Source: Candidatus Azambacteria bacterium (lineage in GTDB: Bacteria > Patescibacteriota > Minisyncoccia > GWC2-36-17 > WO2-46-25). Taken from it: a DNA stretch of 45,229 nt. Both the position numbers and the translations under genes were made by a program. Below the pieces are notes generated by a model, which saw only the letters and a program-made list of their open reading frames with translations, was not told the DNA's origin and did not search any database. Below, in pieces: positions 1 through 45,229 of this stretch (position 1 is the stretch's first letter; every line of letters starts with the position of its first letter). The DNA lies in assembly GCA_016234725.1 (NCBI GenBank), contig JACRAK010000032.1, positions 1 through 45,229 of the forward strand. Reading direction: 5' to 3'.

Positions 1-136
1 GATGAGTTGCGAAGCGTTGGAGTAAAAAAATAAGCGAGCTGTATTACATATACAGCGAGTTTATTTTTTTACGAAACGCAAGCAGATCGCCGCAATAATG
101 GATTATAGAGTGCGGTTTAATAGTGTGATGTCCATA
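1..136. repeat. Palindromic element family 2 (right part, cut by window edge)
   Basis: Matches the reverse complement of 25535..25714 (shared ...aataagc-agctgtatta-atatacagcgag-ttattttttt... and terminal gtgatgtccata). Confidence 0.8.
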
Positions 137-186
137 TGTCTCGAACTATGCGTATTTCGTTACAAAAGCGCATTCGGCGACAGACC
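137..186. repeat. Palindromic element family 1, right-end fragment
   Basis: tgtctcgaactatgcgtatttcgttacaaaagcgcattcggcgacagaccc is nearly identical to 28269..28319. Confidence 0.8.
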
Positions 187-196
187 CTAATAGTAT

Positions 197-2020
197 ATGG
201 AACAAGAACAAAAAACCAAAGGGATGCTGCATCCATTCACCCATCATTATCATCATCATTACCGTCTGCGCTTCCCCATCCATCACAAAAAAATATTTAT
301 CTTTGATGCCGCGCTTGTGGCAACTGGTTTGATACTCGGCGCGTTCGCGACCTATTATTTTTTACAAAGACCAACATTCAGACCTCTTGATATTTCCATT
401 ACCACGCAAGACCAAAAAATTACCATCGGTGCAGAGCACTTGTGGGAAGTGCGTATAACCAACATCAGCAACAAAACGATTCGCGGCATCACCACCACGC
501 TCACCTTCCCGGCGTCTTTCAAAATTATCTCTCCGGCAGACGCGGACTCCTCACTTTCAAAAATAAACACTTCAACATCCACGGCGGCGCGTGTGTGGAA
601 AATTGACGCGTTGACTCAACACGAACACTCATCGTTAGAAGTGCGAGGCGTGTTGTTTGCCCCTGTTGGAGAAACAATAAAAATCATCGTACGTACGGCA
701 GGTGCAACGGACTCAAAAGAACCTTTCTCGGAAACAACTGTTTTGGAATTGCGCGCCACCGATCCTGCTCTTGTGACCACTGTGGAATTTCCTCAATCGG
801 TGTTCGCCGGAGAATCATTTCCATTTACGGTCACCTATGCAAACGCGAGCGCGACCACACTTGAGCGCCCTATACTGCGTTTTGAAACTCCTTCTTCCTT
901 TGCACTGAACAACAAACCGAGCTCATGGAAAGATGGAAGCATTATCTTGCCAACGCTCGCCCAGGGAGCGCGCGGATCCATGGAACTCAACGGGTTGTTC
1001 ACCGCGGATTCACACGTGAGCCGTGTTTCAATTGGTGTCCGCACAAGCGCTGAACTCAATGGCAAGCGTGTGAGCCAAGAAGATATTTTGCCGAGCCTTG
1101 AAGTCAAACCAACTGGTATAAAAATTTTGCTCAAAAGCGTTGAAGCCAATGGCACCCCCGGCGAACCGCTTCATTTGATTGTTTCACTTGAGCACACAGG
1201 ATCGGACACATTTCAAACTGTTTCTGTGTGCGTACCACTTAACCTCAATCTTATAAATAAAGAAAGCGTCAAGGGCGATGGAAAACTGGCAGATACTATG
1301 TATTGTTTCACACCCGCACAGCGCGCGGAACTCACCGAAATCAAAAATGGATTCCATGGTGAATGGCCTCTTACTTTTTCTCTCCAAAACACTCCTACGC
1401 TCACCGACACAGAAACCAATAAAAACGCCGTGTTAGCATTTACGCCTCGCGTATCATTAACCGCACAGCGCGCCGGGGCGACCATCAAACTCTCGTTGGT
1501 GGGGTCTGAACTGCGCGTCCCGCTCACCACCACGCTCACTCTGAAAACAATGGGGCGCTATTTTACCAATGAAGGCGACCAGCTTGGACGCGGACCTCTG
1601 CCGCCTCAAGCTGGTAAAACAACCAAATACTGGATCGCGTGGGCTATCCGCTCAAGCACCAATCCAGTAAAAAATCTTATCATCCGCGCTATATTGCCTT
1701 CCTCAATCCAATGGAGCGGCAAAAGCACCGTCAACAAAGGAAAAAATATGATCTATGATCCAATAACGCGAGAAGTGCGTTGGACGCATGAATTGCTTGA
1801 GTCAACCGCGGACGGATGCGCGTGCGCGGAAGGCGGGTTTGAAGTATCGTTGACTCCTTCAGTAGAAGATATTGGCACTGTTTCCGTACTTATAAAAAAT
1901 ATCTCCGCAGACGGCATAGACATATGGACAGACGCGCCGGTACATGCCGCCGCGCCAGACATTACCGCCAATCTGATTGATGATCCTCTGGCGCAAGGCA
2001 AAGGACGAGTGCAAAAATAG
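197..2020 (+). CDS. Membrane-anchored protein with N-terminal TM segment and repeated beta-sandwich-like (DUF11/CARDB-like) extracellular region
   Basis: 607-aa ORF; hydrophobic FIFDAALVATGLILGAFATYYFL near the N-terminus; repeated 'VRITNISNKTIRGI..LTFP'-type segments. Confidence 0.75.
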   Translation: MEQEQKTKGMLHPFTHHYHHHYRLRFPIHHKKIFIFDAALVATGLILGAFATYYFLQRPTFRPLDISITTQDQKITIGAEHLWEVRITNISNKTIRGITTTLTFPASFKIISPADADSSLSKINTSTSTAARVWKIDALTQHEHSSLEVRGVLFAPVGETIKIIVRTAGATDSKEPFSETTVLELRATDPALVTTVEFPQSVFAGESFPFTVTYANASATTLERPILRFETPSSFALNNKPSSWKDGSIILPTLAQGARGSMELNGLFTADSHVSRVSIGVRTSAELNGKRVSQEDILPSLEVKPTGIKILLKSVEANGTPGEPLHLIVSLEHTGSDTFQTVSVCVPLNLNLINKESVKGDGKLADTMYCFTPAQRAELTEIKNGFHGEWPLTFSLQNTPTLTDTETNKNAVLAFTPRVSLTAQRAGATIKLSLVGSELRVPLTTTLTLKTMGRYFTNEGDQLGRGPLPPQAGKTTKYWIAWAIRSSTNPVKNLIIRAILPSSIQWSGKSTVNKGKNMIYDPITREVRWTHELLESTADGCACAEGGFEVSLTPSVEDIGTVSVLIKNISADGIDIWTDAPVHAAAPDITANLIDDPLAQGKGRVQK

Positions 2021-2034
2021 ATGATGTCTTATTC

Positions 2035-2162
2035 GGGACTGACGCCGAATGCGCTTTTGCAACGAAACGCGCAGATTTTGAGACAAAATTGTTGAATAAA
2101 TTTTGAAATAATTTTGTCCGAAATATGCGCATTGCAGTCAAAGTGGCATTCAGCGACAGACC
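2035..2162. repeat. Palindromic element family 1 (internally shortened)
   Basis: gggactgacgccgaatgcgcttttgcaacg ... gcattgcagtcaaagtggcattcagcgacagacc; central loop missing. Confidence 0.75.
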
Positions 2163-2205
2163 AAAAATTGCATCTGGCGGCAGACACTTAATACAGGAGG
2201 ATGAA

Positions 2206-3228
2206 ATGAAGTTGCAACATACTTCACGATGTAAAGATCGTCGGCCTGCCGACCACGATATGGCGCTTCAATTTACACTGCATTGTACGGAGGGCGCGGA
2301 CATAGGCGCGCAGTGCGAAGCGATAACCGACTATCTCAAAGACCGCCCCGGGCGCTACGCGACGGTCTGCAGACGCGCGGCAACCTTGTGTGTTTCACCA
2401 GAACGCAAGGTTACATTTCTGCTTGAAGCAGTACACAGAGCGTGTGCTCTTAACCAAAGACAGTGGCGTATCGCATTCATGATGCAGTGCCTTGAAGAGG
2501 CAAAACCGCTCTTTGCGGACGAATTCACAGACGATGAACGGAAAAATGCGCTTCTTGAGCGTTGGCGCGACATCGCTCTCACCGTGTTCCATGCGGCTGG
2601 ACATTTTCACGCGTGCGCGGAAGTATACCAAGAACGCGCGAACGCGGCTTCAGACAACGGCGCACACGCAGATGCCTTTGCGAATCAATTCATGGCAAAG
2701 GTAGCGCTCTGCGATAGCGCGTTAGAGCAAGGTATTCCGCAGACCATACAATCAGCGGTACTTGAGGTCAAAAGCGTGGCAGGACGGCTTATATTAACAC
2801 TTGAAGATTCGCCTCTCAACGCGTATTGGCGCATGAGGTGCTTCATTCATGTCTTGCGCGCCGAGTGGCTTGGCGGATTCCATAATCCTAACACCGTGGA
2901 ATGTTTCGCGGAACTCAAGAAATTGCGCAAGCAAATGCCCTGCAACTTTGTGGACGCGCTCAAGGTGCTTACCGCCGCGTACTATACGAGACAGTCGTTT
3001 GGTGAATGGGCCGACGCGCTTTCAATCGCGCGAGAAGTCGCGCTCAACCCGCGGGCACATCCAGACTGGCGCGCGGAAGCATACCTTGTGCTGATATTCG
3101 CGATGGAAAAAAGCGGTTACTCAAAAAAGGCGATCGCGTACATCAATGACCTTTTGAAACTCCCTGCGTCTGGAGGGCATGTTGCCCGCGCCATCGCTGA
3201 CCGGCATTTGCGAGAACTGACTTATTAA
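2206..3228 (+). CDS. Hypothetical protein, probably alpha-helical/TPR-like
   Basis: ORF 2125..3228, but ATG at 2206 follows 'acaggagg'; the upstream extension lies in the repeat element. Confidence 0.65.
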   Translation: MKLQHTSRCKDRRPADHDMALQFTLHCTEGADIGAQCEAITDYLKDRPGRYATVCRRAATLCVSPERKVTFLLEAVHRACALNQRQWRIAFMMQCLEEAKPLFADEFTDDERKNALLERWRDIALTVFHAAGHFHACAEVYQERANAASDNGAHADAFANQFMAKVALCDSALEQGIPQTIQSAVLEVKSVAGRLILTLEDSPLNAYWRMRCFIHVLRAEWLGGFHNPNTVECFAELKKLRKQMPCNFVDALKVLTAAYYTRQSFGEWADALSIAREVALNPRAHPDWRAEAYLVLIFAMEKSGYSKKAIAYINDLLKLPASGGHVARAIADRHLRELTY

Positions 3229-3245
3229 CTCATCACAGCATATCC

Positions 3246-3275
3246 CTCTCTAAACGAACCCTAGAGAGTTTTTTT
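3246..3275 (+). terminator. Rho-independent terminator
   Basis: CTCTCTA-aacgaaccc-TAGAGAG followed by TTTTTTT. Confidence 0.75.
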
Positions 3276-3296
3276 ATTAGACATATCCCACAAAAT

Positions 3297-3395
3297 GGGT
3301 CTGTCGCCAAATGCGCTTTTGTAACGAAATTTCTGAATTTTAAAACAGAATTGCTGAATACATTTTGAGGTTTAACCGTGGTTAAGCCAAAAATT
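3297..3395. repeat. Palindromic element family 1, left half
   Basis: gggtctgtcgccaaatgcgcttttgtaacgaaatttc...gaggtttaaccgtggttaagcc. Confidence 0.7.
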
Positions 3396-3432
3396 GAATA
3401 ACAGTTCCTTCGCCGCCTTAAAAACACGACCA

Positions 3433-3461
3433 TTGACAAAATCGTAAAAATATGCTATGAT
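3433..3461 (+). promoter_or_regulatory. Sigma70-type promoter for the downstream glycosyltransferase
   Basis: TTGACA - 17 nt - TATGAT, 47 nt upstream of the ATG at 3509. Confidence 0.7.
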
Positions 3462-3508
3462 ACTTGGTCAAGTTAAATAAAATTATTTCAGCTTAAATAA
3501 GCCAAAAT

Positions 3509-4714
3509 ATGCGTATTGCGATGATTGGACAAAAGGGTATTCCCGCCTCATGGGGAGGGGTTGAACGGTGTGTGGAAGAATTATCCACAGGCTTGATTCG
3601 CCGTGGGCATACGATTACGGTGTACGCGCGCAAATGGTATACGCAAAGTACCGCCGATGGAAAAAACGCTCTCAAAAAACATTCATACCAAGGTGTTCAT
3701 CTTGTCTTTGCGCCCTCATTGCCCACCAAACATCTTGACACCATCACGCATGTACTCGCCGCCACTTTGCACGCGCTGTTTCAAAATTATGATGTGATTC
3801 ATTATCATGGCGTCGGTCCATCGCTCGTCGCGTGGATTCCTCGTCTGTTTGCGCCGCGCGTAAAAATTATCGCGACATTTCACAGTCCGGACCGTTTGCA
3901 CGGCAAGTGGGGTACGATCGCGCGGTTTATGCTCACACTGGGCGAATGGGCAAGCTGTCATTTTGCGCATGAAACAATCACGATTTCTCAAACGCTCCAA
4001 CAATACGCGGCGGAAACCTACAAAGTTCCGACTATCTATATTCCCAATGGCGTAACACTGCCGCACACTCCCACGAAAGAAAAAACCGATTCTGTGTTGC
4101 GCGCTTTTGGATTGCGCGGCGAACGATATTTTATTATTATCGCGCGTTTTGTTTCGCACAAAGGAATCCACTTGGCAATGGACGCGTGGCGCCGCGCGGA
4201 GCGTGATTACTCTGCGCGCATGCGCGGATTGCAGTTGGTTATTATTGGCGACGAACAAGGAGACAAAGCGTACGCGGCAACACTCCGCCGCATGGCAAAA
4301 AAAATTCCTCACATTGTTTTGACCGGTTGGCAAGACGCGGAAACCACGCAGATATTGCTTGCAGAAAGCATCGCGCTCATTCAACCATCGCAATCAGAAG
4401 GTTTGTCTATTGTTATGCTTGAGGCGTGCGCGCATGGCAAGCCGATTATCGCAAGCGACTTGCCGGAAAATCGCGAATTGGTTACCGACCGCCGTTTCTG
4501 TTATGAAAAAACAAAAATCAGCCAGCTTGAGGAGCGTCTGGTATGGCTCATTGCCAACCCTGAAATCGCGCAGGTGGAGGGTTTACGCAACCGCGAAAAA
4601 GTTGAACGCCATCATAACTGGGACGCCATCATCAGGCAAACAGAACATATCTACGCCGACGCGGTCTTGAGCCGCGAATGGAATTGGCAAGGCGTCCAAT
4701 TGCGCGCGGAGTAA
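3509..4714 (+). CDS. Glycosyltransferase family 4 (GT-B fold)
   Basis: N-term MRIAMIGQKGIPASWGGVERCVEELSTGLIRRGH, C-term 'ALIQPSQSEGLSIVMLEACAHGKPIIASDLPENRE'. Confidence 0.9.
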   Translation: MRIAMIGQKGIPASWGGVERCVEELSTGLIRRGHTITVYARKWYTQSTADGKNALKKHSYQGVHLVFAPSLPTKHLDTITHVLAATLHALFQNYDVIHYHGVGPSLVAWIPRLFAPRVKIIATFHSPDRLHGKWGTIARFMLTLGEWASCHFAHETITISQTLQQYAAETYKVPTIYIPNGVTLPHTPTKEKTDSVLRAFGLRGERYFIIIARFVSHKGIHLAMDAWRRAERDYSARMRGLQLVIIGDEQGDKAYAATLRRMAKKIPHIVLTGWQDAETTQILLAESIALIQPSQSEGLSIVMLEACAHGKPIIASDLPENRELVTDRRFCYEKTKISQLEERLVWLIANPEIAQVEGLRNREKVERHHNWDAIIRQTEHIYADAVLSREWNWQGVQLRAE

Positions 4715-4726
4715 ACGCGCGTTGAC

Positions 4727-4888
4727 TAGACTTGTCCCCAAATAAGCTTTCGTAGCGAAATTGTCAAATTTTGAGGCAAAATTGTTGAATAAATTTTGAG
4801 GTTTAACAGTAGTTAAGCCGAAAAATTTTGAAACGATTTTGGCCAAAATTTGACAATGAAGGAGAAATGTTATTGGGGGACAAGTCTA
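4727..4888. repeat. Palindromic element related to family 1, variant termini TAGACTTGTCCCC/GGGGACAAGTCTA
   Basis: Perfect 13-bp terminal inverted repeats; family 1 core ttgttgaataaattttgaggtttaacagtagttaagccgaaaaattttgaaa. Confidence 0.8.
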
Positions 4889-6928
4889 CGGTCCGCAAAA
4901 AAAACAACTGCGCGAGGAGGTAATAATATCACTGCGCCAATCACCATCAAACCGCGCGCTTGAAACATCTATACCGGCACGGCTCTGCTGCGATCCTGCC
5001 ACAAAACGATTTTTTAACGCGCCGCGGCTATCAAACACTTTCACTTCTGGTATTCCGCGCGCGTGACCAGCAATAATATCATCTCGCCCATCGCCATCTA
5101 TATCCCCCATGGCAACAGAAACGCCTTGCGTGTCGCGAGCGCCAAACGCGCTCCAGCCCGCGGACAAAAGTCTGCCGCGCAAAGAAAATACTCTCACCAA
5201 CGACGCGCCTCGCGCGATTCCTATCACTATTTCTGTATTCGCGGAATTATTCAAATGCCCCGCGGATACCGTAACGCCTCCCGCAAATCCTGCGCGTATA
5301 ACTTCAAACGGACGCGTTATTACCACGCCATCGGCGCGCGTTACCGCAACCTTGCCGCCGCGCGTTTTCTGGCCAAATACTAAATACAAACCATTTTCAT
5401 CGCCCGTATCCACCGTGGCAACAGAAAGCTCCCCGCGCCACACGCTCCCAAATGGATAGATTTGCGCGCGTACTATATCGCCTTCTTTAATCACCGCGTG
5501 GTTGTGTTCTATTATTATTGTTTCAAATGCGCCATCCCGATCCAAATCAATCCGCGCGATAGTCTGTCCGCCTAAAAATGATTCGTCATATGAAAAAAAA
5601 CCGTTGCGCGACTGCGTCCCATCCGCGCGATAAAGCCGTATAAAAGCGCCATTCACATACGGCGCGCCTTCAAGCGAATCCTGCGGACGCAACAGAATAA
5701 TGCCATCGTGAGGCGGAATACTCACCATGTTGACAATCTGCCCATCGTTGGCTGACGCGTCTTGCGTGCCTTTAATTTTTTCAAAATCCGCGTTCAGGTC
5801 AAACGTTTCCGCCGCGTCGGCCGTATTCACTAATACCATCCCACGCGTATAGTCTCTGCGCCACACGCCTTTCACGGCAAAATTGGCCGCACCGGTTTTC
5901 TGCACGTACGGAGCGCTTACCGGCTCACCCAACAGCGCTTCGTACTCGTCATACCACCATGTTTGGCCGTGGTTCTGATCGCCAAAATCAAAGGCGTAAT
6001 AACCATCTCCCAACAATGTTGATGTCAAACCAAAACGCATTGCTTGTAATTGGCTCTGATCGCCCGTGTTGGCAGTATTCGCGTTGATAATCGCAAAAGA
6101 AGGCGGGCGGGCTTTATCGATGAAATCAGTATATTGTTTCATTGTCGCGCTCCATCCGCGCGCGCGAGGAAAATTTTCAAACATCATGCCGTTGAATTGC
6201 ACAAATCGGTCTCCGTCATTGCCCGCTATAAGATACCGATCCCCGGTGGCCGCGCGTATAATCTGCACCAACGCATTAAATCCGTCCGCATACGCGCGGT
6301 CTATGGTCTCCGCGCTTTCCGTAACGCCGTCTCTGTTGATATCAAGCGCGCCGCCCAACTGGCCGCTCAAATTATTCCATACATTATCCAAAAATACTCC
6401 ATCCCATAAACCGCTTCCCAAAACGCGCGCGCTCACAAAACTACCCAATGTTTCAATCCACCGCGCGCCGTCTATTGTTGGCGCGGCTGTGGTGAGATTG
6501 AGCACATGTGTTCCCGGCCAAAAACTTACAAGCGCGCCATTGGGGCGCTGCAAGTTCCACGCGGGGTCAATCTTCTCTGCCAATTCATAGCGCAAAGGTG
6601 CATACGCTTTTTGTTCAAGCGCGTCATCGCGAATTTCTTGCGAGGTAATGTACGCCAACAAAATAATTGAGGGGTTGAGCGCGCGCATGAGGCGGAGTTT
6701 GTCCTGATTGCGCACACCGTGCTCCATGTCTAGAATCACCATGTCCCATTTGGCAAGCTCGCGCGCCTGTGATTCTGATAAATCCCATGACAAAAAATAG
6801 TTCGCGCGTTTGGGATAGGTGGTTTTCATCTGATACGCGTCCGCGTAACCGCCCGGCGCTATGAGCGAGGCGATCAGACCAATACTATAAAGATACTTGA
6901 ATGTTTGGGACATAAAAATTATACTCAA
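4886..6928 (-). CDS. Putative glycoside hydrolase-like (GHL15-type) protein with C-terminal FG-GAP/VCBS-like repeats
   Basis: N-term 'RANYFLSWDLSESQARELAKWDMVILDMEHG..MRALNPSIILLAYITSQEI'; C-term 'MGDIDGDGRDDIIAG'-type repeats. Confidence 0.7.
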   Translation of the reverse strand: MSIIFMSQTFKYLYSIGLIASLIAPGGYADAYQMKTTYPKRANYFLSWDLSESQARELAKWDMVILDMEHGVRNQDKLRLMRALNPSIILLAYITSQEIRDDALEQKAYAPLRYELAEKIDPAWNLQRPNGALVSFWPGTHVLNLTTAAPTIDGARWIETLGSFVSARVLGSGLWDGVFLDNVWNNLSGQLGGALDINRDGVTESAETIDRAYADGFNALVQIIRAATGDRYLIAGNDGDRFVQFNGMMFENFPRARGWSATMKQYTDFIDKARPPSFAIINANTANTGDQSQLQAMRFGLTSTLLGDGYYAFDFGDQNHGQTWWYDEYEALLGEPVSAPYVQKTGAANFAVKGVWRRDYTRGMVLVNTADAAETFDLNADFEKIKGTQDASANDGQIVNMVSIPPHDGIILLRPQDSLEGAPYVNGAFIRLYRADGTQSRNGFFSYDESFLGGQTIARIDLDRDGAFETIIIEHNHAVIKEGDIVRAQIYPFGSVWRGELSVATVDTGDENGLYLVFGQKTRGGKVAVTRADGVVITRPFEVIRAGFAGGVTVSAGHLNNSANTEIVIGIARGASLVRVFSLRGRLLSAGWSAFGARDTQGVSVAMGDIDGDGRDDIIAGHARGIPEVKVFDSRGALKNRFVAGSQQSRAGIDVSSARFDGDWRSDIITSSRSCFFCGP

Positions 6929-8172
6929 GTCTTCGTCTGCACCACCTCTTCATATATCTCCATCAATCGTTCATAATACACCTCCGGATTGTTATGCGCG
7001 CGCGCGTATTCCCGAGCCGCGCGGCTGGCGGACTTCCATACCTCTTTGTCATACCCCCACACGCGCTCAATGGTCGCGCGCAGAGCGCGGGCATCGCCCG
7101 GCGGAAACAACCACCCATTCACTCCATCACGCACGATTTCCGGAATCCCGCCAATGGCGGACGCGATCACCGGTTTGCCTTTTGCAAACGATTCAATCAG
7201 CGACATCGAATAATTTTCAAACCATTCAGACGGGAGCACCACCACGCGAGCGCCTTCTACGATGCGCTCCAATGCCAACCCCTCCTTATGCCCCAGTAAT
7301 TCAATATGCGGCGCGTTTTTTATTTGCCTGCGGATAGAATCTTCAAGCGGTCCGGCGCCGACAATTTTTAATGGAATATGCGTGAGTGTCCGCATCGCGG
7401 CTATCAGCGATAGAATACCCTTCTCATGGCTTAACCTGCCCATGTATAAAAGATAATCGCCCGCAGGCTGCTCTTCGGGAGATGTAAGAGCGGCAGACGC
7501 GTACCACGCGGGATTTAAAAAATTATGCAGAGTAACAAATTTTTTCGCCGGTGCACCCCATTCAATCATAAGCGCGCGCATAAACTCGCTCGGAGCGATA
7601 AAACGCGCCACGCCTTTTTCATAAAACTGAAATAATTTGTGAAATGACAGTTCCAACGCGGCCACCAAGCTTTTTGCAGCGCTGTCATCTACACAACGGT
7701 TGAAAATTACCTCGTAATATCTATGGTGACTTGAACAAAGGCAGACGCCATGGCGATTAAACAATCTGTAGTTGGGACTCACCAGTTTGTAATCATGCAG
7801 AGTCATTACCACCGGTACCCTGTGTTTTTTGAACACCGCAAAAATAGATGGTGAAAAATGATGATAGATATTGTGCACATGCGCGATGTCTATTTTTATA
7901 TCAGTCAAAAGTTGATCAAGTTTTCGAGCCGCTTCTCTCGAGTACAAAAGGTGTCCAATCTTCTTAACTTCGCGCCACCACGGCTCGCGCTTTTGAAAAT
8001 TAATGGGGTCAATAAAATATTTTTCGTACGCGGTCTTGTGGTTGGTAGGATCCTTCATGCTCCATGGGACAACCTCATGGCCGTGCGCGGTGAGCAGATC
8101 AATCACATCAAAAAAGTGTGTCTCCGCGCCCCCGCGGCGATAGAAAAATTTATTGACTTGAAGAATACGCAT
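6925..8172 (-). CDS. Glycosyltransferase family 4
   Basis: MRILQVNKFFYRRGGAETHFFDVIDLL...LLYMGRLSHEKGI...SLIESFAKGKPVIASAIGGIPEIV; start chosen at internal Met19 of the ORF. Confidence 0.9.
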   Translation of the reverse strand: MRILQVNKFFYRRGGAETHFFDVIDLLTAHGHEVVPWSMKDPTNHKTAYEKYFIDPINFQKREPWWREVKKIGHLLYSREAARKLDQLLTDIKIDIAHVHNIYHHFSPSIFAVFKKHRVPVVMTLHDYKLVSPNYRLFNRHGVCLCSSHHRYYEVIFNRCVDDSAAKSLVAALELSFHKLFQFYEKGVARFIAPSEFMRALMIEWGAPAKKFVTLHNFLNPAWYASAALTSPEEQPAGDYLLYMGRLSHEKGILSLIAAMRTLTHIPLKIVGAGPLEDSIRRQIKNAPHIELLGHKEGLALERIVEGARVVVLPSEWFENYSMSLIESFAKGKPVIASAIGGIPEIVRDGVNGWLFPPGDARALRATIERVWGYDKEVWKSASRAAREYARAHNNPEVYYERLMEIYEEVVQTKT

Positions 8173-8231
8173 AGAATTATTATTAATTGTCTTGAAGTAT
8201 GAAATGCCTATTTTCGGCAAATGCATTGAAC

Positions 8232-8321
8232 CTTTGCATTACGAAACAGCTTTTTGAAGCAATAGCTTTTCGGGGCACGCATAAAATCCCTGAAGGATTT
8301 TTGCTCCAGCTCGCCGCCGCC
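8232..8321. repeat. Palindromic element family 3, left half
   Basis: ctttgcattacgaaacagc...ttttcggggcacgcataaaatccctgaaggatttttgctccagctcgccgccgcc. Confidence 0.7.
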
Positions 8322-8338
8322 AAAGACATATTTTTTTA

Positions 8339-9469
8339 TTATTTTAAACTTTTATATAACGATTTGTATTTTTCTATTGTCCGCATGAGCGCGAAGTATT
8401 GTGCTACACGCGCGCGGGCGGCGACACCCATTTCATGAGCGCGCGCGAGGTTGCTTAAAAGCTCCCGCAGAGCGTGGGATAACGCTTCAACATCCCCTGG
8501 CGGAACCAATAAACCTGTTTCTTTATCAATCACCATTTCAGGTATGCCGCCAACATTTGATGCTACCACAGGCACGCCGCAAGCGCCAGCCTCCAAAACC
8601 ACAATCCCCAACCCTTCCCATAATGAAGGCAAAACAAAAATGTCAGTGTCTTGTAAAATAGCTGGAATATCACGCCTAGTGCCCAAATAATTCACCCGTT
8701 CGCGTATATTTAAATCACGCGCCAAATCCAACGAATATGTTAATAAAGATCCCGCGCCAACCAACACCAACTCCCACGCAAGGTCATCTAAAAGTGCGAG
8801 CGCGCGAAGCAGTATCTCATGCCCTTTTTGCGGCTCCATGCGCGCCACACAAGTAATGTGCGGCATACGCACATTTGTTTTGTTATTTGTAAATGCGCCC
8901 GATACAACCGATGGCAACGGCGCTGGAATAAATTTCTGTATATCTACGCCATCATAAATCACCAGCAATTTTTTCTCTGGAAAATGATATGTCCGCACCG
9001 CAAATTGTTTTATAGCTTCTGAAAGGCATACCACGCGCGCGGGCGTAGTTGCCAATAATTTTTTTACAAATGTCTGCCACTTTTTTTCATCTGCATTGAT
9101 ATTATGCTCCGTGCTTATGATATGCTTTACTCCCGTTTTACGCGCCGCGTACCAGCCAAGAATATCCGCGCTCGTAAGATGCGTGTGCAAAATTGTTGGA
9201 GATTCTTTGCGTAAAAACGATACCAACGCGCGCGCCCGCTCGTACCACAAAATCCACTTTATTTTTGAATGTTTTTTAATAAGGCTGTCAAGGCGGACAA
9301 CACGCACGCCGGCGGATCTTAATTCTTCTTCCAAAGGGCCGCCCGCTACCATAGTAACCACCATGCTTTCAAACGCCGCGCGCGGCAAAGAAACGCACAA
9401 ATCAGCCACCAGCCGCTCCGCGCCGCCCAGCGCGAGCGTGGGAATACAATGAACAATTTTTATACTCAT
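8339..9469 (-). CDS. Glycosyltransferase family 4
   Basis: MSIKIVHCIPTLALGGAERLVADL...FVLPSLWEGLGIVVLEAGACGVPVVASNVGGIPEMV. Confidence 0.9.
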   Translation of the reverse strand: MSIKIVHCIPTLALGGAERLVADLCVSLPRAAFESMVVTMVAGGPLEEELRSAGVRVVRLDSLIKKHSKIKWILWYERARALVSFLRKESPTILHTHLTSADILGWYAARKTGVKHIISTEHNINADEKKWQTFVKKLLATTPARVVCLSEAIKQFAVRTYHFPEKKLLVIYDGVDIQKFIPAPLPSVVSGAFTNNKTNVRMPHITCVARMEPQKGHEILLRALALLDDLAWELVLVGAGSLLTYSLDLARDLNIRERVNYLGTRRDIPAILQDTDIFVLPSLWEGLGIVVLEAGACGVPVVASNVGGIPEMVIDKETGLLVPPGDVEALSHALRELLSNLARAHEMGVAARARVAQYFALMRTIEKYKSLYKSLK

Positions 9470-10794
9470 AGAGAAGATGATTCAAACAATCGCGCGGCGG
9501 CAAGCGCGAGTCCCACCGGCAACCACAGATGCACCCCATAATATGATGTGTTAAACAATTGAAAAACAAAACTTCCCGATGCGGATAAAAATAAACAAAA
9601 AAGCATTGCGCGGGAAGCGGAGCGCGGATCGCGTAAGACCCACGCCTTCCACAAACGCGCCACACACCACCACACAAAAACAATAAACGCGAGCGTGCCA
9701 AATAACCCCACTTCCGCGATTAATTTTTGAAACACTCCGTGCGCGTCCAAGGGGTCTCCATACTCCACGCCAAACACGCGCGTTTCTTCGACCAAAGGAA
9801 CAAATGATCCGACTCCATTTCCCAACAGAGGATGCGCTTTGAAAGCAGACCACGCGATGCCGGTGATGTCAAACCGTGTCGCGTTTGAAGAAATAACAAT
9901 GGGGCTGCGGATAAACACTGCCATATACACAACGAGCGGGGAAATGACAACCAATGTGGCACCAACAATACGCAAAAACGCAACGCGCGATATTTTTTTG
10001 TAAAAAAACATATAGATCGCGCCTTCAATAATCAACGCAATCCACGCGGCGCGTGAAAATGTCAAAAGCGCGGCGGCGAGCATCAAAATGAAACTCACAA
10101 AATACCATTTGCGCGCCGCTACTCTTTCCGTGCGCCACATGCAATACGCGGCAAGCGGTATGGCGGCTACCAACACCTCGGCAAGCAGGTTTTGATTCCA
10201 GCCAAACGGATAAAAACTGCCCCAACCAAGCGGCGTTACGCGCGTGAGAAATCCAAATGCCGCTTCTTTGAAAAAAAGAGAGAACAAACCCATGAGCGCG
10301 GCAATGATGCCGGTGGACAAAAATAATACGATGCTGTTTTTGAGAACGCGTTTGCTGGTAATAATCCACGATGGCAAGACAATCCACACCAAATAAAAAA
10401 ATAAGATGGGACGCAAAAAATATTTGAACGCGTTTGCGCGCACCTCTGGATCAACCTGAATAATAGAGATAAACGCGACAAACAGAAATGGTAGGAAAAA
10501 ATACCAGCCTATCGCGCGGAGTTCCGCGAAAGGTGTGAACGATCCTTTCAATACGCGCGTTGCTATACGCGCACCCACCAGAATAAGTAAAAACAGCGCG
10601 AGAAAATCCACGTAAGGAGCGTTAATATTACCGATATACGGAAGGTCTTTTGCCCAGCTCAGTTGGTTGAAATTCAAAATGAGTCCGGTGAAAGGACCTA
10701 AAAAAACAAACGCGTACCACAACCAAAGCGCGCGCTCCCAAAAAAACAGGAACGCGATGATGAATAATAGAATAAATACGCCAAGTGCGGACAT
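9466..10794 (-). CDS. O-antigen ligase / Wzy-C-like polytopic membrane protein
   Basis: Polytopic; 'HPLLGNGVGSFVPLVEETR...GDPLDAHGVFQKLIAEVGLFG' typical of the Wzy_C/O-antigen ligase family; overlaps the next gene by 4 nt. Confidence 0.85.
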   Translation of the reverse strand: MSALGVFILLFIIAFLFFWERALWLWYAFVFLGPFTGLILNFNQLSWAKDLPYIGNINAPYVDFLALFLLILVGARIATRVLKGSFTPFAELRAIGWYFFLPFLFVAFISIIQVDPEVRANAFKYFLRPILFFYLVWIVLPSWIITSKRVLKNSIVLFLSTGIIAALMGLFSLFFKEAAFGFLTRVTPLGWGSFYPFGWNQNLLAEVLVAAIPLAAYCMWRTERVAARKWYFVSFILMLAAALLTFSRAAWIALIIEGAIYMFFYKKISRVAFLRIVGATLVVISPLVVYMAVFIRSPIVISSNATRFDITGIAWSAFKAHPLLGNGVGSFVPLVEETRVFGVEYGDPLDAHGVFQKLIAEVGLFGTLAFIVFVWWCVARLWKAWVLRDPRSASRAMLFCLFLSASGSFVFQLFNTSYYGVHLWLPVGLALAAARLFESSSL

Positions 10795-10798
10795 AAAT

Positions 10799-10885
10799 AA
10801 GGATTTTTGCTCCAGCTCGCCGCCGCCGCGGCTCCGTGAGTCCCCTCAATGGTATTGCCTCAACGACATTTCGTAATTCAAAGCT
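10799..10885. repeat. Palindromic element family 3, right half
   Basis: aaggatttttgctccagctcgccgccgcc...agtcccctcaatggtattgcctcaacgacatttcgtaattcaaag. Confidence 0.75.
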
Positions 10886-10890
10886 TATAA

Positions 10891-11051
10891 GGGTCTGTCG
10901 CCGAATGCGCTTTTGCAGTGAAACGCGCAGATTTCGAGACAAAATTATTGAATAAATTTTGAAGTTTAACAGTGGTTAAGCTGAAAAATTTTGAAATAAT
11001 TTTGTCCGAAAGATGCGCGTTGCAGTCAAAATGACATTCGGCGACAGACCC
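10891..11051. repeat. Palindromic element family 1, full copy with TSD TATAA
   Basis: GGGTCTGTCGCCGAATGC...GACAGACCC flanked by TATAA at 10886-10890 and 11052-11056. Confidence 0.9.
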
Positions 11052-11076
11052 TATAAACAGTATAGCAGAAAAATAA

Positions 11077-11105
11077 AAAAAATAGCTAGGTTGGTAGCTA
11101 TTTTT
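11077..11105. terminator. Bidirectional terminator-like hairpin
   Basis: aaaaatagcta-ggttgg-tagctattttt. Confidence 0.6.
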
Positions 11106-11696
11106 GGTTGGGTTGACTGAATGAGCGAGGCAAGCGCGGGGACAAGATGATCTTCTTTTGTATTTAATGTATCTTTATTAATTGTGAAGACTCACCCCAT
11201 CCCCGCCACTCGCCTATCCCACTTTACGACGGAACCTTTCCGCCGCCACGCTCGCTTAAGGGGAGTGCGCGAACATGGTTCGTGGGAAGCTGGTATCGGC
11301 AAGCGCGGCGGAGCCCGGGGGGAGCCGGGCTCCAACCGCGCTTGCTTATTTCCACCTGGGACTAAGAGTCCCGACCGTGTTTTGTCCCGCGCAAGGTGCT
11401 AGCAGACGCAAGAACACAGCAGTGGAAAATGAACTGGTGTCAACGCGGCGGAAGGCAGGATCAACTCGGCGTCTTGGTACCCCCGAGAAACCAAGTTTAC
11501 TCCTGCCTCCCCACCGCGCCGATCCCACTTTGCGGCTACGCAACCGCACCTTGCGGCTACGCAACCGCGCGCTACGATCATACTTCGTCAGGCGTTCACC
11601 CTTGTGAGCAAACGCTTACAACCGTAGCAGTGAGAAACCTACATTGTTCAGCTCGCGCGCGTCTCGTCTGGCGCGCGAGCTGAATGAGGGCGCGCT

Positions 11697-13775
11697 CTAC
11701 TGCACCAACGGGGTGCACTTGAGCGCGAGGGTCATACCACTCGCCGCGCTCGGGAGCGCGCCGACGAGCGTGTCCACGCCGACGAAGAGCGTTTCGCCCT
11801 TCGCCACCTGCACAGCCACGACCTTGTAGTCAATGGCCTCGCAGGAGGACGGCGTGCACTTACCCTTGGCGACGACGACGATGTGCTTGTCCGACGGATC
11901 GGACAAGCCCACCTCCACCGTGTAGTCGCCGTCAGACACGAACTGCCAGAGCTTCTCTGCTCCTGGCACGCTCGTGGGCGGCGCACACCCCCACTTGTTG
12001 ACAACGCCTGTGAGGCCAGTGAGATCCACTGACCACGACGATCCGCACTGCACGCTCCCAACGGCCTTGCAGACCTGCTGGGCACAAAGCGGATCCCCGG
12101 CGCAGGCGGCGTCTTGGCAATCGACAAGACCGTTCTTGTCGTTGTCAACGCCGTCGCCGCACGCCACAGACTCCGGCGTGCAGACATTCTGCCCGGCGCA
12201 GGTGCCGCCGGAGCAGACATCGTCCGAGGTGCACTTGTTGCCGTCGTCGCACGCGGCCGTGTTCGGGGCGTTTACGCACCCCTTTGCAGGGTCGCACGAG
12301 TCGTCGGTGCAGGCGTTGCCGTCGTTGCAATTGGGCGGCGCGCCACCGGCGCACTTGCCGCCCGAGCACGCGTCTCCCACGGTGCAGGCGTTGCCGTCGT
12401 CGCACGCGGCCGTGTTCGGGGCGTTTACGCACCCCTTTGCAGGGTCGCACGAGTCGTCGGTGCAGGCGTTGCCGTCGTCGCAGTTGGGCGGCGCGCCTCC
12501 GGCGCACTTGCCGCCGGAGCAGACATCGCCCGAGGTGCACGCGTTGCCATCGTCGCACGCGGCCGTGTTCGGGGCGTTGACGCACCCCTTGGCAGGGTCG
12601 CACGAGTCGTCGGAGCACGGGTTCTTGTCGTCGCAGTTGACGACCTGACCCATGCAGACGCCACCCGAGCATGCATCCGGCATGGTGCAGGCGTTGCCGT
12701 CGTCGCACGCGGCCACATTGTTCACATGGACGCACCCGATTGCCGGGTCGCACGAGTCGTCGGTGCACCCGCTCCCATCGTCGCACGAGATGGACTTCTT
12801 TGTACAAAGTCCGCCCTCGCACTTCTCCGAAGTGCACGCGTTGCCGTCGTCGCAGGTCGCGGCGTTGTTGGCGAACACGCAGTTGCCTGTCTGCGTATCG
12901 CACGAGTCGTCTGTGCACGGGTTGCCGTCGTCGCACACCTTCTGCGCAACGACGCACTTGCCGCCGCCGCAGGTGTCGCCCGTGGTGCACGGGTTGCCGT
13001 CGTCGCAGGTCGCGGCGTTGGGGAGCGTTACACACCCCTTTACCACGTCGCACGAGTCGTCCGTGCATGGGTTCTTGTCGTCGCAGTCCGGCGCGGCACC
13101 ACCCACGCACTTGAAGGCGTTGTCCGCGGGGTCTATCCCGCATGCGTCGCCCGAGGTGCAGGCGTTGCCGTCGTCGCACACATGCCCCGCAAACGACTTC
13201 AAGAAGTCGCCGCAGGTCTGCGTGTTTACGGCGTAGTTCAAGCACATTGGCTGCTTGAACACGCAACCGTCCGTGCCGCAGGAGTTTTCCCCCGCGGCCT
13301 GCGGGTGCGCGCATCCTCCCTGCCCCCCGTAGAAGTACGGGTTGCAGTAGTCGGTGGTGCACGCATTGCCATCGTCGCATGACCCGTCCGGCGCGGGCGC
13401 GAAATTGCATCCGATGCCGAGCGGCCAGTACGTGGTGGAAGGATCCACGCACGTCTGGGCGACGAATGTCTCGCAGACGCCCGTTGTCCACGGCGTCTGC
13501 ATGGTGCAACGGACCACGCCGTTGCACTGGTCCGCCTGCCAGTACTTGAGCAACTGGCAGTCGGAGTCCTGCGTACAGGTGAGCGGCGCGGTGGAGTCCG
13601 TCGCCACCTTCTTCGGCACGCCCATCAGGGCGGCCGTGTGAATTTCCATTAACGACGCCACCGTGGCGCCGTCGTCCGTCTTCTCGACGGCCGCGCACGC
13701 GGCGCCAAGCCCTCCGAAGAGGGCGATGCCGGCGAGGAGAACCCCCACCAGCGCAAACTGTTTGAACTTCTTCAT
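11697..13775 (-). CDS. Secreted/lipoprotein Cys-rich repeat protein (Dicty_CTDC-like repeats) with C-terminal domain
   Basis: Signal MKKFKQFALVGVLLAGIALFGGLGAAC; tandem CDDGNACTDDSCDPAKGCVNAPNTAACDDGN; then 'CGDGVDNDKNGLVDCQDAAC' and a non-repeat C-terminus; aggaggggg upstream of the ATG at 13775. Confidence 0.85.
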   Translation of the reverse strand: MKKFKQFALVGVLLAGIALFGGLGAACAAVEKTDDGATVASLMEIHTAALMGVPKKVATDSTAPLTCTQDSDCQLLKYWQADQCNGVVRCTMQTPWTTGVCETFVAQTCVDPSTTYWPLGIGCNFAPAPDGSCDDGNACTTDYCNPYFYGGQGGCAHPQAAGENSCGTDGCVFKQPMCLNYAVNTQTCGDFLKSFAGHVCDDGNACTSGDACGIDPADNAFKCVGGAAPDCDDKNPCTDDSCDVVKGCVTLPNAATCDDGNPCTTGDTCGGGKCVVAQKVCDDGNPCTDDSCDTQTGNCVFANNAATCDDGNACTSEKCEGGLCTKKSISCDDGSGCTDDSCDPAIGCVHVNNVAACDDGNACTMPDACSGGVCMGQVVNCDDKNPCSDDSCDPAKGCVNAPNTAACDDGNACTSGDVCSGGKCAGGAPPNCDDGNACTDDSCDPAKGCVNAPNTAACDDGNACTVGDACSGGKCAGGAPPNCNDGNACTDDSCDPAKGCVNAPNTAACDDGNKCTSDDVCSGGTCAGQNVCTPESVACGDGVDNDKNGLVDCQDAACAGDPLCAQQVCKAVGSVQCGSSWSVDLTGLTGVVNKWGCAPPTSVPGAEKLWQFVSDGDYTVEVGLSDPSDKHIVVVAKGKCTPSSCEAIDYKVVAVQVAKGETLFVGVDTLVGALPSAASGMTLALKCTPLVQ

Positions 13776-13896
13776 TTTTCTGCCCCCTCCTTTGGGGCTT
13801 TTGACCACGAACACGGCTAGAGAATTTCCCTGCCGTCGGACAGACACGTCTGACGCGATAATCCGTGCACCCGCACGAACATCATCTTCAGAGCGC

Positions 13897-13959
13897 ATAA
13901 ACTGTCTTAAAGAATACCTCTTTTTTATTAAAGAAGAGAACCTCTTTAAGACAGTTTAT
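13897..13959. repeat. Inverted repeat, possible hairpin
   Basis: ATAAACTGTCTTAAAG ... CTTTAAGACAGTTTAT. Confidence 0.6.
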
Positions 13960-14069
13960 ACACCCTATCAAAAATCAATCAAACTAGATTAAAAAAGACC
14001 ATAATTATCCCAATTTTAGGATAACACTTTACCCTAGCATATACCCTTAAAGCTGTCAAATTTTAAGCC

Positions 14070-14098
14070 TTGACAGAATTGCCACAATAAGCTATATC
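14070..14098 (+). promoter_or_regulatory. Sigma70-type promoter
   Basis: TTGACA - 17 nt - TATATC, upstream of the CDS at 14175. Confidence 0.65.
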
Positions 14099-14174
14099 TA
14101 AAACAGACGCGAAGCTCGCGTCAATAGTTCATTCTATCAAAATAAGGCCCGATGCGCGGCCTTTGAGGAGTGCC

Positions 14175-15893
14175 ATGCGCACATTCTCCACCCTTTGCAT
14201 CATCGTGGTTGCCGCACTGTGCGGTTGTCCTAGCAATCAAGAAGTAGTCGCTCCGGTGGCGGACACAAGTGCCGACACGACCAGCGACATCGCCTACCCG
14301 GATGTGCTGGGCGTGGACTACGCCAAGCCGTGCACGAGCGCCACTGCGGCGTCCGTCTGCGACGACCACAGTGTCTGCACCATGGACTCCTGCTACATCA
14401 ACCAGAGCAAGGAGGGAAGCGGATTCTGTCAGCACCTGCCGGTGGACACCATCGACATCCAGTGCAACGACGGAAACGCCTGCACCGTGAGCGACACCTG
14501 CGTAAACGGAAAATGCGTGGGCGGCGGGCTCAAGGTCTGCGATGACAAGAACCCATGCACGGACGACTCGTGCGACACGGCCTCCGGCATGTGTTCTTCC
14601 AAGAACAACACCGCGGCGTGCGACGACGGCAACGCGTGCACTGTGGAAGACGTGTGCAAGAACGGCAAGTGCAAGGGCACACTCGTTGCATGCGACGATG
14701 TGAATGACTGCACGAGCGACTCATGCGACCCGGCCTCCGGGTGCGTCTTCACTAAGCTCGCGCAAGGCAAGTGCGACGACGGCGACATCTGCACTACGGA
14801 AAAGTGCGAAGCTGGCGTGTGCGTGTCCAAGCCGCTGGTGTGTGAAGACGGCAACCCGTGCACCAACGACTCGTGCGACCAGACAGCAGGCGGATGCGTT
14901 TCCACAGACGCGCCGGCAGGAAGCCCTTGCGACGACGGCAATCCGTGCACCATGAGCGACGCGTGCTCCGGAGGCAAATGCACCTCGGGGCAACCCGTCA
15001 AGTGCGATGATGCCAATGCGTGCACCAATGACGCCTGCGACAAGGTGAGCGGACAGTGCGTACACACCCCGAGCGGGCTCACTACCTGCGACGACAACGA
15101 CAAGTGCACGCAGGATGATGCGTGTACCTACTCGGTTGCCGAAGGCAAGCAGGTCTGCGCGGGCAAGCCGCTGGACTGCAACGACGGCAATCCGTGCACG
15201 AGCGACCAGTGCGACCCAAAGGTGGGGTGCACGCACCTTACCAACAACGGGGTGTGCAACGATGCCAACCCGTGCACGACAGATGATGTCTGTAAAGCAG
15301 GGACATGCGCCGGAAAGGCAATCCAGTGCGATGACGAAAACGTCTGCACCAAGGATTACTGCCACCCAATCTTTGGGTGCATGTACGAGTATGTGAGCGG
15401 AATTGCGTGCGACGACGGCAACGCGTGCACCAAAAACGACTCATGCATGGGCGGCGCCTGCACCGGCGGCGTGTACCTCCAGTGCAACGATGGCAACGAC
15501 TGCACAAGCGACTCGTGCAACCCCAACATAGGGTGCGTGTTCACCAAAGTGAGCAACGGCGCCGCGTGCATTGACGGAAACGCATGCACCACGGACGAGA
15601 AGTGCCAAGACGGCAAGTGCCTCCCGGGGCAAACCGTCAACTGCAACGACGGAAACTCGTGCACCGTGGACGCGTGCGACACGCAGACCGGCAAATGCGC
15701 GCACGCTCCATTGCCCAATTACACCGTCTGCGACGACGGCAATGGGTGTACCAGCGGGGACTATTGTTACAAGGGGGAATGCACCGGACCGGTGTACAAC
15801 CTCTGTGATGACAAGAACCCGTGCACTGTGGACACCTGCAGTCCAACAAATGGCAAGTGCTACAACACGCCGATCAAGGACTGTACGCAGTAA
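14175..15893 (+). CDS. Cys-rich repeat lipoprotein (Dicty_CTDC-like)
   Basis: MRTFSTLCIIVVAALCGC lipobox; CDDGNPCTNDSCDQTAGGC repeats throughout; 'gaggag' upstream of the ATG. Confidence 0.85.
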   Translation: MRTFSTLCIIVVAALCGCPSNQEVVAPVADTSADTTSDIAYPDVLGVDYAKPCTSATAASVCDDHSVCTMDSCYINQSKEGSGFCQHLPVDTIDIQCNDGNACTVSDTCVNGKCVGGGLKVCDDKNPCTDDSCDTASGMCSSKNNTAACDDGNACTVEDVCKNGKCKGTLVACDDVNDCTSDSCDPASGCVFTKLAQGKCDDGDICTTEKCEAGVCVSKPLVCEDGNPCTNDSCDQTAGGCVSTDAPAGSPCDDGNPCTMSDACSGGKCTSGQPVKCDDANACTNDACDKVSGQCVHTPSGLTTCDDNDKCTQDDACTYSVAEGKQVCAGKPLDCNDGNPCTSDQCDPKVGCTHLTNNGVCNDANPCTTDDVCKAGTCAGKAIQCDDENVCTKDYCHPIFGCMYEYVSGIACDDGNACTKNDSCMGGACTGGVYLQCNDGNDCTSDSCNPNIGCVFTKVSNGAACIDGNACTTDEKCQDGKCLPGQTVNCNDGNSCTVDACDTQTGKCAHAPLPNYTVCDDGNGCTSGDYCYKGECTGPVYNLCDDKNPCTVDTCSPTNGKCYNTPIKDCTQ

Positions 15894-15975
15894 ACGCTAC
15901 GCGCCGCCGGGCGCGCGAGCGCCGTCCAAAATAAAACGCGTCTATAAAGACGGGTCATCCTACCACATTACCCAC

Positions 15976-16000
15976 CCTACGATTAACCCGTAGGTTTTTT
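15976..16000 (+). terminator. Rho-independent terminator
   Basis: cctacg-attaacc-cgtagg followed by tttttt. Confidence 0.65.
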
Positions 16001-16029
16001 ATTGAGATAGGACATATGGGTCCTATGAG

Positions 16030-16171
16030 CTTTGAATTACGAAATGGCGTTGAGGCAAAGATTATGAGGGGACTACGGAGCGCGACGGCGCGAGTATTGA
16101 GCAAAAATTCAACAGAATTTTTGCGTGCCCCGAATAATTTTTGCCTCAAAAAGACATTTCGTAATTCAAAG
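16030..16171. repeat. Palindromic element family 3, full copy with 7-bp TSD CTATGAG
   Basis: CTTTGAATTACGAAATG...CATTTCGTAATTCAAAG flanked by CTATGAG at 16023-16029 and 16172-16178. Confidence 0.9.
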
Positions 16172-16183
16172 CTATGAGACATA

Positions 16184-16213
16184 TTGACAAATCATACCGT
16201 CTCTTGATAGGAT
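16184..16213 (+). promoter_or_regulatory. Putative sigma70 promoter
   Basis: TTGACA - 18 nt - TAGGAT. Confidence 0.5.
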
Positions 16214-16269
16214 AACCTATTGCAAAGAAAAAGCTTCTTTCGCAAGATAAACACAACAAGGAGAATACG

Positions 16270-17550
16270 ATGCGCACTTTGACAACTTTTTTCACAGCCA
16301 TCGCATTCGCGATCGCTGCTACTGCCGGATGCGCCGCCTCTGATGAGGCGCAGGCGCCATCCGTCGCCGGTGTTGACACACTCAAGTGGGCGGATGCCAC
16401 TCAAACATCCGACCTACCCGATATGTCCGGCTTCAAGCTGGACAGCGGGAAGAAAACCGATTGGCACACGGATGAGGACGAGCTTGCAACATCATCCGGT
16501 GAGTTTGGCGCGCCGTGCGCGCAGAACTCCGAGTGCCTCTCCGGGTTCTGCATACCCAACGAGGACGGAAAGATCTGCACCAAGACATGCATAACTGATT
16601 GTGAAGAGGGGTACAACTGCGAACAAACGACATGGACAGGTGGAGACCCCCTCTACCTCTGTTTCTCGCGGTATGCTCGGTTGTGCAACCCATGCACACA
16701 GCACGCGGACTGCAACGGGGTTGAAAGCATCATCAACAAATGCCTTGACAGCGGCCCCGAGGGCAAGTTCTGCGGCATTGCCTGTGTGAGTGGCGCCACC
16801 TGCCCCGTGTTCTATCAGTGCACGGAGGTAATGGTAGATGGCGTTGCCGTCAACCAATGTGTGCCCGCAAAAGGCGCGCTTTGCAAGTGCAACAACAGAG
16901 CAAAGGAGCTCGGGCTGGCCACCGTGTGCTACAACCCGGCATCCCCGAGCACCTGCAAGGGCGCGCGAACCTGCACCGCAGACGGACTCTCCGCGTGCGT
17001 CATTCCTGCCAAGCCAGAAAAGTGCAACGGCTTGGATGACAACTGCAATGGAGAGACGGATGAAGGCCTCTGCGATGACGGCAACCCATGCACCACGGAT
17101 TCGTGCAACACCGACGGCTCGTGCAAGCACAAGCAGTTGGAAGGCACACCCTGCGATGACGGCAATGCCTGCACCACGGTGGACAAATGCGCGGCAGGTA
17201 AATGCGTGGGCGGAGCTCTGAAGCTCTGTGATGATGACAACGCCTGCACGGATGACAAGTGCGATCCTGCCGGCGGATGCCTCTTCACGAGCAACAAGGA
17301 TCTGTGCGACGACGGTAACCAGTGCACCACCGCGGACAAGTGCAGTGAAAAGAAATGCGTGGGCGGACCGCCTCCCAATTGCAACGACAATAATCCATGC
17401 ACGAGTGACTCCTGCGACACTGAAAAGGGTTGCATGCACAAAGCAGACACCAAGAAAGATGGTGTTACTTGCACCGATGACGGCAACGCGTGCACCGTGG
17501 ACAAGTGCCAAAACGGACAGTGCAAGCATGTGGCAATCCCCGGGTGCTAG
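16270..17550 (+). CDS. Cys-rich repeat lipoprotein with MopE-like metal-binding motif and CTDC-like repeats
   Basis: MRTLTTFFTAIAFAIAATAGC lipobox; 'EKCNGLDDNCNGETDEGLCDDGN' (MopE-type motif); CDDGNACTTVDKC repeats; 'aaggaga' RBS. Confidence 0.85.
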   Translation: MRTLTTFFTAIAFAIAATAGCAASDEAQAPSVAGVDTLKWADATQTSDLPDMSGFKLDSGKKTDWHTDEDELATSSGEFGAPCAQNSECLSGFCIPNEDGKICTKTCITDCEEGYNCEQTTWTGGDPLYLCFSRYARLCNPCTQHADCNGVESIINKCLDSGPEGKFCGIACVSGATCPVFYQCTEVMVDGVAVNQCVPAKGALCKCNNRAKELGLATVCYNPASPSTCKGARTCTADGLSACVIPAKPEKCNGLDDNCNGETDEGLCDDGNPCTTDSCNTDGSCKHKQLEGTPCDDGNACTTVDKCAAGKCVGGALKLCDDDNACTDDKCDPAGGCLFTSNKDLCDDGNQCTTADKCSEKKCVGGPPPNCNDNNPCTSDSCDTEKGCMHKADTKKDGVTCTDDGNACTVDKCQNGQCKHVAIPGC

Positions 17551-17816
17551 ACGCGCATGTGCGTGTGCGGTATTAAGAAGGACAGATATCTACTGCCTGC
17601 GCTTTCACTGATATGCCGCGCGCATAATAAAAAAAACGGCGCGCGGCGCGCCTGTGTCATTTATTCCAACCATCTTCCCCACCAGACAGCAAACCCTGTC
17701 TTTTTTTATTTTGATTCTTGTTTTCTCATTTTTTTATCAAATCGCCTTTGTTGAGACACCTTATGATTTTTTTATTTTCCATCTACTTTTTTAGACATAT
17801 ATTTGAAATTTTTTTA

Positions 17817-18224
17817 TCATGACAACGCGCGCGCTAAATCTTTAGGAATTTCCAATTTCATTTTTAATTTTTCCGCCATTTTTTTAATCCAATACTCATA
17901 GAGCTCATGTTTTTTACGGACTTCAAAATATCGGTCATCGGAAATTTCTAAATGACGGCGAATAAGATTTGATAAACCTAGTACAATATCATTTGTTTTT
18001 TTTAATTCATTTTCCAAACCACCGACTCGTTCTTCAAGACCACCCATATGTTTTTCCAAACCACCGACTCGTTCTTCAAGACCACCCATATGTTTTTCCA
18101 AACCACCGACTCGTTCTTCAAAATCCTCCCTAATAACCATGTGATGCTCCAAAAAATCCATAATGTCGTCTGTTGACGCGCCATAGGATTTTTTGCCATT
18201 TCCGTTTGTCTTTTTATGAGTCAT
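17817..18224 (-). CDS. Coiled-coil protein with tandem heptad-like repeats
   Basis: 135 aa; GGLEKHMGGLEERVGGLEKHMGGLEERVGGLE. Confidence 0.7.
   Translation of the reverse strand: MTHKKTNGNGKKSYGASTDDIMDFLEHHMVIREDFEERVGGLEKHMGGLEERVGGLEKHMGGLEERVGGLENELKKTNDIVLGLSNLIRRHLEISDDRYFEVRKKHELYEYWIKKMAEKLKMKLEIPKDLARALS
18011..18121. repeat. 42-bp tandem repeat within the coiled-coil gene
   Basis: tttccaaaccaccgactcgttcttcaagaccacccatatgtt begins at 18011, 18053 and 18095 (last unit partial). Confidence 0.85.
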
Positions 18225-18278
18225 AAAATTGAAATTTACTTATCCACAAGCACAAATAAGTATATCACATTTTTAAAA

Positions 18279-18308
18279 AAGAAAAAAGACAGTGGTTTGA
18301 CTGTCTTT
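18279..18308 (-). terminator. Terminator on the minus strand, downstream of the 18540..22013 gene
   Basis: AAAGACAG-tggttt(ga)-CTGTCTTT with a T-run on the minus-strand side. Confidence 0.6.
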
Positions 18309-18539
18309 GGGTTGGATTTCATACGGCGCGGACGCACCGGATAAAACTGGGTTTTGGTGAGAAGATTGAGGTGGGTGACGGCAGGAGCGCCCCGCCTCCG
18401 CGTGTGCCTGACTGTTCATCAAGAGACACACGAAGGCGGGAACACTCACTCGTTTTGCGACTTTGGGCGCCAGCGCCACGGATATGCCTTGTGGCTACTC
18501 CATGATTCTGTCGCCCGTCCTGCGTGGCGACGCTCGGCT

Positions 18540-21500
18540 CTACGGACAGCCGAGCTGGACCGGCGTGAAGGCGAGGTTGCCCTCGCCCGCGCCGCCGCAC
18601 GCCCACGGGTGCTTGGTCAGCACCCCGGTCTTGACCACCCCATTGACCTTGACGGTCAACGAGGTGAGACTCGGAGTGCCAGCGTCGCACCCGTACCACG
18701 GCCATGTCCCACTTGGGACGCGCGCCGCGATCTCAATGCCCCAGATGCAGGCTTCCACCTGTCCGAGGGACAAAGAGAACGGCGACATCCCGAGCTTCTC
18801 CGCGGCCTTGGTTGCCGGAGCAACCGTATCCGCGAAGAAGACATGGACTTCGGCCATGGCACCCGCGGGCAGTTCCACCGAAATGGAAACTGCCCACGGA
18901 GCCGGGGCTGGCGGAGGCGCCGGGCACCCCGCGATCTTTGCGTGGGAACATCCCACCTTGGGATCGCAGGCATCCAGCGTGCAGGGGTCGGCGTCGTCGC
19001 ACGAGAGAGTTGCCCCTCCCGCACAGAAGCCGTTCTTGCACGCGTCGCCCGTGGTGCACGCGTTGCCGTCCGAGCACGGCACGGTGTTGGGAATGTAGAC
19101 ACATCCCTTTGCCGCGTCGCACACATCCGTAGTGCAGGCGTTGCTGTCATCGCAGTTGACGACCTTGTGCCAGACGCCGGACCACTTATCACAGTAGTCC
19201 AACGTGCACGCGTTGCCATCATCCGCGTTGACCGTTGCGCCCTTGCACGCGCCGCCCGAGCAGGTATCGGCGCTCGTGCAGGCGTTGCCGTCGTCGCAGG
19301 TTGCCGTGTTGTTCGCGTGCGTGCAACCCTTGGCAGGGTCGCATGCGTCGTTGGTGCAGGGGTTACCGTCGTCGCAGTTGACGGCCTCACCCTTGCACGC
19401 GCCGTCCTTGCACGCGTCGCCCGTGGTGCACGCGTTGCCGTCCGAGCAAGCCGGCAAACCCCAGCTAGTGCTGGTGAGTGCCTTATGCTCGCACACGCCG
19501 GACTTGGCGTTGCACGAGTCGTCCGTGCAGGGGTTCTTGTCGTCGCAGTCCGAGTCCTTCTCGCACGCGACGCACCCCTGCACTTCGTACCAGTACACTG
19601 CCGCGTGACAGAACTGCCCCGAGGGACAGAAGCTATCAAGCGGCGTGTGTTGGCAGTGGTTCCCCGAGGGGTCCACCGCTTCCACGCACTTGTCCGTAGT
19701 GCACGCGATGCCGTCATCGCAGTTGGGCTTGATGCCGGGCTTGCACAGCCCGAGGACGCACTTCTCTGCTCCATTGCAGAACAGAGCGTCGTCGCAGTCG
19801 TAGTCCTTGGCGCATTCCACTGCCGCCAAGGTGCCGACGCACTTGCCTGCCTTGCACGCGTCGCCCGTGGTGAGCGCGTTGCCGTCATCGCACGGCGCGG
19901 TGTTGTTGACGTGCGCGCAACCCTTCTTCGGGTCGCAGGCGTCGTCCGTGCAGGGGTTCGCATCATCGCAGGAGATCATGTCCCCCGCGCATTTGCCACC
20001 CGAGCACACATCGCCGCTCGTGCACGCGTCGTTGTCATTGCACTTAGCGCCCGCGTTCGCAGGCACCAGAGCACACTTGCCCGTTGACGGATCGCAAACG
20101 TTTCCGGCGCACGCAGTGTCCTGCGTTGCCGAGCACGAAACGACCGTCTTGGGGTCAACGACGCACTTGTGCCCTTGCGAGCACACGAGCGTGCCGTTGC
20201 ACGCGTTGCCGTCTTCCAGCGACGCGCAGTCGCTGGCGGTCTGGCACTCGCACGCATTGGCGCCGCTCGCGCACTTGCCGCTCGAGCACTTGTCGCCCGA
20301 GGTGCACGCGTTGCCGTCGTCGCATGCGGCCGCGTTCGGCGTGTGGACGCAAACACCTGCCTTGCAGGCGTGGTCCGTGCAGGGGTTGCCGTCGTCGCAG
20401 TTGACAACTTCGCCCTTGCACGCGCCGTTTACGCACACGTCCCCGCTCGTGCAGGCGTTGCCGTCGTCGCAGGGCTTCATGTTCGCGCCCTGCCCTTCCT
20501 TGCACGCACCTGTTGCCGGGTCGCATGTGGAAGTTGTGCACGCCGATGAAGGCGCGCAGACGACAGGCGCGGTCAACCCGCACAGCCCGCCCTTGCAAAC
20601 AGCCACGCCGTTGCAGGCGTTGCCGTCGTCAAACGCGACGCAGTCGCTGGCGGTCTTACAACCGCCAGACTGCTTGACCATACCCGCGCACGCGCCAGCC
20701 TTGCACTGGTCGCTGGTGGTGTTGGTGTCGCCGTCGTCGCACGCGGCCGTGTTCGGCGTATGCTTGCACACGCCGCTCGCGCTGTTGCACGAGTCCACGG
20801 TGCACGAGTTGCCGTCGTCGCAGTCCATTGCCGGACCCGCGACGCACTTGCCCCCGAAGCACTTGTCGTCCACGGTGCAGGGGTTGCCGTCGTCGCAGAC
20901 GAACGGCGGGCTCGCGACCGCCGGCTTGTGAACGCATCCACTTGCCGGGTCGCAGGAGTCCACTGTGCACGGGTTGCCGTCGTCGCAGAAAACCTGCCCG
21001 ACAGCCACGCCCGCGCACACACCGTCCTTGCACTTGTCGCCCTGCGTGCACACATTGCCGTCGTCGCACGCGGCCGTGTTGGGCGTGCCCTTGCAGTCGC
21101 CGCCCGAGCACACATCGCTCGTGCACGGGTTGCCGTCGTCGCAGGGCTTGGTGTTCGGCTTGAACACGCAACCCTTGACGGCATCGCACGAGTCGTCCGT
21201 GCAGGCGTTTGCATCGTCGCACTGGAGCGACGAGCCGCCCACACAGGCGCCAGCCTTGCACTGGTCGCCCTGCGTGCACACATTGCCGTCGTCACAGGCG
21301 GCCGTGTTGGGCGTGCCCTTGCAGGCACCGCCCGAGCACACGTCGTTGGTGCACGGGTTGCCGTCGTCGCACGCCTTCTTATTGTAGGCGTACTGGCAGC
21401 CCTTGACCTTGTCGCACGAGTCGTCCGTACAGGCGTTGCCATCGTCGCACACGGTGTTGTCCGCCGTGTGCTTGCAACCCGTTGCCGGGTCGCACGAGTC

Positions 21501-22013
21501 AACCGTGCAGGAGATGCCGTCGTCGCAGTCGGCCGCAAAGCCTCCCGCGCACGCGCCATCCTTGCACGCGTCCTTGACCGTGCACAGGTTGCCGTCGTCG
21601 CAGACGGCCGTGTTGGGCGTGCTCACGCACGCCGCCTTCCCTGCCGTCACGGCGCACTTGTCCGTGGTGCACGGGTTGCCGTCGTCGCAGTTGATCGGCG
21701 CGCCACTCTGGCACGCGCCAACCGCGCACCAATCTCCCGTGGTGCACGGGTTGCCGTCGTCGCACGCGGCCGTGTTGGGCGTGCTCACGCACGCCGCCTT
21801 CCCTGCCGCCACGGCGCACTTGTCCGTGGTGCACGGGTTGCCGTCATCGCAGTTGACGGGCTTGCCGTCGTCCGCGATGCAGAAATCCTGCGCCTTGGGC
21901 GCAGGCGCCGGCGCGGGCTTCTCACCCTGCCAGAACTCGTCTCCACACCCTGTGGAGATCGAGAGAACCGCCGCGAAACAAACCGTCGCGACCGCGGTGA
22001 TGATGCGCTTCAT
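18540..22013 (-). CDS. Large Cys-rich repeat lipoprotein (Dicty_CTDC-like) with unique C-terminal domain
   Basis: MKRIITAVATVCFAAVLSISTGC lipobox; dozens of CDDGNPCT/DDSCD repeats; 'aaggagg' RBS before the ATG at 22013; C-term 'WAVSISVELPAGAMAEVHVFFAD...'. Confidence 0.85.
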   Translation of the reverse strand: MKRIITAVATVCFAAVLSISTGCGDEFWQGEKPAPAPAPKAQDFCIADDGKPVNCDDGNPCTTDKCAVAAGKAACVSTPNTAACDDGNPCTTGDWCAVGACQSGAPINCDDGNPCTTDKCAVTAGKAACVSTPNTAVCDDGNLCTVKDACKDGACAGGFAADCDDGISCTVDSCDPATGCKHTADNTVCDDGNACTDDSCDKVKGCQYAYNKKACDDGNPCTNDVCSGGACKGTPNTAACDDGNVCTQGDQCKAGACVGGSSLQCDDANACTDDSCDAVKGCVFKPNTKPCDDGNPCTSDVCSGGDCKGTPNTAACDDGNVCTQGDKCKDGVCAGVAVGQVFCDDGNPCTVDSCDPASGCVHKPAVASPPFVCDDGNPCTVDDKCFGGKCVAGPAMDCDDGNSCTVDSCNSASGVCKHTPNTAACDDGDTNTTSDQCKAGACAGMVKQSGGCKTASDCVAFDDGNACNGVAVCKGGLCGLTAPVVCAPSSACTTSTCDPATGACKEGQGANMKPCDDGNACTSGDVCVNGACKGEVVNCDDGNPCTDHACKAGVCVHTPNAAACDDGNACTSGDKCSSGKCASGANACECQTASDCASLEDGNACNGTLVCSQGHKCVVDPKTVVSCSATQDTACAGNVCDPSTGKCALVPANAGAKCNDNDACTSGDVCSGGKCAGDMISCDDANPCTDDACDPKKGCAHVNNTAPCDDGNALTTGDACKAGKCVGTLAAVECAKDYDCDDALFCNGAEKCVLGLCKPGIKPNCDDGIACTTDKCVEAVDPSGNHCQHTPLDSFCPSGQFCHAAVYWYEVQGCVACEKDSDCDDKNPCTDDSCNAKSGVCEHKALTSTSWGLPACSDGNACTTGDACKDGACKGEAVNCDDGNPCTNDACDPAKGCTHANNTATCDDGNACTSADTCSGGACKGATVNADDGNACTLDYCDKWSGVWHKVVNCDDSNACTTDVCDAAKGCVYIPNTVPCSDGNACTTGDACKNGFCAGGATLSCDDADPCTLDACDPKVGCSHAKIAGCPAPPPAPAPWAVSISVELPAGAMAEVHVFFADTVAPATKAAEKLGMSPFSLSLGQVEACIWGIEIAARVPSGTWPWYGCDAGTPSLTSLTVKVNGVVKTGVLTKHPWACGGAGEGNLAFTPVQLGCP

Positions 22014-22211
22014 GAGCGCCTCCTTCTTGAGGTCCCGCTTACGCGCGACCTCGCGATGCCAAATATTTGCTCCTCGCACTCGCGAAAAACGCATATCAGG
22101 CAAAACACCACAAGCCATACGGCCCGCGGGCAACGGACTGGAAGCCTCCATCTTGATGTAATCGCCATGGAGGCGAATCAGAGGAAACCGGTCGTTGGAA
22201 AAAGGCAGAAA

Positions 22212-22358
22212 TATGAAAGTTACAAAATGTCTTTTTGACGCACATGCTTTTCGGAGCACGGGTAAAATGCTTGAAGCATTTTCCCTCTAAATCGCGCCGC
22301 CCTAGCTCCGTTAGTCTCCTCAAAGCATATGCATCAACGACATTTCGTAATTCACGAC
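22212..22358. repeat. Palindromic element family 3, diverged copy
   Basis: gaaagttacaaaatgtctttttgac...cttttcggagcacgggtaaaatgcttgaagcattttccctc...tcaacgacatttcgtaattcacgac. Confidence 0.7.
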
Positions 22359-22373
22359 TTTATTAAATCACAT

Positions 22374-22494
22374 AGGACTTACGCATTTGGCCAATTTCTT
22401 CGTCAAAGCCTGCGCTTCTCGCTCGTCGTAGGTATACTACGACTTGCTCCGATGCTCGGCTTTTCCTCGAACTTGTCTCAAATGCGTAGGTCCT
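22374..22494. repeat. Palindromic element family 4 with TSD ATCACAT
   Basis: aggacttacgcatttggcc...tctcaaatgcgtaggtcct; nearly identical to 44768..44888; ATCACAT on both sides. Confidence 0.85.
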
Positions 22495-22620
22495 ATCACA
22501 TTCACACACTTTTCCAACGACCGATATTCCTATTAAAAATATCATCGCCGTAATTTTCTCAATCTTCAATTGTCAATGAACAGTAAATCTATAAGCGCAA
22601 ACTGTCTTGTAATCTCTGTG

Positions 22621-22700
22621 GGGTCTGTCTCTGAATGCCATTTCTACTACAATTATAGTTTGCTGTCGCTCGGTTTGAAATTTTTCAAGCCGATGGATGG
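22621..22700. repeat. Palindromic element family 1, decayed arm
   Basis: gggtctgtctctgaatgccatttctactacaattatag. Confidence 0.55.
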
Positions 22701-22712
22701 AAAACAATAAAA

Positions 22713-22874
22713 AGGTCTGTCGCCGAATGCGCTTTTGTAACGAAACGCGCAGATTTCGAGACAAAATTGTTGAATAAATTTTGAGGTTTAATGGTACATT
22801 AAGCTGAAAAATTTTGAAACAATTTTGACCGAAAGATGCGCGTTGCAGTCAAAATGGCATTCGGCGACAGACCT
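22713..22874. repeat. Palindromic element family 1, full copy with TSD TAAAA
   Basis: AGGTCTGTCGCCGAATGC...GCATTCGGCGACAGACCT flanked by TAAAA at 22708-22712 and 22875-22879. Confidence 0.9.
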
Positions 22875-23050
22875 TAAAAGATGGTTGGAGGCAGCTCGTT
22901 GAGTTTACACTCTGTACGAACCGCCTCCGTGGGTTGTGTGTGGTTGATTCCCGCCTCGCGGAGTGTCCGCGTACTCGATGAAGTAACATCAGTCACCGAA
23001 ACGCAGACACTCAACACGATACGCGCGCGATTGCCTGTGCCGCGTGCCCT

Positions 23051-23566
23051 CTAGTGGCAACCGCGGATGTGCTCGGGCGCGAACCCGAGACACAGCAGAC
23101 GCGTGTAGCAGTTTGCGTCAACGCCGGATGCAGCCGGAGCAGCTGCAGGAGCCGGTGCCGGTGCCGCAGGGGCAGCCGCAGGCACAGGGGGCACGATGCC
23201 GTTGCCCGCGGACATCTGCCACGTAGGCGACACCAGCGACGGCGGCTTCATCACCATGTAGGTGATGAAAACCGCGGCGACCGTCGCGAGCGCGATGAGC
23301 GCGCCCACGAGCCAGCGCTTGGCCAGACGCTCCGCGGGCGTCTGCGGGACCACCTCGAGCGACGGAACGACGCTCTGGATCGCGCCGGGAAGCGCAACCG
23401 CAGGCACCGCAGGATGCGGCGCCATGGGTAGAACTGCCTGTGCCGCCGCAGGAGCAGCCGCAGGAGCCGGAGCCGCATGCCCGCACGTGGGGCACGTCGC
23501 CTCGTCGGCGATGTTGTTCTGGGGCGCGTGCGGCGCGCCCGCGTCTCCGTTGCAATTCCAGGGCAT
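23051..23566 (-). CDS. Single-pass membrane protein: Cys-rich N-terminus, TM, Ala/Pro-rich linker, C-terminal Cys motif
   Basis: MPWNC...EATCPTCGH; TM LVGALIALATVAAVFITYMV; PAAAPAAPAPAPAAAPAASG linker; ends CYTRLLCLGFAPEHIRGCH. Confidence 0.65.
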   Translation of the reverse strand: MPWNCNGDAGAPHAPQNNIADEATCPTCGHAAPAPAAAPAAAQAVLPMAPHPAVPAVALPGAIQSVVPSLEVVPQTPAERLAKRWLVGALIALATVAAVFITYMVMKPPSLVSPTWQMSAGNGIVPPVPAAAPAAPAPAPAAAPAASGVDANCYTRLLCLGFAPEHIRGCH

Positions 23567-23995
23567 AACGCCCTCCTATGCTCCTCCTTTCGGACGAGCG
23601 TTGTGTATAGTGGACTGCTTCACTCTCACCTGCCACGCTCAATTTGAACGAGGCAAAGCAATGATACGAAACTTGAGAGTAAGCCTTTCATCTCACCTGT
23701 TGAGCGATATAGGTTCTTACGAAATTTACAATTTTACAGATGAAATCAAAGGCGTACTCTCAAAATTTTCAACCACTTAAATATGTAAAGAACATAATTG
23801 ATAACGATCTCATGATCGTTTATTGAACACCCATCGCTCTTTCAAGAATTATCCACAATTTTCATGCAGCACCTGTGGCGATAATCTCTTGATCCGTGTC
23901 CTATAAACAATAATGAAAAGAGGTTGGTACGACGGAGGCAAGAGATAAAATCCATCGCGCGCCGTACCGAGGTTGGGGTTTGTTGGTGGGCGCGC

Positions 23996-25456
23996 CTAGC
24001 GCGGTGCGCCGTATGAGAATGCACACCCCTCGCGCGCATGCTTGAGAGCGAAGTTGTATGGTGGCGCGCGCAGTCTGCTCACGCACATCTCATACTCGCT
24101 CGCGAGCCGGGGCACTGCTTGGGGCGGTGTTGCGGGCGCCGCTTGTTGCGCTGGGGGCACGACGGCGGGTACCGCCACCTGTTCCGCGGGCACTTGCACA
24201 GGCGCCGCGACTACAGGAGCCGGAAGTGGCGCAACCACCGTCTGAACCGTTGTCGGAACAGGCGCTGGCGACTGAACCGCTACTGGCACGGGTGCTTGCG
24301 GCACAGCTTTCTGCACAGGTACCGGAATCGGAACCAACGGAGGTTCCTGATCCTGCACATTTGGCGCTGGCGCTTGAGGAATAGGCGCTGGCGCCGCAGG
24401 CGAAGATTGCGCGGCGAGTTGCTGAGTTGCTCCATGCTCGCCACGTTCCTCTTGCACCGCGACTTTCACATCACCCACGCTCGAAAGTAGAGAGATGAAG
24501 AGTGTGAAAATGGCGATACAAACCGCCACAAACGCCAGCGGCCACGCCCACGCGGTCCACTTGCGCCGCTTGAGCTCGTCCGCGATCTTCTCGGCCTCGG
24601 CGCGCGTGTCTTCTGCCCTGCTCGCTTCCACGCCTGCCTTTTGGGCGTGCGCATCCGCGGCTTCAGCAGAAGCATGAGCGAGCAGCATGAGCGCGCCAAT
24701 GCGCTTGGCATCAGCCGCCACACTTTCCGCGGCATGTACGGCACAACCCATGGCTTCTACGCTCTTGCCACGTGCCGCCTCCGCCCGTTCCACTGCCGCT
24801 TCTGCAACGCCTGCACGATTTGCGGCCTTGGCTCCAGCAGATGCCGCTGACCGCATGTGCTTTTCTGCAGCTTGCGCGGCGCACTCTGCCGCGGCGCTGT
24901 GAACTCGAGCGCGCCCTGCCGCAAAATTTGCGGCTTCGGCCAGCTCGGCGAGTTCATCGTGGTGATCATGATGACCCTCACCTCCAGCAGGCACCGCCGA
25001 AGTTTCCGCTGGCGGCGACTCGGACGGATCATCATCAAGTGTGATCTCATGGGGCGGGATCTCCGATGCCCCATCAACACACGGCTCAGAACTCGCTGTG
25101 CCGGACATCGATTCCGCCGCAGGATCCCCACTGTCTCCATGCGATGAGTCCGGCAAGGGCTCAACGGCCGTGGGGGTATGATCTATGCCTTCTGATGGCA
25201 CCGTGGTCTCTTCAACCGCGGCGTGATCAGCCACTTGTTGCGGATTCGAAGCCGCAACGAGAGGAGTGACATTATCACCAATCAGCATGGGCGCTGGTTC
25301 GCCGGCGGCTTCTGACAGTGGCGGCGGCACGGCGCTATACGGCGCCGTATGCTCAACTGTGCCCCCACTCTGTGTCTGTGGCGGCGTGGTCTCGCCCATC
25401 TGCGAGGCGGCGTTGTCGCTGCTGTTCAGTCTGTCCTTGTGGTTTTTCTTTGCCAT
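23996..25456 (-). CDS. Single-pass membrane protein: acidic/Ala-rich N-terminal helical region, TM, Pro/Ala/Val linker, C-terminal Cys motif
   Basis: 486 aa; TM WAWPLAFVAVCIAIFTLFISLL; ends YEMCVSRLRAPPYNFALKHAREGCAFSYGAPR; 'aggagg' RBS. Confidence 0.7.
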   Translation of the reverse strand: MAKKNHKDRLNSSDNAASQMGETTPPQTQSGGTVEHTAPYSAVPPPLSEAAGEPAPMLIGDNVTPLVAASNPQQVADHAAVEETTVPSEGIDHTPTAVEPLPDSSHGDSGDPAAESMSGTASSEPCVDGASEIPPHEITLDDDPSESPPAETSAVPAGGEGHHDHHDELAELAEAANFAAGRARVHSAAAECAAQAAEKHMRSAASAGAKAANRAGVAEAAVERAEAARGKSVEAMGCAVHAAESVAADAKRIGALMLLAHASAEAADAHAQKAGVEASRAEDTRAEAEKIADELKRRKWTAWAWPLAFVAVCIAIFTLFISLLSSVGDVKVAVQEERGEHGATQQLAAQSSPAAPAPIPQAPAPNVQDQEPPLVPIPVPVQKAVPQAPVPVAVQSPAPVPTTVQTVVAPLPAPVVAAPVQVPAEQVAVPAVVPPAQQAAPATPPQAVPRLASEYEMCVSRLRAPPYNFALKHAREGCAFSYGAPR

Positions 25457-25534
25457 TGTGCACCTCCTATGTCCTCCCGTTTACCTGAAAGACAAAATAG
25501 TTGCTCTACGGCATACTCCACCATGAAGTATGCC

Positions 25535-25714
25535 TATGGACATCACATTTAGAAACCGCACTCATAATCCATTACTACGGCGATTTGCTTGTGTTTCACA
25601 AAAAAATAAGCTCGCTGTATATTTAATACAGCTTGCTTATTTTTTAGCTCCAACACTTCGCAAATCATCCGCATTAAAGAATTTTTAATGCGATTTCTAA
25701 ATGTGATGTCCATA
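25535..25714. repeat. Palindromic element family 2, full copy
   Basis: TATGGACATCACATTTAGAAA...TTTCTAAATGTGATGTCCATA; central aataagctcgctgtatatttaatacagcttgctt hairpin. Confidence 0.85.
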
Positions 25715-25844
25715 GAGCCAACTGGTGTGAATTGTAAATAACGATTGACGATCTTTCACGATCGTTTATCGCGCGCTCAAGGATACTTTTGACAAGTGCG
25801 ATTTTATAGAATTGGGCGCGTAATAAATAATCATGAAAAGGGGT

Positions 25845-25905
25845 CTTGAGGAGACCGATTGTGGGAGCCTATAATATAATGCTCTTAACAAATCGATCTC
25901 CTCAA
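25845..25905. other. Two-stem structured motif, copy 1
   Basis: CTTGAGGAGACCGATTGTGGGAGCC...ATGCTCTTAACAAATCGATCTCCTCAAG. Confidence 0.55.
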
Positions 25906-26072
25906 GGAAAGGGTTGTGGTTTATACCCACCCACAGCCTAGACACACTTGCTGTGGGTTCGCGCGCGATTACACAGCTGCGCGCTCTATACCCATGAATG
26001 GTTGTTGCCCACCGTCCGCTCATGCGGGCTATTAGACGATGGTTGCCGCAGGATGCGGCAAAACAGTTTCGC

Positions 26073-26124
26073 GGAGACCGATGTCGGAGCCAACAATTAC
26101 CATGCTCTCAAAATATCGGTCTCC
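26073..26124. other. Two-stem structured motif, copy 2
   Basis: GGAGACCGATGTCGGAGCC...ATGCTCTCAAAATATCGGTCTCC. Confidence 0.55.
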
Positions 26125-26268
26125 ACGAGTGAAAACAAAAATGTGGCGAGACACCCCGCTTGAATAAGAACTTTCTCACTACTGCACCGCACATGATGGG
26201 CGGCATTACAACGTGATGTTCTTTCTTCAAGCAGGGTCGCCTCGAGTGCGGAGCGCCGCCGTCCCCCG

Positions 26269-27162
26269 CTACAGGGGGTGGCGACATCCTCCGGTGGTCG
26301 CCGCAATCACCCCGAGGGGGATGACCGCCACACCTCCGGCGACCCCACCCGCCACGAGACCGTTGTGGTGGGCAACGGCCGGAGCGCTCAACGCCCCGAT
26401 GCCGAAATAACTCCCCACCACGAGTCCGGCGACCCCGAGCCCGAACCCCAGCACCTGCTTCCAAACAGGGGGGCTCTCGGCGGCCTCGCGCTCGCACCGC
26501 TCGCGCGCGGCGTCCACAGACGCCTTGATGCGCGCGGCGTCCGCCATGGACACGGCCGTAGCGGTCACGGAGCGCGGCTCCGGGACCACAGTGCCCTTAG
26601 TCAGCGGGATGCACTCGAACACCACATCGTTCGATTCCCCGCGGCCAGCAAGCACCGCCGAGGACACCTTCTGCCTCGGCGCGGTGCCTGGCGGGCACTT
26701 GAAAGAGGCGGCCGTGCCGGAGAGATCTCCGGCAACGCCGATGTGAAGGCTCTCGTACACCTTGAGCGCCTCCTTGTTGCCCTTGAGCAACAAGAGCGCA
26801 TCGGCATGCGCCTTCGCGAGCTCGACCGGGTTGCCGCCTTTGGCGACCGCGTCCTCGATCGCCTTTACCTCGCTCTTCAGCGCGGTGTAGGCCGCTTGAG
26901 AAGCGGCGAGTTGCTCCTCCAGCGCCTTCACCGCGCCGGGCGATGCGCCGCGATGCTCCGCGGCCTTCACCGCGTCGCGCAACCGCGCGATCTGCGCGGC
27001 GAGCTTCGCGGCCTTGGCCTGCGCCTCTGCGCGAGTGCTTAGGGCGACCGCGTACGCGTCGCTAGCCGTCGGCGCGGCCGCGGGCTGCGCCACTGCCGTC
27101 ATCGGGACGGCGCCGGCGACCACGAGGATCGCGAAAATGAGAACGAAACGGGCGCTCTTCAT
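26269..27162 (-). CDS. Secreted/membrane protein with signal peptide, coiled-coil segment and C-terminal Gly-rich hydrophobic region
   Basis: MKSARFVLIFAILVVAGAVPMTAVAQPAAAPT; ATG at 27162 preceded by 'aaaaggagg'; upstream ORF extension lacks an RBS. Confidence 0.7.
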   Translation of the reverse strand: MKSARFVLIFAILVVAGAVPMTAVAQPAAAPTASDAYAVALSTRAEAQAKAAKLAAQIARLRDAVKAAEHRGASPGAVKALEEQLAASQAAYTALKSEVKAIEDAVAKGGNPVELAKAHADALLLLKGNKEALKVYESLHIGVAGDLSGTAASFKCPPGTAPRQKVSSAVLAGRGESNDVVFECIPLTKGTVVPEPRSVTATAVSMADAARIKASVDAARERCEREAAESPPVWKQVLGFGLGVAGLVVGSYFGIGALSAPAVAHHNGLVAGGVAGGVAVIPLGVIAATTGGCRHPL

Positions 27163-27332
27163 GACGCCCTCCTTTTCTTCTCCAACCCTTTCAGGCCAGA
27201 GTGTTGCGCGACCCGTTACCGGGCGGCGCGGTGAGGAGGGACTGCTCACGCAAGTCCCGATTGCGGTGGCGGGCCTATGCCCAAAAAGTTTGGGCACCCG
27301 CCCAGAACAGAAACCGTACCACGAATAATTGA

Positions 27333-27470
27333 CAATGCGAAACAATGGATTAAGCTAATCACTTTTCGGGGCACGCAAAAATTCTGTTGAATTTTTGCTC
27401 AATACTCGCGCCGTCGCGCTCCGCCAGTCCCCTCAAAGCCATTACTTCAACGCTGTTTCGTAATTTAAAG
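27333..27470. repeat. Palindromic element family 3, diverged copy
   Basis: cttttcggggcacgcaaaaattctgttgaatttttgctcaatactcgcgccgtcgcgctccgccagtcccctcaaag...ctgtttcgtaatttaaag. Confidence 0.7.
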
Positions 27471-27582
27471 GAAGTGCGAAATTTATTACCAAACTATTCG
27501 TGATACAGTTTCATGTCTGGACGAGATTATATTGTAAGGAACAACACATACAATTTCAGGCGCGCGAAAACTGACATTAAAA

Positions 27583-27660
27583 AGCGCCAAGAGCGTTGGT
27601 GAAAACACTTATATCGAAGGAGGAGGACGATAGAAGCGATTCACCAACAGTCTCGGCGCT
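27583..27660. other. Long intergenic hairpin
   Basis: AGCGCCAAGAGCGTTGGTGA...TCACCAACAGTCTCGGCGCT. Confidence 0.55.
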
Positions 27661-27834
27661 CAAAAATCAAGCTCCATCTCCCCTCCTTTTAATGCCCCCA
27701 AGATGATGCTTTATTGCCGTACCTTTTAACCTGTTAAATTGTAACAGATAACCTTATCACAAAACGCCCCCTGTGTCAAGTCCACGGAGGGCGAAATACT
27801 TAAATTTTGGCTTATTTAAGAGAAAATTTTAATC

Positions 27835-28152
27835 TCAATCAGGTATCAAATCAATAAGAGAACCCTTTAGTTCCTTCAAGCCGCCATTGTATTGTTGATT
27901 TCTGTACATAGAGTGAACCCCTATATTGATAAGTAAAATTCCTTGTTCATTTTTCAAAAAAATAAAAATAATCCTGTTCTTATAATCAACGCGCGCAGAC
28001 CAAAGCTCGCCGTGCGAGAGTTTATGAGTGTGAAGTGATTGGTGAAACGGATTATTTTCTAACACCTGCAATCTCTCCCATGCAATCTGTTGGATATGCT
28101 TTGACAACCGTTTAAAAGAACGTTTAAAGTATGGTGTAAAATACAACGCCAT
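27835..28152 (-). CDS. RelE/ParE/YafQ-like type II toxin
   Basis: MALYFTPYFKRSFKRLSKHIQQIAWERLQVLENNPF...LWSARVDYKNRIIFIFL...; small ORF downstream of an antitoxin-like gene; the upstream ORF extension is repeat-derived. Confidence 0.75.
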   Translation of the reverse strand: MALYFTPYFKRSFKRLSKHIQQIAWERLQVLENNPFHQSLHTHKLSHGELWSARVDYKNRIIFIFLKNEQGILLINIGVHSMYRNQQYNGGLKELKGSLIDLIPD

Positions 28153-28157
28153 ATTAT

Positions 28158-28319
28158 GGGTCTGTCGCCGAATGCCATTTTGACTGCAATATGCATAGTT
28201 CGGCCATAATTGTTTCAAAATTTTTCAGCTTAATTTGCAATTAAACCTCAAAATTTATTCAACAATTCTGTCTCGAACTATGCGTATTTCGTTACAAAAG
28301 TGCATTCGGCGACAGACCC
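28158..28319. repeat. Palindromic element family 1, full copy with TSD ATTAT
   Basis: GGGTCTGTCGCCGAATGCC...GCATTCGGCGACAGACCC flanked by ATTAT at 28153-28157 and 28320-28324. Confidence 0.92.
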
Positions 28320-28320
28320 A

Positions 28321-28614
28321 TTATTGCAAATCTCTCAAACTCGTGAGCTTGCGGAAATTCTTTGTTTTGATGAATGTTTTTGCTTCTCTTGCTAACTTTT
28401 TCAAGAAATTTTCATCATACACATAACCATCGGTTTGAATTTGATCTGCTTTTACAATCATAGGCCACACAGAAAAAGTGACCTTTTTTTTATTTACGAC
28501 TTCATGCAAAAAAGCATTGACAAGCGCGCTTAAAGTGAGTCCCATATTTTCTGCAATATCTTGCGCTTGTTTTTTTATGTGAGAGTCTGCTTTAATCGTA
28601 ATCATTGTCTTCAT
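28321..28614 (-). CDS. RelB/DinJ-like antitoxin
   Basis: MKTMITIKADSHIKKQAQDIAENMGLTLSALVNAFLHEVV: ribbon-helix-helix-like N-terminus. Confidence 0.8.
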   Translation of the reverse strand: MKTMITIKADSHIKKQAQDIAENMGLTLSALVNAFLHEVVNKKKVTFSVWPMIVKADQIQTDGYVYDENFLKKLAREAKTFIKTKNFRKLTSLRDLQ

Positions 28615-28690
28615 ATTTTTATAGTCACTCTGTACATATCCACAGTATATACGATGTATATACGCATGTCAACACTCAATTTCCGAGAGT

Positions 28691-31600
28691 CTAATACTTC
28701 TCAACAAACTCCTTCCATGGCATATCTTTGTTCTCCGCGCCTTCTTTGAAGATTACACGCGCAACGCCTTCCACAAATTTAAACACTCCGTCAAACCGCT
28801 TGCCGCCCGGCGTCAAAATCTTCACTGCCAATGGCTCTCCGCGCGCAAAACGCGGCTCAACTTCAAACGCATCCGGCAACGCAAGCGGTATTGCCGCGCG
28901 CGCTTTTGCATTCCACACGCTCAATATATGTTTTTCCGGATTCGCGACGATTCTTTTTGCCGCGGTTGCGAACGCTCCAGCTGTTTCACCACCGCCGCCA
29001 GCTGTCGGTCCAACATCTGCGGTGCCTGCATGTGGAGCGCGTGGAGCGCCAAGATCCGCGCTACTTGCGCCAAACTCCCTTGATACGGCTCCAGCTCGCA
29101 GACGCAAAGGACTGTGTTCAACCACCTCTTCCAAATCCTTTACGCTTGCCCTGCCTTGCAAAACCATATCTTTAAATGTTTTGATTGTATCACTTTTGAA
29201 GGTGGCAATATCACTCTCAAGAATACCCCGTAATGTTGCGTGCGCATCTCCGCCGCCAAGCAAAGCTCGTTGATCCATCGCGCGGCTATACTGATCTGCC
29301 AACTGCTGTGCGAGCGCGCGAATACGCGCCATATCGCTTGATGAATAGGTGCCTGCCATTTGTATATCAACACCTGCTATGGTGCGTACCGCCACTGGCC
29401 GCGCTTCTATCCCCGCGCCGCCGCCAGACTTTTCCGCGCCTACTGTTTCGCTTGACGCTCCGCCGCCGCCATCCGCGCGCCCGCCGGCTCCAGAGTCGCC
29501 TCCGCCAGCACCCGTGCGTGTCTCATACGATGCGCCTCCGCCAGCACCCGTGCGTGTCTCATACGATGCGCCTCCGCCTGCTCCTCCCGTGCGCCCGCCA
29601 ACACTTCCGCCTCCACGCGCGCCCTGAACAGTTTCTCCAACCCCACGCGTCGTGCCAACAGTGTCCCCAGCTCGTACCGCGCCTCTGCCCGCGCTCGCGC
29701 CCAAATGCGGCGCAAGTTCGCCGGCTGTTAGCCCCGCGCCAGCTGGAACGCCAGCACCACGCACAACATGCGCGCGTGCGCCAACTCCACCTACGGGTGA
29801 CTCGCCAATATCTCCTCCGCGCGGCGCGCTATGAGCAGTGTCTGCAACACCGCTCGGCGCGCCAAGTTGACCCACAACAGCAGAAGCCTGCACATGTGTT
29901 GCGTCCACCGGATGTCCGCTCTGCCCTTCCACAAATATGGCATGCGCGCGAATCTTTGGAAACGCGCCCTCCACATACGGACTCGCCGCGTCTGGTTTCA
30001 TCACCCCTCCGCCAGCCTTGACCGCGCCCATCAGATTATGCAATGTTGCTTCATCTTCCGCCACCACGCTAATCTGCCCGTCTTTGGCAAACAAACCAAC
30101 AGGGTGTTCCGCGTCAAACTTAAAACCAAGGCTGTACCCATGCCCCATAAATCCAAGCTTGCGGGCAATGGCTGTTGCTTTTGCTTCCACCAACGCGTCA
30201 GATGGATGAGTGCCCATGCCAAACTCCTTGGGGTCTGCTTTTAACAATTCTTTGACCGCTTGAATAACCGCGCGATGCCCTTTCTGCGGCACAATATGCG
30301 CGTATTTACCGTCCGCGACTTTATGCACACCTGTCCACACGCGCGCGCCTTGCTCGCCACGAATCAAATCCGCAAATGGGGAGCGTGTTGTAGGCGTTGA
30401 TCCAACCGAAGACACTGAAGAAGTGCGCGGCAGAGGCGCACTCTCCTCCCCAGATAGCGCATCTGCTCCACACAATGATTCTCCCGGCGGTTTCCCGTTG
30501 TTTCCCAGCCCGCGCACATACGAGCGCACGTCAAAATTTGCAAGAGAAGCCACTCCTAGTGTTGCTCCGGCAAACGCGCTGAAAATTTTACGGCGGCGCA
30601 ATGCGGACTTCTCACCGCCTATGGCATCGTCCAATTTTTCTACAAATCCTTTACCTTGTGCTTCAAAATATCCTTCTAACGCGCCGCCAACTTTCTGTTC
30701 CTCCTCGACAACCGCTTCTTTATACGCTTCAACCAATGTTTGATATGCCGCGTTACTTCCCAAATCTTTTTTACCATGCAATACCGCGTCTGCTTCAAAC
30801 GCGAGCATGCGCTCCGCAAGCGCTTTGCGTTTGTCCATTATGTTTCCTTTGCCAAGCTTTTCCAGCCACACGGCTTTTGCCGCCGCGCCTTCCGCGCTGA
30901 ATCCTTGTCCGGAAAGCCCGCGCCATAATTTCTTGAATCGTCCGGCGCCTGCATATTCTGTCTGATAATACGCTTCTGCCTCGGCTTGATTTTTAAACAT
31001 CTTCTCGCTCGCGACCGCGCTTGCCGACTTTTTGCCAAACAAAACCGCTCCACCGCCGGTTTCATATCCGTGCCGCGTCCATTCATTAAAACCAATGCCG
31101 CTGCCAAGCGCGCTCAACCCTGCTCCAGCGCCAGCGGCAGTCCACCCCACAGCAGTTGCTCCCGCAATCCATCCTCCGCCAAACAACGAGAGCGCTGTGG
31201 CGGTGCGTAGATTTGCCGCTTTTGACAAAATCTTAAGCGTGCCCCACACAAACCCGCGCTTGTCTTGCCATCCGCCTTTTTTGTCAATATAGTTATACAA
31301 ACTTACTTCTCCCGCCGATTTCCACAATGCAACCGCGCGCGCGCCTAATCCTTTTTTCTCCGGTGTTGCCAAACGAGCCTCAATCATTTTCTCCACCAAT
31401 TTGACGCGCCACTCCAACCCTTGCTCCAATGTGCGTCCAATAACACGCTCGGTCACTTCTTGATATGCACCCAAAGCCGCCTCATATTCCGCTTCTGCCT
31501 GCGAACCTTTGCCGGTGATAAATCCAGCAAGTCCTTTTACAATGCCTTCATATTGCTCTTTTGCCGTACGAGCGCGCGCCAACCGCTCGGTAACACGCTC

Positions 31601-34600
31601 AAGCTCCGCGCGCGCTTCTGCCACGCGCGCGTCTTCCTCAACTTCTGCACCTTCTATAGCACGCGCGTCTTCCGCCGTTTGCGCCGCTTGCGCGCGATCC
31701 TCTGCACCGCGCCTCATCATTCCCGCGGCGCTGTCTTCCGCGCGCGGCGCGCCCGCTGGTTCCACTGCTTTCGGCGCGTTTTCTCCTCCTGTAACAGGCT
31801 CTGCAGCCATTGGTTCTGCTGGCGCCACTGTTACCGCTTCTTCACTTTTTGTTGTTGGCGCTGCTAACACGCGTTCTCCTGCCAAAACCGCGTCAAACCA
31901 TCTCTCCACCGCGCCTTTCCACAACCCGCGCGGGGCACTGCTGTATATTTGAGGCAATGCCTTGTAGCGTTCAAAAAATTGCGTCTTGTCACTCACCATA
32001 CCATCTGATTCCGTAATCGTGCCAGCCGCCGCATCTACATATGCCACCTTCATATATCCATCCAACCACTTAGTAAACTCATCCATTATTTGGTCATTGA
32101 ACCATTCATGCACCGCGCTGACCCACACATTGATGGAGTAATTGATAAACTTCTCCGGGCGTTTGAAACGACGCAAAAAATATTCTTCCTTTTCACCATT
32201 CACGGTTTTTTGATTTGGGTCAACCGTACTAACACCTTGATGAAATACATTTGAAATTTCTTTTTTCAACTTCTCTCGCAACGCAAGAAAATCAGCGTCT
32301 GCAGGAACAGTCTCCCACGGCTTTTCGCCTATATTTTCCTCAACAACGCGCGCGCGCAATCTCACGCCAAGGGTATCAGATGCCACACCAATTTTTTCTA
32401 AAAACGCGCCCAAATTCAGACCCGCTTTTAAGTCTTGTTTTTTCCAGTCAGGTTGCATCACTATACTTCCGCGCACCCACACGCCGCCCACCTCTTCCGC
32501 AAGCTCGCGCGGTATCTGCGGCGTGCCATACTCCGCGGGATCTTTTTGCGGCGCCACATTAAACCAAAACGACTTAGCGCCCGGCCGCCACTCCAACATT
32601 CCATCTATGCCATGCGCCATCGCAGAAGATAAGCGCCCTGGCACATTATCACCGTCAAGCACTACCAAAATTTTTCCATACCTGCTGGATTCCACGATAA
32701 ACTCCGGTTCATTATGTAAAAGATATTCAAAATACCGATTGCCTTTTTCTATCAATTTATATTGTTCCATCATAATTGGTTCTTGCCGCCCGTCTTTGCG
32801 CACGCGGCCCATCGCGCCAAACCCATACCGCTCAAGCGCCGCTGTTTCTGCCCTAAAATTATAACGGCCGTTTGTCAATTTTGCTGGCGCGTTTATTGCC
32901 CACTCGCTCGGCCGCTTAAACGCGTCTTCAAACGGATGATCTTTAAAAAATTGATACAACGCGCCAACATTCAAAAAATTCTGCTTTGCAAGCGTGATGG
33001 TAAACGGAATTTTATCAGACTCTCCCCACGCTTTTTTCCAATCAAAATCCCCCGTGGGCGCGGTAAAATTATCAATATGCGTTACAAACCTAACAAAATT
33101 TTTCATTGGCTCGCGATCTTCTGGTGGAATCGCGTCGTCTCCATAACGGTCAATGAGCGCGTCGTACAACAATTTGAACGCGCTCATGGTGCGGTTGGCG
33201 TCTGGTCCGTGGTCCTGCACAATCACCACATGCGCGCCGCCCTTATCTTCTTCTTTTTGGCCGAGCATTTCCGGCACCGTGAGCCCTTGCTCGGAAAGCT
33301 CGTCTTTAGTAAACCACTTTACTTGAAATCCGGTGGTCTCAAACCCGGTATCCACATTCAACGCGTTTGGCCTAAACTCTCCCGGCCGCACAAATTTGGT
33401 TTTTTCAATATACTCACCCGGCAAATCAAAAAAATGTTTAAGCAAAAAGATGCAGGATTCCGCGTCCAAATTACCTTTAGGCAAAAGTTGCGCTTCTTTT
33501 GTTTCTTCATCACGCTCAAATATACCGCGCGTTACAATGCCTTCTGGGAACATCTGCATAAAGAGTACGCGGTCCGCGGCAAGCTCTGCTTTTTTCTCCG
33601 GCGTGAGACCAGCCCATAAATCAAGAACGTCTACGACCGCATGAGCGACTTCTGCTCCTCCAACGGCGCGCGCTGAAGCGGCGCTTGCGCCCGCAAATGT
33701 TTCAGATACTTCTATTACCCCTTTGTGCTGGCGCTTTGCGCCAAAGTCTTCTAAAAAATTCGCCGCGCTCGTAATCGTAACATTATATTTTTTTGAAATA
33801 TCCAAATCCTCGGACCTTTTTACAAACACCGGCAAACCGTCTGGCGCGAACGCGCGATACACGCCCGGGTTCACCGGACGTTCAAATTGCGCCTCAAATA
33901 TGTCTCCTTGCGCCAAATTTGGACCAACAACTTCCGCTTCATGCCAATAATGCGTGCCGCCGCCTCTTTTCTGTTCCTTGCTTTGATTGGTTTGGACAAT
34001 ACTAATGTGATATACTCGCCCAATTTCAAGCTGGCGTGGTACGACGCCCTTAGCGCCCGAAAATCTTATTTCAATTGTTCTGCCGTTATATTCTTCTATC
34101 TCCGCTTTTTTGAATTTTTCTGTGCCGATAATTGCAACATTAAACTGATCACCTGCTTTTATTTCCGCGCGCGCGGCCGTATCAGGCTTCAAATCATGCA
34201 ATCGGTGATAGAGCGCGTCATGCGCGCGCACCTCCACGCCGCCGCCTTCACTCGACAATGTATCAAACGCGCCAGTGTTTATCTTATACAGAATATATTT
34301 CAACGCCTTTACTCTATCCGTTTCAACTTGCGCGGCACTCACCGCTCCACGCCACTCACCCAAAAGCGACTGCCGCGCGGCGCTACTATCGCGCGCCATA
34401 TTATACAGCGTCAACAACTCTTTATACACAGGTAGCGCCTCTATTTCATCAGCTTGCTCTCCGCTTACAGACAGTGCCTGCGCTTCAACGGGTGCGCCTG
34501 CAGGCTCTGATGATTCTCTCCTTGTGGATACTGACTGCGTTCCATCATCTTGTTTCACGATCTTTACAGCCTCTCCCTTCAAAATCACCACGGTCATATC

Positions 34601-37540
34601 GTCTTTCTTACTACGCAGATACTGTTCGTTCGCGCATTCTTGAGCATGATCAATTAACACCCGCGCAATCTGCTCCGGCGATTCATTCGCGTGTTCTTCT
34701 ATTACATTACGCATGGAATCAGCGGTTAAATTGTCATGTATGCCGTCCGATGTGCAAAGTATAAAATCTCCCGGCGCGAGCTCTGTGGTTGTTATCATAG
34801 GCGCTTCATCGTGACCATTAAGCGCTTTACTAATATAATTCCTAGCATCAAACAATGCATGCAAAGTTTCTGGAAATGGTGAAATAAGGTTAAAATTTTC
34901 TTTTATCAACATATTTAATCTAGCCAGTCCTTCTGGTTCACGCGCAATCGGCATATCGGCAAACGTTTCCGCAAATTTTTGAGGGTCAGTGAGCTGATCT
35001 TCATTATATGCTTGAGATAAAATCCTGCGAATATCAGAAATATACGGAGTAAGCGTATTCTGTATGGGCAAGTTGCCAAGCAAATCATCATCAACGGTAA
35101 TCTGCTCCAACTGGTGAGTTTGAGCGCGGAAAACATACGCGCGGCTGTCGCCAAGATTGCCCACCACCGCAACGCGTTTGTCTCCTTCATGCACGACTTT
35201 GGCAACCGTTGCGGTTGTTCCTCCTTTTTCTCTGCCACGTTTCCCGAGAAAAGCATCCGAGACCTTTTGATTCATAGCTATAAATATATCCCGCAACAGT
35301 GTGTGCGCGCGCTCTACCGTATCCGCGCCATGCAGAGCTGCTGCACATTCCTGAAGTTCTCTCTTTGCTTCAGAACTCGCCATCTCGCCCGCCGCGTGAC
35401 CACCCATTCCGTCAAACACCGCGATAACCCGCGCGTCGGCATCCGCGTATGAAGCGTCTTGATTGACCGCATGCTTTTCTTTTTTAACGCTTAATTCGCC
35501 GACGCTATACCGCTCCTTCACGGGAAGAGTTTCCGCTTCTCTCGCGGGTTCCTCAGGCAAGAATTCCGCCGCGGTCTCACTTGTTGTACCCAGGGGCTCT
35601 GCTTGTTTTGCACCGCGCTCTTTTCCCCACGCGGATAATCCATTTTGCACAGCATCAAAAGTTATTGACGTGTTTTCTCGCAAAGCGTTTTCGGCAACAG
35701 TAAGCACAACAAACAACGCGCGTTGCTTTAATGTTAACGCCTCACGAGACGCCGCGTCTTTGGCGGCGCTCCATCTTCCAAGAAAACCTTTCTGTATGTC
35801 TTTCAATTCCGTTATAAATTCGAGAGCCTTTCGCGCACTATTTTGTTTGTTTCGTAAACGATCAATCGTGTCAATTATTAGTTTCAAATTTTTTCCAATA
35901 TCCCCCTGTTGATTATTTTCCCAAAAAGAAAATGCGGCGCTTTCTTCCTTTTTTCTATCCGCTCTGCCAGCGGTTGCTTGTGTTGGTGTGTGTTCATTGC
36001 CGCTCGTTGACGCAGCAGGCGCACCGGCGGCTGTTGGATCTGAAAATTTTGCAGTTTCCGCAAATTTTTCATTAACAACACCAGTAGCATCCGCAGATTG
36101 AGATAATTTTGCAATATCTGGAGCAATCTTGTAATATGTCGTGTCTTCAGGAATTGGCTTTTGTTCTTTAAGCGCCGCATCCGCAGATTGCAAAAAGGTG
36201 TGCAGTGCCCACGCGCGGTGTTCTCTGACTGTTGAAACCTTGCCGCGTACAAATTCTCTTTGATGCATGTTTGGGTCAATGGCTTGGTCATATAATGTAC
36301 GCGCCTCATCAACCCACTCTGCCGCGTGGCGAGGTTCTGCCGCCAATACCACATTAAATCGTTGTATGGTTTTTTTCAGCAAAGGCAGTATCTGCTCTTT
36401 TGTTAATTTTCTCTGAACATCGCGCCACTCATCAAAAATATCATGGTCAATTTTTTCCGGTTGGAAACCTTTTTCTTGCGATTCTGCATTTTCCATTACT
36501 TTTCCTTGCGTGGTCACAACCGCGCCAGCGGGTTTCCAAGCCACGCCACGACGCTCTCCAGCGAACGACGGTGCCGCGGCCGCAGTGCGCGCGCGGTTCT
36601 GTGCAGGTGTTCTTGCCGTCTCTCCTGTTGGCAACAAGCCTCCTTCATTTAATCTTACTCGCAACGCATTTAGTATATCTGGTGTCACCTGCACCAATCT
36701 ATATCCCTCGCGCAAAACGCCTTCTTTGGTGATAAACTGTTCCGCGCTTTTTTCATGGTCAACCTTAAACAGCCACAAAGCCATGCGGCGCAATTTTAAT
36801 GCTTCAGGATCTGCACCACTCACTTTCTTGCGCACTTCTGTCAACGCGTGATTTACTTCTTCAAAACTTGCCGCCCATTCTTGCCACACCCACAAGACAG
36901 CTTGTTGGTCGCTTCCAGCGGAAACAAGTTTTGTGTTGAGATTAATGTAGTCTGTTTCAAAACGCACTATTTCTTTTCCGTAGTCATCAGAAGGCAACTC
37001 ATATGGATTATCTGCTTCTTTCGGTTGCTCCGCAGTTTTCTTTTTTTTTCCCAATACGTTTTGTTGCTTAACCTTTGCATCTTTTAGAAAAAACAAGTCT
37101 TTGATCGCCCCTTCAAGCTTTTTCCCAGCTTCTTGAATATTCTGTTCTTTTTGCTCGCGTAACGCGCGTTCTTCTTTTATCATCCGCCGAAGTACAACCG
37201 GATCAACTTTGCCTCTATTTCGTTCTATTTCTTTCAATAATAACTCTTTCATTATATTCTTGTTTTCTTCATGGTCTTCTTTGGTCGCGTCTAACACTTC
37301 ACGTCTTGATTTTTCTAATTCTTGTTCATGCTTCTTGAGTTGCTCGCGCGCTTCTTTACGCGCCTCACGTGCTTTTTGTAACTCTTTTTTTTCTTTTTCT
37401 GTCAATAGTCGTCCTTCTTCGCTGGCCTCGGTTTCTTCTTCCAATTTCATCCTACGATTAAAAAGCACCTCACCTAATGTAGGCTCTTCCTTACGGCCTT
37501 CACCGCTTATGTATGATCCTCCACCCCCTTTTTTTGGCAT
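28691..37540 (-). CDS. Giant (~2950 aa) protein with internal PP2C (PPM-family) Ser/Thr phosphatase domain and hydrophobic segments
   Basis: 'NQDASYADADARVIAVFDGMGGHAAGEMAS...GGTTATVAKV..VAVVGNLGDSRAYVF...GDFILCTSDGIHDNLT' = PPM motifs; start taken at ATG (MPKKGGGG) rather than upstream TTG. Confidence 0.85.
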   Translation of the reverse strand: MPKKGGGGSYISGEGRKEEPTLGEVLFNRRMKLEEETEASEEGRLLTEKEKKELQKAREARKEAREQLKKHEQELEKSRREVLDATKEDHEENKNIMKELLLKEIERNRGKVDPVVLRRMIKEERALREQKEQNIQEAGKKLEGAIKDLFFLKDAKVKQQNVLGKKKKTAEQPKEADNPYELPSDDYGKEIVRFETDYINLNTKLVSAGSDQQAVLWVWQEWAASFEEVNHALTEVRKKVSGADPEALKLRRMALWLFKVDHEKSAEQFITKEGVLREGYRLVQVTPDILNALRVRLNEGGLLPTGETARTPAQNRARTAAAAPSFAGERRGVAWKPAGAVVTTQGKVMENAESQEKGFQPEKIDHDIFDEWRDVQRKLTKEQILPLLKKTIQRFNVVLAAEPRHAAEWVDEARTLYDQAIDPNMHQREFVRGKVSTVREHRAWALHTFLQSADAALKEQKPIPEDTTYYKIAPDIAKLSQSADATGVVNEKFAETAKFSDPTAAGAPAASTSGNEHTPTQATAGRADRKKEESAAFSFWENNQQGDIGKNLKLIIDTIDRLRNKQNSARKALEFITELKDIQKGFLGRWSAAKDAASREALTLKQRALFVVLTVAENALRENTSITFDAVQNGLSAWGKERGAKQAEPLGTTSETAAEFLPEEPAREAETLPVKERYSVGELSVKKEKHAVNQDASYADADARVIAVFDGMGGHAAGEMASSEAKRELQECAAALHGADTVERAHTLLRDIFIAMNQKVSDAFLGKRGREKGGTTATVAKVVHEGDKRVAVVGNLGDSRAYVFRAQTHQLEQITVDDDLLGNLPIQNTLTPYISDIRRILSQAYNEDQLTDPQKFAETFADMPIAREPEGLARLNMLIKENFNLISPFPETLHALFDARNYISKALNGHDEAPMITTTELAPGDFILCTSDGIHDNLTADSMRNVIEEHANESPEQIARVLIDHAQECANEQYLRSKKDDMTVVILKGEAVKIVKQDDGTQSVSTRRESSEPAGAPVEAQALSVSGEQADEIEALPVYKELLTLYNMARDSSAARQSLLGEWRGAVSAAQVETDRVKALKYILYKINTGAFDTLSSEGGGVEVRAHDALYHRLHDLKPDTAARAEIKAGDQFNVAIIGTEKFKKAEIEEYNGRTIEIRFSGAKGVVPRQLEIGRVYHISIVQTNQSKEQKRGGGTHYWHEAEVVGPNLAQGDIFEAQFERPVNPGVYRAFAPDGLPVFVKRSEDLDISKKYNVTITSAANFLEDFGAKRQHKGVIEVSETFAGASAASARAVGGAEVAHAVVDVLDLWAGLTPEKKAELAADRVLFMQMFPEGIVTRGIFERDEETKEAQLLPKGNLDAESCIFLLKHFFDLPGEYIEKTKFVRPGEFRPNALNVDTGFETTGFQVKWFTKDELSEQGLTVPEMLGQKEEDKGGAHVVIVQDHGPDANRTMSAFKLLYDALIDRYGDDAIPPEDREPMKNFVRFVTHIDNFTAPTGDFDWKKAWGESDKIPFTITLAKQNFLNVGALYQFFKDHPFEDAFKRPSEWAINAPAKLTNGRYNFRAETAALERYGFGAMGRVRKDGRQEPIMMEQYKLIEKGNRYFEYLLHNEPEFIVESSRYGKILVVLDGDNVPGRLSSAMAHGIDGMLEWRPGAKSFWFNVAPQKDPAEYGTPQIPRELAEEVGGVWVRGSIVMQPDWKKQDLKAGLNLGAFLEKIGVASDTLGVRLRARVVEENIGEKPWETVPADADFLALREKLKKEISNVFHQGVSTVDPNQKTVNGEKEEYFLRRFKRPEKFINYSINVWVSAVHEWFNDQIMDEFTKWLDGYMKVAYVDAAAGTITESDGMVSDKTQFFERYKALPQIYSSAPRGLWKGAVERWFDAVLAGERVLAAPTTKSEEAVTVAPAEPMAAEPVTGGENAPKAVEPAGAPRAEDSAAGMMRRGAEDRAQAAQTAEDARAIEGAEVEEDARVAEARAELERVTERLARARTAKEQYEGIVKGLAGFITGKGSQAEAEYEAALGAYQEVTERVIGRTLEQGLEWRVKLVEKMIEARLATPEKKGLGARAVALWKSAGEVSLYNYIDKKGGWQDKRGFVWGTLKILSKAANLRTATALSLFGGGWIAGATAVGWTAAGAGAGLSALGSGIGFNEWTRHGYETGGGAVLFGKKSASAVASEKMFKNQAEAEAYYQTEYAGAGRFKKLWRGLSGQGFSAEGAAAKAVWLEKLGKGNIMDKRKALAERMLAFEADAVLHGKKDLGSNAAYQTLVEAYKEAVVEEEQKVGGALEGYFEAQGKGFVEKLDDAIGGEKSALRRRKIFSAFAGATLGVASLANFDVRSYVRGLGNNGKPPGESLCGADALSGEESAPLPRTSSVSSVGSTPTTRSPFADLIRGEQGARVWTGVHKVADGKYAHIVPQKGHRAVIQAVKELLKADPKEFGMGTHPSDALVEAKATAIARKLGFMGHGYSLGFKFDAEHPVGLFAKDGQISVVAEDEATLHNLMGAVKAGGGVMKPDAASPYVEGAFPKIRAHAIFVEGQSGHPVDATHVQASAVVGQLGAPSGVADTAHSAPRGGDIGESPVGGVGARAHVVRGAGVPAGAGLTAGELAPHLGASAGRGAVRAGDTVGTTRGVGETVQGARGGGSVGGRTGGAGGGASYETRTGAGGGASYETRTGAGGGDSGAGGRADGGGGASSETVGAEKSGGGAGIEARPVAVRTIAGVDIQMAGTYSSSDMARIRALAQQLADQYSRAMDQRALLGGGDAHATLRGILESDIATFKSDTIKTFKDMVLQGRASVKDLEEVVEHSPLRLRAGAVSREFGASSADLGAPRAPHAGTADVGPTAGGGGETAGAFATAAKRIVANPEKHILSVWNAKARAAIPLALPDAFEVEPRFARGEPLAVKILTPGGKRFDGVFKFVEGVARVIFKEGAENKDMPWKEFVEKY
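29507..29580. repeat. 36-bp tandem repeat (12-aa GAGGGASYETRT) inside the giant gene
   Basis: Two near-identical copies of gcgcctccgccagcacccgtgcgtgtctcatacgat. Confidence 0.7.
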
Positions 37541-37623
37541 ATATTTCTCTAGATAACTAAACAACTAACTATAGCACAAAATCACGATTTTGTCAATGTC
37601 CGCTCAGGCTGTTTTGTGCGCGT

Positions 37624-38013
37624 TCAAGTGGCAATTTTTTGCGCGCGCACAACTGTCTTGCCGGCGGAATCATCCACCCAGTCTTCAACCTTTTCTTCCA
37701 GCCCTTTCAACCTTGCCACTATCACGCGCATCTCTGCTTTTACCTTTACGATTTCTTCTTCAAGCCATTCAAAAAACTGGGGACAATGTGTTTCCAAAAA
37801 TGACGCGCGCTCGTCTGCCGCGCCTTCTTGCTCCAACAATTTAAGCAACGCGTCCTTTTTATCCGCTGACAAGGTATCTAACACGCGCAAAAACACGCGC
37901 TTTTGCACCAAATCCACGCTTTTTTCTATCAATTCATACTTTTTTTCTTCCGGAAAATCTTCAATCTCCAACAATTCAATTAAATTAATTTGTAACAATT
38001 GTGTATGAGCCAT
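37624..38013 (-). CDS. Small helical hypothetical protein
   Basis: 129 aa; MAHTQLLQINLIELLEIEDFPEEKKYELIEKSVDLVQKRV. Confidence 0.65.
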   Translation of the reverse strand: MAHTQLLQINLIELLEIEDFPEEKKYELIEKSVDLVQKRVFLRVLDTLSADKKDALLKLLEQEGAADERASFLETHCPQFFEWLEEEIVKVKAEMRVIVARLKGLEEKVEDWVDDSAGKTVVRAQKIAT

Positions 38014-38076
38014 ATGGAAAGTAAATTATTATTAAGATATGTGCCTAAAATAGGCGTCTCCATAATTCATAAAAAA

Positions 38077-38676
38077 TTAATTTTCACTTTTCCACACCAG
38101 CCGCCCAGCCGCGAACAATCCAAACGCGAGCGCGCCAAAAATCGCGTTCAACACATAATTAGGCCGCACGGGAAACCGTGACAATACGGGCGTATCAACG
38201 GTTTTAATTTCCACATCCGCGCCGGTATATTGCGTGCCTTGTGTGTGCAATACAGACGCCACCGCGCCGGCAAGAGCCTCTGCCTGTTTTTGATCCGTAT
38301 TAAACGCCGTCACACTCAAAAGCGAGGTGCCGGAAAGCGCGGTCGGGCTCACCGCGCGCTTCCATCGCTTGCGTTTCTTTTGTTCCGTTGTCTGATACGG
38401 CGTTTGATCAATCTGAAATCCCGGCGCGCTCATTACTTTATCAAAAAATGAAGTGGTGCGGATGACTTCTGAAAGCGTCTGATTGATCCGCTCGCCGGAT
38501 TTGACCGCGGTGTAAGGATCAACGCCCAAATTGACTTTTGGTATCACGAGCAGTTTGGTGGTCGCGGCGTATTCTTGCGGCAAAAAAATACTGACCAAAA
38601 TCGCAATCAAAGCGCCTACAATAACCGCCTTGATTATTGAACTTTTGTGATGCAGTATAAGCGATGTGTATGCCAT
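38077..38676 (-). CDS. Wzz/chain-length-determinant-like polysaccharide co-polymerase
   Basis: N-term TM, 'LPQEYAATTKLLVIPKV', C-term 'DTPVLSRFPVRPNYVLNAIFGALAFGLFAAGRLV'. Confidence 0.75.
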   Translation of the reverse strand: MAYTSLILHHKSSIIKAVIVGALIAILVSIFLPQEYAATTKLLVIPKVNLGVDPYTAVKSGERINQTLSEVIRTTSFFDKVMSAPGFQIDQTPYQTTEQKKRKRWKRAVSPTALSGTSLLSVTAFNTDQKQAEALAGAVASVLHTQGTQYTGADVEIKTVDTPVLSRFPVRPNYVLNAIFGALAFGLFAAGRLVWKSEN

Positions 38677-38692
38677 ATGATTAAAAAATTTC

Positions 38693-39889
38693 TCAATTAT
38701 TCAAACTGCCAAGCGTAATGGTTGTCTTACCTTCTTCTGTGCCGCGCACATAGGTAATTTCTACGCGGTCTCCCGGGCCATAATCAAACAAAATATCCGG
38801 CAAAGACCGAACCGCGCTGATTGACTCATTGTTGAGCGCGAGTACGCGATCCCCCGCTTTGAGCGCGAGCGGCGCAAGCGGACTTTTGCGATCCACACCA
38901 GAGAGTTTGCGCGCGCTATCTCCCGCAAGCACAACGCCGCGTACGCCGTACGAAGTATTTTCCTGCGCGTTGAGCGTTTGTGAAGCTTCATAAAAATGAA
39001 TGCCAAGAGAAGGGCGTGTTATTTTATGATTTTTAAGCACGCGATCAAACGCGCTCTTCAAAAATCCGACGCGCACGATGCTCCGATTATTTTTGTTTCC
39101 TGCAATCACGCCCACAATCTCGCCTTTGCCGTTTAAAAGCGGCGTGCCAACAGACTCCGCGCCCACAGAGTTTTTGAGCACCGCAAAACGATATGGGATG
39201 TCCGATGAAAAAGGCTGGCGATCTTTAGTACTCAATGTCACCGCGGCGGCCACAACCTCTGAAGGCATCAACCCTTCTCCGGGCGACACCACCCATGCAA
39301 ACGCGCCCGGGTCTATACGATCATTGTTTACAAAAGGCAATACATCAAAATTAAGGCCTTTAATTTTTAAAATCGTTAAATCAGTCGCTGTGTCCGCGAC
39401 AAGCGATTCAATCTTGTACACGCGCGCGTTGCCGGTAACAACCACCAAATCTTTAAACGATACGGAACGGATATGCGGAGAAGTTGTCGCAAGATACCCG
39501 TCTGCCGTCAAGAAAAACGCGCTCGCCAAACGATCTTCTGTGCGAGGAGCGGTAACGCCCACAATCGCGCTCGCGCGATAAATCCCCACCGTGGTTGCAA
39601 GTGCTTTTTGGGTAAGTGTTTCACGCGATAAGATGGTATGCTCTGCTTCTGAAGTGGAAAAATACTCGCGCACTTTGCTGTTTGGACCCCATAAAAAATC
39701 CTCGCCCAAACGGGTGTTGACCACAATGCCTCCCACGAATCCGGAAAAAAAACCAAATAATACCGCCAGACCCACGGTTTTTAATAAATACCATTCATAG
39801 GAAACATCCACCGGACCGCGCTTGCGAATCTCACTCGGCAAATGCGGTGAAACTTTTATTGGTAAATTTTTTTTGGGCGCGGCAGTCAT
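38693..39889 (-). CDS. Trypsin-like (HtrA/DegP-like) membrane-anchored serine protease with PDZ-like C-terminus
   Basis: 'SAFFLTADGYLATTSPHIRS', 'ATDLTILKIKG', 'GAESVGTPLLNGKGEIVGV', PDZ-like 'SPLAPLALKAGDRVLALNNESI'. Confidence 0.8.
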   Translation of the reverse strand: MTAAPKKNLPIKVSPHLPSEIRKRGPVDVSYEWYLLKTVGLAVLFGFFSGFVGGIVVNTRLGEDFLWGPNSKVREYFSTSEAEHTILSRETLTQKALATTVGIYRASAIVGVTAPRTEDRLASAFFLTADGYLATTSPHIRSVSFKDLVVVTGNARVYKIESLVADTATDLTILKIKGLNFDVLPFVNNDRIDPGAFAWVVSPGEGLMPSEVVAAAVTLSTKDRQPFSSDIPYRFAVLKNSVGAESVGTPLLNGKGEIVGVIAGNKNNRSIVRVGFLKSAFDRVLKNHKITRPSLGIHFYEASQTLNAQENTSYGVRGVVLAGDSARKLSGVDRKSPLAPLALKAGDRVLALNNESISAVRSLPDILFDYGPGDRVEITYVRGTEEGKTTITLGSLNN

Positions 39890-39890
39890 T

Positions 39891-40643
39891 TTAAAACCAT
39901 CTAATAACTAAAAATATTAATATCCAACTTGCAAAAAGCAGTGTCGTTCCTTTTAATACAGTCCTCGTTTTAATTTCTTTTTCTTGAATCAATACCGCCA
40001 TCCACCAACTATACCAGACGCCGCTTGCCCATAGCAATCCTTTGGTTGCAAATCCAAAGGTGGTAAATCCAATCACCCAAAATAATTCTATCGCAATAAG
40101 CGCAATAACCATGAGATAAAAAAACGAGGAAGGAACGAAAGTTTGAATTTTGAGCTTCCACATACTCGCGGTGGCAGCGGCGCTTATTGCCACCAACCAA
40201 AATAGCACACTCCACGCGCTTTGTTCCACAAAGATTTGCCACGCGTAAAGCGCGATACCGGATGCTAAAATCGCAAATGCAAGCCAAAAAGCGGCAAGCT
40301 TGCTCATGCGCGTCTCATGCTCTGTTGGCGCGCGCATCCACGCTTCCAACCGATACCAATATACCACGCTCATTACGGCAACGCTCGCGAGCCACACATT
40401 CCGAAACAGCGGACGATCTATAAACATGAAAAGAAACAATGCCGCGTACGCCCCCATGAGCCATGGCAGATACCCATACGCGCGCGACGGATGCGTGTGT
40501 TGCGCGCGCGCGATAATCAGCACTCCGTCTATCAGTACTCCTCCCGCAATCCACCACCACAAACCAGTAGGAAACCTGCTCACCAAAAGCGCGCTGACAC
40601 ACCATACCGCAACCGCGCTCCATGTAAAAAATTGATGCATCAT
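39891..40643 (-). CDS. Polytopic integral membrane protein
   Basis: 250 aa, multiple hydrophobic segments. Confidence 0.7.
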   Translation of the reverse strand: MMHQFFTWSAVAVWCVSALLVSRFPTGLWWWIAGGVLIDGVLIIARAQHTHPSRAYGYLPWLMGAYAALFLFMFIDRPLFRNVWLASVAVMSVVYWYRLEAWMRAPTEHETRMSKLAAFWLAFAILASGIALYAWQIFVEQSAWSVLFWLVAISAAATASMWKLKIQTFVPSSFFYLMVIALIAIELFWVIGFTTFGFATKGLLWASGVWYSWWMAVLIQEKEIKTRTVLKGTTLLFASWILIFLVIRWF

Positions 40644-40655
40644 AATACAAACGTT

Positions 40656-41702
40656 TCAGGCTGAATCTTCTTTATGTTCGCGCCATTGCATAAAATCCGC
40701 AACGACCACAGAAAGCGCGGTGGCAACGGGAATAGAAAGCAGAGCGCCCACCACGCCGCCCAAACGAAACCCAATGAGCAAAGAAACAATGCTCACAATA
40801 GGATTAAGACCTACAGTTCGTTCCATTACCTTTGGCACCAAAATATGGTTTTCAACTTGTTGCACGACAATAAACACCGCCGCCACAAACAGTGTTTTTA
40901 TCCAATCGCCTGTCTGCGCGAGCACCATTAAAGTACTCAAAACACCGGCAAAAAATGGACCAAAATACGGTATCGTTTCTGTAACACCGGCAACAAGCCC
41001 GAGCAATAACGCGTACGGCGCGCCAATAATCAACAATCCAATGTACACAAAAAATCCCACTATCAAATCAAGAAAAATTTGCGCGCGCAACCAATCGCCT
41101 AATTTTTTCTTGATGCGTGTAACGAGCTGTCCAATGTAGGGCTGATACTCTGCCGGCGCGAGACGCCGAATTCCCCGTTTGATATCTTCATTTTCCACGA
41201 CAAAATAAAATGCCATAACGAGCACTAAAATGAATGACACCATACCGTCAAAAAAACCAGTAACGCCATGCACCACGCTTTGCGCGGCGGAAATCCCTGT
41301 AGAGGATAATGAAGATAATAATTTTTGCGCTTCATCCCACAAACCGTACTGACTAATAATTCCTTTAATATTTTGCACTTTTGAAGATGTTTGAGAAACT
41401 ATTTCTCCAAAATTTTGTGAAAGCTGGGTAACTTCGCGTGAAACTGCGGGAGCAACCGCCGCACCAATCAAAATAACAAATGCAACGAAAGCAATATAGA
41501 GCGTGATGACCCCAAGACCTCGCGGCAAATGAATGCGCTGAAATATATCCGCAAATGGGTCTATGAGCGAGGCAACCACGAGTGCCACAAAAATCAAAAC
41601 GAGAATATCAAATATAAGGTATGCAAACCACAACACTAAACCAACCCCCACTATTTTCAGAATGGTTGAAGTGTTTATACTTATAGAAAGCCGTTCTTTC
41701 AT
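40656..41702 (-). CDS. AI-2E family transporter/permease
   Basis: 'VPKVMERTVGLNPIVSIVSLLIGFRLGGVVGALLSIPVA' and 'GVTETIPYFGPFFAGV' are characteristic of the AI-2E transporter family. Confidence 0.9.
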   Translation of the reverse strand: MKERLSISINTSTILKIVGVGLVLWFAYLIFDILVLIFVALVVASLIDPFADIFQRIHLPRGLGVITLYIAFVAFVILIGAAVAPAVSREVTQLSQNFGEIVSQTSSKVQNIKGIISQYGLWDEAQKLLSSLSSTGISAAQSVVHGVTGFFDGMVSFILVLVMAFYFVVENEDIKRGIRRLAPAEYQPYIGQLVTRIKKKLGDWLRAQIFLDLIVGFFVYIGLLIIGAPYALLLGLVAGVTETIPYFGPFFAGVLSTLMVLAQTGDWIKTLFVAAVFIVVQQVENHILVPKVMERTVGLNPIVSIVSLLIGFRLGGVVGALLSIPVATALSVVVADFMQWREHKEDSA

Positions 41703-41802
41703 GGAGTTGATTCGGAAAGAAAAATGATAAATACAGTATACTCATTTTCTCAACAAAATGCAAAAACCATGGTACACTTGTTTTACATTAACTTCTGCAT
41801 AT

Positions 41803-42237
41803 ATGGAAATCACCAATCCGCGCGGGCGGTTTGACTATGACATTTTAGACAAATGGGAAGCGGGACTGCGCCTTACCGGAGCAGAAGTTAAGTCTGTCCG
41901 CGCAGGTTCTATGAGTCTTAAGGGATCATATATCACCATTCATAATGAAGAAGTATATCTCATAAACGCGCATATTGGATTATACGCAAAAGCTATTCAA
42001 AAAGGCTATAATCCCACTCAATCGCGCAAACTCCTTTTACATAAAAAAGAGATAAAAAGACTAATTGGCTTAACACAGCAAAAAGGCTTGACATTGGTGC
42101 CGTTAAAGGTATATAGTAGCCATAACAAGCTTAAACTTGAATTTGGGCTTGGGCGTGGCCGTTCGCGGATTGATAAGCGCGCGGTCATTAAAAAACGCGA
42201 CATAGACCGCGAGGTCAAAACCGCGTTTTCGTCTTAA
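41803..42237 (+). CDS. smpB: SsrA-binding protein SmpB
   Basis: DYDILDKWEAGLRLTGAEVKSVRAGSMSLKGSYI...GRGRSRIDKRAVIKKRDIDREVKTAFSS; ATG at Met16 of the ORF. Confidence 0.95.
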   Translation: MEITNPRGRFDYDILDKWEAGLRLTGAEVKSVRAGSMSLKGSYITIHNEEVYLINAHIGLYAKAIQKGYNPTQSRKLLLHKKEIKRLIGLTQQKGLTLVPLKVYSSHNKLKLEFGLGRGRSRIDKRAVIKKRDIDREVKTAFSS

Positions 42238-42240
42238 AAA

Positions 42241-42401
42241 GGGTCTGTCGCCGAATGCGCTTTTGCAGTGAAACGCGCAGATTTCGAGACAAAACTATTG
42301 AATAAATTTTGAAGTTTAACAGTGGTTAAGCTGAAAAATTTTGAAATAATTTTGTCCGAAAGATGCGCGTTGCAGTCAAAATGGCATTCGGCGACAGACC
42401 C
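42241..42401. repeat. Palindromic element family 1, full copy between smpB and ssrA
   Basis: Almost identical to 10891..11051. Confidence 0.92.
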
Positions 42402-42407
42402 TTAAAT

Positions 42408-42813
42408 GGGGATGCCGGGCTTCGCCTAGGATTCTTAACACATTTCGCATACCGAGCGCGTGAGACTAGCTCGTAAAACTCACTTCTCACGGCACTTATA
42501 GATGCCAACATCTTTTCAAGCGTGAAGAACGCGATTGCGAAAGCATTTACCGTTCCTCAATACGCTTTAGCAGTAGCCTAGCGCAACTGCTCATCCTGCC
42601 GTTTGATGCTCAATAAAACGGTTCCGGGTGTTATAACCATTGAGCTCGCTTGTATCTCTAGCTTTCTGGATACAAATCAAATTTATGAAAGATCGGCGTG
42701 CGTCATTTTGTCTGCTTTCAGACTCGCGCGCTCAAAACCCAAAGCGGACTTGTATGGAGCATACATGTGTGGGAACTCTTAACACGGGGGTTCAACTCCC
42801 CCCATCTCCACCA
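42408..42813 (+). ncRNA. ssrA: tmRNA
   Basis: 5' GGGGAUGCCGGGCUUCG..., 3' GGGGGUUCAACUCCCCCCAUCUCCACCA; GGGGAUG/CAUCUCC acceptor stem; tag frame ending YALAVA-stop; downstream of smpB. Confidence 0.93.
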
Positions 42814-42837
42814 GAATTAATTTAATTTTTTTTCATA

Positions 42838-43416
42838 ATGCGCATTTCCCGCCATCGCAGATTTCGTCCTCGCGAAGAACCGACCATTCATCACAAATAC
42901 CGCGTGAACCATTTTATCAATGTGCCGGAGTTGCGTGTGATTGATGAAAACGGCGAGAACTTGGGTGTGCTCCCTACGCACAAAGCGCTTGGTATTGCGG
43001 AAGAGCGCGGGTTTGATTTGGTAGAAGTTAACCCGGTTGCACAGCCGCCCATTGCAAAAATTTTGAACTACGGACAATTCAAATACGAAAAAGAAAAAGA
43101 ATTAAAGAAACAAAAATCGCGGAGCACAGAAGTGGAAATCAAAGGCATCCGCCTTTCCACCCGCATTGGCGCGGGCGACCGCGCGGTCAGGCTCAAGCAA
43201 GCGGGTGAATTTTTGAAAGAAGGCAACAAAGTCAAAATTGAAATTATTTTGAAAGGGCGTGAGCACCAATTTTCCCATTTGGCCAATGAAGTCATTTTGC
43301 AGTTTGTTGACTCGGTTAAACAAATCGTCCCCTGCCACATTGAACAAGACTTAACCCGCCAAGGGGGGAAAATAAGTCTAGTTATCACCAAATCAGAAAT
43401 AAAAAACGAATCATAA
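42838..43416 (+). CDS. infC: Translation initiation factor IF-3
   Basis: LRVIDENGENLGVLPTHKALGIAEERGFDLVEVNPVAQPPIAKILNYGQFKYEKEKELKKQK. Confidence 0.97.
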   Translation: MRISRHRRFRPREEPTIHHKYRVNHFINVPELRVIDENGENLGVLPTHKALGIAEERGFDLVEVNPVAQPPIAKILNYGQFKYEKEKELKKQKSRSTEVEIKGIRLSTRIGAGDRAVRLKQAGEFLKEGNKVKIEIILKGREHQFSHLANEVILQFVDSVKQIVPCHIEQDLTRQGGKISLVITKSEIKNES

Positions 43417-43513
43417 TTTTACCATATTTTGGCTCACAGGAAATGCTGGTGCGATATCTTGACGCCGCTTAACCTCTGTGATATAGTCAAGGCACTATTG
43501 TGAACTAAAATGT

Positions 43514-43708
43514 ATGCCAAAAATCAAAACACATCAAGCAACCGCGAAACGGATCCGCATTACCAGTACCAAAAAAGTGCTTCACCGCGCAAGCGGACAG
43601 GATCATTTTAATGGGCGTGAAACAGGAAAAACCACGCGCAACAAACGGCAAGACAAGGGCTTGTATTTTGCATATCATCGCACAGTAAGAACAGTAACTG
43701 CTTCATAA
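43514..43708 (+). CDS. rpmI: 50S ribosomal protein L35
   Basis: MPKIKTHQATAKRIRITSTKKVLHRASGQDHFNGRETGKTTRNKR; position between infC and rplT. Confidence 0.93.
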   Translation: MPKIKTHQATAKRIRITSTKKVLHRASGQDHFNGRETGKTTRNKRQDKGLYFAYHRTVRTVTAS

Positions 43709-43718
43709 TTTTAATTCT

Positions 43719-44060
43719 ATGCCACGCGTCAAACGAGGAACACTGCATCTCAAACGGAGAAAAAATATTTTATCACAAACCAAAGGATACCGCTGGGGGC
43801 GCAAAAGCAAAATCAAGCTCGCACAAACAGCGATTCTTAAAGCTGGCGTGAACGCCTACCGCGACCGCCGCAACAAAAAGCGCGAACGCAAAGGCATTTG
43901 GCATGTGCAAATCAACGCCGCGGCGCGAGAACTCAACACAACTTTTAGCAAGCTCATGGGCGCTCTGCATAAAAAACAAATCGCGTTGGACAAAAAATCA
44001 CTTTCCGAGCTTGCCCGTAGTTATCCACAGATTTGGCAAAAATTAGTATATAGTGTATAA
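43719..44060 (+). CDS. rplT: 50S ribosomal protein L20
   Basis: MPRVKRGTLHLKRRKNILSQTKGYRWGRKSKIKLAQTAILKAGVNAYRDRRNKKRE. Confidence 0.97.
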   Translation: MPRVKRGTLHLKRRKNILSQTKGYRWGRKSKIKLAQTAILKAGVNAYRDRRNKKRERKGIWHVQINAAARELNTTFSKLMGALHKKQIALDKKSLSELARSYPQIWQKLVYSV

Positions 44061-44111
44061 TAGGGTTAGAAGGTAGTTTTCTGGATATTTTTTTAAATTG
44101 TCTCCTTAGCT

Positions 44112-44206
44112 TCACCTTCTAAATCTCCAAGGGGTTTGGACAAGTTTCTCGTACAATACCCTCCTTTGCGCGAAAAATTTTCAAGTCCAAACCCTTTGGA
44201 GATTTT
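44112..44206 (+). terminator. Long hairpin/terminator-like palindrome after rplT
   Basis: aaatctccaaggggtttggacaag ... ttcaagtccaaaccctttggagattttt. Confidence 0.6.
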
Positions 44207-44241
44207 TGATACCCCACTTGCTCTTTCCATAACTCTTGCAA

Positions 44242-44405
44242 GGGTCTTTCGCCGAATTCGCTTTCGTAGCGAAATTTCTGAGTTTCGAGATAAAATTGTT
44301 GAATAAATTTTTCAGCTTAATTTGCAATTAAACCTCAAAATTTATTCAACAATTTTATCTCGAAATCTGCGCATTGCAGTCAAAATGGCATTAGGCGACA
44401 GACCC
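44242..44405. repeat. Palindromic element family 1, full copy
   Basis: gggtctttcgccgaattcgctttcg...gcattgcagtcaaaatggcattaggcgacagaccc. Confidence 0.85.
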
Positions 44406-44437
44406 AACATGCGGGAGAACAAAAAGGAGGATGTAAG

Positions 44438-44707
44438 ATGGTACCAAGACAACAGATTGTTGTCATTCCACATGTATTGATAGTCCCTGTACCAGGAAGA
44501 TGGGTGACGAGATTGGCGTGTCTCACCGCCGCAAAGTGGGCGAAAGTGAATGGTGTGCACATTACGCGCGCATTCACTAGATTCTGGATCTCGCCCGAAG
44601 AAGGAATCTACGGATATCGGGTCTGCGTGGTTGTCCCCGCAGGGACAACAGTACCCAACGTCAGGATAAGACGGCCTGTTGCCGCAGACCCGTTTGCTTA
44701 CGCCTAA
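44438..44707 (+). CDS. Small hypothetical protein
   Basis: 89 aa; 'aaaaggagg' RBS; followed by a terminator hairpin at 44737-44758. Confidence 0.55.
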   Translation: MVPRQQIVVIPHVLIVPVPGRWVTRLACLTAAKWAKVNGVHITRAFTRFWISPEEGIYGYRVCVVVPAGTTVPNVRIRRPVAADPFAYA

Positions 44708-44736
44708 GCCGACACATGTGATATAAAAACACCAAC

Positions 44737-44763
44737 AAACCAGACTAACCTCTGGTTTATTTT
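44737..44763 (+). terminator. Terminator hairpin
   Basis: AAACCAGA-ctaacc-TCTGGTTT then attttaaa. Confidence 0.6.
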
Positions 44764-44767
44764 AAAT

Positions 44768-44888
44768 AGGACCTACGCATTTGGCCAATTTCTTCGTCAA
44801 AGCCTGCGCTTCTCGCTCGTCGTAGGTATACTACGACTTGCTCCGATGCTCGGCTTTTCATTGAACTTGTCTCAAATGCGTAGGTCCT
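44768..44888. repeat. Palindromic element family 4
   Basis: 121 bp, near-identical to 22374..22494. Confidence 0.88.
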
Positions 44889-44908
44889 AAATCTGTTGTT
44901 TCTCAATG

Positions 44909-44957
44909 TCACCTTCTAAATCTCCAAGGGGTTTGGACAAGTTTCTCGTACAATACC
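44909..44957. repeat. 49-bp direct repeat of 44112..44160
   Basis: tcaccttctaaatctccaaggggtttggacaagtttctcgtacaatacc, identical. Confidence 0.85.
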
Positions 44958-44962
44958 TATAA

Positions 44963-45229
44963 TGGTCTGGGAAAACGAGACAATCCATTAAGATACAAAT
45001 CGGTGGTATAATATCATCCTATGCGTAAACAATGTACCCCCAGCCAAAAGGCTAACATCGCCATCGCCGCGCTGGAAGGCAACCAGACTGTTTCCCAGAT
45101 TGCGAGCGAGAACGAAGTCCACCCCACCCAGGTCAACCAATGGCAAAAGATTGCCAAGGAGGGCTTGCCCACACTGTTCGTGGACAAGCGTAAACATGAG
45201 TATCAGGAATTACAGGACAAGATCGACCA
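44963..45229 (+). mobile_element. Left end of an IS3-family insertion sequence (truncated by window)
   Basis: Candidate IR tggtctgggaaaacgagacaatcc followed by orfA-like CDS. Confidence 0.65.
45021..45229 (+). CDS. IS3-family transposase OrfA (HTH), partial; not in the ORF track because it runs off the window
   Basis: MRKQCTPSQKANIAIAALEGNQTVSQIASENEVHPTQVNQWQKIAKEGLPTLFVDKRKHEYQELQDKID. Confidence 0.88.
   Translation, partial: MRKQCTPSQKANIAIAALEGNQTVSQIASENEVHPTQVNQWQKIAKEGLPTLFVDKRKHEYQELQDKID

Follow-up and report, generated by a model that had tools for sequence, protein, structure and literature searches.

The window analysed here, the whole 45,229-nucleotide contig JACRAK010000032.1, carries a cluster of four genes for exported, cysteine-rich repeat proteins (CT1-CT4) lying between genes for surface polysaccharide synthesis. 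This cluster appears to be a conserved surface-coat locus of Patescibacteria and not a recent accident, because a relative shares both the CT2-CT3 gene pair and the order of the locus, and a CTDC lipoprotein recurs in a third family.

Four exported CTDC-repeat proteins

The four genes are as follows.

11697..13775, minus strand: CT1 (692 aa), signal peptide or lipobox-like N-terminus, 8 separate scored PF00526 stretches, unique C-terminal domain; a MopE-like CGDGVDNDKNG loop lies within the gene
14175..15893, plus strand: CT2 (572 aa), lipobox-type N-terminus, the rest a CTDC array up to the C-terminus (12 stretches)
16270..17550, plus strand: CT3 (426 aa), lipoprotein-like N-terminus, Cys-rich unique domain (residues 77-262), MopE motif, 5 CTDC repeats
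18540..22013, minus strand: CT4 (1157 aa), lipobox-type N-terminus (STGC), 17 CTDC stretches, unique C-terminal domain

An earlier note on this DNA had proposed four exported proteins with Dictyostelium-like CTDC repeats, and all four open reading frames lie where it placed them, each with an export-type N-terminus (by eye) and an array of PF00526 (Dicty_CTDC). For CT1 to CT4 in turn, the E-values are 8.7e-47, 9.9e-69, 7.9e-23 and 1.2e-88 and the scores 157, 227, 80 and 291 bits, all above the Pfam gathering cut-off of 27 bits for this family; chance matches are excluded. A regular expression for the C.D...C core counted 14, 19, 5 and 28 copies, spaced by about 24-29 aa, within tandem four-cysteine modules of about 24 aa. 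The repeats are very rich in aspartate, and cysteine content is 11-14%.

The same note had seen a MopE-type motif in one protein, and PF11617 was indeed recovered in CT3 by a frame scan of the whole genome (16993-17064; 28.3 bits against a cut-off of 27), as one copy of the CNGLDDNCNGETDEG type within a CTDC protein. The match is marginal, because hmmscan of the whole CT3 protein did not report PF11617. The two unique C-terminal domains described earlier are those of CT1 and CT4, and had no match among the loci compared. The suggested TIGR02232 profile was not borne out, as the NCBIfam search of CT1-CT4 returned zero families at E <= 1; CT2 gave zero matches to PDB sequences, and nothing was found in viral contigs or the viral fold library. 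The relatives expected in myxobacterial-type bacteria do exist, as homologues in metagenome-assembled genomes (MAGs) of Deltaproteobacteria/Myxococcota.

Lipobox-like motifs, judged by eye only, are STGC in CT4, TAGC in CT3, LCGC in CT2 and GAAC in CT1. A genuine patescibacterial relative of a different family (G718, 98% complete) encodes signal peptidase II (E 1.2e-14), VKOR (E 1.5e-22) and an exported thioredoxin-like protein, and a crude motif scan recognised no lipoprotein diacylglyceryl transferase in it. The genome check for oxidative folding enzymes that had been proposed covered this relative, where VKOR was found. CT1-CT4 would be exported through Sec, and at least three of the four are probably lipid-anchored after cleavage by signal peptidase II.

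AlphaFold2 modelled a 271-aa array with a mean pLDDT of 87 as nearly all beta hairpins, a confidently predicted rod. The head of CT3, built from four sequences, was modelled poorly (pLDDT 58). The best fold match, the Gal/GalNAc lectin adhesin of Entamoeba, was weak: its E of 2.4e-3 falls short of 0.001, and TM-scores were low (0.16) for a predicted flexible rod. The four-cysteine modules may be pictured as beta-hairpin rods stapled by putative disulfides and projecting from the cell, ending in a unique globular tip in CT1 and CT4 and beginning with a Cys-rich head in CT3.

A conserved polysaccharide locus

The neighbouring genes are listed below.

3509-4714, plus strand: GT4 glycosyltransferase (Pfam)
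4886-6928, minus strand: GHL15/FG-GAP protein (Pfam)
6925-8226, minus strand: GT4 glycosyltransferase (Pfam)
8339-9469, minus strand: GT4 glycosyltransferase (Pfam)
9466..10794, minus strand: Wzy_C/O-antigen ligase-type polymerase (PF04932, E 8.6e-13), left edge of the conserved polysaccharide part
17817..18224, minus strand: small coiled-coil protein within the cluster, third-position GC (GC3) 0.29, no convincing family
23051-23566, minus strand: GC3-rich orphan, Ala/Pro-rich with a TM segment
23996-25456, minus strand: GC3-rich orphan, coiled coil and TM segment
26269-27162, minus strand: GC3-rich orphan, signal peptide and coiled coil
38077..38676, minus strand: Wzz-like chain-length protein (PF02706, E 3.6e-7), where the conserved right part begins
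38693..44060: right flank, with trypsin/PDZ protease, membrane protein, AI-2E transporter, SmpB, tmRNA, IF3 and L20

The cluster had been described as lying next to polysaccharide genes, and it is flanked by Wzy, Wzz and the three GT4 proteins, which together mark a Wzy-dependent polysaccharide locus; no Wzx flippase was recognised within the window. The three GC3-rich orphans had zero Pfam matches.

On contig C14 of G718 the order is three glycosyltransferases and Wzy, then Cys-rich lipoproteins, then Wzz-PDZ-AI2E-SmpB followed by IF3-L20. The lipoproteins between Wzy and Wzz are a MopE protein of 638 aa, a CTDC protein of 575 aa and a Cys-rich protein of 456 aa. The Wzy orthologue there is 36-38% identical and the Wzz homologue 37.5%, in the same order; the three window glycosyltransferases have syntenic homologues adjoining Wzy, and AI2E, SmpB, IF3 and L20 are all on this contig. 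An orthologous CT2-CT3 pair is adjacent on contig C3 of G718, at 42-45% identity over the full length for CT2 and 47-49% for CT3, whose nearest relative is patescibacterial. In the third family a single CTDC lipoprotein holds a fixed position in three species, with no recognisable polysaccharide genes adjoining. Further PF00526 matches in the class of the genome under which our contig is filed (G012, G154, G275 and others) are distinct, isolated proteins. A recent transfer of the cluster as a single island was considered and abandoned, as G718 has the same pair, locus and GC3, and synonymous sites are saturated.

Origin of the contig

The whole contig is mis-binned: it comes from another patescibacterium and not from the genome under which it is filed (G000). 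In tetranucleotide usage the flanks correlate at about 0.77 with the remaining G000 contigs, which themselves score 0.93-0.99, and G000:C30 carries a second copy of IF3. Mis-binning also explains why flank orthologues are scarce among the relatives of G000: searches of its genus and its order with Wzy and with the giant PP2C protein gave none, or a single weak Wzy match. A DUF11 tree did not place the contig, its branch being very long (3.2). The earlier idea of a small-genome bacterium as the setting holds in that the neighbourhood is patescibacterial, but fails for the genome of filing, and claims about G000 itself call for caution in view of this mis-binned contig.

Several families of repeats are dispersed along the contig.

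10889..11057: inverted-repeat element of about 165 bp, termini GGTCTGTCGCCGAATGC
22708-22879 (inside the cluster), 28154-28324, 42239-42406, 44240-44405: further copies of this element
2028-2168, 3297-3395, 4733-4848, 137-192: partial copies of this element
16030..16171: second repeat, between CT2 and CT3
8232-8321, 10799-10889, 22230-22375, 27351-27470: related copies of the second repeat
22372..22495: third repeat, inside the cluster, 97.6% identical to right-flank 44766-44889
25535..25669: fourth repeat, inside the GC-rich segment, 86.8% identical to window 1-136

The 165-bp element was absent from the other G000, delta-locus and G718 stretches compared.

These repeats bear on the possibility, named in the earlier note as one that would undo its reading, that the cluster is myxobacterial DNA within a chimeric or contaminated assembly. 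The CTDC genes have a GC3 of 0.70-0.86 where the flanks have 0.40-0.55, their nearest named relatives are the Deltaproteobacteria/Myxococcota MAGs, and the Markov composition of the arrays is nearer to those MAGs than to the flanks. However, the contig has no N runs, four dispersed repeat families have copies among the cluster genes as well as in the flanks, the two flanks are alike in composition (r 0.94) and together form one conserved neighbourhood, and the independent G718 has the same genes in the same locus order. Given the common repeats, the flank composition and this synteny, we rejected a chimera, which we regard as extremely improbable.

Codon composition and gene origin

Third-position GC sets the CTDC genes sharply apart from the genes around them, and in several patescibacterial families they keep a GC3 of 0.70-0.88 in genomes of about 0.25-0.5, even though synonymous sites between CTDC orthologues are saturated. 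One reading is that the genes truly belong to their genomes but arrived there recently, and more than once, from GC-rich donors resembling Myxococcota (hosts or prey, perhaps), with the insertion site alone conserved. In its favour, codon usage is donor-like in each of the five genomes examined, three MAGs of delta/Myxococcota type have homologues of the unique domain of CT3 (33-41% identity), GC3-rich orphans adjoin the arrays, and just 3 of the 384 genomes in the class of G000 contain PF00526 above its cut-off. We nevertheless consider it unlikely: CT3 is nearer to its patescibacterial homologues than to those of the MAGs, the CT2-CT3 adjacency and Wzy-Wzz position are common to G718, and the spacers between cluster genes are AT-rich native repeats. 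Furthermore, in the pair G444/G457 the synonymous divergence of the CTDC gene (0.33) is like that of its neighbours (0.22-0.35), and the gene has therefore been inherited vertically since these two split. Polarised synonymous changes in this pair (57 S to W, 18 W to S) are uninformative, because a saturated outgroup with a GC3 of 0.76 yields an equal ratio.

Tentatively, and with somewhat less than even confidence, we suggest that the codon choice or mRNA of coat genes is under continuous selection, or that GC-rich donors, hosts for example, keep supplying the genes anew. If so, either cause would mark molecules at the interface between epibiont and host. Foreign-looking GC in such genes is no proof of recent transfer or contamination.

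Proposed function

We think it fairly probable that lipid-anchored or secreted, disulfide-stapled rods and the Wzy/Wzz polysaccharide form a coat or adhesin layer. Rods and polysaccharide share one conserved locus and would most likely give an episymbiotic patescibacterium a rigid coat or adhesion layer; surface exposure and interaction with the polysaccharide are predicted, the latter from the locus only. Asp-rich loops are the one feature that points to calcium, and binding of Ca2+ by the repeats is putative. CT1-CT4 could instead be mainly metal-binding, scavenging or buffering Cu or Ca2+, and the Asp-rich repeats, the MopE motif in CT3 and a G718 neighbour with four scored stretches of MopE would fit. 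We consider this distinctly improbable, since PF11617 is itself just a 'putative' metal-binding motif, most arrays are without it, the regular four-Cys spacing and confident beta-hairpin model suit disulfides, and no metal transporters were identified within the window.

The attachment of Patescibacteria to other cells, and their life on them, is poorly known and is decided at their surface. The fixed order of polymerase, disulfide-rich rods and chain-length protein offers concrete coat or adhesin candidates, and a synteny rule by which the coat locus may be found in other genomes.

Comparison with known systems

EcmA and EcmB of Dictyostelium are annotated as matrix proteins with Dicty_CTDC (PMC9117722). 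Compared at the CTDC repeat only, they are like CT1-CT4 in having tandem modules and in being exported, the matrix role being that of Dictyostelium. These eukaryotic proteins are not known to have a lipobox of the bacterial kind, a MopE motif or an associated polysaccharide locus. The CTDC proteins of the Deltaproteobacteria/Myxococcota MAGs (L034-L038) have arrays of the same module, and in L034, L036 and L038 a CT3-type head domain (33-41%) precedes MopE-like and CTDC segments; they differ in reaching about 2500 aa, in GC-rich genomes, and no Wzy-Wzz synteny was recognised in the stretches compared. MopE proteins (PF11617) share their motif with CT3, where it is a single copy inside a CTDC protein and metal binding is putative.

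The kind itself is not new, since Ca. Peribacter riflensis is known to have exported Cys-rich proteins in clusters. In this organism a 14-gene cluster encodes large exported Cys-rich proteins (mean 1655 aa, 7% Cys, most without a family) for which attachment was proposed; several weakly resemble Myxococcus Cys-rich repeat proteins, and the genome shows investment in surface polymers and a disulfide-formation protein (Anantharaman et al., 2016; PMC4736985). Both are CPR/Patescibacteria with a cluster of such proteins, here four in 10 kb. CT1-CT4 differ in size (426-1157 aa), in cysteine content (11-14%), in their clear PF00526 arrays and in lying within a conserved Wzy-Wzz locus found in other families.

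Results

An earlier note on the window had described four clustered genes for exported, Cys-rich repeat proteins, and this observation is confirmed. The open reading frames were found as follows, with counts of the core C.D...C:

11697-13775 (-), CT1, 692 aa, 14 cores
14175-15893 (+), CT2, 572 aa, 19 cores
16270-17550 (+), CT3, 426 aa, 5 cores
18540-22013 (-), CT4, 1157 aa, 28 cores

All four N-termini resemble signal peptides ending lipobox-like, and the cores are spaced 24-29 aa apart. The proposed CTDC arrays were borne out, as PF00526 (Dicty_CTDC) matches every protein at 80-291 bits, far over the cut-off (E 7.9e-23 to 1.2e-88). The MopE motif was found in CT3, barely above the PF11617 cut-off, while NCBIfam gave no family at E <= 1 for CT1-CT4, and hence not TIGR02232. 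CT1 and CT4 do each finish in a unique non-repeat domain, for which no relatives were found among the loci compared.

Among 380 genomes sampled from the phylum, a full-length CT3 orthologue (49%, E 2e-120) was found in G718, a patescibacterium of another family (f236; 0.9 Mb, 98% complete, 1% contamination). A CT2 orthologue lies immediately upstream, matching the window, and genes reading by sequence as TsaD and DnaE lie downstream. On G718 contig C14, GT3-GT5-GT6-Wzy is followed by three lipoproteins, namely a MopE protein of 638 aa, a CTDC protein of 575 aa and a Cys-rich protein of 456 aa, and by more exported proteins; next come Wzz, a PDZ protein, an AI-2E transporter and SmpB, and farther along IF3 and L20. 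The window's own Cys-rich set is flanked in the same order. Because the MopE lipoprotein (L153 13694-15607 (-); PF11617 E 6.3e-43) occupies the equivalent locus, the Cys-rich members seem exchangeable. Three species of a third family (G444, G457 and G698) have a single CTDC lipoprotein of 720-750 aa, constant in position between the same neighbours and near a thioredoxin reductase (named from sequence alone, without a family search). Elsewhere PF00526 is rare: of 384 genomes in the class that includes G000, the genome under which the window is filed, 3 have it above the cut-off, and one of the three is G000, through the window contig. This surface-protein locus of Patescibacteria is real and well supported, and the earlier reading was correct in outline. 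Two related proteins with short CTDC-like repeats occur in other Patescibacteria (L128 490-1686 and L130 1348-2628; G131 and G119), their C-terminal region resembling, by eye, a domain of lectin/laminin-G type.

A contig search for CTDC relatives gave six loci outside the phylum, all in Deltaproteobacteria/Myxococcales-type MAGs. The unique head of CT3 (residues 77-262) is present in three such loci, L034, L036 and L038, at 33-41%; its nearest relative is in G718 (47%), and a five-row tree left the order among window, G718 and L034 open. Myxococcota-like bacteria and Patescibacteria likely draw on a common or exchanged gene pool.

Dispersed repeats occur in cluster and flanks:

22708-22879, inverted-repeat element of ~165 bp, inside the cluster
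10889-11057, 28154-28324, 42239-42406 and 44240-44405, same element, flanks
137-192, 2028-2168, 3297-3395 and 4733-4848, same element, partial copies
16030-16171, 22230-22375 and 27351-27470 (cluster), 8232-8321 and 10799-10889 (flank), second family
22372-22495 (cluster) and 44766-44889, third repeat, 97.6% identity
25535-25669 (cluster) and 1-136, fourth repeat, 86.8% identity

The ~165-bp element has inverted termini of ~26 bp (GGTCTGTCGCCGAATGC) and is present about nine times, in full or in part, on one contig. It resembles a non-autonomous insertion element; no transposase was seen, and the element's terminus was not found in the other loci compared with it, including other stretches of G000 and the delta loci. 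The copies at 10889-11057 and 42239-42406 are 98% identical, and that at 28154-28324 separates the gene for a RelB-type antitoxin (28336-28614 (-), PF04221 E 1.5e-7) from one for a YafQ/ParE-like toxin (27835-28155 (-), weak match). Also present are a giant 2957-aa protein (28691-37564 (-)) with a PP2C phosphatase domain around residue 700, no full-length relative of which was found in eight relatives of G000, and, AT-rich in the GC-rich cluster, a small coiled-coil protein (17817-18224 (-)) with near-identical 42-nt tandem repeats at 18010-18135.

Discussion

A foreign or chimeric insert was suspected from composition: genes at 11.7-27.2 kb have a third-position GC (GC3) of 0.59-0.86 (the small coiled-coil gene, 0.29, excepted) against 0.40-0.55 in flanking genes, and third-order Markov scores place the CTDC arrays closer to deltaproteobacterial MAGs than to the flanks. 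However, four lines of evidence speak against the myxobacterial chimera that the earlier note had named as a danger to its reading. The left and right flanks agree in composition (r 0.94), AT-rich spacers among the cluster genes contain dispersed repeats common to the flanks, the window is free of N runs, and an independent genome, G718, has the same arrangement. The window is contig C23 of the 923-kb G000, and we infer that it is a bin contaminant from another patescibacterium, because its flanks correlate with other G000 contigs in tetranucleotide usage at only ~0.77 (those contigs against their own mean, 0.93-0.99, stretches >= 10 kb), because another IF3 gene lies on contig C30 of G000, in a neighbourhood as in its congeners G001 and G002, and because the window's DUF11 protein, though on a very long branch, is nearer other families of the class than G000's own genus. 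G000 is listed with 3.82% contamination, and the 45-kb contig makes up ~5% of the genome.

High GC3 recurs in these genes. It is 0.70-0.86 in the CTDC genes of the window, 0.74-0.79 in those of G718 (0.88 in a Cys-rich neighbour) and 0.73-0.76 in G444, G457 and G698, where most neighbours have 0.21-0.39. Across CTDC and adjoining exported genes (window 11697-27162; L152, L153, L201-L203) it stays at 0.70-0.88; the genomes are AT-biased, and the synonymous sites of these genes are saturated. The shift affects all amino acids (Lys AAG 0.90 against 0.24 in the flanks) and is almost as high outside the repeats as within them. Codon agreement between window and G718 at identical residues does not exceed chance (CT3 0.47, expected 0.49; CT2 0.55, expected 0.57), and therefore an old relic composition should have vanished if the sites were neutral. 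The two alternatives are selection on the codons and renewal of the genes from GC-rich donors. Selection is favoured because the CTDC gene is vertically inherited in G444 and G457, with synonymous divergence (0.33) like that of its neighbours (0.22-0.35), but polarised synonymous counts in this pair were uninformative. The module alone does not force high GC3, since few-repeat CTDC proteins in several other families have 0.24-0.46.

An AlphaFold2 model of a 271-aa CT4 array (24 rows) consists nearly entirely of short beta hairpins (mean pLDDT 87); its pTM of 0.45 fits a flexible rod. Among PDB folds it comes closest to an adhesin of Entamoeba, the Gal/GalNAc lectin, at an E of 2.4e-3 that is too weak to support a claim. 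The CT3 model is poor outside the repeats. Oxidative folding, which bears on the disulfide-rich coat that had been proposed, was examined in G718: the genome encodes VKOR (E 1.5e-22) and, under the Pfam cut-off, a membrane-anchored thioredoxin-like protein. It also has a gene for signal peptidase II (E 1.2e-14), and the lineage is therefore predicted to form disulfides and to process lipoproteins. The CTDC proteins are thus probably disulfide-stapled surface rods, membrane-anchored or secreted, that would be produced together with a Wzy/Wzz polysaccharide; most likely, the two form a coat or adhesion layer.

A single paper in the literature searched mentions PF00526 by number, and the bacterial side is thus little discussed there, which does not prove absence. 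The window cluster is of the same kind as the exported Cys-rich proteins of Ca. Peribacter riflensis (Anantharaman et al., 2016; PMC4736985); here the PF00526 arrays are clear and the polysaccharide locus is conserved. The window proteins have the CTDC repeat in common with Dictyostelium EcmA and EcmB, which PMC9117722 gives as Dicty_CTDC matrix proteins.
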